Assembly: GCA_011033025.1 (NCBI GenBank)
Contig: WFMF01000055.1
Span: 674,222-738,221 of the forward strand
Length of the DNA stretch: 64,000 bases
From: Beroe forskalii
Lineage: Eukaryota > Ctenophora > Nuda > Beroida > Beroidae
Direction of reading: 5' to 3'
Below are positions 1 through 64,000 of the stretch, piece by piece. The position numbers and the translations under genes are program-made. Numbering within the stretch: position 1 is the stretch's first letter; each line of letters starts with the position of its first letter. A model generated the notes under the pieces. The model made no database searches and was not told the DNA's origin. It saw only the letters and a program-made list of their open reading frames with translations.

Positions 1-3000
1 GCTTGGACGAAAGAAATATCTACGCTCCCTAGATTCTAGGAAAGTAAGCTCGCTATTTTGGTACTGAAAAGCTGAAAAGGTGGAGGTGGTTCCTTTACTC
101 CCTTCTCTATTGGTAATGTTACTCCGTAAGTTAGGTGCCTACATTGATGCTGAATGTGATTCTGTCTTTGTTTTCTGGCCCTTTATTTGTTTTTGTCAAT
201 TTGATAAATCAACGTTCTTGACGTCACGGGGTCACATGGTATGATTCGTCACAGAATGAACGTTGACGTCATAACTATTTGAGTGGGAGGGCACTAAATT
301 ATTTCCCCGGCCACCGCTGACGTTTTCAAACGTCATCAACACAATCCTCCGTAAGTTCATTAAAATGCGGATGCCCTTATCGCAATCACATGCTTTCACT
401 CGTGATATAGCGAAATAAAACAGCGCTTGACTTGGACTAAACTGGGATCAAGTTTCCTTCAATTTATTTACTTCTCCACTACTTCAAACAAGACTTCAAA
501 CAAGGTAGCAGGTGTGAGGGTGTTATTGTTGTGTTGCCATGGTAACCTTATCTCTTACAGCACTTATGCTTTGCACAATTCCTCGAAATATTTTCTGCCT
601 AAGTAAGTCATGTTTGTGTCTCATACATCAGTTCTTATCTCTTTTATTCCCATTTTCTGCGGAATTTGTTCTGACGAATACAACTTCTACGTTTGTTGAC
701 ACGTGACCATGTGTTCCCATGGCAGCTGAGAAAAATATTATTTTACCGAATTATCTTACAAGAAATGCCATACACTTCCATTTCTTAGAATTATAGCAGT
801 TGTTTAGCACTCAATATATTGATTAGAATGATATTATATTGTCCCAGCCGAAAATCACATGATTTGTTCATTTTGCGGTTCCTTTGGCAGGAGTTAGCAC
901 AATATGTTTGTCTCAATAGGATTCACTCGTTATGAATCATTGCTTCAGCCACTATATTATTTTGTGTAATTAGAGTCTCATTTGTATGAAGTACGTATTT
1001 TGGTGGCACGCACAAAAACTAACATATGACCCTCGAGACTTAAGATTATTTCTCTGATTTTGTTGAGGATTTTGGTGGTTCTGAGAATCCGTGAGTTACT
1101 ATCGTGTGCCCCTGGGCACTAATTCGAATTTAATATCTGCCACTAGTATTTCCCGAGATCACGAGGAATTTCACTCCTCTATTCGTAGAGGTTGCATTTC
1201 GTGAGCGCTGTTCGAGCTTACAGCTGATAAGGGGGGGGGGGGGGGGGTGGATGAACCAAGCAAATGGAAAACCGCCACTTATGCCGACACTTGCGTACAA
1301 TCGATTAGCTTCTAAAGCAGATGGTAAAATAAAAACGATAATTGCCTATTTAGATGGTAGAACAGAAAGCTAGTTAGATTTTCCCATAATCTGGGTATTT
1401 TTCCCTGAAATGCACGTCTGGTTGAGTATTGAGTCGGAACATTATCTACTTTCACAGTTTCACTGGGATATATTCATTAAATCCTAACAAGTCATTCGTC
1501 AGATTCAAAAAATCAAACGGTTCGTTGATTTTGTTGTATGATGTTCTGTGCGATCGCCATACTCTTAACTTCATTTCGCCAGCAATGATTAGCAATATGG
1601 CCATACTTGAGTACCAACTGCGATGCACTGATTTATGATTTATCTATTGATTTGGGCGAAAAATTAATTGAGGAATTGATAATCACATTTGCGGAATGGG
1701 GGATTTCAGCATTCGTTACCTGGATTTTGACATTGATAATGAATGGTACCTACCCAGAGCGACGGTTTCGGGTCTAAGTAGGTGATTATGTAATTATAAA
1801 GTTATAACTTCAAACTACGAACACGAAGGGAAAATATTTTGTCGTGAATACCTAAACGTTTACTGTTTAGACATAATATAAGATATTAAGACAACCCAAA
1901 AAACAAGGCTAGAAGCGGCTAGAGGTAATGCCACTCGAAACTAGGAAGAACTTTGTCAGGAGCGTGGAAAAGGATGTGAGGTTTTACATATCAATGTCAA
2001 AGTAGTAGCATGATAGCGAGTAATTCGTGTGTATCGTTGTACAGTGTACACTGTACAGTGTACCTACTTGTACATGTTAAGTTGTGTTTTGGCTCTTGGA
2101 GGGCTTTTGTTTCACATGTAATGTTATAAGCTGCATAAGTATAAGTAGTCATTATGACAAAACACACTTACAGTTTTGGCGTTATGGTTCATGTATTGAA
2201 CATTCTGCCCTTCCAAGCATATTTCTGGCGTCAAGTATTTTAGATTTTCTCATTTTCAAGTTCAATCGAAGTGTCCATCGTTCACAAAACAGCTGATTGC
2301 TGAGTTTTGCCAGTTTAATGGGCGGTGCATTGCAGAGTTTATCTACTTCTAAAGCATGAAGTTGATAACAGCATGTTGCACCAGTATCATGTTGCATTCA
2401 CTGCTTATCAGCATCCAGGGCCATGCGAAATAATATTTAACTTGTGAGCATAATTTGGCCAGTTGCCAGCGCTGATAACGGCGATTATGTTAAAGTTCTC
2501 TGCAATCAGATGGGTCAAAACACCGCCATATAAGGCAATGCCAACGGATTGAGATCACTTGAAACGTCATCAATAAGACCAGGTTCGCAGGCATGATAAA
2601 TGGATGGTACGCGTGATTAGTAGATTGTTAACGTATAAAACTGTAACATGAGATCTCTGATCAGTGAATCTGTGCTCTTCTATTGTTAATGCTTTAATGA
2701 GTCATTCTTTGTAGAGGACACTGTTTTAGATACTTAAGATTTACTTACTACTCTGGTTTAATATTTTGTTGGTCATTGTTCCAACATTGATCTGAAATGT
2801 AAAGAATTCCTGCTGCGTTTTTAGGTATATTGCTTTTGATTGAGTACCGATTGACGAATCATACTTCATTCATGGCTTTTATTCAATGGTTATTCAAAAC
2901 AACTAAGAAAAAAATCTTAATAATGAGTACGCCATTTAAGTTTTATCTTCCACAGACTCTTTGTAATTTGAGTACATTATCTCAAAAACGACAATTAAAT

Positions 3001-3357
3001 CTAACCAATATTTGCCTTTCTCAGTTGGCTACATGCATTTGTTTTATCAATTTCTTTTTAGCCACTTCATGTTATTGCTTTATTGCATGGCTTTCGCTGG
3101 ACTACTACCATTAATTATCTCACTTTGCTGTTATTTTCGGCATATTGTGGACTGGTGATCAAATATTTTCCCAAGCTTCACATGATAATAACCAGAATGC
3201 AGAATTGTCCATAATAAGGAAAGGAATAGCCTCTACGGCATGAAAACCATTTGGTACATTCATTCTAATTCTTCCCCATCCCCCTTTTTCTCTAGTCTCT
3301 AGAAATAACTTTCTCCTTCCATCTAAACCTCTTCTGCATTGCATATATACCCAGCAC
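1..3357. other. Upstream flank, no gene recognised
   Basis: I see no convincing coding exon on either strand; open frames here are short and lack domain-like sequence. A run of 17 G lies at 1231-1247. A palindromic TGTAC-rich stretch lies near 2038-2063. The last 150 bases before the host gene start are pyrimidine-rich on the plus strand. The stretch presumably holds the promoter and any 5' UTR of the fibrocystin-L-like gene, but no core promoter can be assigned. Confidence 0.5.
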
Positions 3358-3415
3358 ATGAAGATTGGTACAGTATGCTTTCTCATCTCTCTACTTGTAG
3401 CACTATCATCTGCTG
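3358..3415 (+). CDS. PKHD1L1: Exon 1: signal peptide of fibrocystin-L-like protein
   Basis: The ATG at 3358 opens a 19-residue hydrophobic leader beginning MKIGTVCFLIS and ending ALSSA, a good signal-peptidase site, followed by a GTATG donor at 3416 (phase 1). It joins in frame to the next exon at 3651. A polypyrimidine-rich stretch ending in CCCAG lies immediately 5' of the CACATG start, so a spliced or trans-spliced 5' UTR is possible. The start is chosen because it is the only Met ahead of a leader in frame with the PAN/apple-like exon. Confidence 0.8.
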
Positions 3416-6400
3416 GTATGTGTGAATTGAATCTCTAATTGTCCAAGATAGGAAATTTTACAGATATGCAATATATGTTAGTTTGTAAAATCAGTCGGCG
3501 TCTTTGGTCCTTTCTTCTTTCCTAAGATATCTGCGTTTTTCCAATTTATTTTCAGTGCTGATCAAGTAAAACTGTTCAAAATGTGATATAAAATGTCCAA
3601 ACATCACCTTACTCATAAGTCGTGCTGAATAAACCCTTCTTCCATTCCAGAACTAAAGTGTGAGTGGGAATACAAGTCCAAGTCTTATCTGGCCGGCTGG
3701 GCTACATCGCAAGTCAAGCTAAAGAAGTTCGCTACTCTAGAGGAGGCCCAGGCGGTCTGCCTCACACTCGGCGATGACTGTGGTGGCGTGACGTACTCTA
3801 AAAAATGGTGAGGAAAGATTAAGTAAATCCTCTGATATATAGTACTCTAAAAATGGTGATATACTCTAAAAGTGTTACGTTATCAGATAAGGATGATAAC
3901 AGGAAAGGTCGCCGGTTTTTAAAGGTTTTTATCTGTTGATCAGATTCTTGATCAGCAGACAATCAGAGTCCGGCGAGCTCTTCTGTTCACCTAATATCCT
4001 CAAAACTGCAGATTTCAATAAATATCTTCTTATCAGGCAGTACACGTTAAGAAGGGGAAAGGAGTTCCAGAGCAATAACCCCGAGCAGAGTTGGATGAAA
4101 GTCTGCAATGAGTCCCATGTTTTATTGAAAACTTAGTGTCTTGAAATTGGCGAGCATAATTAGCAACTTCCAATAAATACATAAAAAAATGACAAGTTTT
4201 CAATGGACACATCCGATTGACACCTCTAAACTCTCCATAACGGTGTGTTCTACTGGAACCCACCAGTTATTCAGAAGTTTCTCTTTAGATTTAATTGATA
4301 TCACCATTCCCCATTTCTCTTTAGACTTTATTAATATTACCACTCCCTTCTCTTCAGATGGCGTCCAGGAAGGGGAAGTAGAGTGGGAGGCACCCGCATT
4401 ACCATCACCGGTCAAGGTAGGTTGAGTCCAGGAAGGGAAGTGGGAGATGGGTGGGAGGCACCCGCATTACCATCACCGGTCAAGGTAGGTTGAGGGGAGT
4501 AATATGACTTGTAGTGTAGTTTGTTGCGGACTAGGGGGGGTCTCAAATGTTAGGGTAATCTAAAATAATGGATATTTTCAAATGTAGCAATCTGAAACTG
4601 GAATTTGAGTAGCACCTTTGGTATGTTATGATGAAAATTGAAAATACAAGACTATGATGTGCTCTGTTTATCACATTATGTCAGTACGCATGAACCTAAA
4701 TCCCCGTGCTAAACGTTAAATTCTTTATTTCAAAAAATTTAAAATATCATTTCCTCACCTAGAATATATTAACAGCATATAAATTTTACATTTTGGGTAA
4801 ATATTTTATAACGCTGGGTAGTTGAATATCAACCCAACATATAAAATGTACTCAGGGTTCAGCAAGAACCAGCTGGATTTCTCCAAGGGCGCTGACCAGG
4901 CTGCGTCTGGGGTTGGTAACGAGGTTACTCTCTACCACAAAGAGGAAATGTATGCCCCTACCCGGTGCAAGGTGGTATCCTACTACACCACCCCAACACG
5001 CATTGTCTGCGATGTCGTGTGAGTGTTATTGTATTTTCGTATTACCACCCTACCTATTACCACCCTACCTATAGTTGTTAAATTTGTCAAAAATCTGGGA
5101 AAATTGTTAAATTCGGCACTTTTTCGACACAAATATCAATGGCAGAAGTACAGAATTTGGTAAATTGATTTGATGAATTATGCATTTCGGTAACCTGGAA
5201 CTTTTCTAAGATACTTTCCCCCCCCCACTCCCGTAGTCCCCCTTAGAGTTTCCCCAAAATTACTAATGTTCTTAACTTTTCCAGGAAACCGGAGGTGTAC
5301 TGGCAGAACGACTTGGAGTACCGACTGAAGATCTCTGTTGACGGAACCTGGATGCAGAACCAGATGGGATCCACCATCTACTGTTGGGGCTCCTGCAGAT
5401 TCTGGTTTAGAATACATGCTGCAATTCGTGCTGAAATGTTTGACGTTTGTGGAAAAAAAGAAGTTCCTTTAGTGAATGGGGGAAAGTTGACAGTAATTAT
5501 TCTAATCAAGTCAGTTTTCACCGTTAACCTATTTTCGAGTAGTAGGCTCAACCATAAAAAGTATCTCAGTCCACTTATATTTTCTGGTTTGACAACGACC
5601 GAACTCCCATCGTGAACTCCATCGCTGCAAACCACGTGCCAGCCGGATCTCTGATAACAATGAATGCTAAGATGTGGACTGCAGACTTCGAGGCTACCTC
5701 GGGGGCCGATAGCGAGGCTGACTACATCTCCAGGGCTTATCTCAACTCATACATCTGTAACAACACAGATGCGGATGGGTTCTCGTGAGTTTTTAAATCG
5801 TGAAAATCGATAATAGAATCGTTTAAATCGTTAATAACTGAATTTAATCATTTCAGCGGAATTTAATTTGAATGATGCTGCTTGCCAAAAAAGTCGTACA
5901 GTTTCTCCAACTGACTTTCCCTACAGATACGGAACTGTCCTTGACAAAGATAGTGATGGCGAAGACCTTACAACAGGGAAGATAAAGTGTAAATCAAACA
6001 ACCCCGGTGCAACCAGCTACAGACCTTCCTTCTTCCATTCAACTTGGGGCAGGTCAGGGAGAAAGTCTGATTTCTAGGAATTGCTTCGTGTTAAGCTAAT
6101 TGATATTTTCAAATAACTGAAATGTACTGCTTAGGGAGTTATTTGAAAACGTTCAAATGATACGAAGAGTTTTAAAATCAGGAGTTTTAATTGAGCTAAT
6201 CGATTCCGCATTTGAATGACCTGCATCTGTCTTCAGGTCAGAAACAAGCAGCAAAGCAAATAGAGTAGACAGTCAAATGCAAGTGTACGCTGTTCAGACC
6301 TACAATGGTGGGTTACTAGTCTTGCTTTTTGTTGTAAAGTTTAAAACGAATATTATTTATCATGAAGTGTGACTCAGAAGCAACGCAATCTTGAAATTGT

Positions 6401-9400
6401 GAGCAAGGATACTTAGAACCAAGCCAAAGTTATAAAAGAGTTATATCGCATGTTTATCCTCTTAATTTTGTCTCTTTCTAACAGAAATCAGTTCCATTTC
6501 ACCCACAAGTGGTAGTGAGAACGGAGGAACAAAGATAACCATTACGAGTGAATACGTCACCGGACCTAAGGAGGACATCGAGGTCCAAGTAGGAGGTGAG
6601 AAAGTTATTTCTGGCAGGATGCCAGCAATCATAATATGAGTATATGATTGTTGGCATATTGCCAGAAATGATTCGTGATCATCAAGGAAGACAGTTTTCC
6701 ATTTCAAAGTTTCCGCATCAAATCGTTTACTTCACTTTCATTCGACAATATTTTCATGGACCTTCCAAAAAACCCTCTTCTTGTCTCTGCAGGAAACGAG
6801 TGTCAGGTTGAGTCCTTTACCTCCTCTGAAATTGTGTGTAGCACCCCTGCTCAGAAAGACAGTACTGTCTACCCTGGCAACAGGTAGGTTATCCAAAGTC
6901 TTATCTGTACCTTAGATAAAGTGTTACCATTCATTCGTTCAAATTTGGTTGAGTCACGGCTTAAATTGGGCAAGAAATAATCATTACGACTGAAATTTCA
7001 GAAAAGTCCAAAATGTGAAGAACGTGTTATTTGGCTCTAGCTTAGTAAATACAAGGTATTTGATACTTGTTCTTTCATGACAGACACGCTACGGTCGAAT
7101 ACTGGGCAAAAGAAAGTGGAGCAACCGACTTCGCTGCGAAGACCATCGATATAGAGACCATCAGGACCATGAACCAGTCAACAGACAACTTCCTGTTCGA
7201 GAAGACGGCAGATACCACCTCACCTCTCAGTGTGCAGGAGTGAGTAGATATCTTATAAAACCCTCTGACGTTTTCATGCGGGTCTATAATATGTAGACAC
7301 TTGCCTGATCGGGTCCACATTGGTTTAGAGCCTCGCCCTACGGGCTCGGGCCAAAACCGGATACATCCCTCGGGCTAAAGCCCTCTGGAAGCATCCCAAA
7401 ATGGACCCGATAGGCGCTTGTCTATGTATTTCATACATCTAGAAAAGGTTTTAAGTGATCTTAGAGAAACCGTTGGCATTTTGATCAGTTGATAATTCCA
7501 GTTACCAAATCAGAAGATATTTGAACAGGATATTTCCAATTTATTTGTAATTTTGTCCAGGATTAACGGAGCTAGCACTGCGGAACCCTACTACATTCGG
7601 ATGCGATTCTACCTCAACATCCAGGAAACTGACTTGTATGGGTTCCACATGATAACTGATTACAAAGGCAAACTCTATGTTAGCACGGACGAGACCCTAG
7701 AAAATGCGGTGAGTCACTATTCTTACACATTAGCTTTGATTCAGTTGTTAAGTGAATGGATGATATCTTTCGTATTCCACGAGATAATATGAATTCTATT
7801 TATTCCTCCACTTTCAGGTACTGAAACTAGAAAGCGATTCGACCAGTACCAAATGGGATGCCCTCCAAACACCAGTAGATACCTCTCTTGAAGCAGGCAA
7901 AGTCTACTTCGTAGAGTTCGTGGGGATTCTAGAGTCCTATCAGCAACATGTTGGAGTGGGACTCACCAAGAAAACCACCCCTTATCAGCCGTATGATGTT
8001 GCTCAAAGCAGGATTGATAAGCCCACGTGGCAGTGGACACAAGAACGTGTGCTAGAACAACAGGTAAGTGATCAAATGATCGGGTTTTTCTTGTTTCTAT
8101 CACATTTTCAAGTTCTCTATTAATTTCCCAAATTTAATGGCCATGAAACGTTTTGTCATTTTGTTATCCTGTACCTATTTCAATTTGAAGCACTGAGCAC
8201 CCGAATTGTGACTTCATTCCTTATTAACCAAAATTTCTACATCTCTTTCTTCTCTATTCTTGTTCTATCTATGTGGAGGATTATCTTATTAAATTCTACT
8301 TGCTGCAGGAAGTTTCTCTTGGAGGACTTGTCAATAAACCGACAGTCGGATTCAAGCTCAAACTGGGTGAAAGAGAAACCACAACGCTGTATCCCACATC
8401 AACATCTGACGAAATCGGAAACGCCATCATAGGTAGGTATTGCTGGAAGAATTGTATAAAATCGAAAATCATTTTGCAACAGTTATTATCAACGAAGCTT
8501 GAACGCACTATATTTAAGTGTTTATTTGGACATTTGTCACATTTCTCTATTTCTGCTGTATAATGTGGCAAGATTTACATTTATTTCGTCCTCATCTCAG
8601 TGACATATCTCTGCATTGACACTTTTGTGACCAATAGGTCCCAAACACTTCGATATCGCAAGCATAAATCTTCATCAGTTGTCAAGTTTGATTGTGTGAA
8701 ACTATAGTGTTGCATTTTTGACTTCGCATCAATTTATCCTCACTTTCCCAATAATTCTATCTTCTCTGCAGACACTGCCTCGTACAAGTGCCCTACCCTG
8801 GATGCCACCGACAACTTCTGGTACTCTGAGGACTTTGAGTCAGACCAGATGTACTTCTGGAGAGACTGGAGGGAGGCCTACTGTGGAAGAAGGTATGGTG
8901 GCATTTGATAATTTGTATGGTGGCATTTCTTGATTTTCATGGTGTCATTTCTTGATTATCATGGTGTCATTCCTTAACGTTGTCATTGACAGACATGGAG
9001 ATTTTTTTTAAATTACTGATCAAAAATCAGTTTAAAATAGAGAATGATTTTAGCTTATATGTATGCTTTCAGCTTATATGTATGCTTTTCAGAGTGAACA
9101 TCAACAACAAAGTGATCTACCAGACCAATCCTGACAAGGGCATCTACAACTGGGACCCTACGGGAGCCTACAAACACGTAATGAGTTTGTTGGTTGTTAA
9201 TTAATTACTTAATTGAATCTGCTCATTCTTATCAATCTTTTCAATCAATCTTTTCAATCAATTCTAATCCGATACCTTTAAAATGGCTTTAAAGCACATT
9301 TACGTTAAAACGCACCAATGTTTTAGGTTGTTTCATCGTAATGACTTTCAGCAACTTTTCTGTTTCCCTTCGCTTACCATATTGTCACCAATTACCATAG

Positions 9401-12400
9401 AATTTAAAGTAAACTTATGGTAAACGACGGGAAAGGGAAAAGTTGCCTGACTTTCTTGGTTTTTAGGTCTTAGGTTGATTCCGTTCATTCAATCAATTCT
9501 ATTTCAACTCCTTTTAAATTGCTTCAAAGCACGTGTCAAAACGCTCCAATGTGTTATATCAATTGCCATCAAGGTGAATATAATCTTTTCTCAATAATAT
9601 CTTTTCTCAATTCCACATCTGTTTTGCCCTGAAAACCAAGCAGCCAACCGTTGATTTCTTCTACGAGCTGACCTACCAAGACAGCGAATACAAGTGGAGG
9701 ACTAAAGGGCTGTGGGTCGATGGCGAGGACATGGACGAGTAAGTTCCTTGAAAATTCCTTGAAATTACGATATTTTCACTTTTGCGACACAACTAAACTG
9801 TTTTTGAGGCTTTTTGAGGAGGTCTCATGAAGACGTGTTGATGTTTTTAATCCCTCTTACATCTTATCCCCCCTAACGCTTCACCCCCTGTCAAACATGA
9901 TCTTAGGACCATCGTACTTTCAGCGCCGCGCACTTCGTTCGAACGAAGTAAGAACTTTTGCCGTCGCGCGACGTCTCAAAGTACGAAGGTATAATCGTCA
10001 ATAATCACATTATGACACTCCAATACCACCCATAAACTCTGTTTCACCCTTCAGACTGAAGGCCAACGATGGAACATGGCAGTACAACTGTGTCAACATG
10101 GATTCCAGGATAAAGTACGCTGATAATGATGTCTGGGATAGGCTGGTTGGAAACCGCAGGTTAGACTGACGATATCATTCGGTGTTTTAAATTACGGGTT
10201 TTCAATTACCTAGTTCTCTTAAATGATTAAATCAGTCTGGGGTTGTGTTGAGGAACAGACTTTGTATAAACCAACACTTGGCACAATATTAGCAGCTGTT
10301 TGGATACATTTTGTCAGTTCGGTTGTCAATTTGTACAAAATTTTGAGAGGAATATTATATTGACTGTTTAAGCCTCTTAATTGTTGGACATATCCCAGGT
10401 ATGCTGTGACTAAGGTCTTCGTAAGAGTCAATGTGGACACCTATGGAGAGTACAATACCGACTCTGTCAGAATCTCTAAAACATCTCTAAGCACAGTGGA
10501 GATGTCAATCTTCCCCTGAATTTGTTAATTATATCAGTGGTCCTTCTCTTGCAGTCTTGCCCTTCCACAGTTTATTCAAGACTTGGTGTAAAATTATTTT
10601 ATTTCCTTACCTTTTAAAACCCAGAGACTTGGATATCCCACGACCCACACATCAAGTGTTGATAAGTTTAAGTTTCCTAACCAATGCTCCTCGTATTCTC
10701 AGTTGATGACAGAGTTGAAGCTTTCATCCTGATTGGAGATGTTCCAAAATTATTATCAGGGGCAGTTCGAACTGCAGTTTGCGCGTCTTTTGTGTGCACG
10801 GCGTAAGTTTGCGCAGCGTACAGACCTAAAGATAACATGGCAGAACGCTGCACAAACTTACGCCGCGAACACAAAAGACGTGCAAACAGCAGTTTGAACT
10901 GTCACCGGATATTTATTAACCATTGTTCCCCGCAGTTGACGACCGAGTAGAAGCCTTCTCCCTGAGTGGAGATGGCAAGCTTATGGACCCCACTGTCACG
11001 ATACAGACCCTCTGTCCTGACGGGAGTGGGGGCAAGACCCTGTGTCCAGCGGATGATAACAGTGCTGCCGTCGATATCAAGTGAGAATTGTATATTGGGG
11101 TTGGAATATATTTGATGGAATGTTGATTTTAATGGAGCAAATTCTGATAAAGCGTCCGATATAAGGCGCCTTTCCAGAGAAATCAGGATCTATGTAATTT
11201 TATCAGTTCATCAATCATAACCAACATGGACAATGATGAAAACATTAGTCTGTCAAAGTTTTATAGTTTTATTCGCTTGAAGTCTTTAAAGTGTAATTCT
11301 TGTTTTCTTAGGTGGACTTTCCAGTTCCAAACATTAGGTTGCGGCTACGACTTTCCTCTCATTGCTGTTGCAGATAAAACAGAGACCATCATTACCGCTA
11401 ACGTAAGTAATGGTTATAGTAATAAGTGATGAAGAGACCTTTTTTTGAAAACTTAATCTTAGTTTCCTAATCCCTGATAACAGCGGGCCTTTCCATCATG
11501 AATTATTGACCAATCAGCGCGTGAGTTTATGTTCAACTCGCGCTCTGATTGGTTTTCAAATAATAACAAAGTCGATTCAATCGATAATAAGATAATAGAC
11601 CATCATTACCGCTAACGAGAAAGCTTCCTATGTCGTGGACGGTGAAACAGTTGTCTCCGAACGAATCACGGCCATCACCCCTGAAATTAAAGGTAGCCAA
11701 AGAGAACAATTTTCCAGCACCGACTTCCTAAGTTCCAAAATGTGACTTTAAATAAAATGACATATTTTCATTGTTTATGTCAGACCGAACATAGTGTAAA
11801 ATTGTCAAAATGAATAGTCAATAGACAGTTTTATCTGTTAACTTCGTTGCCATGATTTTGTATAAAACATTTTTATGAATCCAAAAACAGCTCACTAATT
11901 TATTGCTGAGTTAAATTATTAAAGGAACGTTTGATCTGACGATTGACGGACACACCCACACCAACATTGACGTTCACGGAGTGGACAGTACCTTGGAGAA
12001 GTTAAGAGACTTCGCTCCCTACTCTGATATCAGTGTGCAAGGAAATTGTTATGGTAAGCTCCTAGGACAGGTAGTGGAAATCCAATATTTACAACAGGTA
12101 CAAAATATGGCTTATAAGTTTAGACGTTCGTCTCAGTTATAAGTTGTGTCCTAACTTCTCTCGATGAATCCATTATTCACCTGAATCTCCTAAACTTAAT
12201 CAGAAATAGCATGTAAAGATTCAAATTGATATTTCCCAAGTTATTCTGTTTTCATGCTCCTAAATATATAATCATCAGGTCCAAGAAGCCCTGGCTCGGG
12301 CCAAAACCGGATCCACCCTCGATATTTCCCAAGTTATAACTTCCTGAAGGAACACTAAACCCACCCCAGACAGACAATGGCAGTTGACGCGTTCCAAAGC

Positions 12401-15400
12401 CGGTTATTTTGGCTCCTTCACATTCCAAACCATGATATATTTCCCCAATCACACCCTCAACCCCCTCCCTCAGACAGAATTGCCATGAAATATTAACTAA
12501 TTGTTTTCTTCGAATCACTTGTTTTGTTATGACAGACAATGGCAGTTGACGCGCTCCAAAGCCGGTTATTTTGGCTCCTACACAGTGGACAGCACTAATG
12601 TAGTGGGATCAGGAGCCGTGGAGACGGTCACTGAGTTCCCTGGACAGAACCTCAGGGGAGGGCTGGTCCTGACACCGTTATATGGGGACTGGATTAGACA
12701 GGCTACCACAACACCACAGGTTTGTACTTTGTAGAGGGCCCTCGATGGTATCCTGCTAATCCAGTACAGAATCCTACTGGCGCTTAAGTTAAAACTTAAA
12801 ATTCGGTTGATGCTCAAATTCTGGCAGGTTTCAAATGTGATTGATTCAAATTTTCAGTAAAAATTTAAAACTCTGGCAGGTTTCAGTGAAAGTGAATGGT
12901 ATACAAGCAAGTTGTGGGAGTGACTGCTCCTTCAGCTACACCTCCGAACAGACACCGGAAGTATCAACTACATCTGCACTGTCAGGTATTACACCCCGCG
13001 CACGAGAAATAGGCGGGTAGGATGACGTCATTATCATATCATGATGTAGTGAGATGATGACATTGAACCGCCTATTTCTCGTGCGCGGCGTTCAGATAGG
13101 ATTTCGAAAAATTATAAGAATAGACAAAATGATAGTACTGTGAACTTCATCCTCGAATTCAAGATACCAAAGTAACAAGTAAGACAGAGTCTTTACGGAA
13201 GCGAAACTATTTTGTTGAGTTATTAGATAATTTTTACAAAGTAAAGAAAATAATTAACATCAAAAACCATTGCATATTAGTCCAATTCAAAACATACAAC
13301 TCGCCATGATATTGATAACAAGTATCAATTAAGGTTGGGGTCAGGACTGGCAGATAAAGTACTTTGAGGTGATATAATGTTATTGAAAAGCCCGTCTCCC
13401 CTCCAGGCAACCCTTTGGGCATTGAGGCACTGGGTACGTATCATTACAGCCACTAAACTTCTTCGTGTTGTTCTTCTGGCTTTTTTCGAAGAAAGAACCA
13501 TTGCACTAGCAAGCTCAAACCTGAACCAAGCACTCCCAAAATATCAAATGTAAAGATAGCTGCGATCTTGGGAATCAAATTTGCCTCAATATCGAAAGTT
13601 ATGATGAGCCTGAGCCAATCGATAACAGCAGTGAGGGCCAGGATACCACTAAGTAGCATGCAAACAGAGATCCCAATTGTAAGCATCTTTCGCTTAGCCC
13701 GCAGGCTCTTAACACTCCCCGAATCTAAAAGATGTACTACTACCGCCACAACGAAGGACCCAAACGCAAACACGGCCCCTATTAAGTTCGTCCATGGGTA
13801 GATGGCAAATACAGGGGTGCGCGCTTCATCAGGATACTTCCAGGATACTTCATCAGGATTCGTCTGGAAGTGGAAGAGTCCTTGGAGCAGCACAGTGAGG
13901 AAGAGGGAGAGGGTCACTCCACCATTAGCCAAGATCAGTGCGAATGTGTTGTGCGAATGGTTCGCCGACATTCGGGTAGCCTGCTCCGCTTTAATCGGAC
14001 AACCGTTCTATCTAGAAGGTTGTAAATCAAGTCAAGGTTGTAGGTCAAGTCAAGGTTGAAGATCAAGTCGATGTTGTAAATCAAGTCAAGGTTGGAAATC
14101 AAGTCAAGGTTGGAAATCAAGTAGAGACTAAATAAGTAAATATACTGAGGATGAGGACCTTGCAATCAGCCGATTTAAAGCGCTGATTTAAGGCGCCGAT
14201 TTAAGGCGCTGATTCAAGGCGCTGACTCAAGGCGCTGATCGGCGCCGATTGCAAGGCCCCAATCTGCCGGAAAAACTGTATTTTGACAATGCAACCGAAT
14301 CTAATGTATCTTTAAAGTCCAAAAATAGGCGTAAGACAATCAAAAGCAACAATTGTTATAAAGTTGTATGATATTATAAACTTTAATGTTGCTCTGTGAG
14401 ACTCTCTCTTAGCCGAAAGTTCGGTGAAGTAAAACATAAAGCAGTGCCCTTATTATGTTAGCAATTAGTTATAATAATATTAATAATTAGTAATATTTTT
14501 CTATAGACATGTCATGTTAGTACTTTAATAAGTCATGTCAATAGTATGTATGCTAATATCACTCAGTAATCAGACATATATATGGGCAAAGTTTATGTAA
14601 ATATGCACAAAACAGCTATATCCTTCTGTACCAGTGTGTTGAAATTCAAGCGAGCGAGTTACAACAAATTGGGTATGAATTTACCCATGAAACTTAAAGC
14701 AAAGACGATTAACCTTGTGTTTTAATTTGTTGTAGGTATATCCACGTGTATTCTTTCCAACCCAGATCTTTACACACGCTTTGTGATGATAGATTTTGAG
14801 TTCTTTCGGTTCAACATGCTAAATTTAAATCTACAAAATACAGTACAGAGTAGTTACAATCTGACGTGTCATGTCTAATGTTTAATATAAGGATAAGATG
14901 AAGGAACATGCATTATACTAACTATTATACTGCCAGAACGCAGGATCTGTGCATTGTTACGGCTTTACATCCTTATTAAAAGCAGCTGCGCAGCCTTAAA
15001 TCCTAGGTATGCTTCACTGTGATTTTTGAGAAACCTTCACAACAATCGGCAACAATCTTACTACTGGCGTGATACTGGAGTGATACTCGCGCGATAACGG
15101 CGTGAGGTAGGCCTGATACTGGCGCGCTACTGGCGCGCTACTGGCCTAGACGGATCGCTCATTTTACCCAATCCTACTACACTGAATAAGTGCGTCACGT
15201 AATTTGATTAGTTATGCTTCCCTACAATCAGCAACAATAACTACCTTACCACACTGAATGACTACCTTACCACACTGAACACTTACCTCGCAAATCAGTG
15301 GAATATCAGCATTCTTCAGAAAGTCAAACTAAAAGTTAGGTTAAAAAGTTATACTAAATCAGAGGAAGATCCGAGATTCAGAGCAAACAGTTTTAAGCTA

Positions 15401-18400
15401 ACAACTGTTTTAAGCTAACTACTGTTTTAAGCTAACAACTGTTTTAAGCTAACTACAGTTTTAAGCTAACAACTGTTCAGGTTCACGAGGAAGCACTATT
15501 GCTCTGGCTGGTTCCGGTTTCGGGACCGAACAAACCGCGGTGACAGTTACTCTGGGAAGTGGTCTGATTCAGACGGTTACATCTGTAACGGACTCCGCCA
15601 TTTCTTTCACTCTGACAGACGGAGTTTCCCGCGTTTATGGAGCTGATGAAATCGCTGTGAATGTAGCTGGAAAGTTGCCAAGAGAAACCATGCGTATCAC
15701 AGTCAATTTATTGCTGGTAAGTTGGATTAGCTTATTCAATTAACTTACTGAGAATCAAAAACTGATTCTGAATTATCATTCAATTTTCATAAATGAGTAC
15801 GCATTTGGTATTTCTATCGATAAGAATACTACTACTGTATCGATAAAAATACCACTAAAAACTTTCAGGAAAAGGCAATGCTAGGATACCAGCTGGTTTC
15901 CAACTAACATACCAAGGAACCGTTGGTTCGATAATCCCTGCCACTGGAAGCGTTACCGGTGGTAAGTGTTAGTAAACTAATAATCTAGTAAATTGAATAG
16001 TATTTATTTGCTCCAGAAATTAACCAGGTATAACTCGTTGTACAAGAAGGATCGTGTACCAATTGCTATATATAAGGTATACATTAACCAGAAATTTACA
16101 TTTCAAAACCACTCGCAGATACACAAAATACATCCCTCAAACCAACTTCTGGATAGGTTGCTATCCATGATTTTACTTTGTAACTCTACCCCAAACCATC
16201 CTAAGTATATTCTGTAGCTATCCAAGATTCTATGATTTTAGTTTTTGACTCAACTCTAAACCGTCCACATAGTATCTGTAGCTATCCAAGATTTTAGTTC
16301 TGACTCTACTCTAAACCGTCTTCAGGGACCATTGCAACCATCTCTGGAGAAGGCTTCGACCCTGAAAGCGCAGGTGTCACCTTCAATGGTGTGCCTGGAC
16401 AAGTCATCAGTGTGTCCTTTACAGAGATTACTGTGTCTGTACCTAGTGGCTCGGTGGGTCCGGCTACCATTGCTATCTCAGGTATTTAAACCGCTTTTAA
16501 ACCGCTTTTAAACCGCTTTTAAACCGCTTTTATTTTAGCCTGAGTATGATATTGTTGGTTGTGTTGTTGAGATTAAAATTGACGCGAGGTTGATTGTCGG
16601 GAAGCTTTGGAATAGCATGCGCTAATCGTTTTTCTATGATAATTAATGATTGGAATAGTCCTATTTCAAGTTTATTACCTTTCACCGTTATCGACTTCAA
16701 TTAAATACTCAAGAGATTGAAGTTTAAACGATTAAACTGATACGAGAGGATTGTAATCAAAAGCTTTCGAAAATCTTGTGATTATCGTCATCAGCTTCAA
16801 TAATAACTTCCAGGAGGATCTGGCTATGTGGAACCGGATACTAGTGGCTTATCGTATGCGTGGACAGACAAAGGAGGACCTTCAGCCACTAGAATAGAGC
16901 CAGCCTCTGGAACTGTAGGTAGGTACAATGTGTGAAATATTTCATACAAATTCATAAAATTACTTACAATTTCATGGTAGGGTTTCCAACCGATAATATC
17001 GCCGATAAAATTATCGGCGATAATTGAACCAAAATCAGTTATCGGTTATCGGCGATAATTTTGTGCCGGTAACCGATAAAATTTAATATTTTTAAAACCA
17101 TAATATTTAACTCAAATGAGTAAGTACCAGTCAATTTTACGGTTTACCAGCCTACTAGAAGAAGAGAGGCAATATTTAGATAGATGATACGTATACTACA
17201 ATTTCAATTTAAACCAAAACAATTGAAATTCATGGTGTCTTTATACGGGGAATAGTCGTGGAACCTGAGGGCTAAGTCACCTATCTTCCTCATTCTCTCA
17301 TTTGCCCATTTGGTAGTGACCGGTCAAGAACACTGAACAGTATTATCAAGATTCATGGATTGCTATAGAATAAATCATGAGATTGTCACAATTTCATAGC
17401 TGTAACGTCCAGATTTAAGATTGACTTAGTGTATCATCTGAGTCCTATTAAAATTACACTTTAATTTTACAGTCGGAGGAGATTCAGTTGATAACCAATT
17501 GATTTAGATTATTTTATCTGAGTACTACAAAGTATCATAGTCAAATTACATTTTACAGTCGGAGGAGATTCAGTTGATAACCAATTTAGATTATTTTATC
17601 TGAGTACTACAAAGTATCATAGTCAAATTACACTATAATTTCTCAGTGGGAGGAGATTCAGTTGATAACCAATTTAGATTATTTTATCTGAGTACTACAA
17701 AGTATCATAGTCAAATTGCACTCTAATTTCTCAGTGGGAGGAGATTCAGTAAAGATCGTTGGGAGCGGATTGACGGAGGTCTCCGACACTGGAATCACGA
17801 TCGGAGGTGTCCCTGCCAAAAGGTTAGATGCGCTATTTTCTTACCTTAGGAGGTGTATTTGTGTGGGATAAAATTTCAAATCAATATCCTCTGGTATAAT
17901 ATGTGATATTATGTCAGTGATTATAATATGCATTATCACCCTCCCGTGATTATAATTCGGGTGTGATAATTATCGATATATCACCCCTTTAAAACTACTG
18001 TATAGTGGCGCAAAAATTTTCTAAAGGAGCAAATGAAGCCCAAATATAAACCAAATTGTGTTTTCTAAACAGCAATCCCGAAAAATGGCGAGTGCAGAAA
18101 AACTTGAAGAGAAATTTTGATAAAGGAGCACTTGCAAATCTATAAATTCAATAACGCACGGTTGCCCCCTCAAGTTCAAACCTTTTGAGTGCAGGTTCGC
18201 CTAAATGCACCTCTTGTAAAATGACCATTTTCCCGAAAGAAAAGAGCCCCCTAGAATCCTGATGTAGGCAGCGTAAATACCGAAATCAGAAGCAGCTAGG
18301 TCTAGCCAAAGCAGGGTCGGGTGATAATATAATTAAACCATCTCATGGATCGTGTTATATCGAAACGCACCGCTGTTGTCAAAACTCGGCTGACGCCTCT

Positions 18401-21400
18401 AAACGTGATAATTTGCGATATAACACTCCCCATTCGTTAGTTATTCGTTCATTATATTATCGGGGCGTTTTAGCTAACCCGGGGGGGCAACCCATGGGGG
18501 GGGTAACCCATGGGATCGCAAGATAATATTGACCAATCAGCAATAAGCGCGCGTGTTCACTCGCGCACGGTGATGGGTCAAGTCAAATCAAGCTGTTGAT
18601 CACATGCAGGTTCGCTGGCAGCTTTTTATACTGATTAATAATGATTATAGTCTCTGCGACGAAATGAAAGAAGCTGATTTTGATAAATAATTCTGATTTA
18701 TTAATCAGTATCAGTATGCGACTAAGAACAGTGATCCGATCATTCAGTTAAGCTTTTCATAGCATCAGTCAATCATCTGCAGTCGGCTGTTGCCCCCCTA
18801 AACGCACCATTGCCCCCTAAACGCACCCTTGCCCCCTAAACGCACCCTTGCCCCCTAAACGCACCCTTACCCCCTAAACGCACCCTTACCCCCTAAACGC
18901 ACCCTCACCCCTAAACGCACCCTTGCCCCCTAAACGCACCCTTGCCCTCTAAACGCACCCTTGCCCCCTAAACGCACCCTTGCCCCCTAAACGCAGTACG
19001 CACCCTTACCTTCTTACATTACCCACAAGCAATCAGACTGCAGAAAGGAGACTGCAACTTTCTCAATCAGTATTCATAAGATTAAGGTACTCTATTAGAT
19101 GATTCCATTCACTACTTTGTCTCATGCCATTTTGTCAGATTGGACTCCATTTTGAATATGATTCCATTTTGCATATGGCTCCATTTTGCATAAGGCTCCA
19201 TTTTGAATATGACTCCATTTTACAAATGACTCTATTTTAATTACTCACGAAGGTCCTTCAAATGCAATCAGACTATCTTAATTACTCACCAGGTCCTTCA
19301 AATGCAATCAGACTGGGAACAGGAGACTGCACCTTCTCAATCAGTATTCATAAAAAATTGCAGAAGATCAAGGTACTCAATAAGACAATTCCAGTCACTT
19401 CTTTTCTGAAGCCATTTTGTCAGTGAGATTGGACTCCATTTTGAATATGACTCTATTTTGCATATTATGACTCCATTTTGCAAATGATTCCATTTTGAAT
19501 ATGACTCCATTTTACAAATGACTCTATTCCGCGTGCGAAGGTAGCTGTAGAATATGCAGAATAAACCTTTGTCAGGGGATGGCAGGTCTAAGAAATGCAA
19601 TCTTGACTATCTTAATTACCCACCAGGTCCTTCAAAATTCAAATGCCCCAGTCTCTAACCGCCTTGAGGAGTGGGACTGGATTCTGCTCATGCAATTAAA
19701 ACTGACCCGGTGTTCATTGAAGGCCCTGAATATGCAGAAGTCGCCTGTACTATATATATATATATATTACTCTGATGGGCAGTCTTAATAATGGAGCCCT
19801 CGCGGAGTCTGAGCCCAATCGATCATACCCTCCACAAATTTCTCTGCAGATTATACTGCTTTATTCAAACTGTCGACTTCTCAAAGGCACTCACAATTGG
19901 GAAACACTTGGTCCTCCCGATCTTTCACGGGAAATCGTTTCTTAATTTGAATGGAAAACTACAGTTTTCCAGCGGTTATTCAAAATATATGCTGAATGCT
20001 TAGTAATGCGTATTTAACTTGAATTGCTTTGAATATGCAGTTAACTCACTCTTAATCAAGTTCCCCTGCGAATGAGACATTAGAACTTTCGGCCTTAAAA
20101 ACTGTCGTCGAACAATATTTCTTTGATAATTTTCTACTTTCTTGATAAAACATTGATAAGAAATTACTTTTAGAACCTTTTTCAAGTGTCCCCCATACAG
20201 CCCTAAATAGATGCAGATTGAAGAATGAAGAAGGAAACGTTTCCATGATTTATTATTGCTTATTTTTACCATTTGGGGGCTAAGCTGGATATTTTAACGT
20301 ACCCAGCAAAAAAGCTAGATAGAAATCATTGAAAATTTACCATCCATTTATCTAACGACTTCGGGTAGTTTTGATCAAGTAAAGTGCCATCGATAAAGAG
20401 ACATAATTCGAGTTAAAAAGTGATGTTCATCATTATACTGTTGATGTCCTTGAGTCAAACTCAAGAATTTTCAGATGTACCTCAAGGTTCGTACGGTAAA
20501 CAACTAAGATTAGAAATTACAAGATCTTCAACACTAATTTTAATTGTAATGCCAGGAAAATTATCTTACGATTTGACTTCTATACGATGCTGAGTTGCCG
20601 AGTATAAATTTAAAATTAAGAAGTTTGGAATTATATCCGGCTGTTTTGTTCATTTTAATCGAAATTTACTTGATCCATTTCTTGATTTGTTTCTCTGTAA
20701 TCATTAAAAGACTTCGGCATTTTGTGAAAATTTGCATTAGGTAGGTATAATTTAAATAAATCAACTTTTCCTTGACATTGTCAGCATTAGTAAACATCCA
20801 GGGGCAATTCGAGTGGAAGCCGGTGGGATGTCAGGGCAGCAGCAATTTGACCCCCTGTCGATAAGAAGTGTCATTCGTATATACTTGCGGAGCAGTAAAG
20901 AGGATCCGTTCAAATATGTGACCGAATCTGGTACTATCAGACTAGTGGTGTTTTTCTACGACACGAAGGATGTAATTAAAGCATCCGTTAATCTCTATTT
21001 CGGAATCCTTCCTACGGGCCAGGCTGAGTCCACTCAAGAGGGTCTCTGGTATTATCTCAGCGAGAGTCACATGTTAGGATGCACGCTGAATGATTTATTC
21101 AAACCGATCATAGAGAAGGGAAGGCTCCCTAAAGTTATTGCTATTGATTTTTCAGCAGACTCAACGATTATCACGGCTGAGAATGCCTATAGACTGCCAC
21201 TCCGTGAAAGTTGTACAGAATTTATGATCGATTGGGATAGCGTTACAAAATCGGGTGATATTCGATTCATGAGAGTTTCATTTGCAAACAAGGGTATTAT
21301 AGATGAAATGGGGATGCAATGTTTTTTCGAAACAACAGTAAAAGGTAGGTGTATTACGCAATGAATGGCGATACTGATTAAATTATGTTAGAGTCAATAA

Positions 21401-24065
21401 CGAGCTACACCCTATGAAATGCGTCCTTGAATATAAAATTCATTTCATATTTCGTGCTTTTTCCTATGGAGGCTAACTTCAGCGACCACTGGGCGTTTTC
21501 AATCAACCCATTATTTATCAGGCATGTTTTACACTTCTTAGCTTCACAGATCATGGCACTGTGTAAACTGTAAACTGCTGCGGTGCAAAATGTCACCGAC
21601 CGAATGTTTTTGGTTTTTTCTCTGAATGGATGAACCATTACAGGATGTTGATAGAAATGGTTTACGTTATATTATTTAACTGACAGCCCGTTCGCCGAGT
21701 TTGAAATCCAGATTACGGAGCGGCCTCGTACTTTTTTCGGATCGTTAAATAATAATGTTTCTACACACGGATATCGGTGTGGATTTCCCATATTCCACTC
21801 GGCTTCTCCTCGAGGAATATTCACCAATCCACACCTCAATAGTGTGTAGTAACATCATATTATACCCTTGTTTTAGCGACCGTGTAAGTTTGGTTATACC
21901 CCTACCAAGCTTGTTTTAGCGACCGTGTAAGTTTGGTTATACCCCTCCCAAGCTTGTTTTAGCGACCGTGTAAGTTTGGTTATACCCCTCCCAAGCTTGT
22001 TTTAGCGACTGTGTAAGTTTGGTTATACCCCTCCCAAGCTTATTTTAGCGACCGTGTAAGTTTGGTTATACGGTCTCCACTGAATAACAGTGCAAATTAT
22101 CGTAAAATGAAATTTTACTTTATAAAGGAGCACTTAAAAATCTACTTAAGCGTTGAATCCGGACGAGGGTCGTCAGACCCGAGTGGGAAGAAATAGTAAA
22201 TACTGTTGTTTGGTCGCAGAAAAGTCGGTCCCAGCTGTTTCCGGTCGGGGTATAATCGGGTTCCATGATCTCAGCTGTGACCGTATACCTTTGATAATGA
22301 ACTCGGCACGCCTCGTCCATTATCCAACTTACACAGTCTCGGCTGTCGCCTCGACCAAGTAAGTTGCGGTATACGGTCACCACTTCGAAAATTATACGGT
22401 CTCCACTGAATTACAGTGCAAAAAAGCTAAAAATTAAATTTGATTTTATAAAGGAGCACTCAAAAATCTACTTAAGCGTTGAATCCGGACGAGGGTCGTC
22501 AGACCCGAGTAGGAAGAAATACTGTTGTTTGGTCGGAGAATAGTCAGTCTCGGGCCCGCAGCCAGGATTTTTTTTTCCGGGAGGGGCCCTTGCGCAGCAA
22601 GCAAGCTGCGCCAGGGTCTGGGAGCGCAGCCCCCAGCGGGGTCCAGGGGCGAGCCCCTGCCAGGGGTTAGAGAGCGGAGCCCCCGAAAAATTTTAGGGAA
22701 ATTAGGGTGCTGCAGGATGATTTTTACAATAAAGAAATGTACAGGAAATGTAAAGGACGATAATGAGAGCATCGAAAAAGTATGCACTCAAATATAAACG
22801 AGCTATAACAGTCAGAATAAGATTAAACAGCCACTATTTAACCAAGCCAAAGTATATATTAATATTATCAGTCGAAAAACTTTTATTCTCACTATTTTTT
22901 GAATGATACCTTTTCTTCCGAGGGGGGCTGCAGCCCCCCTAGCCCCCCCTCTGTCTACGGGCCTGGTCAGTCTCAGCTGTTTCCAGTCGGGGTATAATCC
23001 GGCGGGCCCGCAGCCAGGATTTTTTTCCGGGAGGGGCCCTTGCGCAGCAAGCAAGCTGCGCCAGGGTCTGGGAGCGCAGCCCCCAGCGGGGTCCAGGGGC
23101 GAGCCCCTGCCAGGGGTTAGAGAGCGGAGCCCCCGAAAAATTTTAGGGAAATTAGGGTGCTGCAGGATGATTTTTACAATAAAGAAATGTACAGGAAATG
23201 TAAAGGACGATAATGAGAGCATCGAAAAAGTATGCACTCAAATATAAACGAGCTATAACAGTCAGAATAAGATTAAACAGCCACTATTTAACCAAGCCAA
23301 AGTATATATTATGATTATCAGTCGAAAAACTTTTATTCTCACTATTTTTTGAATGATACCTTTTCTTCCGAGGGGGGCTGCAGCCCCCCTAGCCCCCCCT
23401 CTGTCTACGGGCCTGTAATCTCAGCTGTGACCGTATACCTCGACCATGCAGTCACCACTTCGACATGTAACCGCTTATTATACACGGCACTAATGCTTCA
23501 CGCCAAGACGGTTGAAAATGAATTTCCAACCGTGCGTTATATAAAACATTTATCATAGCCACGTTTTGTTCTCTTCTAATCTTAACGACTCACTCGCAAC
23601 GCTCATTTGGCGGTGAGGTGAAGATCAAATGAGGTGAAGGCGCATTATTCAAAGATAATGCGCGCGATGCGTGCGTTATGTATGGAGGTATTCGGTCATT
23701 TGGCCTAACTGGACATATTCTGGCCTAACACTGGTTAGGGTCAGGAGAGAGAGATAAATTCATTTTTTTAGAGTACTTCTTGAGTTTAAGGCGTTAGGCC
23801 AAATGACCTAGAACATAGATCACAGCGTGGCAGTGATTTATGCATACATACAGACGATAATTTCAATGCTGAGACAAAGGCGTGCTTTATCATTTATGAA
23901 ACAGGTTATAAATTCAAATTGAAATAAATTTGATTTTGGAACCCTATTGATTTAACTAAGATATCAATAATAATATCATATCTTATTTCAACCAGTGTCT
24001 CAGGAGTGATCAGTTCGGTTTGTACGCAAAGGAATCACGGTTTCAACTTTTACATAATTATCAAC

Positions 24066-24100
<35 letters not shown>

Positions 24101-27100
24101 CCGGGCAATATTCACTGACCACCCCCTCCCCTTGCGGGGGTTGATGGCAACTCTCCACAACGGAGAGCTCGACTGGAACTCACCTGGTTGCACTAGAGAA
24201 ATAGTAACCCCTTACCTGGGCACCAGGTGATGATACCCTGACGGGTACCAATTGAGCGGGGGCGCCCCTCCGAAGATTGACTACCTTATTATTAACAGTG
24301 TATAATTATGATCTTCCTGGTTTATAGCTATGTTGGACCAAATAATTTGAGAGGGTTTATCATAGGCATCGCTGCGATTTTCATCAGCTTCTATAATAAT
24401 ACGCGTTTACCTATTCGAGTCCATATTGGTTTAAGTATAGACCCTCGGCTTACGCCCATGAGCTGCAGGTATGAAATGGAAGTATCCACAGGAAGTATCC
24501 TGAAATCTTACGCCCTTACGCCTCAAGTCCATGTTATCCGTGCTTGTGAGGAATGGAATAAGTCAAATTCGTGGTATTTCGAGAAATTTCCATCTCAGTT
24601 CCTCCACTATAAAGGGTATGGCCTTTAGAGACTTTCCAGGGTTGTTAGAACTTTCCAGATATACTTCCGTCCGTTTCTGATGTATCAAATCTTCAGGATA
24701 CGACTCAGACCTCCTCGGATACGGCCTTCTTCTGTGTCACCGGGCCTAACTCACCTGGAAGTCACGACGTTGTTCTGGTTAAAGGGGATGGAGAGCGGTC
24801 CGCCAGCACTCTGACATTTGCTTACACTCTGACGGTGAGTTAGATATGACATTCACTGACAGTAAGTTAGATATGACATTTGCTTACACTCTGACGGTAA
24901 GTTAGATATGATATTCACTTACACTCTGACAGTAAGTTAGATATGACATTCACTTACGGTTAGTTAGATATGACATTCACTTACGGTAAGTTAGATATGA
25001 CATTCTCTTACGGTAAGTTAGATATGACATTCACTTACGGTAAGTTAGATATGACATTCTCTTACGGTAAGTTAGATATTACATTCACTTACGGTAAGTT
25101 AGATATGACATTCACTTACGGTAAGTTAGATATGACATTCACTTACGGTAAGTTAGATATGACATTCACTTACGGTAAGTTAGATATGACATTCACTTAC
25201 GGTAAGTTAGATATGACATTCACTTACGGTAAGTTAGATATGACATTCACTTACGGTAAGTTAGATATGACACTCATTTACGGTAAGTAAGATATGACAT
25301 TCTCTTACGGTAAGTTAGATATTACATTCACTTACGGTAAGTTAAATATGACATTCACTTACGGTAAGTTAGATATGACATTCTCTTACGGTAAGTTACC
25401 GGGGGCAGTTTGAACTGTGCGAATTACGTTCGTACGGCGTATATACGTATATACATATAGACATGTTTGTACGCCGCGCACCTAAAAGATGCGCAAGCTG
25501 CAGTTTAAAATTTCACTGTAAGTATGACATTCAATCGCCCTTTAACGGTATGTTAAAGATGGCTATTGCAATGAAATGAATCATGGGTTAACACACTGAA
25601 ACAGTTAAAAACGGCAAGAAGTGATCAAAACAGCTAAAACCGTTCACTTACGGTAAGTTAGATATGACATTCACTTACGGTAAGTTACCGGGGGCAGTTT
25701 GAACTGCGTGACTTAAGTTCGTACGGCATATATACGTATATACATATAGACATGTCTGTGCGCCGCGTAAACATACGCCGCGCACCTAAAAGATGCGCAA
25801 GCTGCAGTTTGAACTTTAACTGTAAATATGACATTCTTTTACACTTTAACGGTAGGTTTTTTGTTAAAGATGGCTATTGCGATGAAATAGATCATACATA
25901 AACACGCTGAAAGAGTTAAAAACGGCAAGAAGCGGTCAAAACATGGCCAAAACTGCTGAACACAGGTAAAACTGCGTAACACAGCTAAACTGTTCAAAAA
26001 TTGTTTAAAACATTGCAGGTGAGCTCCATCGTCCCAGCCGAAGGATCAGTAGTCGGGGGTACCCGTGTCACGATCACCGGAACAGGATTCGGAACAGACA
26101 AGGATAAGGTACCTTACGAGATTTACTTATGAGATTTACATTGGACAATTCTGGGGGTCGAAATTTTGGGGATATTGCACATGTTAATGAATGATGATGG
26201 CGCCATATATATTGAGATTGTGTTGGAAACGAAAATATGGTGTTGTAGAGTTAGGAACTGGATTTCTTATTTACCGCTAAATTATTTCCTTGTGTTCGTT
26301 TGGATATAAATGTCATAAATCGGGAATTTTTGCAAAAACCCCCAAATTTGGTACCTTATAAAAATATGTCTCGTAAGGTGTTTGTGGAGATGGGTGATAT
26401 GGAGTGCGATGTGGATTCAGTGACTGATGACACGGTGCTGTGCGTTCCTCAGCCTGCTACCAGTGCTGATCTCCTCTCATCGGAATACAGTAAGTCTGAT
26501 TTTAATTTTAATTGGTTTGTTGAAAAATGATGGTTTGTATTATCAAAGTAGAATGTGCTTCAAGATGTTTCATCTTGAGGGATTTAGAAATTTGAATACT
26601 CAAAATACAATTATTTTGCGATTTTATTGCTCTTGACCCTGATTCTTCTCATTGCAGATGCTGTGACGAGCTGTGCTGGTTCTGATGCACTGACTGAAGT
26701 ACAGAAAACCGCACAAAACACCCACAACATGTACCGTAGAATGCACGAGAGTACTCCGGATTTGTGTTACTCGCAGGATGTCGCAAAAACTGCCAAATCA
26801 TGGGCCAAATATCTGATAGACAACAACCAGTTCAAAGCGAGTGCTACCAGCTATAGAATCATGAAACAAAATATTGAACCGACCGGTTACCGACCGTTAA
26901 CCGATCAACAAATTGCCGGATTTTACACCCCAAAAAAAGAAAATGCACTACGTTCTTTGTTTCTCTGTCTATAACTTCCTCTTTGTTCCAGCTACCGAGA
27001 TAACCGAGGTGAGAACATCATGAAGTTCGAGCATTGGGACTTGCTGAGTGACGCATCGTACATCAGCAGTGCTATCAGGTCGTGGTACAACACAGGGGCT

Positions 27101-30100
27101 CAGTACTCTGTGGAGGACCCTTCAAACGCTCTCTTCTACTCCCAGGTTTGTAATATGAGTGATGAGTTAGTTGGTGTAATGGTATTCAGTCTGGCTCGTG
27201 ATTGAATGATCGCGGGTTCGATTCCCTTCCATTCCCACTGAGCTGAAAATCAACGCAATGTTATACTCTCAGGTTTATGGACATTCCAAAGTGCCCGAGA
27301 TGTACCCAGGTTGTGCCCCAGGTGTGCATCGGCAGATTACCGAGTTACCTTTTAAACAATACGGCAATTTCTAGCAAAAATACTCTTTTGTCATTAGAAA
27401 ACACACATTTAACTCCATTCATTGTCCCAGGTAGTCTGGAAGTTGACATCTACAGTAGGATGTGCGGTTGAGAAGAGCAAAGCCCCTTCCTCCCCTCTGA
27501 GAAGTACACAGTGGTAGTGGTTTGTCACTACGCAGCTGCTGGGAATGTGGAGGGGAAGTTCCAAGACTATGTCAAGGACAGGAGTAAGTCAGCGTAAACA
27601 CTTAGGATTCAGCCCGGATTTTGGCTGTATTTTGCTATCTAATTATAATCGAGAGACTGTTATAGTTTTTCATCTCCAGAAAATCTGACAAACTAGAGCT
27701 GGTTGACAAACCGCGATTTTTTGCAGGGTGGTGAACAAAACCACTTCGTATTGCTTTAGATTTTTTAATGTTTAACGCTCAAAGAAGTTGGAAAAGGGTC
27801 CCAGCAAGATCGAGTTTTAGATTTGATTCACCAGTTGCGCACGTTGCTATGGATACATGGGCTAGCGCGCGCAAAAACTGCACGTGCATTTTCGATGAAT
27901 CTGCCATTTTTGTTGTATAATTTGGAAATGTTTCACTGTTGAAATTCTATTTATACACCCCAATAGAATTTTCGAGTTCGGTGGTTTTGACCGAAGACTT
28001 CTTATCACCGTCGTAGGAGAAATGGTAAGAGTTGTTCTATTATGAAAATTAGCGGTAATTCTTTCAAGAAAACAATTCGATGGTTTGCTGCGAGAATTCG
28101 ACGGAATGAGGAATTCAATTATTTACTAAAGCCAGAAGTGGGTTATGAAAAGACAAAAATGCAAACAATTTTGATTTCAATGAGCTCGGATTCAAATTTG
28201 TTGCCCATCTATTCTCCTAATCTGAACTTAAGATTAAAAACATTATTTTGAGTTCTTCTTATTTAACAGCTGTTTGTTCGAGGTTAATATGCAATCGTAA
28301 AATTTGGTCTATATTTTCATTTATTTTCAAAGCCCTTATGTGAATATTTCGTAATTTCGTTACGTTGCACCCCCACCCCAGTAACAAAAAAAAATTGTAT
28401 CAATGACTAACTTAGTGTAAGATATCACATTTGACACTTCCAAACTTAAAAAACCGCAATTGTTCATTTTATTCCAATTTTGCGTTTCAATTGTTTTTGT
28501 CATTAATTTTCATAATTCAATATTATTATTTATGAAACTTGCGTTGTGGCTCATGAATTTTGAAAATACTGCGTACTTTAATGTCCATTTTTTCAACTTT
28601 TCAAGCCTAAGAAACCAGGGTCCTGACTAGGGCAATTATATGCTGGCATGGTGGTGCCCTGTAGCCAGCATTGAAAGGGTCGGGTGTCCTGTGACCCAGA
28701 AGGCCCAACGGGCCTTCTAGTTACCTTATATGGTAATAAGCAAACGATCAAATCACGCGATGTTTGATGGAATCAAATAGGATTTAAAACAAAGATTTGT
28801 GCTTCGTTTCACACTTCTAAATGCTCCATTAAATAATTTTAAAATTTTATTTAATTGGATAATCACATCCCATTATCTTGCAGAGTCGCCCCTGCACAGC
28901 ACAGTATCGTCTCTGTCATCTAAGAGCGTTGCTGTCAACGTGTTTCTGGACTCAAGAGCAGCTCAAGTCACCAAACAAGCAGCTCCTACTGAGACAAGCT
29001 CGTGTAAAGTTACTTTTACTCTTCAACCCCCCCCCCCCTAACTTATCGACGTTCTTTTTACTTTTTACCAACTTTATTTGTAGAAACTATACGCCAAACT
29101 ACGTTACGTAAGGTATTATCTTTATTCCCTGCTATTAATGCTTCAACGTTGCTCAAACACGCTCCAACATTTGCCCAAATCACCCACACAATTACAATTC
29201 TTCCCAAGCTCGTGTAATAGAGTGACTGGAAGTATAGCCGGATGTACAGACAGTGCCCCAACTGATGCTTCAGAAGGAATCAGCTAGTTATATGTTGGCA
29301 TTTTGTATTTAGGCGTTGATTTTTAAAGGGATTTTGAACTGTAGCAGTACGGCTAGAGAGCTATCGTTTTGTGAGGTTCTTCTTCTTTATTTTGGCTCCT
29401 TGAATGGTCCAGTAGAATATGATGGGTCAAACACCTGAATCTACCATCAAGAAATACATCTGAGATATACGTTAAAACAAAGATTTGTGGTACAGATTCC
29501 GACTTTTTTAAACAGAGGCCTATGTAACAGAATTGATCAAACTTATTATTAAAAGTTTAAATTAAAATTTAAAACTTTAAATTGACCCTCCTCAGCTACA
29601 CCTACAAAGTGTGTCAAACACCCAAGATAACGTCACTTAGTGCTACTGCAGCAGCGGGCGGCATGTTCTGGAACGATGTCTTGACAATCACCGGATCAGG
29701 TACTTGAAACCTTATCTTTTTAGTGATATCATTGACGGTTCGAACCGCAATTTGGGCGGCTTAGGATTGCGCGGCTTAAGATTGCGCGGCGTGCAGACAT
29801 TTTAAATTCATGATTTTAATCCTCCAAGTATTGCGAGGCTTTCAGAGACCTGAAAAGTGAAAACAGTAAAAGTAAAAACACTGAACATGTTGTCATGCTC
29901 AAAGCTGGCTTCTTCTTTCATCGAAATGTATCAGATTTATGAAGGAAATACGGCCCAAATCCTACCTTTAGTTTTTTTGTGTTTTGTACGAACATGAACA
30001 TTGCGAATATAATATTCGCTCAATTATCCAGGATTTGACACGAACAAGTGTGGTAACACGGTCATGCTCGGAGAATACTCTTGTGTTGTACAGACTTCAA

Positions 30101-33100
30101 CTGCTACTCAGATCACCTGCACAGTCGACCCGACAGAGGCACCACCTACAGCTACAAAACTTCAAGTTTCTGTAAACGTTTATGGTTAGTTTGCATGTAT
30201 TTTCTTGTTGAGAAATAACTTTTTCTTGTTGGAATCTCAGTTAAGATTAGCATTTTTTCAACGCTATGATCTGTGGATTGGATTGGTAATGGATTGGATT
30301 TGATTGCAAACCCTCGTAAGGGCTTGCCTCTTTTATAAAAGGACGAAACAATACATATATTCTAATCAATTCTCCAGGTCGAGGAGACGCAGTGTTCGAA
30401 GGGAGCGACATTGAGGATGTCTACACTTTCATCAAGCCCCTTATCACTGGAATGGACGCCTCCCAGGGTTCACTCAAGGTAAAATATTGCATGAATACAG
30501 TAATAAGCTTTTTCCCCGTCCACCATTTTGATTCTCCTGCAAAGAAGCCTCTCAACATCAGTTGACTTTACTTGTTGCCAACATTAGTTTCCCAGTTACC
30601 AACATTAGTTCCCCAGTTACCGTCATTAGTTGCCCAGTAACCATTATAATTCCCCGCAGGGTGGCCGAAGTATCGTCATAAGTGGAGGTGGCTTTGAGGA
30701 GGGAGATGTTTATTCCGACGGTAAGTTCTTCTGCAACCAAATATCAAAATAATACCATTTCCTATCATCCATTCGGAGATGAGAAATGTATTAAAGTCAT
30801 CTCAGTATCTATTTGAATCACGAAGGAAACTTTCTTCAAGACATCAATCTACAAGACTTTTCGCTAACTCTTAGTATCTAGTTTTTAAACTATTTCTCGG
30901 ATTAAAACAATCTATTTCTACTTGTATGATATTTGAATAAATTTCTCGTCTTCTCGATCAGGTGTAACTGAGTTCGAAGTCCTCTCGAGATCGTGGGAGC
31001 AAGTTACAGTAAGAAGTAAGACCGGCGTTCCAATAACTCCTGGCAAGACTGAAGTCACCAAAACAATCACGATGACGCAAGATGGCGTGGTACTGTTCGC
31101 GCCAGCAGGCAGCAGCAAATTATGGGTCATGATCAATCCCTCATTCTATCGTTCCATGCACACACTTATGCGTTCAAGGAGAAAATTTTACCAAAATAAT
31201 AATAACAATAAATTTGTCCTCAAAATGGATATTATAATCATTAGTGATGATAACAACTAAATGAAAGCTTTAGACAAATCGCGTTTAACATGTGTTCTTC
31301 CTTCTAATTTCCTCCTTCGAATTGTCATACAATTCCCAGATGACGCAAGACGGTGTAGCTGCCGCGTGTGCGGGGACCTGTGATTACACCTACAAGGAGA
31401 ACCTGACACCGAGCATCACTGATGTGGTCGTTACCAAGGGAGACACTACTAATACTCAGACGATCACACTCACTGGATCCTACTTGTGCGGGTGAGGGAG
31501 AAGGAAATTATCTAAAAATTCTGTCGAAATTCTGTAAATATCTGCCATTGTTCTGCCATAATTGAGTTCTAACTATTTGGCCAGAGCTGGGAATTCCATC
31601 CCGCGATGCACATTCATGGATGTAGGATTGATAAATGATGTAGTGATCTATTGTAATTATTATTGGAATAAAAGCTCGTCCCTGCGGAAGATCAAAATTC
31701 TGTCAGTATCTGTCGAAATTCTGTCATGGGAATAAAATATCTGGAAGGGAAAAGTAGTAAGAAAATTGTTCTTCTTTCTATTTCAACAGTCCGTAATAAA
31801 AGCTCGTCCCAGCTGGACTCAGCTTTATTACCCACACAAGTGTTATTCTCGCTCTCTCCTTGCCTCACTCTGACCCCCTCCCCCAGGGACGGTGATCTCG
31901 TCCCTACGGGACTCAACTTTATAACTTTCACGTCTATGTAATTCGACAAATCCTTTCTCTCTCTCAAGTCATCGCCTCACTCTAACCCTCCTCCTCTGAC
32001 TACTCGACTTGCTCTCTTTTCTATTTCAACATGAGTCCGTAATAAAAGCTCGTCCCAGCGGGACTCGATTCAATCACTCACACTATTCTCGCTCTCTTCT
32101 TGCCTCACTCTGAGCCTCTTCCCCCAGGGACGGTGATATCGTCCCTAAGGGACTCAACTTTATAACTTTCCCCAGGGACGGTGAGCAAACTGTGAGTCTG
32201 TCTGATTCTATCCAGGGTACCTGCTCTCAGTGTGATGCTACCACTGCCACATGCGGACTATCTAATAATATTCCAGGGGTATTTACTATTGAATGTATTG
32301 GAGAGTTGTAATTCTTATTTCAATTTTCATTTCAATTCGTAATTCTAATTCTAATATTCTGATTCTAATTCTTATCCTAATGCTAATTCGATTAGTTGAA
32401 TAATAATTTATTCAACAATCCATATAATTGGAATTTTCCTTTGATTTACAAAGTACTAGATCAGAACATTTCAGGTCTATTCCCTCGTGTTCTCCAACTC
32501 AAATGGTTACGCCAGCATTCCAGCAGATAAGAAGACCATAACGATTAATTACGAGGTAAGGCTGGGTGTCTCGTTGTCCGAATTTGTCAAATATTACTCA
32601 ATTTCTATTTTAGAATTTTCCGGGTGATTTATTTTTTTATAAGCGCCCATAAGAGCAGGTGGTTCAACGCCATCAACTCACTACATTGAGCTATGATAAT
32701 GACGTCATCTTACCCGCCTATTTCTCCTGCGCGGGGTTTTGACAATCCCCCTCCTAGGTGACTGGAATCTCCCCCAAAGTCGGCAGCATATACGGTGGAA
32801 CGGATGTAGTGATCTCAGGATCCCTCCTCCCTACCCAATCAATAGTATCCACAGCCCTGGACGTAGGGGTGACGGACACTGAGTCAACTTGCTGTCAGAT
32901 CAAGTTTACTACCAGTTCTATGAGACAGGTACCTATACTGTACAAATTTTGATTTGTTATGTTCATGGAAAATACACTGAAGCATCAAGTATTTAACTTA
33001 AACTGATATTATTCCCATATTTTTCGGTCTGACATTACATTATCTCTGTAATCTGACTGTAATGCACTATTTCTATTTATACCCAATTATTTGCAGAACA

Positions 33101-36100
33101 TGGTGGCAGCAAGGAATCAGATCAAGATCGACGGAAAGAGGGTCGAGATTAACGATACAGTGCAGATATTCGAGTTCAAAGCAGAAAACACACCCATTGT
33201 GGCCTCCATCAGTCCAACCACAGGTTTTACAAATTTGGAGGGCATGATTTTATATTGTGTTAAGGAGAAAATTTTAAAAAAATGGAATGAAACAGTAAAA
33301 CACAGAAATCAATGCTAATATAATTAATGAGAAAATTTCAGGACACAGCCTTTTCCTCTACGTCTATACCGCTCTACTATTCATCTTCCATGCATCACAT
33401 GCATCACTTAGCTCGGTTTCTTCTTCTCGTTCTTGCTCAGTTTCGCGATGAGCTCCACCCATCTGCAGATATATCGATGCCTGCAAATCCCATCATACTC
33501 ACACTTCATGAGATTATTCCCACATTTCCCCTCCGCTGCCAGTTTCCTCCGCTCCGCATCCTCCTTCTCAAAGTCGACATCGCAAAGCTGACAGGTTCTC
33601 CTGCACCCCTTGTAGGTGTCCACAGACTTATCATGACAGATGTGTAGCTGACAGTCTGGGTTTGTATCTTTACACACCTCACCCGGATCGGTGTTTCGAG
33701 GGTTGTAAGCTGTCTCTTTATCATCTCCTGTGAATAAATAGGGTGTTGTGATGTTTTCTCAGTAGAAATCGAACTTCTTAAGTCGTTTACATAGCTCTCA
33801 AAGAGAGAACTCACGGGGCCCAAGAATAAATAAACATCTCCCTTGAGATCTGACAAACGATAGTTTTGTTAAGTCAACAAACTAAATATTTACATAGAGG
33901 TAGAGCACTTTTGTAACACAGACATCATCACTTTCATCAGTACCTATAAAGAAATATATCACGATTATAGAATATCATCTCCTGTGTCATCTGTCACTGA
34001 GAGTGTCTTGAGAATGGGAACAGTTGAGAGGTTGTAGAGCGCACAGTTGTGGTACCCCCGTGTAAACTTCACAAATCCTTGGTCTCCCCAGTCCCTCCCC
34101 CAGGAATTCTTCACCAGGATATACTCCGGACCATACCCCACCATGGTTATGGCATGGTTAGGTCGATCTGTCTTACACTGGGATGTCTTGTCCATGTAGA
34201 TGCCTCGCTCGTAGAGGTAGAACCGGTCAGTGACCCACATGCTGGCGGATATAGCAGTGTATAGGAGGGCTTCCAAGTGGTCCTGCTCTGTCTTCCCCAC
34301 CACATGAACCTCAGTTAGCACAGCTCCTATCAGACCATTAGGGTACTTAGCAGAGTCACACACGTTGTCTAATTCTGAGTAGGAAGGGTATTGGGACGCC
34401 CTGCTCCAGCGTTGGTTGTCTATCACGTATTTGTAGGCGTAATCCGGTCTTCCGCCGTCACATGCAGTCTTCCAATAGGTCCACTTGGAGGTGTCCACCT
34501 GTACAAAGTTGGAGGATGTATTGAAAAGAAGGTTTGAAAATATGTCAAGTTTTGGAATATAATATGAGAAGTTTCTTAGTAGTTTGGGAGTAATTATGTA
34601 AAATTAAAAATAAAGCTCAAACTCAAAGTAAACGGGAACCATATTATTATCAAAAAACTGAAAACTAAAAAACCTTCTCGTAAGAGCAGTCGAGCACTTC
34701 CTGCACGGAGAACTTCTTGAGAACTCCGGTTGCTATGGCGTAGTTAGTCTCCACTGCTCCAGCCGCTGCAAACGCCCAAGCTGAGCCACACAAGCCCTGG
34801 TCCATGACTTCAGTAACATACCCGTCCGTCCAGAACCATTCGTTGGGGAGAGTTGAGCGTTTCCTTGAGGAGGAAGGGGGTGTGTAGACAGTCTTCTCTT
34901 CCTCTTCCGTAGTGTTCCGCTGTCCGGTGGTCCATTGGAGACGCTCCTCTGCTGTGTACAGGGAGAACTTGTTCACTGTGAAACGCAAGGTCTCCTCCCT
35001 TCTGCTGCGTTTTCAGCTGCAACCTGCTCCACGTTTTTCTTGAAGATAGCCCATCGTATCGCGTCTTCTTTCCCCGTCCAGTTCAGGTCTTGATCTGCTT
35101 TCAAGTTGTCATAAAGCTCCCGAAGCTTAACAGGATCACTTATAATGTCTTGGATTGTGTTGTTTTTACTAACTGACAGAGCAACAAACGCTGTCAATAG
35201 AATTAGCAAAAGTCTCATGATTGAGCAGAAATCAATCTAACGACGAGACTGATATAAGCAAAATGTTGAATCAAAGTAGTGGTTATCAAAATATGTTTAT
35301 TGATAAACTGCCAAAGATTTCTCAGCCTCGCCTATTTATCATCAGTCGAGTCTTTTGTTACCGTCAGGACAGAAGCACTCATGTGGTAAAACGTGTTGTA
35401 AAACCTTGACTTTACAAAGTCTCAGACATTATTATTACTAACGTTTTAATTAAAAAGTAGAGTAATTGAAGGGCAGGGCTAGCACCTGGAATAAAGGAAA
35501 CACAAAACGAATGGCATTTGAATATTCTAATCAGTTAATTAGCAGCTTACCATTATGACGAAGGGCACGGGAATAAAAGCTTGAAAATGTTATTTAAGTG
35601 ACGCAGAATGAACAACAAAAAGTTTAATTAGCGTAAGCAGAATTTCGTCTCGCTTGTAACAGTGATTGAATTGTCACTTGAGCTCTGCTAAGTTAAGGAC
35701 GTGACCTATTATGACGTAGCATAGGCTAGTAAAACCTCTGCAATGTAGATTGATTATTACAAGCAGATAGTCACGTTTCTTATGAATTTATGACCTGATT
35801 GAGGGTTTTTCTGTCAGGCTGTACTATGAAAGCTGTACTAAGATTTATGTGACAAAAAGGTGTTTAAGCCCAAAAATGTGTTTTGCTAGGACATAAACGA
35901 AGCAGAAGGATAGCTTTGAAACATTCTGGCGTTAGATGTGTCTCTCACTTAGGTCCTAAGAAACATAGTTACAGCTCAATCGGACAAACTTTTGATTTCA
36001 AGATCTGGATTGGTGGGTGAGTTTGTACTTTTTCTATTAATGATATGCCTAAAAATAGCTTTTTCAGGAGCCAATAACGACATCATCACAATAACTGGAT

Positions 36101-39100
36101 CCAATCTCTCTGGAGCCGAAACCACTGGTGTCTCTGTTGAGCTGGGTAGGTGTAAATATTGACTTCAAAAGCATGGTATTGTGTCCAGAATGGACAATTG
36201 ATTTGAAAAATCAAAAATTATTATCAAGGTCAATCAATATATCAGCAATCCATTTTTGTCGAACTTTCAAAAACTTTTTGAACGATTAACCAATCATGCT
36301 TTTTCCAGTTGAAAGCCTGCAGTCAGGCCTTGCTTGTGAAGGCAGAATCCTTGATATCGATTGTGGAGATAAGTTCATCAGCATCCAAACAGCCCACTAC
36401 GGAATCCAACCTTTCGCACGGAGATGTAATGTCATGTCTGGTGGGAACCCTGAGTGTACTGCCCCTGACTCCTTCAAGGTTAGGAAAAGAGGAGAGACAA
36501 TAACATTGTTGACAATAAGTCAGTTTCAGAACAAGTTCATAACTCAATTCTCTAATAGTTCCCTTTGAAAGTTATTAAGTTATTTTTTGAAACTAAGATA
36601 ATGTTCCCTCCAGAATATGAAATTCAGGCCTAGAGGCTGCGGGGATATGTATATTATATCGGGTTTTTTTTAAATCTAAGATAATTTTCCTTCAAGATCG
36701 TTAGTGACACGTGTGACGGCAAGACCAGTTGCACAGTAGGTGCCTACAACTTCATCTTCAGTGATCCGTGTCCAGGGCAAGGAAAGTACCTCACTGCCTC
36801 TTGGGAGTGTGTTGCTGTTGCCAAACCACCGCTGGAAACTGCAAGTATGTTTCAAGAATTCGCAAGAAAATCTAGCGATTTCACGACTATATTCTGTTCA
36901 TCGTGGTACAATGGTTTTTGAAAACCCACGATATAACTTCATGTACAAAATGTGTACACACTCCCCACATCATGGAACTCATGCATTGAATATCATTCCA
37001 TAACGCCGTTGAACTATCACAAAATAATTTGATAATTTTCTGACTGTATTTATTTGTTCTCATCAAGAGAGACGGGAATAACCAAGACTTGTGAAGTACA
37101 AAGCTCAACCGCCACTGACATTACATGCAAAATCCCGAATTTGAACAAGATCGGAGACTTCAGTGTCAAGGTAACCCGAAATAATTTGTGAAAATTATCG
37201 ACCTCAACAGATCAGAGCTATTCACTGATTATTTATGGTTACCAGGTCGCTAGATATCTCACAAATCATGTCTTATGAAGTCGTCATTTTTATTTTTTGA
37301 TATCGTTCTATGCGTAATATCATGGTTTGCACCTTTTTGCTCCTTACTAAACCCTCCAACCCACCTCAGGACTAGAGCCATGTTTTGTTTTGAGTTGTAA
37401 AAACTAAACTCCTCCCTCAGGTGAAGGTAGCGCCGTGGGGTTACTCCAACTCTGACGTGATGCTGAGCTACGCCATGAAGTTAGGAGACACCACCCCGAG
37501 TAGTGTTGTGAGTGGAAGTCTTGGAGGACCTTCTGTACAACTTCAAGGTCAGTAGGAAAACTGAGGCCGAAGGGTTAAATGAGAATTCAAGTTTCACCGA
37601 GGCCAATCTTATCGAAATGATTTGAGTAATTTCAGCTTCTAAATACACTGCATGAATTCTACCGTACACCCCCTCAGGCCCACAGAACCCAAGGATTAAC
37701 GATTGTCGAGTGTTGACAGAGCAGTCAATGACCATTCAGTCGTTTCACCTAATTAAATGAAACCTAATAAACCCCAATAAAACCCCAATATTTACTCTTC
37801 CTCGTCTCAAGGCACTGGTTTCCTGAGCATTGCGAGTGTTAAAGTGTGTGGTCTCCTGGTGGATACTACCTATGAGGAAGTGACAGTGTCAGGAGATGAA
37901 ACCACAGATCAGCTAACTTTCACTTTACCGGCCTGTCCAAGTGACATCTGCCCCAGTGGGACGGGACTGTGCTCCATCGAGGTGGGTAGGAGGATTTAGG
38001 TTGTTGGTTCAGGACATACCAATGGTTACAGTAATATAGGCTTTAAAACGGCCGCGTACCATCATAGCCAAATCAATTATAGTTTTTGGACGAAAAATAT
38101 CAAAATTCATATTTTGGTTGTTGCGATCTGTCTGGGTTTTAGTCTAAAGAACGCTTTAAAGGGCTGTGGACCATCTCAAGCAATCCTTTTTGGGTTTTGA
38201 AAAAGTCATAGTTATAAACTGTAATTAAAGATTAATTTCCGCATCATAGGCTTTCAAACATTCAAAATTGCTTCAAAAGTAACCATCAACTGTATTGCTT
38301 TATTGCAGGTGACAGATTACAACGGAAACACACTGTCGAAGTCTGATCACGTGTCCTACAAAGCATCCGCTACCCCAACTATTACCAGCATTAGTCCATC
38401 AGATGCTGGTACTGGAGGAGGAAAACAGGTGGATTACTTTAAATAATTCTGATTAAAACAATGTTTAGCAGTATTATCAGTTCCCACTTAGAAGTGGAAG
38501 CTTTCATGAAAGAGAATCTTGTGATTGTATTTTCGAATATTTCTATTTCTTCACTCCATCCTCTTTCCAGATAACAATCACTGGATCAGCCTTCTCTTCT
38601 GAAAAGTCTAAAGTCGATGTCCTGTTTGATAACGTTCCTTGTACTGTATCTTCAGCATCAACCACACAGGTAACAAAGGGCCCTCCTTGTATTCTGTGCT
38701 GAATGATGGATCATAATAAATGGTTGAGCATAAATGTCAATGGATTCAACATGACCTACAACACTCTAGTCTCTAAGGCTTACAGTTTTCAATTACTTAG
38801 TTATTTAGTTACCCTGTTACTTAGTTACATAGTTACTTAGTTACTTAGTAACTTAGTTACTTAGTTACTTAGTTACTTAGTTACTTAGTTACCGACATGA
38901 CACCGGCAACTTGATTCATCATAGACTCAAGTATATTGTTTCGTTCCTACGTTAACCGGACTATTTTTCCTCAGATTGTCTGTACAACTGGAGCTAAGAC
39001 CGATCTCTCAAACAAAGATGGGGTGAAGATAACGGTTTCCGATAGCATTGCTGATAACTCAGCTGGCGCTGTCATGACCTACATGGATAAGTGGAGTTCC

Positions 39101-42100
39101 AAGTTCACTTGGGGAGGAGATATCAACAACAAACCCGTGGAGGGAGATCTGGCTGTCATCCAAAAAGGTTGGTGGTACAATAAAGGAACATTTTGTTAAT
39201 TGCTGATTGATTATCTATATGACCATATAAGGAAGTGTTGTTTAGCTGTCTCTTACTTCAAAGTTAAATAGGGAATCATATTATTTTTTGGAAAAAGGCC
39301 CTCTAAATCCATCCCAACGCAGGTCAGATCGTGTATTTGGATGAAAGTCCGCCACTGCTCAAAGGAATCTTGCTGAATGGAGGGCACCTTGTTTTTGATG
39401 ATAACCAGGACATCAAACTCATGATGGAGTACATGATCATCCTTGGGGATGGATCTCTCACGGTAAGGAACAAGTTTCCAAACCCACTTTGATGTGCACC
39501 AAGGTTCTTGTACTGAGGAATAAGGATCGAACAGTAAGGAAAAAATTTGTAACGGGCTGGTGACAAGTATCGTGTCGCTTTCGCCTTTCATGCACCCAAA
39601 ACTTAAGAACTCTAACCGAAATTGCCCGGTTCTTCATTTTAATAATGTATTTGGTGTTCAGATTGGTACAGAAGACCAGCCATTCCAACACAATGCAGAG
39701 ATTGAGATGCATGGACACCAGCAATCTATGGAGCTTCCCATGTATGGAGCAAAGACTATCGCTGTCAGACATGGTTTGTTCATTTTCCAGTTTACTGACA
39801 TTTTAGATGACAACCACTCTGGAAGTTTTTGTAGACTTCAAGAAGTTTTTAAAGATGAAAAAGATACTGTGATAGGGATTGTTGATAGCATCTTCATCAA
39901 AATTCTTCGTAAATTCATTTCTTACTGACATGATGAGATCTTCATCTGAATTACTGTCACTCTGACAAGATGTGAGCTTCTTCTCAATCCCATCTCACCC
40001 ATCCTCTTCTCCTCAGGAACTGTGGAGATGCACGGTAGACCTGTCTCCCCCACTTGGACTGAGATTGGAGTGACAGCAGACGCAGGGAGTGATACCATTG
40101 TCATCAAACAACAGACAAACTGGCAGGTTGGTTAAACCTCTCGTGATCAATTCTTTCATACCCGTCCTTCGCTCGTTTTAGAAATCATGTAAGTAGTATT
40201 TCGCGAATAATGAAGTTCAAAGTACTCTTCAGGCTCAAATTGATGGGGGTGACGATTGACAAACTTGCCCTGGGAGACATTTATTACAACCCCTGTCTAT
40301 TTGAGGCTGAAGAGTTTGTACCACTTGATTAAATAACCCGGTTTTCAGGTTGGAGACGAGATTGCCATCTCCTCCTCCAGCTTTGCCCCTGAGGAACACG
40401 AGTATAACAAGATCAAGACCATCGACTACGATCAGTCCACCCAAACCACAACCATCCAACTGGAAGCAGCTCTGCTCTTCAAACACATAAATACAGAAAC
40501 TACAGCTAATGGAAGAACTATCAAAACAGCCGCGAAGGTAAGGTGTACACTAGGGTGGTTCAAAAATCCTTTTTATCATCAAATCAATAGAGGACAATGT
40601 GGATAATGTGGATGAAATGGTGTACACTGTACACCATTTCATTCGACTTCACAGCTGATGTTGATTAATGATTATAGTTAATCTTTCACAGGTGGAAATT
40701 ATAAGTTCATGAATTGGAGGATTTGAAATCTTTCTCGAAACATGACTCCTTGACTCGATATATATTTCAGATCGGTCACTTGACAAGGAACGTTAAACTG
40801 AGAGGAAACGTCAACAAAGATCACTTGGAGAAGGTGGATGCCTGTCCACAGGCCTTCAATCCTGATCAGTTTGCTACACAGACTTGCTTCCAGGGGAGAT
40901 ATGGTGAGTCAAATGCCAGGGGAATATAGCAATGGAATTGAAGTATGGATAATTCTAATTCTAATTCTATGGATAAGTGAATTTTAAATTTGCACTTACG
41001 TGTAGAAAATACTGATCTCATTTATGTTTTATCGCTCAATACCTCTCATTTCACTTAACAAAAACCCAGGAGAGGAAATGGACAGTGACCAGTTCGGATC
41101 TCAAATCATGTTCCACGCTGCTGAAATGGGAACTAGGGAAGTCCATGGCAGACTAGAAAATGTTGAGGTTACCTGGGCTGGACAAGCTTTCAGACTTGGC
41201 CGATATCCAATTCATTTCCATATGAATGGAGATGTCTCAGGCAGCTATGTCAAGTATGTGTTGAAAAATTGCCTGTTCGATATTCAATATCCTCATTTTG
41301 CCATTAGGGTGCGCCCTTTTTTCAAAGTTTTTTAGGCACTTTGACTCGATTGTAGATCTCAGTGAGCTGATCACGAGGATATCAAGTTTTTTGAAATTGG
41401 ACAATGTCTTCCTTTGCCTCTGGGCGTTTTTCTGTTTCGTGACGTCACATCACGTGACCTGTCACGTGATCCGCCTGCTAGTACTTTGTGCGCGCTCAGG
41501 ATTCCGCGCGCGCAATTGTAATTCTATGCGCGTTCGCGGATCTGAGTTGTCCGTGTCAATTCTATGTGCTATCTATGGCATTGGCAAGACTTACCTTTAT
41601 TGAATTATGGAATTTTTCTTAACCAATCTATGATAGACGCAGATAGCAAAATATTTAAGAATCAGCAAGTTTTGCCATTGCCATTTTCAAGCTGATAATT
41701 GCGATTACTTGGAAAATGGAAGCTTAAGTTTATACATTGAGAGCTGGGAAGTACATTAGTACTATACAGGGTTAAAATTGTACATCCCAATCAGGAGTCA
41801 GGTTGCATGTGACTGCTGAGTGTCCCCAGTCAGATCACATGACAAAGCAGAGGACACTCTCCCTCAACCAATGACCGAGCAGAACAAGGTTCTCGTGACT
41901 GATAGAGGAGGAAGCAAGCAGTATCTCTTTGACCATGAAGAAATCCAGCTAATTGTGACCCTGTTTGTTATATTTTAACGAGTAGGCCCTCTACCTAATT
42001 CTATTTCATCGTTCGGCAGTCTTGATATGAAGCTTATTCCTTTATTCCGATCCCGAGATCTGTGAAAAGCGTGACACTAAAAAATCCGTTTTATTGTTTT

Positions 42101-45100
42101 GTTCTTTGTTTAATCCTGGGTCTGATAAAGTCGGACAAAGCGGATTCAAAACGACAGAATGTCGCTCGGAATCATGGGAATCGAGGCCTAATCCCATAGT
42201 CAGGGATTAGACATGTACCTACTTCTGTTATCCGAGCTTCCGAGATTGCGAATTCGTACTCTTCTGATTTAGATGATTGGGAAACGGCCAAGATAACGGC
42301 CTATGAAAGTTCCTCAGGATTGTGAACCGCCGCTCAAATCAGGACACCATGAAATTTTCTCATACAAATCTACGATAAACGCAGATAACAGATGATTTTA
42401 GAATCAGCAGGTCTTGCCAGTGCCATTTTGAAGCTGATAATTGCGATTACTTGGAAAATGGAAGCTTAAGTTTATACATTGAGAGCCAAGAAATACATTA
42501 GTACTATACAAGGTTAAAATTGTACATCCCAATCAGGAGTCGAGTGTCCCCAGTCAGATCACATGACAAAGCAAGGGACACTCTCCCTCAACCAATGATC
42601 GAGCAGAACAAGGTTCACGTGACTGATAGAGAAGGAGGAGGAGGAGGAGGAGGAGGAAGCAAGCAGTATCTCTTTTACCATGAAAAGATCACGGAACCGA
42701 CATTTCATCTCGCGACACTTCATCTCACGACATTTCATCTCCGACACTTCTTCTCAAAGTACGAAATTTCATCTCGTACTGTTTATCGATTGTATCTTAA
42801 AGTACGACGTTTGATCTCCATGGTGTGACGTTCCATCTCAAAGGGTACGACAATTCATCTCTTACTGTAACTTGATTGAACTCTAAAGTGCGACATTTGA
42901 TCTCCAGAGTGCAACGTTTCATCTCAAAAATTTTGACACTTCATCTCTGGGCATGACACCTTTCAGTGTACGACCCTTCATTTCAGACTGCGACATTTCA
43001 TCGCTGGGTACAACACTTCATCTCAGGGTAGGAAATTTGATCTCAGGGTACGACACCTCATCTCAGTGTACGACCCATCATCTCAGACTGTGACATTTCA
43101 TCTCTAGGTACGACACTTCATCTCAGACTGCGACACTTCATCTTTTGGAACGACACTTCATCTCAAGGAACTACACTTCATCCAGGGTACGACACTTCAT
43201 CCCAGGGAAGGACACTTTATATCTGGGTACAAGACTTCATCTCGGGGTACGACACTTCATCTCAGATTGCGACACTTCATCTCTGGGAGCGACACTTAAT
43301 CTCAGAGTACGAAACTTCTTCTTGGGGAACGACACTTCATCTCAGACTGCGGCATTTCATCGCTGTCCTGTTCCGACAGGATGGCAACGGGGAGGAACGG
43401 GACTCCCGTCCCATCCGGGAGCCTGGGGAAGTTTATACATTGAGAGCCACGAAATACATTAGTACTATACAAGGTTAAAATTGTACATCCCAATCAGGAG
43501 TCGAGTGTCCCCAGTCAGATCACATGACAAAGCAAGGGACACTCTCCCTCAACCAATGATCGAGCAGAACAAGGTTCACGTGACTGATAGAGAAGAAGAG
43601 GAGGAGAAGGAGGAGGAGGAGGAAGCAAGCAGTATCTCTTTGACCATGAAAATATCACGGAACCGACATTTCATCTCGCGACACTTCATCTTACGACATT
43701 TCATCTCCGACACTTCTCAAAGAACGAAATTTCATCTCGTACTGTTTATCGATTGTATCTTAAAGTACGTTCCATCTCAAAGGGTACGACAATTCATCTC
43801 TTACTGTAACTTGATTGAACTCTAAAGTGCGACATTTGATCTCCAGAGTGCAACGTTTCATCTCAAAGGGTACGACACTTCATCTCTGGGCATGACACCT
43901 TTCAGTGTACGACCCTTCATTTCAGACTGCGACATTTCATCGCTGGGTACAACACTTCATCTCAGGGTAGGAAATTTGATCTCAGGGTACGACACCTCAT
44001 CTCAGTGTACGACCCTTCCTCTCAGACTGCGACATTTCATCTCTGTGTACGAAACTTCATCTCAGACTGCGACATTTCATCTCTCGTTACGACACTTCAT
44101 CTCAAGGAACTACACTTCATCCAAAATTTTGACACTTCATCCCAGGGAAGGACACTTTATATCTGGGTACAACAATTCATCTCGGGGTGCACTTCATCTC
44201 AGATTGCGACACTTCATCTCTGGGAACGACACTTAATCTCAGGGTACGAAACTTCTTCTCGGGAACGACACTTCATCTCAGACTGCGGCATTTCATCGCC
44301 GTCCTGTTCCGACAGGATGGCAACGGGGAGGAACGGGACTCCCGTCCCATCCGGGCGCCTGGGAGCTCGGAGGCGCTTGTGTTGGCCACTAACTTCCTCT
44401 CCTGGGTGCCGCCTGGGCCCTCGCTGGCCCATCCCCCTTCTAGTAGTAGCGGCATTTCATCTCAGACTGGGACGTTTCATCTCTAGATACGACACTTCAT
44501 CTCAGACTGCAACACTTCATCTCTGGGAAGTGTCGTACCCTGAGATGAAGTGTCGCAGTGAAAGATGAAGTATCATACCCGCCAGAGAGAGTGTCGCAGT
44601 CTGATATGAAGTGCTGCACCCTGAAATGAATTGTCGTACCCAAAGATGAAGTTTCGTACCCAGAGATGAAGTGGATCGCAGTCAGAGATGAAGTGTCGTA
44701 CCCAGAGATGAGATGTCGTACCTTGAGATGAAGTATTGTACCCTGAGATGAATTGCAGCATACCCAGAGATGAAATGTCGTACCCAGAGATGAAGTGTCG
44801 CAGTCTGAGATGAAGAATCTTGACGAGGGATGAAGTGTCGTACCGAGAGATGAAATGTCGCAGTCTTAGATGAAGTGTCGTTCCACTTCCATGAGATGAA
44901 GTGTCGTACCCTGAGTTGGAGTGTCGTACCCTGAGATGAAGCGTCGTATCCTGAGATGAAGTGTCTTTCATTGAGATGAAGTGTCGCAGTCTGAGATGAA
45001 GCGCCTTATCCAGAGATGAAATGTCGTAGTCTGAGACGAAGTGTCGTACCCTGACATGAATTTTCGTACCCTGAGATCATGTTTCCTAACCTGATAAAAG

Positions 45101-48100
45101 GTGTAATCCCCAGAGATGATGTGTCGTAGCCTTGGAGATGAAACCCCGCAATCTCGAGATCAAATGTCGTACTTTACAGTCAATCAAGTTCCAGTAAGAG
45201 ATGAATTGTCGTACCCTTTGAGATAAAACGTCGCACCCTGGAGATCAAACGTCGTCGTACTTTAAGATACAATCGATAAACAGTACGAGATGAAATTTCG
45301 TACTTTGAGAAGAAGTGTCGGAGATAAAATGTCGTAAGATGAAGTGTCGCGAGATGAAATGTCGGTTCCGTGATCTTTTCATGGTCAAAGAGATACTGCT
45401 TGCTTCCTCCTCCTTCTCTATCAGTCACGTGAACCTTGTTCTGCTCGATAATTGGTTGAGGGAGAGTGTCCCTTGCTTTGTCATGTGATCTGACTGGGGA
45501 CACTCGACTCCTGATTGGGATGAACAATTTTAACCTTGTATAGTACTAATGTATTTCTTGGCTCTCAATGTATAAACTTAAGCTTCCATTTTCCAAGTAA
45601 TCGCAATTATCAGCTTGAAAATGGCACTGGCAAGACTTGCTGATTCTAAAATCATCTGTTAACTGCGGATCTATCGTAGATTAGTAGATTGGTATCAGAA
45701 AATTTCATGGTGCCCAGATTTTGAGCGACGGTTCACAATCCTGAGGATACCGTTATCTTGGCCGTTTCCCAATCATCTAAATCAGAAGAGTACGAATTCG
45801 CAATCTCGGGAAACAGAAGTACAGGTGTAATCCCTGACTATGGGATTAGACCTCGATTCCCATGATTCCGAGCGACATTCCGTCGTTTTGAATTCGATTT
45901 GTCCGACTTTATCAGACCCAGGGAGTTTGGCAACGCCAGACATTATAATCCCTTCAATTTCATGACTGATACTTCCATACTCATGATGAAAAAAGAACAA
46001 AACAATAAAACGGATTTTTTAGTGTTTCGCATTTCACAGATCTCGGGATCGGAATAAGCTTCAAGACTGCCGAACGATGAAATAGAATTAGGTAGAGGGC
46101 CTACTCGTTAAAATATAACAAACAGGGTCACAATTAGCTGGATTTCTTCATGGTCAAAGAGATACTGCTTGCTTCCTCCTCTATCAGTCACGAGAACCTT
46201 GTTCTGCTCGGTCATTGGTTGAGGGGGAGTGTCCTCTGCTTTGTCATGTGATCTGACTGGGGACACTCAGCAGTCACATGCAATTGCAACCTGACTCCTG
46301 CTTGGGATGTACAATTTTAACCCTGTATAGTACTAATGTACTTCCCAGCTCTCAATGTATAAACTTAAGCTTCCATTTTCCAAGTAATCGCAATTATCAG
46401 CTTGAAAATGGCAATGGCAAAACTTGCTGATTCTTAAATTATTTATATCTGCTCTATCATAGATTGGTTAAGAAAAATTCCATTATTCAATAAAGGTAAG
46501 TCTTGCCAATGCCATAGATAGCACATAGAATTGACACAGACAACTCAGATCCGCGAACGCGCATAGAATTACAATTGCGCGCGCGGAATCCTGAGCGCAC
46601 AAAGTACTAGCAGGCGGATCACGTGACAGGTCACGTGATGTGACGTCACGAAACAGAAAAACGCCCAGAGGCAAGGAAGACATTGTCCAATTTCAAAAAA
46701 CTTGATATCCTCGTGATCAGCTCACTGAGATCTACAATCGAGTCAAAGTGCCTAAAAAACTTTGAAAAAAGGGCGCACCCTATTTTGCCATTCCCCCAAA
46801 TACTTTTCACATACCAATTGATCAATCAATATTAAGAGAATTTTGGGTTCTTAAGGGTAATCTAATGCGACCCGGTATCACCATTGAAACATATCTCTAA
46901 CCAATAAAACCCCCACTAAACCCATATATAATAACTTAACCCACATAAAACCCACATCTCTCTTACCAATTAACCCGCACTTAACCCATTTTAACCCAAT
47001 AAAACCGGCCCTAAACCCACTTCAATCCCACAGAGGCTGTGCGGTCCATCACACTTTCAACCGGGCTGTGACTGTTCACGGAGTTGACAACCTACTGGTC
47101 GAGAACAACGTAGCCTACAATAACATGGGTCATGCCTTCTTCTTGGAAGATGGCATTGAGGAGAACAACGTGTTCAGGGGAAATCTGGCCATCTTCACCC
47201 GGTCCAGCTCATCCCTCCTCAATGTAGATGTTACCCCGGGTAATGATTGATTCTTCCCCCCCTATTTCACTGTGCTAGTGGATTTATTGTCGATCTTACT
47301 CTTTATCTTTCCTAGGAGGACTCCCTTCTTAAATGCTCGATCATGTAAATCTTATTTGAATTTGATTCCTTGCCAATCGCTCCCCCGGCGACTCGGCGTC
47401 CTTTTTGCCGTTTTGGCATTTTCACATTTTATTTGGTGAGCAGTTTCTAACCTTCTTTCTCTCTTCAGCTTCCTTCTGGATCGTGAACCCGGTGAATACC
47501 TTTGAGAACAACGTGGCTGCTGGATCAACCCACTTTGGTTTTTGGTTCAATATGCCCGGACACCCTGGAGGTCCATCAGCCACCAATACTGTGTGTCCAA
47601 GGAACAAGGGCATGCTCAAGTTCTCTGGAAATGAAGCTCACTCATGTGGACGATATGGTAAGCATTATTCGAATGTTTCTCTGATTTTCAACGAATATTT
47701 CTCTGATCTTTTTTCGGTTTGATTGTAAAAGAGCCAAGAAATTGATTAAATATTGTTTTCCTGATCAAATATTGTTTTCCTGAAGTTTTACATACTGCTT
47801 ATTATCTCCAATTTGTTTTGTAACTTTCCAAATCCCATAAAATTAACGATTTTTGTCAGGTATCTGGGTCTGGGAGCATTGGAACCCGAAGGGTGACGGC
47901 AGCTGCGGAGCTACAGAACCCAAAATGACAACCCTCGAAAACTTCCACGGATGGCACAACTTGAAGGGTGTTGAAATCGAAACAGGTTTGTGTTTTAAAT
48001 AAAAATAAAAAAGTTTCGTCCTCATGAAATTGACCCGGACCGAATGATCCTATCGGAACTCTTGAGCTGTTCACTTCTTACTTCCTTATTCCTAAAACTG

Positions 48101-51100
48101 TTTGTTTTTCCTAAAACACTTCGTTATTTCTATCTCTCAGGAAGTGGTATTGAGATGAAGGACTTCACTCTCCATGACAACTGGGACTCCCAAGTGGAGG
48201 TACACAAGTGTGCAGATGCCTCTTTCGAACAGGGAAACACCAGGCTAAGTTTTAATTGTCCATTTGACATCGAGTCAATACATGATCCCGAATAAATTAT
48301 AGAAAATTTGATACCACTTATGATTCTAAAAAACTGTTAGCGATCCTTCCAAAGATAGAAAAGTCCAAAAAATTTTTGAAGAAATACCTTCACTGAAGAT
48401 GAGAAAATGGACTAATTTCCTCATTTCCAGCTAACAGACTCGCTGATTATCGCTAAAACTCCCTCCTCTGACGGCCTGAACATGTGGTACAAAGGAGACA
48501 AGGTCTACAAGTGCGGACTTGGTGTTCTGATCCCCGGAAAAGGATACTTCTCCGTCCATGATACCACTTTCAAGGACTTTACAGAGTGCGATGTGTTCGC
48601 CGCGTGCGGTGGATGCAGGGACGACTTCATCGGAGGTAATTCGAAAATATTAATCGTAATGGCTTAGCTCATCCAGTGCTTCTCATGCAGGCTTCCCACC
48701 ACTGCATGCTCAATGAAATTCAGGACTTTTTGTGGCGAATTTGCACCTTCATCCACCTTGTTTTTCTAATAATTCAGTCCCAAAGATTACCTTTGATTTT
48801 GAAGCAACCCCTCCCAGGTTTCCCATCTGAGTACAAGGGTATCACGTACCAAAACAGTCCCCGAAAAGGCTCCTTCAAGTGGCAGTTCGAAGCTATCCTC
48901 CGAGATCTGGACGGCACCCTGTCCGGAAGTAACAAACCCAATGGAGTGATCACTCCTGATATGGATGTGTTGGACCCATCCTCCTGTGTGGATGCTACGG
49001 GATGGGGAGATGGGGCAGTCAAAGGAGTTGTGTGCGATTCAAAGGTAATATACTAATATAGAATTCATATTCATTTTAATTCAAATCTTACTGAACATTT
49101 CGATAGTTTTAGATTTTGAAAGCGAGAGTTCAAATACTTCATTAAAATAATTTCGTGATTTCACTTTAGTAACTAGCATCAATCAATGTTCTTCTTTTCA
49201 GACGAATCTGATCCGTCTGTCGTGGAACAAACCTAGTCTGAGCTACCTGATGTTCAAGGAAGTAGTGGTTACCAATACCTACGGAGCTATCACTACACCG
49301 TGGGTGATGAAGAGACTCACTCACAAACAAGGCTGGATGGTGACCGTGCCATCAGGTCACGATGGGGGTTTTGATTTTACCATTAGGTCACAACTAAAAT
49401 CACAATTTATGAGAAAAGCATAGGCCTAGATTTTAGCTTTTTTCTCAAATTGTGGAATTTACAGTTTGCAGAATTGAAAAGCAATAATCAATTGAGAATA
49501 ACTGTTTCTATTATTAAGTATTGTAGTATTGTCAACTTTCAGGTCACAGAATACGAATGGAATGATGTTGACAAGAAGTTCACCAACGTATCATCCAAAT
49601 GGGGCACTATCTAAATGGGATATGTCTCATGAAGCAAGTCCTTGTGAGAGTAGAGTCCAAATTCTAAAAAAGGAAAGGAAGTTTTCGCCTTCATGCTGTG
49701 CATCAAAGAAAATTTGGATTTGTTTTTTCCAATGTCACTGAATTCCTAAAACTGAAATTTTTGCCTGAATCAAACTGCTAAACACCAAAATTTCCTTTCA
49801 GAACCGATTACATCACAGTCGGTGAGCTCCAACAAGAAAGATCGCATTGTTTCCCTGATGACGCTGGCCTTCACCTTCATGGGAGCCTCAAGACCTGTCT
49901 ACCCGATCAGAGGGGATTGGGTGTCACAGGAGCTGCCATGGCCTAATGGTGGGACTATTTAACCTACTTTTACCCAAAATTGTGTTGGGACTCTCAATAT
50001 ATCTGTTTTAAATATTTATGTTTATTAATTCTTGTGTTGGTAGCTCACAAAGACTTTTAAAATTTTTAAAAAACTCTTACATTCCTCAAAAGGGGTACAA
50101 TGCTACTAGAGAACTGCCTCCAAACCTGAACTCCCCCAAACCCAACCCCGAGTCACTCAGAGACCCGAAGAAGTAATTTTACTTATCTCCAATGTTTTCA
50201 ATTAGTTGGGATAATCCAAATTAGGTTGAAATTATAATTTTGAATTCAAGCCTTTACTGATTTTTAAACCACATCCACTGCAGCACTTTTTTAGTAATTT
50301 TATATATTTAAGCAATATGTTTTTCCATTTCAAACCCAACTCCCCTAACCCCAAACCTCAAACTTTCCTCCTTCAGCCAAAAGATGGTCGTATCAGCAGA
50401 TTGGATCGGCACGGAGGAAAGGGGTGGTTTTAACGGGTTCCCGCCCGTCCGGTATATGTTATTCCCCCCCAGCTGGTGGATGATATACGATACTAAGATG
50501 GAGGGCTTGACACGGTGGACAAAGATGGCTGAAAATTTTTTTTCAAACCNNNNNNNNNNNNNNNNNNNNNNNNNNNNNNNNNNNNNNNNNNNNNNNNNNN
50601 NNNNNNNNNNNNNNNNNNNNNNNNNNNNNNNNNNNNNNNNNNNNNNNNNTACCGGCTTGTCCCAGTGACATCTGCCCTAGTGGGACGGGAGTGTGCGACA
50701 TCGAGGTGGGTAGGAGGACTCAGGAGGTAGCTGAATCTGTCTGGGAAAAATATCAAAATTCATATTTAGGTTGTTACGATCTGTCTGAGCTTCAGAGTAA
50801 AGAACGCTCTAAAGAGCTGTGGACCATCTCAAGCAATCCTTTTTGGTTTTTGAAAAAGTCATATTAATTGTAAACTGTAATTAAAGATTAATTTCCACAT
50901 CATAGGCTTTCAAACATCCAAAAGTGTATCAAAAGACACCATCAACTGATTTACTTTATATCGCAGGTGACAGATTACAACGGAAACACACTGTCTAAGT
51001 CTGACCACGTGTCCTATAAGGCATCCGCCACCCCGACTATTACCAGCATTAGTCCATCAGATGCTGGAACTGGCGGAGGAAAACAGGTGAATTTACTTTC

Positions 51101-54100
51101 AATTTGACATCAATGTTTCAGATTTCTTGTTCATTGTCACTTAGAAGTGGAAGTTTTTATGAAAGAAAACATTATGATTGGCGGTTTTATTTTCGAATAT
51201 ATCTATTTCCTCACTCTATCCCCTTTCCAGATAACAATCACTGGATCAGCCTTCTCTTCTGACAAGTCTAAAGTCGATGTCCTGTTTGATAACGTACCTT
51301 GTGCTGTGTCTTCAGCGTCAACCACACAGGTAACAAATGGCCCTCCTTGTATTCTGTGCTGAATGGTGATTCTTGATTTTAAGTTCTGGATGTATGCCAA
51401 TGTACTCGACATGACTAGCAAGGCTCTAAATCCTACCGTTTTTACTATTCAGTACCGACCAGTAACTTGATCAATCATAGTTTGCTACGTTCTTTAAGTT
51501 CTTACGATTACCGGACTATTTTTTCCTCAGATTGTCTGTACAACTGGAGCTAAGACTGATCTCTCGAACAAAGATGGAGTGATGATAACGGTTGCCGATA
51601 GCATTGCTGATAACTCAGCTGGCGCTGTCATGACCTACATGGATAAGTGGAGCTCAAAGTTCACTTGGGGAGGAGATATCACCAACAAACCCGTGGAGGG
51701 AGATCTGGCTGTCATCCAAAAAGGTTTGTAGTACAATGATGAAATTATTTGTTATTAAGCGATGGCTTATCTATATGACCATATATGGAAGTATTGTTCA
51801 GCTGTCCCTAACTTCAATAAGGACTCATATTTGCCGGAAAATAAGCCCTCTAAATGGATCCCCACGTAGGTCAGATCGTGTATTTGGATGAAAGTCCGCC
51901 ACTGCTCAAAGGAATCTTGCTGAATGGAGGGCACCTTGTTTTTGATGATAACCAAGACATCAAACTCATGATGGAGTACATGATCATCCTTGGTGATGGA
52001 TCTCTCACGGTAAGAAAAAAGTTTCTAAACCCACTTTGAAGTGCACCAAGGTGTTTGTATTGAGGAATGAGGATCGAACAATTAGGATAGAATTTGTAAC
52101 GGGCTGGTGACAAGTATCGTGTCGGTTTTGTCTTGTACTAAAAACTTAAGAACCTAACTAAACCTGCCCTGTTCTTCATTTGGATAATGGCTTCCTTCCT
52201 TTGGTGTTCAGATTGGTACTGAGGACCAGCCCTTCCAACACAATGCTGAGATTGAGATGTACGGACACCAGCAGTCCATGGAGCTCCCCATGTACGGAGC
52301 TAAGACTATTGCAGTAAGACATGGTAAGTACAATGTACATTTTCCAGTTTACTCATTTTCCAGTTTACTGAAATAAAATTTCGAGTGACAACCACTCAGG
52401 AATTATTTTTAAACTTCAAGAAGTTTTTAAAGATGAAGAAGATACTTTGAAAGGAATTGTTAATAGAACCTTCATCAAACCACATCTCAAATTCATGTAA
52501 CTCTGATCTGATGAGATCTTCATCTAAATTCACCCCATCTCAAACTCCCTGTTCCCCTCAGGAACTGTTGAGATGCACGGTAGACCTGTCTCCCCCACTT
52601 GGACTGAGATTGGAGTGACTGCTGATGCAGGGAGTGACACCATTGTCATCAAGGAGCAAACCAACTGGCAGGTTGGTTATAAACCCCACGTTTTAGCGAC
52701 CGTGTTAGTTGTATTTCACGAATTATGAAACTTGCAGTTTTTTGCAGAATTTAAAATGATTCATAATTGACATCTGCACTTAGTACTAGATTCCGAACAC
52801 GATGTACCCTCCACTTTTTTGCATTTAATATTTGCAATATGGTAACCAGTAACCACAAACCCGGTTTTCAGGTTGGAGACGAGATTGCGATCTCCTCCTC
52901 CAGCTTTGCCCCTGAGGAACACGAGTATAACAAGATCAAGACCATCAACTACGATCAGTCCACCCAAACCACAACCATCCAACTGGAAGCAGCCCTTCTC
53001 TTCAAACACATAAATACAGAAACTACTGCTAATGGGAGAACTATCAAAACAGCCGCTAAGGTAAGGTGTACACTAGGGTGGTTCAAAAATCCTTTTTATC
53101 ATCAAATCAATAGAGGACAATGTGGATAATGTGGATGAAATGGTGTACACTGTACACCATTTCATTCGACTTCACAGCTGATGTTGATTATAGTTAATCT
53201 TTCACAGGTGGAAATTATAAGTTCATGAATTGGAGGATTTGAAATCTTTCTCGAAACATGACTCCTTGACTCGATGTATTTCAGATCGGTCACTTGACAA
53301 GGAACGTGAAACTGAGAGGGAACGTCAACAAAGATCACCTAGAGAAGGTGGATGCCTGTCCCCAGGCCTTCAATCCTGACCAATTCGCAACACAAACTTG
53401 CTTCCAGGGACGATATGGAGAGTCAGATACCATGAAATTCATGGCTGTGACATTGAAGTACCTATAACAAAGGGCATCTTAAATTTATAATCGCGTTCAT
53501 GATAGAAATCCTGGCCTCATTTATTTATTTGTGTTGCATGGCTCAATACCTCTTATTTCATTTACAACTCAACCCAGGCGAGGAAATGGACAGTGACCAG
53601 TTTGGATCTCAAATTATGTTCCACGCTGCTGAAATGGGAACTAGGGAAGTCCATGGTAGACTTGAATATGTTGAGGTTACTTGGGCTGGACAGGCTTTCA
53701 GACTTGGCCGATATCCAATTCATTTCCATATGAATGGAGATGTCTCAGGCAGCTATGTCAAGTAAGTGTTGAATAATTGCCTGTTCGATATTCAATATCC
53801 TCATGAGACTGTTGCCATTCCCGCAAAATATTCGTCAATTGATCAATATTAAGAGAATTTCGGGATCTAATGGAGTAATGTGTTTTCTAATGCGCATCTC
53901 TAAACCCGCACTAAACCCACTTTTACCCACTTTAACCCCACAGGGGCTGCGCGGTCCATCACACCTTCAACCGGGCTGTAACAGTTCACGGAGTTGACAA
54001 CCTACTGGTTGAGAACAACGTTGCCTACAACAACATGGGTCACGCGTACTTCCTGGAAGATGGTATTGAGGAGAACAACGTGTTCAGGGGAAATCTGGCC

Positions 54101-57100
54101 ATCTTCACCCGGTCCAGCTCCTCCCTCCTGAATGTAGATGTTACCCCGGGTAATGATTGATTCTTTCCCCCTTATTTCACTGTGCTGAGTGAAAGTGGAT
54201 TTATTGTCGCTCTGACTCTTGATCTTTCCAAGGAGGACTCCATTCTTAAATGCTCGGTCATGCAAATATTACTGGAATTTGATTCTTTGCCAATCACCCG
54301 GCGACGTGGCGTCCTTTTTGCCGTTTTGGCATTTTCACAGTTTCATTTGGTGAGCAGCTTCTAACCTTCTTTCTCTCTTCAGCTTCCTTCTGGATCGTGA
54401 ACCCGGTGAATACCTTTGAGAACAACGTTGCTGCTGGATCAACCCACTTTGGTTTCTGGTTCAATATGCCTGGTCACCCCGGAGGCCCATCAGCCACCAA
54501 CACTGTGTGTCCAAGGAACAAGGGCATGCTCAAGTTCTCTGGAAATGAGGCTCACTCTTGTGGAAGATATGGTAAGAATTATTCGAATATTTCTCTGATT
54601 TTTAACGAATATTTTTCTGATCTTTTTTCGGTTTGATTGTTAAAGAGCCACGAAATTAATTAAATATTGTTTTCCTGATTAAATATTGTTTTCCTGAAGT
54701 CCTGATAAGTTGTACATACTGCTTACCATCTCCAATTTGTTTTGTAACTTTCCAAATCCCATCCTAATTAACAATTTTCACCAGGCATCTGGGTGTGGGA
54801 GCATTGGAACCCGAAGGGTGACGGCAGTTGCGGAGCGACAGAACCGAAAATGACAACCCTCGAGAACTTCCACGGGTGGCACAACTTGAAGGGTGTTGAA
54901 ATCGAAACAGGTTTGTGTTTTAAATAAAAATAAAAAAGTTTCGTCCTCATGAAATTGACCCGGACCGAATGATCCTATCGGAACTCTTGAGCTGTTCACT
55001 TCTTACTTCTTATTCCTAAAACTGTTTGTTTTTCCTAAAACACTTCGTTATTTCTATCTCTCAGGAAGTGGTATCGAGATGAAAGACTTCACTCTCCATG
55101 ACAACTGGGACTCCCAGGTGGAGGTACACAAGTGTGCAGATGCCTCTTTCGAACAGGGAAACACCAGGGTGAGTTTGGTTTGTCCATTATACATCGAGTC
55201 AAATAAAATTCAAATTTTTGATAAAAACAAACTGTTAGTGATCCTTCCGTAGATAGAACAGTTCAACAATCTTCTAAAGAAATACCTTCACTGAAAATGA
55301 GAAAATGAACTAATTACCCCCCTCTCCAGCTAACAAACTCGCTGATTATCGCTAAAACTCCCTCCTCTGACGGCCTGAACATGTGGTACAAAGGAGACAA
55401 GGTCTACAAGTGTGGACTTGGTGTTCTGATCCCTGGGAAAGGTTACTTCTCAGTACATGATACCACTTTCAAGGACTTCACGGAGTGCAATGTGTTTGCA
55501 GCTTGCGGTGGATGCAGGGACGACTTCATCGGAGGTAAATACTTGATTTTAACTTTTTGAAGCCCTAAGTGGCATCCCTCGGAGTTTTTCAAAAATGTGG
55601 GGGGGGGGTTAAAGTATTACTCGTAATTTACTTATCCAATGCTTCTAATGCAGGCTACCCATCACTGGAGACACGTTGTGGTGAATTCGCACCCTCATCC
55701 ATTTTTTTCAACTATCCAGTCCCAACGATTACCTTTGATTTTGAAGTGAACCCTTCCCACTTCCCAGGTTTCCCATCTGAGTACAAGGGTATCACGTACC
55801 AAAACAGTCCCCGAAAAGGCTCCTTCAAGTGGCAATTCGAAGCTATCCTACGAGATCTGGACGGATCCCTGTCCGGAAGTAACAAACCCAATGGAGTGAT
55901 TACTCCTGATATGGATGTGTTGGACCCATCCTCCTGTGTGGATGCTACGGGATGGGGAGATGGAGCAGTTAAGGGAGTTGTGTGCGATTCAAAGGTAATA
56001 TAGAATTTATATTCCTTTTAATTTAAATCTTACTGAACATTTCGATAGTTTTATCATTTGAAAGCGAGAGTTTATATACTTCATTAAATAATTTCGTGAT
56101 TTCACTTGAGCAAGTTCTAGCATAAATCAATCAATGATCTTCTTTTCAGACGAATCTGATCCGTCTCTCGTGGAACAAGCCTAGTCTGAGCTACCTGATG
56201 TTCAAGGAAGTAGTGGTTACCAATAGCTATGGAGCTGTTACTACGCCGTGGGTGATGAAGAGACTCACTCACAAACAAGGCTGGATGGTGACCGTGCCAT
56301 CAGGTAAATAAGGGGGTTATTAAATTTTCTATTTTACCCTTAAGTCACAAGTAAGGTCAAAATTTTTAAGAGGAAAGCGTAGGCCTAGACCTAAGCTTTT
56401 TTCTTAAATTGTGGAATTTACGTGCTGCACTTTGCAGAATTCTGTGCAATTATCAATTGAGAATGAAATCAGGTTTCCATTATTAACCATTGTAGCATTG
56501 TCAATCCATCAGGTCACGAATACGACATGGAATGGGATGTTGACAAGAAGTTCACCAACGTATCATACCAAATGGGGGCTTACTACCCTAAGGATGGGGA
56601 TTATCTCATCATGAAGCAAGTCCTTGTTGATGTGAGTACCAAATTCCTGAGCATTCAAAGATGAAATGGCAAGCTTTTCGCCTTCCACTGCTGTACACAT
56701 CAAAGATAATTTGACCTTTGTTTTCCAATGCCCACTGAATCTCCTAAAACTGAAATCGCCTGAATTCAAACTGTAAACACATCTTTCTCTTTCAGGAACC
56801 CGATTACATCACAGTTGGCGGAAGCTCCAACAAGAAGGAATCTGCCATTGTCTCTACTGATGACGCTGGTACCTTCACCTTCGATGCTGCCTCCAAGACC
56901 CTGTCTTACCTGATCACAGGGAAGGGGATTACGGTGTCACAAGAGCTGCCTATGGACCTCAAGGTGGGTAGGCGGAACTATAAATCTAACTGACTTTTTA
57001 GCCAAACAATTAGTTTAGTGGGCACTGCCGGTCAATATATCGTGGTTTGAAATATTGAATTGTTTTATTGAAATCGCCTTTTTTTCGTTGGTAGCTCGAA

Positions 57101-60100
57101 AACCAAAGTATCTTTAAATTTAGCTAAAAACTCTTACATTCCTAAAGGTGTACAAGTGCTACTACGAGAACTGCACTCCACCACATCCTGAACCTCTTCC
57201 TACCAACCCTGGAGTCACTCAGAGACCCGATGAGGTAATTTTACTTTATCTGCCAATGGTTTTCAATTAGGTTGGGGATAATCCACAATTAGGTTGAAAA
57301 TAATATCAACTTTGTTGATATTCATAGCCTTTCACTGATTATGTAAAGCTGTCTGCACATCCACTGCAGCTGACATCTTTCTAGTGAATTCAGCTATATT
57401 TTAGCAAATATGTATCCATTGCACACCTAACTCCCTCTAACCCTAAAACCTCTAAACTTTAACCCCCTGATGAGCCTAAGAGATGGTCGGTATCAGCAGA
57501 TTGGATCGGCACGGAGGAAGGGTACGGTGGTTTTAACGGCTTCCTGCCTGGTCCCGGGGATACTATCGTTATTCCCTCCAGCTGGTGGATGATATACGAT
57601 ACTAAGATGGAGGGCTTCGACACGGTGAGACAAGGCATGGCTTGGAAACTAACGGTTAATCGAACCGAACCCGAAATATCGGTTAACAGGGCGTTTTTGC
57701 TAACCGAAACCGTAACCGGATCTATTGAAGAATGGTAACCGGTCGTTTGGTAGGCATGAATCAGAAGTTTTGGATTATTTAAGGCTGATTAATACCAGCA
57801 AATTGATTGTCCTATTTTCTCATGTTTTTCTTTATGATTTTCACGTCCCATTCTGTGCTATTTGTTTTCTGACGAATGTAGAACTACTGTAGAGATTACT
57901 AACATGTCTATGATTCTCCACCCTACAGATATTTGTCTATGGAGTCCTGGAGTTCTCCAACGAACAGGACACCTTGCTGGGAGCCAACAGAATCATCGTG
58001 GTAGGAGGTAAGATTGTCTTGGGTTGGAAGGAAGATCCGCTCAAAGTGAAGGCTACCATCAGGCTGACTGGAAACAGAGATGATAAGGAGTATACGCTGA
58101 ATGATGGGCAACATGTTGGGTCTAAGGTGGGTGTGGTTTGAATTTTAAATGATCTAGGTTTTGACATAAACGATTCTCAAATTTATGAATCTACTGGAAA
58201 ACGAATTGATAGTTAAAAGATTAAACATTCAAGTGAACTATGAAAGATAAGCAGTAAAACCCTTATATCAGCTTTGAGTCAGACAGCCTCAGCTTGGAGT
58301 CAGATAGCTTTGAGATTATGTCATCGACGGGCACTGTACTAGTATACTACGATCCCCTTTTACTTAACAATGATTAATACTTTGACATCGCTAAGGCACT
58401 AGCTATCATGGGTTACACGGAGATGCACTCCATCGTCCCTGACATCCTCTGGACCTCTATCTCTGAGAAAGCTGCTAAAGGATCCTCCACCCTCGTGCTA
58501 AAGGATAATGTTGAAGGAATGTGGAAGGTTGGGGATGAGATCGCCATTGCCTCCACCTCCTCTCTTCCGGAACAAGCTGAGAAAAGGACACTGACTGGTG
58601 TGACTGGTAACACTCTGACCCTGGATGCTCCTCTGGTGTACGATCACGACTACTTCGTAGATGAGGTGAGTTAGGAAGCCATTCAAATCATTAGATATGC
58701 TACTTGAACAAAAATCATATTTGTAATACAGGTTATTTTCCATGTTTGGCTGATCGTTAAATTGCAAATAACGGGATTTTCGAAAGCTTCAGATGGGTTC
58801 AATCTCCTATCAATTCAATGTTCTACCTCCTAAGAATCATTTATCATTACTGATGTTTGTGTTTCAGATCAACAGTCACCGATACGAAAGGTCTGCTGAA
58901 GTTGGGCTACTAACACGTCTCGTAACAATAGAGGGGGCCATAGACCAAGGTACAACTCTTATCTTCTATTGACTGATTTTTAAAATCCATTCCTTGCATT
59001 CTTAAATATTCTCCTTAATACTCATTCATCGAGACTTTTCGGTGATATTTTGTTATCACTATTTGGGTCGTTTGAATAGACGAATAACTAAGACTTGATG
59101 TATGTTGAACCTCGTTTTTAAGGCTTCGAAGCTATCGACCCTATTGACGATGTTTGTATTTCTCTGAAACTTCCAATTTTCTCAACTTTTGATGGCATGT
59201 TATCCTCTCCTTTTGAATAGAAGAAGACTTATTCTTGTTGGACCAAGTCCTCTCACCAAGACTCAATTTTGATGATTGAAGCTATTTAACAATTACCATA
59301 TTTTCACAGGCCATACCTCAAACTACGGAGCCAGAGTCCTCGTGACAGACTACTCCCAAAGAAAAGACGACGGATCCACAGAGTACTACACTCCCGAGGC
59401 TATGATCCAAGGAGTTCAGTTCAAGAACTCAGGGCAACAAGGATACCGGGAGTACTTCGACCCAAGATACTCTCTTGCTGTCAAGAACACCAACCATGTC
59501 AACCCTAGTTATGTGAAGGATTGCTCGGTCAACATGGGATTCAATCATGGTATTGGAGTCATAACTGCCCCCAATGTGCAAGTTTACAACAATGTCATCT
59601 ACGCTCCTATGGGATCTGGAGTCATAACCAACGCTCCTGATGTAAGTTGGAGATCAGCCAACTGTTTTATTTTTGTCACATTGAATTAATTTTTATTGGC
59701 CTTGACATGTTAATCCATAACTTGAATGGGTATATGAATTCGTTACTGATTTGTAATGATCTGGTCTCATTTCGAACTGGTGAAATGAATTTTCACTGAT
59801 GTTCCGAACGTTGCAGGTTGATATTCAAGGTAATCTGGTGATAAACATGATCTTCTATGGAAACCATGAGGATCCAGTTGAGCAAGATAACTACTATGTG
59901 GATGCTTGCTTTGAAACTTACGAGACAAATACAGCCAAACTCACGGTTAGTTTCGTTGTATCTTTTCCACTTAAATTACCCAAGATACTAACGCTTTTTT
60001 TTGAAAATTTGTCGAAAGATCACGATTGCCAAAAATAAACAATTCACCACAATATTCCCCTGCAGGGCAACACGTGTGCTGGCAGTGAGAGAGCAGGTTT

Positions 60101-63100
60101 CTCCACCATGGGAGGAGTTGATGACGAGATCGTATTCGATAACAACGTAGCTCACAGCTGTCTTTGGGGCATATTCATCAGAAAGTGAGTGACAAATTCT
60201 GATTGAAGGAAGGGCGCGATTGATAATTTTTTGGATTTTGGATAATTTGCAATATTTAATTTATGAATGAAAAATAAATTATAAAGTTAAACGGCAATGA
60301 AATTCTCATTATTGCTTCATCCAAACTCTCACTCGATCTATAGAAACATTCACCTCCCTCAGGTCTAACAAAGCGCTGACCACCATAACGAACTCTCGAG
60401 CATGGCAGAACCACGACTACGGACTCCTTCACTGGTCCAAGTCTTCTCTCCGAGTTGAGAACAGTCTATTCGCTGATAACGGATACTCCATCCTAGCTCT
60501 TGTCATCGGACCTAATCCTAAGGGGTATGTTCAGAAGATATGGAATTATGCGCTACCAAAAATATTGGGAACATGAAAATAAAAACACTGCATTATACCA
60601 TCCATTTAGTCGTAGTGGAGTATGAAAAATGGTCTATTTGATTTTTAGAGCAACCTTACTCGCCATCGAATAACCCGATCACACCTATAATATTTCAGGC
60701 ACAATTACGCTGACAAGTTCTTCGAGCTAACAGACACTCTGATCTACGGTCGACACCCGGGTAGTCAGTGTAATGAGAGACAGCAAGATAAACCACTGAG
60801 TGCGAGACTACGTGGTGATGCCTACCATTCTCCTCCACCAGGTTTCAGAGAGAGAGAGAGGATGTGCTGTGTTTGTCAAAATAATAAATATAGTATTGCT
60901 TTTCAAGCAAGAATTGGGGTGAATTTGTCAGAGAGGATGTGCTGTAATTTGTTTCTTGGCAGGGGTCATACCAATGTGCGCAGTTGTCGTTTCAGCATCT
61001 GAAGTGCTCACTCAGCACTTCAGATGTCAAATCATTGACAGGCCACCCTGTTCGACCATGGGAAATAGATTCTTATGTGCGCACTTTTCGGTAGGCCAAA
61101 AAACCATTGTGATAAAAATCATGTGAGCCAAAAAGAGAATACAGAAATTATTAAATTCTATTATGCGGATCATAGACAATTATCCGATATTTCAGTTAAG
61201 ATTTAAATCATCATTTGGCTTGGTGTATTGGAGTAGATTCTTAAGTTAGACATTATTTTATTCTAGAAAAAATCAATTTTTGGAACTTAGGGTCCTTGAA
61301 GACTAAGACAAATCTCTCAGGACGAGGTCAGGGCAGGATCGGAGTCTACCTTCCATCCTTCACTGGTGGTTTCGGACTGTGGCCCAAGATGGGAATCCAC
61401 GAGCTGGCTTCTTACCCAACCCTACGAGGACTCACCACTATGTCAGGTAACCATGGAGATTAAGAGAGGAGCAAAGTGGCTGGTTTGAGTTGATAAGAAG
61501 GATTTTCTTTGTATTTTGTAATGGGAAACACGGTAAACATAAAGATTAAAACATGGAAAACTTAAAACTGTAAAAATTAAAAAAATGAGTATTATAGAAA
61601 CTTTACATTGACTTGATCCCACTCAACATTCCAGGAGTGACCTTCGCCAACTTCCAGTCCTGTGACGACACTGCTGTAATGGACATGAAGTCTCAGGGAG
61701 ACATGTTCCATCCCCTGAAGATGCAAAACATTGAGTTTGTCAACACCGACAGGACCTCCAGCTCCTTCCTCTACGTTAGGGATCCTAAGCTGGGTCTGAT
61801 TAACCCGTCAGATTGTGTGGATATGCCCTGTGATGCGAGGAAGAAGGTGCTTATCACAGATGTGGACGGAACTGTGCTAGGAAAGGCTGGAGCAAATGAG
61901 GGGGAAATATCAATATTATGGATTTCACGGAATCGAATGTTTGAGAAATTGACCTGTTTGTAGCTCGTACATGCAAAATATATGGTACCCTGGCAATGCA
62001 CCATGAACTAATACAGGTTTGGTGCTTCGGTCAAACTTTTATTGAAGAAAAGTAAAAGTATTCTGCATTTTTCATGATATCTGCGTTCCTCCAGGCTGGA
62101 GCCACACTAACCTCACGATCAGAGTATCAGTGGGACAGTACAGACAAGAGATGGGGTATGGGTGACTACAGACTTCCTAACCAGATGACAACAGCCATGG
62201 ACGGGTCCAAGATCCCGGCTTCAACCTGGCCCTACAAGGGTATTGATAGGAATGAAAAGGTTCGTTAAGCACTTCATCCCACACGTGCATCAATGCATTT
62301 TGTGATTCAAATGACACCGATTAATCAGCACACATTAAATTTTATTCCCGATGATGTATTCCTATCATAGATTTGTGACTCCTCCGCAATCTTTTATCCC
62401 CAATATTTTCCCAGAGTTCTACCTCCTGCACCTTCAACACTGCGTTCAACATGTACCAGTGTTCGGATATCAACTACAAGATCCTGGTCATTGAGAGTTT
62501 GGACGGGGACAGTGAGTCTAGGAGACTGTCTCCCGTGGCCTTGGTAACTGATGATGGAAGTGTGGATCTCATTAACGGTCCTATGGATCACGGCTGGTGT
62601 GGAGGGTGAGATTATTATATTTCATTCCCTTTGATAAAATTGATTGCTCAAAATCTCCAATTCTTTCTGGGTAAAGAAAACTACCAAACATCGATGGATC
62701 AAAGCTGTGCCAAAAATCTCCCTAAGGAAGGAAACATTCATGACAGGTCATAAGTGAGCAAAAGGGAACTGGAAGATGGATGCTTTTTCAATTCCATGCG
62801 ATAAATACATAATGTGATCTCCATCCCTCAGATACACCTGTCAAGAAAGACTGTCCACCTTCTATGCGATGGTTATCGTTGGAAAGGCCTACAAACTCTA
62901 CTTGAGTAGCACACAACCCCAAAGCATGAGGTACATGTTGTTAGATGCAGCTGCTGATGAGAAGATTAGACTCGATGTCTGGTACGCCAAGTCGCAGAGA
63001 CTCGATCTGTACTATCAGGTGTGTGAAAGTGTTGAGACTTTTTGACTCTTCATTATTTTTTGGATGCCGAAACTCGAAGTTCAGTTTATATTTTTGATAA

Positions 63101-64000
63101 ATTTTCTAAACCCATTGCAGTACCCTTCGGGGGTGTCAGCAATCAATCTTAGTTCTATTTTACAAGGTGAATTCACGTAATCACTCCATGTAGGTAGTAA
63201 TTTCGTCAAATGAAGTCTAACCAGATCATATCATTGAATATCTGACCGTCTCCCACCCAACCCAGGGTCAATACGTTGCCCCTACCAACGCCCAACTCAA
63301 AGCAGACGGTACGTACAGCTACGTGACTAGTAAGAGTCTGGAACAACTCTATCCCCAAGTGGATGACAAGCCTGGAACCAACTACTTCGATTCTAAGGCT
63401 CACTGGCTCTCCATGGTTATCAATGGACCTGAACCTTACACCATCAAAACATCGCCCAAGGTAAGAATTCTGGAGGTTTGGAGGGGATCGATTAAAATCC
63501 GATCTTAGCGTCTTTCAATTGCGCATTTTATGTTAATTTGGCAATTATAAATCGGATAATTGACCATTTGACCTCTCCAGATCGTCCTGTCCCTTACACT
63601 GGAACCCGTTGATGGCAGCGACTTCTTCGATGAGGACAAGATTGTAGAAAACCTAGCAGCTCTCCTTAACGTTCCAAAAGAGAAGATCAAGATCGTTAAA
63701 ATCGTTGCTGAAGGTAAATATAACTGTGTTATGACAACAAATCTTGAAAAATGGGCTCACGGCTATGGGCTTGGTATTTTCATGTTTGACGTTTAGCTTT
63801 GCGCCAACCTCTACAACGAATGTATTTCTTGTTGTGTCTTGGTATTATGCAAACCACTATGATTGAATTTCTTACCCACCCTTTCATAGGTCGCAAACGA
63901 AGATCAGCTGGTCAGGAATTCCTAGTGGAAATTGCCAACGAACCAATCCAGGACGAGGAAAGCATGACTGAAGCGACTGTGGAAACCATGGCTAAAGACC
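3358..64000 (+). CDS. PKHD1L1: Fibrocystin-L-like (PKHD1L1) giant extracellular protein gene, about 90 exons, 3' end outside window
   Basis: Exons joined across GT-AG introns give a protein whose domain order follows vertebrate fibrocystin-L: signal peptide, three IPT/TIG domains, PA14, a family-specific middle region, about eleven more IPT domains, G8, beta-helix (PbH1), G8, beta-helix, and a C-terminal segment with a dibasic site. Recognisable family motifs include GGTRITITG (IPT), WSSKFTWGG (G8 start), GRYPIHFHMNG (beta-helix) and VDLINGP near the C-terminus. Known relatives are large type I membrane proteins of the cell surface; fibrocystin-L is a stereocilia coat component in mammals. 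Unusual here are a PAN/apple-like N-terminus and inserted CAP and SUEL lectin domains. Exons from the last IPTs to the start of G8-2 occur twice around an assembly gap and should be counted once. The transmembrane segment and stop lie beyond 64000. Host introns contain three other genes and many transposons. Exon positions are in the segment entries. Confidence 0.9.
3651..4100 (+). CDS. PKHD1L1: Exons 2-3: PAN/apple-like N-terminal domain
   Basis: Exon 2 (3651-3807) reads a cysteine-containing segment with GWATSQVKL and the motif CGGVTY. Exon 3 (4037-4100) continues with YTLRRG and ends at SWMK. The CxGVTY...YTLR pattern and spacing resemble PAN/apple-type folds, which bind protein or carbohydrate ligands; the assignment to that superfamily is by pattern only. 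Vertebrate fibrocystin-L, as I know it, starts directly with IPT domains, so this would be an extra N-terminal module. The donor region of exon 2 (TACTCTAAAA...ATGGTGA) is repeated in the intron at about 3842-3857. The exon 3 to exon 4 join is one base short with canonical sites. Confidence 0.65.
4358..6307 (+). CDS. PKHD1L1: Exons 4-9: IPT/TIG domains 1 and 2
   Basis: Exons: 4358(or 4369)-4416, 4856-5018, 5285-5404, 5587(or 5570)-5784, 5927-6052, 6237-6307. IPT1 opens with GSRVGGTRITITGQGFS and runs to TRIVCDVV. IPT2 starts near TPIVNSIAANHVPAGSLITM and ends before the exon at 6485. IPT domains are Ig-like folds of the extracellular part of fibrocystins and plexins. The end of exon 4 (GGAGGCACCCGC to CAAGGTAGG) is present a second time at about 4427-4489, a local tandem copy including its donor. 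The intron after 5404 is bounded by a repeat of TTCTGGTTT, and canonical splicing there is out of frame by one base; two alternative starts for the 5.6-kb exon are therefore given. Confidence 0.75.
6485..6883 (+). CDS. PKHD1L1: Exons 10-11: IPT/TIG domain 3
   Basis: Exons 6485-6595 and 6793-6883. The pair reads as a complete IPT pattern: SSISPTSGSENGGTKITIT, then a beta-sheet segment ending VQVGG, then NECQVESFTSSEIVCSTP. The Cys-x-V...I-x-C-x-TP signature is typical of the second half of IPT domains. It directly precedes the PA14 exons, as the third IPT does in vertebrate fibrocystin-L. Splice sites are canonical and the phase is continuous. Confidence 0.85.
7084..8063 (+). CDS. PKHD1L1: Exons 12-14: PA14-like domain
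   Basis: Exons 7084-7239, 7561-7708, 7818-8063. The translated segment contains DFAAKTIDIETIRTMN, YYIRMRFYLNIQETDLYGFH, KLYVSTDETL and VYFVEFVGILESY, which follow the alternating beta-strand layout of PA14 (a beta-barrel fold often used for carbohydrate or protein recognition) and occupy the same place as PA14 in fibrocystin-L. All splice sites are canonical. A palindromic MITE sits in the intron between the first two exons (7294-7424). Confidence 0.8.
7294..7424. mobile_element. Palindromic MITE, family C (TAGACA...CGGGTCCA)
   Basis: The left end TAGACACTTGCCTGATCGGG is mirrored by CCCGATAGGCGCTTGTCTA on the right. The centre contains GGGCTCGGGCCAAAACCGGA; the same phrase recurs near 12291-12310, so a fragment lies there too. 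Confidence 0.65.
8309..12719 (+). CDS. PKHD1L1: Exons 15-25: fibrocystin-L-specific middle region between PA14 and the second IPT block
   Basis: Exons: 8309-8432, 8772-8892, 9093-9177, 9641-9738, 10055-10159, 10399-10495, 10936-11080, 11312-11402, 11617(or 11599)-11692, 11925-12053, 12532-12719. Residues such as REAYCGR, TDSVRISKTSLST, GCGYDFPLIAVA and GTFDLTIDG align in order with the region between PA14 and IPT4 of fibrocystin-L, as I remember that family. No separate named domain is recognised. Anomalies cluster here: a 20-bp direct repeat flanks the intron after 11402; the start of the exon at 10936 has a degraded second copy at about 10697; about 49 bp at the start of the last exon are duplicated at 12369-12417; and the joins after 10495 and 12053 are one base short with canonical sites. 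Confidence 0.75.
8886..9090 (+). repeat. Short tandem repeats at the donor of exon 16 and the acceptor of exon 17
   Basis: After the donor at 8893, TATGGTGGCATTT/CATGGTGTCATTT recurs about four times to about 8975. Before the acceptor of the next exon, AGCTTATATGTATGCTTTC is present twice (9052-9070 and 9071-9090), so the polypyrimidine/acceptor tract itself is duplicated. Confidence 0.65.
9908..9990. mobile_element. Short inverted-repeat element
   Basis: ATCGTACTTTCAGCGCCGCG on the left is mirrored by CGCGCGACGTCTCAAAGTAC on the right, with a central perfect palindrome ACTTCGTTCGAACGAAGT. It is intronic and probably a small MITE. Confidence 0.5.
10697..10750 (+). pseudogene. Degenerate partial copy of the exon starting at 10936
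   Basis: After a good acceptor (TATTCTCAG) the sequence reads VDDRVEAF then diverges, matching the first residues of the exon at 10936 (VDDRVEAFSLSGDG). No usable donor follows and a MITE begins at about 10758. It looks like a relic of a local duplication that copied the 3' splice site and the first 40-odd exon bases. Whether it is ever spliced cannot be told. Confidence 0.5.
10758..10908. mobile_element. Palindromic MITE, family B (GGCAGTTCGAACTGCAGTTT)
   Basis: The left end GGCAGTTCGAACTGCAGTTT and the arm TTTTGTGTGCACGGCGTAAG are mirrored on the right (TTACGCCGCGAACACAAAAG, CAGCAGTTTGAACTG). It is a non-autonomous foldback element in the intron before 10936. Relatives lie at about 25395-25510, about 25685-25825 and, partially, near 29735. 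Confidence 0.75.
11502..11565. mobile_element. Short inverted-repeat element (CCAATCAGCGCG)
   Basis: ATTGACCAATCAGCGCGTGA is mirrored by CGCGCTCTGATTGGTTTTCA around a short loop. It occupies the middle of the 214-bp stretch between two 20-bp direct repeats (11383-11402 and 11597-11616). A related CCAATCAG...CGCGCG sequence is at about 18528-18570. Confidence 0.6.
12369..12420 (+). pseudogene. Partial duplicate of the exon at 12532, with its own canonical acceptor
   Basis: About 49 bases starting GACAGACAATGGCAGTT recur at 12531-12579 with one mismatch seen (CGT against CGC). This upstream copy is preceded by a canonical CCCCAG acceptor in the expected phase. The downstream copy, which continues into the real exon, is preceded by TTATG and its nearest AG is out of frame. 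The upstream copy runs to a stop after about 40 codons, so it cannot replace the exon by itself. Confidence 0.6.
12880..17822 (+). CDS. PKHD1L1: Exons 26-31: IPT/TIG domains 4-6 (first part of second IPT block)
   Basis: Exons: 12880-12985, 15481-15716, 15869-15961, 16326-16481, 16814-16918, 17735-17822. The segments read TPEVSTTSALSGSRGSTIAL then AGSGFG; GSIIPATGSVTGGTIATISG then EGFDP; and RIEPASGTVGVGGDSVKI then VGSGL, three successive IPT openings. The acceptors at 15481 and 17735 are preceded by tandem copies of themselves, and the CTGGCAGGTTTCA acceptor at 12880 has a second copy 53 bases upstream. The 15716/15869 join and the 17822/24697 join are each one base short with canonical sites; in the second case a small undetected exon is also possible. 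Confidence 0.75.
12996..13089. mobile_element. Palindromic MITE, family A (CGCGCACGAGAAATAGGCGG)
   Basis: The terminal inverted repeat CGCGCACGAGAAATAGGCGG at the left is mirrored by CCGCCTATTTCTCGTGCGCG at the right, with a short TGACGTCA-containing centre. It lies just inside the intron after 12985. A second, diverged member in the opposite orientation is at about 32641-32745. There is no coding capacity, so it is a non-autonomous DNA element. Confidence 0.75.
13453..13971 (-). CDS. Single-exon four-transmembrane protein nested in host intron
   Basis: An uninterrupted 172-residue frame from ATG at 13971 to a stop at 13453 shows four hydrophobic segments: roughly residues 9-31 (FALILANGGVTLSLFL...), 60-86 (TNLIGAVFAFGSFVVAVVV...), 94-118 (MLTIGISVCMLLSGILALTA) and 134-160. 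There is a longer loop between segments 1 and 2, and a charged C-terminal tail (RKKPEEQHEEV). The layout is claudin/PMP22-like, but the W-GLW-C-C signature is absent, so the family is not assigned. It lies antisense inside the 2.5-kb host intron 12986-15480. The lack of introns in so intron-dense a locus suggests a retrocopy or an ancestrally intronless gene. Tandem repeats occupy the region just 5' of the ATG. Confidence 0.7.
   Translation of the reverse strand: MSANHSHNTFALILANGGVTLSLFLTVLLQGLFHFQTNPDEVSWKYPDEARTPVFAIYPWTNLIGAVFAFGSFVVAVVVHLLDSGSVKSLRAKRKMLTIGISVCMLLSGILALTAVIDWLRLIITFDIEANLIPKIAAIFTFDILGVLGSGLSLLVQWFFLRKKPEEQHEEV
14015..14250. repeat. Two short tandem repeats upstream of the nested four-pass gene
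   Basis: At about 14015-14130 a unit of about 19 bases resembling AATCAAGTCAAGGTTGG is repeated about six times with small changes. At about 14165-14245 a unit of about 16 bases (AAGGCGCTGATT-like) is repeated about five times. Both lie directly 5' of the ATG of the minus-strand four-pass gene and could be in its 5' UTR or promoter. From 14250 to 15370 I see no gene. Confidence 0.7.
15060..15150. repeat. Short degenerate tandem repeat (TACTGGCGCGC)
   Basis: Units such as GATACTGGCGTG, GATACTGGAGTG and CTACTGGCGCG follow one another, with TACTGGCGCGC repeated most cleanly near 15115-15145. It is intronic, with no gene. Confidence 0.5.
15385..15480 (+). repeat. Acceptor-linked tandem repeat upstream of exon at 15481
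   Basis: The unit GTTTTAAGCTAACAACT occurs about five times, ending in AACTGTTCAG, the 3' splice site of the exon at 15481. One internal unit also ends in CTACAG. The repeat therefore covers the polypyrimidine/acceptor region. Confidence 0.7.
16481..16535 (+). repeat. Donor-linked short tandem repeat
   Basis: Immediately after the donor at 16482 the unit TTTAAACCGC is repeated about four times. It is an example of a tandem repeat touching a splice junction in this gene. Confidence 0.6.
16985..17100. repeat. Palindromic ATCGGCGATAAT-rich intronic stretch
   Basis: Complementary segments (ATTATCGGCGATAATT and relatives, plus AACCGATAA/TTATCGGTT) form overlapping hairpins. Related CCGGTTA/TAACCG text occurs at about 26880-26920 and 57650-57745, so it may be a dispersed element remnant. 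No coding sequence is present. Confidence 0.5.
17461..17756 (+). repeat. 86-88 bp tandem repeat containing four copies of a 3' splice site and exon start
   Basis: Acceptor plus exon start (CAG followed by T[C/G]GGAGGAGATTCAGT) recurs with spacings of about 86, 88 and 88 bases, starting at 17473, 17559, 17647 and 17735. Between copies lies the same AT-rich spacer containing TCTGAGTACTACAAAGTATC. Only the last copy continues into the complete IPT exon (AAGATCGTTGGG...); the first three run into GATAACC. All four acceptors look usable. Confidence 0.85.
18786..19000. repeat. 19-bp tandem repeat (GCCCCCTAAACGCACCCTT), about 11 units
   Basis: The unit GCCCCCTAAACGCACCCTT is repeated head to tail with few changes (ACC for GCC, CTC for CTT). 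There are no spacers between units, so it is a minisatellite. Confidence 0.85.
19125..19535. repeat. Duplicated block containing GACTCCATTTTGAATAT repeats
   Basis: A unit of about 17-18 bases (GACTCCATTTTGAATAT and variants with GCATAT or ACAAAT) is tandemly repeated at about 19140-19240 and again at about 19430-19530. The blocks share flanking text (CAATCAGTATTCATAA, AGATTGGACTCC), so the whole stretch looks like a diverged duplication of about 300 bp. Confidence 0.7.
20423..21344 (+). CDS. Putative nested secreted protein of unknown family (two exons seen)
   Basis: Exon 1 (20423-20486) starts with ATG and a strong leader, MFIIILLLMSLSQTQEFSD, with a donor in phase 1. Exon 2 (20785-21344, donor AAAAGGTAGGT) is mostly one open frame with FDPLSIRSVIRIYLRSSKED, DVIKASVNLYFGILPTG and DLFKPIIEKG. 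With exon 1 in phase 1, the start of exon 2 reads a different frame and the two frames meet at the C5 run at 20850-20854, consistent with one missing base or a pseudogene lesion. No family is recognised. It lies on the same strand inside the 17823-24696 host intron. A further exon may lie at 24354-24628. Confidence 0.5.
21345..21875. other. Intronic, nothing recognised
   Basis: No supported exon on either strand; the frames are short. Confidence 0.4.
21876..22065. repeat. 43-bp tandem repeat, five units
   Basis: The unit begins TTTTAGCGACCGTGTAAGTT and continues TGGTTATACCCCTCCCAAGC; it is repeated five times with very few differences. The first half (CGACCGTGT) also occurs near 52690 and in the following block. 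Confidence 0.85.
22066..22550. repeat. Tandem-duplicated block of about 320 bp
   Basis: A block starting CGGTCTCCACTGAAT.ACAGTG and including AAAGGAGCACTTAAAAATCT and GACGAGGGTCGTCAGACC appears at about 22070-22390 and again from about 22395. The second copy is interrupted by the hAT-like element beginning near 22551. Confidence 0.65.
22550..22965. mobile_element. Non-autonomous hAT-like element, copy 1
   Basis: The element begins GGGCCCGCAGCCAGGA and ends TCTGTCTACGGGCCTG, imperfect inverted ends. The flanks GTCAGTCTC (left) and GTCAGTCTC (right) look like an 8-9 bp target-site duplication, as for hAT elements. The body contains G/C-rich palindromes but no transposase. It interrupts the second copy of the duplicated block. 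Confidence 0.65.
23002..23416. mobile_element. Non-autonomous hAT-like element, copy 2
   Basis: Nearly identical to the element at 22550-22965, with the same ends and orientation and only about 37 bases between the two. It has no coding capacity. Near-identity indicates recent insertion or tandem duplication. Confidence 0.65.
24068..24286 (-). mobile_element. Retroposon (SINE-like) with 33-base poly-A tail, minus strand
   Basis: On the plus strand a run of 33 T (24068-24100) is followed by about 185 G/C-richer bases. Flanks TTATCAACAG (left) and TTATTAACAG (right) resemble a target-site duplication. Read on the minus strand it is a poly-A-tailed insertion. No tRNA A and B boxes are convincing, so the RNA of origin is unknown. 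Confidence 0.6.
24354..24628 (+). CDS. Possible last exon of the nested unknown gene
   Basis: An open frame to a stop at 24626 contains PIRVHIGLSIDPRLTPMSC, YEMEVSTGSILKSYAL and ACEEWNKSNSWYFEKFPS, protein-like but unrecognised. With an acceptor at 24352-24353 it joins in phase to the donor at 21345. The acceptor has a poor pyrimidine tract, and the stop lies only 68 bases before a host exon, so this is tentative. Confidence 0.35.
24697..24834 (+). CDS. PKHD1L1: Exon 32: second half of an IPT domain
   Basis: After CTTCAG the exon reads DTTQTSSDTAFFCVTGPNS and ends TLTFAYTLT before a strong GTGAGT donor. It supplies the C-terminal half of the IPT domain begun by the exon at 17735. Only this frame is open. 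Its 3' junction is the apparent seed of the 27-bp repeat that follows. Confidence 0.85.
24835..25396 (+). repeat. 27-bp minisatellite of about 20 units, each containing a consensus 5' splice site
   Basis: The unit is ATGACATTCACTTACGGTAA plus GTTAGAT. It resembles the exon 32/intron junction immediately upstream (ACATTTGCTTACACTCTGAC followed by GGTGAGTTAGATATG), and the first units retain the longer TTTGCTTACACTCTGACGGT form. Each unit therefore carries an ACG|GTAAGTTA donor. Because 27 is divisible by three, the array is open in frame (MTFTYGKLD), but it lies downstream of the donor and is not taken to be coding. Confidence 0.9.
25388..25940. repeat. Tandemly duplicated block of about 290 bp containing MITE family B
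   Basis: Two copies, from about 25388 and about 25678, each begin GGTAAGTTACCGGGGGCAGT, contain a palindromic core (GGCAGTTTGAACTG ... GCGCAAGCTGCAGTTT) and continue into AAGATGGCTATTGC and AAAACGGCAAGAAG. Short pieces of the 27-bp array separate them. The MITE ends match an element at about 10758-10908. Confidence 0.7.
26019..26489 (+). CDS. PKHD1L1: Exons 33-34: first half of the IPT domain that is split by the CAP module
   Basis: Exons 26019-26108 and 26378-26489. They read SSIVPAEGSVVGGTRVTITG then TGFGTDKDK, VFVEMGDMECDVDSV and TVLCVPQP, an IPT through its central Cys-x-V...V-x-C-x-P strand. The exon ends in phase 1 at 26489. The rest of this IPT resumes at 28884, after the inserted CAP domain. 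Confidence 0.85.
26658..27583 (+). CDS. PKHD1L1: Exons 35-37: CAP/SCP (PR-1-like) domain inserted in an IPT domain
   Basis: Exons 26658-26840, 26992-27145, 27431-27583. Diagnostic CAP features in order: THNMYRRMH with the downstream CYSQDVAKTAKSWAKYL helix, GENIMKFEHW, the helix ISSAIRSWYNTG, VVW followed by VGCAVEK, and VVCHYAAAGNVEG. CAP proteins are secreted, mostly disulphide-stabilised, with sterol-binding or signalling roles; no function can be given here. The module begins and ends with phase-1 introns. In the last exon the frame shifts at the C4 run at 27492-27495, consistent with one missing base; the first internal join is also one base short. A tRNA-like sequence lies in the second intron. 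Confidence 0.8.
27160..27240 (+). repeat. tRNA-derived sequence with A-box and B-box
   Basis: TTAGTTGGTGTAATGG resembles a tRNA D-arm/A box and GGGTTCGATTCCC is a near-perfect B box, at the spacing expected for a tRNA. The anticodon and acceptor stems do not pair well by eye, so this is called a tRNA pseudogene or SINE head, not a functional tRNA. Confidence 0.45.
27584..28883. other. 1.3-kb host intron without a gene
   Basis: I see no exon or clear mobile element. A short palindrome, AGAAGGCCCAACGGGCCTTCT-like, lies near 28700. Open frames here are short and composition-driven. Confidence 0.5.
28884..33223 (+). CDS. PKHD1L1: Exons 38-48: end of the CAP-split IPT and following IPT/TIG domains
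   Basis: Exons: 28884-29001, 29596-29699, 30032-30184, 30378-30478, 30660-30720, 30962-31089, 31340-31491, 32176-32278, 32475-32555, 32758-32928, 33097-33223. IPT openings are seen at KITSLSATAAAGGMFWN, LITGMDASQGSLKGGRSIVI, SITDVVVTKGDTTNTQ and VTGISPKVGSIYGGTDVVI; the last exon ends with the opening of the next (ASISPTTG). Linker cysteines such as YTYKVCQTP and CAGTCDYTYKENLTP match fibrocystin-L spacing. The exon pair 30962/31340 shares an 18-base near-repeat across the intron (ATGACGCAAGA), and the 28995-29007 donor sequence recurs at 29205-29217. Confidence 0.8.
30555..30659 (+). repeat. Acceptor-like tandem repeat upstream of exon at 30660
   Basis: CATTAGTTCCCCAGTTACC and variants are repeated about three times, each containing a pyrimidine-CAG, before the real acceptor TTCCCCGCAG at 30659. 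Confidence 0.6.
31710..32190 (+). repeat. Tandem blocks carrying extra copies of a 3' splice site
   Basis: CCCAGGGACGGTGA, which is the acceptor and first exon bases at 32176, also occurs at about 31884 and about 32124. Each extra copy sits in a longer repeated block containing AATAAAAGCTCGTCCCAGC, CTTGCCTCACTCTGA and GGGACTCAACTTTATAACTT. Only the last copy leads into the exon (GAGCAAACTGTGAGTCTG). Confidence 0.75.
32641..32745. mobile_element. Palindromic MITE, family A, second member
   Basis: The right end CCCGCCTATTTCTCCTGCGC matches the inverted end of the element at 12996-13089, and the interior TGACGTCATCTTACCCGCC is shared. The left end is more diverged. It lies in the intron before the exon at 32758. 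Confidence 0.65.
33408..35218 (-). CDS. Papain-family (C1A) pseudo-protease with C-terminal ShKT domain, nested antisense in host intron
   Basis: Three exons (35218-34674, 34498-33998, 33727-33408) encode about 455 residues: signal peptide MRLLLILLTAFVALSVS, an I29-like prodomain (IRWAIFKKNVEQV), then the C1A core. The active-site segment reads QGLCGSAWAF; the papain family has CGSCWAF, so the catalytic Cys is Ala, while the His (NHAITMVGYG) and Asn (VKNSWG) are kept. The last exon holds a six-cysteine ShKT domain (CKDTNPDC...GCRRTCQLC) and a charged, Cys-containing tail. It is likely secreted and proteolytically inactive; its binding role is unknown. One frame break lies at the G3 run at 34997-34999 (minus strand), and the exon 2/3 join is one base short; a 14-bp repeat (33719-33732, 33973-33986) brackets that intron. 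A wholly degraded pseudogene is unlikely given long open frames and intact folds. Confidence 0.75.
35219..36067. other. Host intron between the nested protease-like gene and the exon at 36068
   Basis: This is the 5' flank of the minus-strand pseudo-protease gene and would hold its promoter. I recognise no exon, element or clear regulatory motif. Confidence 0.45.
36068..36145 (+). CDS. PKHD1L1: Exon 49: first half of the IPT domain split by the lectin module
   Basis: Reads GANNDIITITGSNLSGAETT then GVSVEL, continuing ASISPTTG from the exon ending at 33223. It ends in phase 1. The second half of this IPT appears at 37070. Confidence 0.8.
36309..36844 (+). CDS. PKHD1L1: Exons 50-51: SUEL/rhamnose-binding-lectin domain inserted in an IPT domain
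   Basis: Exons 36309-36478 and 36697-36844. The segment reads LACEGRILDIDCGDKFISIQ, AHYGIQPF, CDGKTSCTVGAYNFIFSDPC and GKYLTASWEC. The ordered motifs ACEG-C-AxYG-C-GKxSC-DPC-KYLxxxxxC are those of galactose/rhamnose-binding (SUEL) lectin domains, as in sea-urchin egg lectin and latrophilin. The module starts after a phase-1 intron and ends with one, so the exons before and after it would still join in frame without it. TCCTTCAAG occurs at the end of the first exon and again just before the second. Confidence 0.88.
37070..39110 (+). CDS. PKHD1L1: Exons 52-57 (start): end of split IPT and last two IPT domains before G8-1
   Basis: Exons 37070-37170, 37421-37547, 37812-37981, 38309-38428, 38571-38669 and the first part of 38975-39167. 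They read TGITKTCEVQSSTATDITCK (second IPT half), VKVCGLLVDTT with CPSDICPSGTGLC, then TITSISPSDAGTGGGKQITI, FDNVPCTVSSASTTQIVCTT and GAVMTYMDKWSS, leading into the G8 domain. Sequence from the exon at 37812 onward is present again after the gap at 50550. Confidence 0.85.
38816..38892. repeat. Microsatellite (TTACTTAG)n
   Basis: The unit TTACTTAG is repeated about nine times with single-base variants in the intron before 38975. It is absent from the corresponding intron of the second copy near 51450, so it differs between the two copies. Confidence 0.8.
39111..40903 (+). CDS. PKHD1L1: G8 domain 1 and linker, left copy (exons 57-62)
   Basis: Exons 38975-39167 (second part), 39323-39462, 39662-39773, 40017-40126, 40349-40537, 40771-40903. 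They read WSSKFTWGGD, GQIVYLDESPPLLKGILLNG, HLVFDDNQDIKLMMEYMII, ELPMYGAKTIAVRHG, then VGDEIAISSSSFAPEEHE and the HLTRNVKLRG/ACPQAFNP linker. Eight G8-type glycines and the W-G-G opening are in place. G8 domains occur in fibrocystins, TMEM2 and CEMIP. All six exons recur at 51531-53417. Confidence 0.85.
41070..49355 (+). CDS. PKHD1L1: Parallel beta-helix region, left copy (exons 63-70)
   Basis: Exons 41070-41253, 47034-47239, 47469-47657, 47860-47985, 48141-48244, 48431-48635, 48691-49044, 49202-49355. They read GEEMDSDQFGSQIMFHAAEM, AGQAFRLGRYPIHFHMNGD, NRAVTVHGVDNLLVENN, FFLEDGIEENNVFRGNLAIF and ASFWIVNPVNTFENNVAAGS, typical beta-helix rungs. The intron after 41253 is enlarged by a 5.5-kb foldback element. 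The donor after 48244 reads CTAAGT where the right copy has GTGAGT, and the start of the exon at 48691 has indels that break the frame relative to the right copy. This allele or contig end is therefore damaged or error-rich. Confidence 0.75.
41306..46781. mobile_element. 5.5-kb foldback (long inverted-repeat) DNA transposon, Mutator-like by target duplication
   Basis: Ends are AGGGTGCGCCCTTTTTTC at 41306 and its reverse complement finishing at 46781. ATTTTGCCATT occurs directly outside both ends (41295-41305 and 46782-46792), an 11-bp target duplication. The outer arms match for hundreds of bases (41306-42100 against 46080-46781), including the CACATCACGTGACCTGTCAC stretch. Inside, both arms carry long tandem arrays based on GACACTTCATCTC, forward on the left and reverse-complement on the right. 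No transposase frame is seen. The second copy of this intron (53762-53943) lacks the element. Confidence 0.88.
42700..45370. repeat. Inverted arrays of a roughly 20-bp repeat (GACACTTCATCTC...) inside the foldback element
   Basis: From about 42705 to about 44530 the plus strand repeats GACACTTCATCTC followed by 5-8 variable bases such as AGACTGC, TGGGTAC or AGGGTAC. From about 44530 to about 45365 the same repeat is reversed (GAGATGAAGTGTCGTACCC). A 200-base unit (TTGTACATCCCAATCAGGAG through GAGGAGGA) punctuates the arrays at about 42510-42660, 43480-43630 and, inverted, about 45400-45540. Confidence 0.85.
49356..50549 (+). pseudogene. PKHD1L1: Exons 71-74, left copy, riddled with small deletions next to the gap
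   Basis: Segments at about 49543-49648, 49801-49946, 50091-50174 and 50376-50520 correspond to the intact exons at 56513-56631, 56796-56963, 57148-57234 and 57475-57624 but have lost many single bases and short runs. The density of deletions rises toward the gap, as expected for unpolished sequence at a contig end. Treat as an assembly artefact until re-sequenced. Confidence 0.8.
50550..50649. other. Assembly gap of exactly 100 N
   Basis: A run of 100 unknown bases separates the left and right copies of the IPT-G8-beta-helix exons. The fixed length indicates a scaffolding placeholder, not a measured distance. Confidence 0.98.
50650..53417 (+). CDS. PKHD1L1: Last IPT domains and G8 domain 1, right copy (exons 54 partial to 62)
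   Basis: Exons 50650-50705 (5' cut by the gap), 50967-51086, 51231-51329, 51531-51723, 51870-52009, 52212-52323, 52562-52671, 52872-53060, 53285-53417. They match the left copy almost residue for residue (for example TNKPVEGDLAVIQK for NNKPVEGDLAVIQK). The donor after 53417 reads GAGAGT where the left copy has GTGAGT. The right contig begins in the middle of the exon corresponding to 37812-37981. Confidence 0.85.
53578..56963 (+). CDS. PKHD1L1: Parallel beta-helix region, right copy (exons 63-72), intact
   Basis: Exons 53578-53761, 53944-54149, 54383-54571, 54785-54910, 55065-55168, 55330-55534, 55654-55994, 56150-56303, 56513-56631, 56796-56963. They read GIWVWEHWNPKGDGSCG, EIETGSGIEMKDFTLHDNWD, FIGGYPSLETRCGEFAPSS, AILRDLDGSLSGSNKPNGVI and GHEYDMEWDVDKKFTNVSY. 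The frame stays open throughout, in contrast to the left copy, and continues into G8-2. This copy should be used for the gene model from the exon at 48691/55654 onward. Confidence 0.88.
57148..58949 (+). CDS. PKHD1L1: Linker and G8 domain 2 (exons 73-77)
   Basis: Exons 57148-57234, 57475-57624, 57929-58126, 58396-58665, 58868-58949. They read VYKCYYENCTPPHPEPLP, KRWSVSADWIGTEEGYGG, PGPGDTIVIPSSWWMIYDTK, GANRIIVVGGKIVLGWKEDP and EMHSIVPDILWTSISEKA then WKVGDEIAIASTSSLPEQAE. This is the second G8 domain expected in fibrocystin-L. CC[C/T]GATGAG occurs at the end of exon 73 and again just before exon 74. Confidence 0.88.
59310..61885 (+). CDS. PKHD1L1: Second parallel beta-helix region (exons 78-84)
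   Basis: Exons 59310-59641, 59817-59945, 60066-60184, 60363-60524, 60699-60841, 61321-61446, 61635-61885. They read GARVLVTDYSQRKDDGST, GVQFKNSGQQGYREYFDPRY, NVQVYNNVIYAPMGSGVITN, LLHWSKSSLRVENSLFADNG and NPSDCVDMPCDARKKVLITD then VDGTVLGK. The DSFGARVLV/GQEGFRD-like and CVDMxCDAxRK motifs are characteristic of fibrocystin-L. The last exon has no GT at the expected end; a GC donor (AAG|GCTGGA) at 61886 keeps the frame with the exon at 62095. Confidence 0.88.
62095..64000 (+). CDS. PKHD1L1: C-terminal ectodomain region with dibasic site (exons 85-90), truncated by window end
   Basis: Exons 62095-62259, 62415-62605, 62832-63018, 63266-63460, 63581-63713, 63890-64000 (continues). They read SRSEYQWDSTDKRWGMGDYR, SRRLSPVALV, DDGSVDLINGPMDHGWCGGY, IVENLAALLNVPKEKIKIVK and GRKRRSAGQEFLVEIAN. 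The RKRRS run fits a proprotein-convertase site, and a basic run lies at the same place in fibrocystin-L. The segment around it resembles a SEA-like alpha/beta fold. Remaining C-terminal residues, the membrane anchor and the stop are outside the window. Confidence 0.88.

Follow-up and report, generated by a model that had tools for sequence, protein, structure and literature searches.

Tandem repeats extending across exon-intron boundaries, termed mirages, have been described in amphioxus at either splice site, with units of 10-72 bp in the Adh3 gene and of about 150-160 bp in globin genes, and splicing was reported to be normal (PMC3087553, PMC3902484). The genes described therein (Adh3, BflGb6, BflGb9, troponin C and PGBD5) feature homogenized units, as does the minisatellite array considered here, which is located within a 64,000-nucleotide stretch of Beroe forskalii DNA, hereafter referred to as the window. 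Whereas three and six units are given for two BflGb6 haplotypes, the window array comprises 20 downstream units; a further difference is that a dispersed element and a more extensive duplication have added to the length of its intron. The idea, credited to Rogers in PMC3087553, that introns are created when AG|GT proto-splice sites are duplicated in tandem likewise involves a tandem duplication carrying splice signals, whereas no new intron arose in the window. Ordinary intronic minisatellites or VNTRs also represent slippage-type arrays of like units; the window array differs from these in being anchored at, and derived from, the end of a coding exon together with its donor. Based on the evidence compiled below, we consider it about 80% probable that the array is a near-neutral slippage minisatellite of the mirage type which is tolerated via use of the first donor.

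The sequence-only reading of this DNA had proposed a 27-bp minisatellite of about 20 copies at positions 24775-25396, and TRF analysis of the window confirmed period and copy number (27 bp, 20.4 copies, 90% matches, score 885 at 24832-25398). Position 24775 is exonic, however; the array itself begins with the donor and occupies 24835-25399 of the forward strand, with a 27-bp first unit, two 35-bp units and 27-bp units thereafter. Moreover, the proposed end at 25396 does not account for two extra unit starts at 25653 and 25680, located 3' of the array within an approximately 300-bp duplication that includes the array end. Cutting at each junction yielded 20 donor-like unit starts 3' of the authentic donor at 24835, ranging from 24862 to 25391. 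Every unit had been said to keep an ACG|GTAAGTTA donor; most copies indeed hold a good one (17/20 ACG|GTAAGT, followed by TA in 16 cases and by AA in one), but two read ACA|GTAAGT and a further one ACG|GTTAGT, the authentic donor itself being ACG|GTGAGTTA. The two early 35-bp units (24862-24931, forward strand) retain ACTCTGAC of the exon end, which is absent from the 27-bp units, and are intermediate between the exon and the 27-bp unit. The unit stems from the last approximately 24 nucleotides of the exon at 24697-24834: when the final 26 bases of this exon are compared with the unit ending at 24896, 24 are identical, whereas the best of 400 stretches of 560 bases drawn at random from the window attained 17. 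The proposed origin of the unit as a copy of the upstream exon/intron junction was thus borne out.

The exon preceding the array (24697-24834, forward strand) comprises 46 codons, ends in phase 0 and, as deduced from its sequence, frame and paralogous counterpart, encodes the close of one IPT/TIG-type repeat (DTTQTSSDTAFFCVTGPNSPGSHDVVLVKGDGERSASTLTFAYTLT). It is followed on the same strand by the authentic donor GTGAGT with a subsequent TAG in the exon frame (24835-24843), by an intron of 1184 bp (24835-26018) and by an exon encoding the start of the following TIG repeat (26019-26107; VSSIVPAEGSVVGGTRVTITGTGFGTDKDK), the 3' end of the latter being our own reading. A home-made exon chain reaching from C636:634222 to the end of the window (104 kb) consisted of 77 exons, 55 of which scored at least 8. 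Two tandem paralogous genes, both of which we take to be fibrocystin-L-like, were recognized within these 104 kb by TIG matches in both and by further likeness between translated exons; the tandem paralogs with TIG-type and related exons extend over L070-L073 (C636:634222-674221) and window positions 3651-63713. Pfam matches in the window gene comprised TIG, CAP and pieces of the CEMIP beta-helix. Some exon sets occur twice in the window, e.g., at 48818-49044 and 55768-55994.

The array exon alone gave no Pfam match. Joined to the next exon, it formed a pair of 75 amino acids with a TIG match of 46.2 bits, which covers residues 45-74 and hence the next exon, and a TIG match was also obtained in the genome scan. 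The array exon and the upstream paralogous exon (L070) are both 138 nucleotides long; the paralogous exon ends in KTTTPFTYTLE and is followed by VNAIMPADGSVVGGTRVTI, the corresponding parts of the window gene being STLTFAYTLT and VSSIVPAEGSVVGGTRVTI. The paralogous exon pair, together with a TIG domain that starts in the following exon, supports by homology the assumption that the junction 24834/26019 is real. Since the paralog carries an intron of 198 bp (L070:5886-6083) at the same place and in the same phase, an existing intron has grown, and a new gain of the intron by tandem duplication was rejected. No tandem repeat was found when the paralogous intron was searched for one. Furthermore, TTCACTTACACTCTG of the units matches the paralogous exon end at 14 of 15 bases, the present window exon reading TTTGCT there, and the array may thus preserve an older state of the exon end. 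An apparent frame break was noticed in the following exon of the upstream paralog (L070:6084-6180), where gene damage or an assembly error is possible.

Three features of mirages are present in the window array: the unit spans the exon-intron boundary, including the exon 3' end and the donor; the boundary is real as judged by homology alone, i.e., by the paralogous exon pair and the TIG domain in the next exon; and splice signals are kept, as most downstream unit starts retain ACG|GTAAGT. By these features, known here from sequence alone, the array belongs to the known mirage kind. Beroe is probably a new host for mirages, and host and extent represent the new points of this finding; titles and beginnings of abstracts in the open-licence literature contained, among the matches listed, no report of mirages outside cephalochordates. 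Regarding the gene content of the host, cephalochordates have many nuclear receptors. In the Beroe genome (216 Mb), the nuclear-receptor DNA-binding domain zf-C4 gave no match, as was also the case for the control genomes, and the hormone-receptor ligand domain gave one weak match (E 0.005). Ctenophore nuclear receptors without a DNA-binding domain are described in PMC3038971. Wnt exons yielded 11 matches in the genome, and four Wnts are given for Mnemiopsis in PMC2959043. This gene content is consistent with a ctenophore and makes a cephalochordate host unlikely.

In the proposed course of events, a short tandem duplication took in the exon's 3' end together with the adjoining 5' splice site, as can be read from the units themselves. 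Unit order and likeness suggest that a 35-bp derivative then lost 8 bp and that the 27-bp unit expanded and was homogenized by slippage or unequal exchange. A dispersed element and the approximately 300-bp duplication made the intron larger still. The first copy of the duplicated region (25396-25640, forward strand) contains a piece of the dispersed element, putative decayed unit remnants according to our reading, and other sequence, whereas the second copy (25643-25950, forward strand) carries the array end, the element and the following sequence with the donor-like junctions at 25653 and 25680. It aligns with the first copy in three ungapped pieces of 87-89% identity at a spacing of 289-311. 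The short element itself (25446-25521 and 25750-25825) ends near GCTGCAGTTTGAACTG and has matches on at least 36 other contigs. In a search confined to exact units, eight matches were obtained in the genome, all at the window locus; the view that the array belongs to a dispersed transposon was rejected on this basis, the flanking piece being dispersed.

During splicing, the spliceosome would keep to the exon-adjacent donor (24834/24835), and the whole array would leave with the intron. The array is presumably tolerated because this first donor stays in use, and the donors of the copies would persist owing to the youth and homogenization of the array rather than to selection on donors. With the exon closing in phase 0 and GTG AGT TAG opening the intron, use of any later donor would add valine and serine and then a stop, the product being wasted or probably degraded. 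In-frame extensions of 27 nucleotides (MTFTYGKLD), which the sequence-only reading had suggested, are not in the frame of the exon, as any extension must cross the triplets at 24835-24843; protein extension via later units is excluded for the window gene, provided that the exon frame is right.

Several observations speak against the near-neutral reading. One of six arrays tested, C562, which is not tied to an exon, has a markedly conserved donor core (see below). Moreover, a score of 6.32 was obtained for 17 of the 20 donor copies as compared to 6.45 for the authentic donor (based on a donor matrix), and the similarity of these scores leaves the neglect of the array donors unexplained. Shielding of the decoys by RNA structure in favour of the real donor was rejected, since the predicted accessibility of the true donor (2.3e-5) is as low as that of the copies (22 copies, 1.3e-5 to 3.4e-3), the median for 55 other predicted donors being 6.5e-3. 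As the donor of the array-free paralog also has a low predicted value (6.5e-5), low accessibility is not peculiar to the array, and the predicted fold, in which true donor and copies are equally hidden, does not explain donor choice.

In order to find donor-bearing arrays elsewhere, the genome was scanned for patterns of three donors in a row. Among the matches listed, 20 distinct arrays were recognized, counting adjacent or inverted copies that share a unit as one array, and 5' flanks were read where possible. Ten of these arrays lie behind an open frame that ends in the unit and were classified as exon-anchored, namely those at the window and on C1:850k, C44, C209, C248, C455, C658, C2:850k, C77 and C110:121k. 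A 16-bp donor-like array at C2:379k (L050) runs in the antisense direction relative to an ankyrin-like exon situated immediately ahead of it and was not counted as exon-anchored; no exon was seen at the array edge on C122, C159, C247 and C914, and neither the ambiguous arrays at C343, C562 and C714 nor those with an uncertain 5' edge at C1:1948k and C110:242k were assigned as exon-anchored. The sequence-only reading had named arrays unrelated to exon junctions elsewhere as an outcome speaking against it, and the result is divided, as 10/20 arrays look exon-anchored and 10/20 do not or were not judged. An eleventh anchored array, encountered by chance in L046, follows a frame with a coding score of -2.2. 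The exon-anchored array on C77 is present twice in inverted orientation (417.5-420.3k and 453.5-455.7k), approximately 33 kb apart.

Coding scores of the chosen frames exceeded 8 for five exon-anchored arrays (window, C658, C248, C44 and C2:850k) and ranged from 5.1 to 8.0 for the other five, whereby the window exon was part of the training set and another frame scores higher in the case of C455. As a control for open frames, seven GGTRAGT sites outside predicted exons of the two genes were inspected: three were preceded by frames open for at least 40 codons, and one featured a 30-codon open frame with a coding score above 8. For seven tested arrays not called exon-anchored, no stop-free 30-codon frame scored above 0. 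Apart from the window, NEK1 and Kv cases, the exon-anchored arrays (seven) gave no protein family above the cut-off, and for these, open frames being weak on their own, the case mostly consists in the unit being a copy of the bases directly ahead of the first donor. As judged from homology, the firm exon-anchored cases are the window array, backed by the paralog, and those of a NEK1-type kinase and a Kv1-type channel, the other seven being weaker.

The NEK1-like kinase exon on C248 continues, across an intron at about 400.1-415.3 kb, in a further NEK1 exon on the other side of the array, the joined peptide matching PDB entry 4apc with an E-value of 1.9e-18. On C658, with the intron at about 385.8-388.65 kb, the T1 exon of the Kv1-type gene ends in AILYFYQSG, and the next T1 exon is located beyond the array (E 1.4e-25 versus Kv1.1); the first Kv-type exon matched BTB_2 with 48.8 bits. 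Because the end of the exon that was copied encodes conserved protein in both the Kv and the NEK1 case, these arrays were derived from the exon. In the Kv-type array (L093 with L083 and L094; C658:385.8-387.2k) the exon frame stays open for 167 codons, so that an in-frame extension appears possible, unlike in the window. Furthermore, a second donor-side array was found in the NEK1-like gene after SPELFSNRPYNFK. Arrays also lie on both sides of an exon of the same gene (L095:1886-2642 and 2770-3501, C248:416.8-418.4k): ahead of it is a 22-bp array of 34.4 copies, which may be regarded as acceptor-side by resemblance only, the acceptor of the exon being similar to the unit, and behind its donor is an array with units of 113-146 bp. 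On C110 (L090:3-751, C110:120.5k), an array of 62-bp units with 12.2 copies spans the acceptor and the exon start; the exon at this position is flanked by arrays, its donor also being repeated. In view of the similar copied junctions in other genes of the genome, the window array is probably a young, tolerated repeat.

Genome-wide, triples of CAGGTAAGT gave 91 matches at 12 places as compared to 13 matches at three places for the reversed motif. GGTAAGT arrays accounted for 1780 matches versus 501 in the control, and CAGGTGAGT for 403 versus 54. Since single copies of the donor motif are themselves somewhat commoner than those of the reversed control (1734 versus 1365), the excess of arrays by place is modest (p 0.05-0.07). 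Within the two genes, a junction-spanning repeat was present at 0/54 donors as compared to 123/1997 random non-coding positions (p=0.07); 55 exons reached the score cut of 8, one donor being too near an end, and inclusion of the array exon, which scored 6.3 and hence below the cut, gives 1/55. Junctions as special hot spots were rejected on these counts, and the results read as a repeat-rich genome tolerating junction-spanning arrays now and then. One tested donor, predicted at the exon end 8892 with the sequence AAG|GTATGGTGGCATTT, is followed by a small second array of the window gene (8893-8975, forward strand, 22-bp unit, 3.7 copies), in which the repeat is confined to the intron side. Further features of the window include a 450-bp block in two direct copies that are 98% alike (22551-23428), a piece of a papain-family cysteine protease on the minus strand, inside the region covered by the large gene on the other strand (33965-34603, best PDB match cathepsin H), and arrays of a 20-bp unit (GACACTTCATCTCAGGGTAC) followed by reverse-complement arrays, together forming a large inverted arrangement (42629-45365).

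Among the other explanations considered, slippage promoted by hairpins is the one surviving best. The exonic motif ACTTAC is the complement of the donor GTAAGT and may favour slippage through hairpins, which would also cover donors in the RNA; such a process would add to the preferred explanation instead of replacing it. The exact donor complement is present in 4/20 array units as compared to 0.11 expected from shuffles, and the array is predicted to fold better than 100/100 shuffled sequences (z -6.5). This relation was, however, spotted post hoc, and the excess is weaker when measured against other hexamers of the same units (13/390 with a complement, p=0.004). Moreover, the complement is absent from 16/20 units, and the true donor would be covered too, so that a contribution of hairpins is considered doubtful.

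A second explanation regards the array as a poison-donor throttle, in which array donors are sometimes used, the transcripts stop after two codons and are degraded, and array length tunes the gene. The strong donors of 17/20 downstream starts and the fact that every extension runs into TAG agree with this view. On the other hand, the donor core of the window array is conserved no better than the remaining unit, with changes at 4/145 positions versus 12/383 elsewhere in the unit (p=1), a comparison that was also directed at a sponge or masking role of the array donors. Among the 11 exon-anchored arrays, i.e., the ten listed ones and that in L046, a stop within five codons follows in four only, whereas six run for 14-47 codons and the Kv array remains open for 167. 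Since the paralog also manages without an array, we regard a throttle as improbable.

It is very unlikely that the array represents a selected platform for U1 snRNP, whose recruitment by the donors would guard the long pre-mRNA from early cleavage or strengthen the first donor. The 20 donor-like copies within 565 bp and the occurrence of such arrays in several genes would suit this function, and in the C562 array, which is not tied to an exon, the donor core is conserved (2/726 versus 67/1547 positions changed, p=1.5e-9). Yet no donor-specific conservation was observed in the other five of six arrays tested, among which the window, C658 and C455 arrays are exon-anchored; with donor bases conserved no better than the rest of the unit, a U1 role finds no support in these comparisons. 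The scarcity of junction-spanning repeats at donors of the gene pair (0/54 versus 123/1997 random non-coding positions, p=0.07, the array exon standing outside the 54) likewise looks like avoidance and not like gain. Finally, an ordinary intronic minisatellite resembling the exon by chance, or an exon end derived from the array, is hardly credible: although tandem repeats abound in the window (60 TRF rows, partly overlapping), the match of 24/26 exon bases exceeds that of all 400 controls (17 at most), the window exon is homologous to that of the paralog along its length, and the Kv and NEK1 exons are homologous to solved animal proteins, which indicates that the exon came first.

On a tentative view, held at somewhat below even odds, the conversion of a junction into a minisatellite may represent a recurrent and continuing route of intron growth in this ctenophore, acting at 5' as well as 3' splice sites of conserved genes such as those encoding the Kv channel and the NEK1 kinase, so that either a strict first-donor rule would hold in front of approximately 20 to 70 near-identical donors or array length would act as a tunable switch. 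In view of the arrays in conserved non-chordate genes, mirages do not seem to be a peculiarity of amphioxus, and duplication of the junction is suggested as a way in which existing introns grow. Such arrays constitute natural experiments on 5' splice site choice, offering dozens of near-identical donors among which the correct one is known from homology, and the window array provides a ready test case for how cells pick the right splice site.
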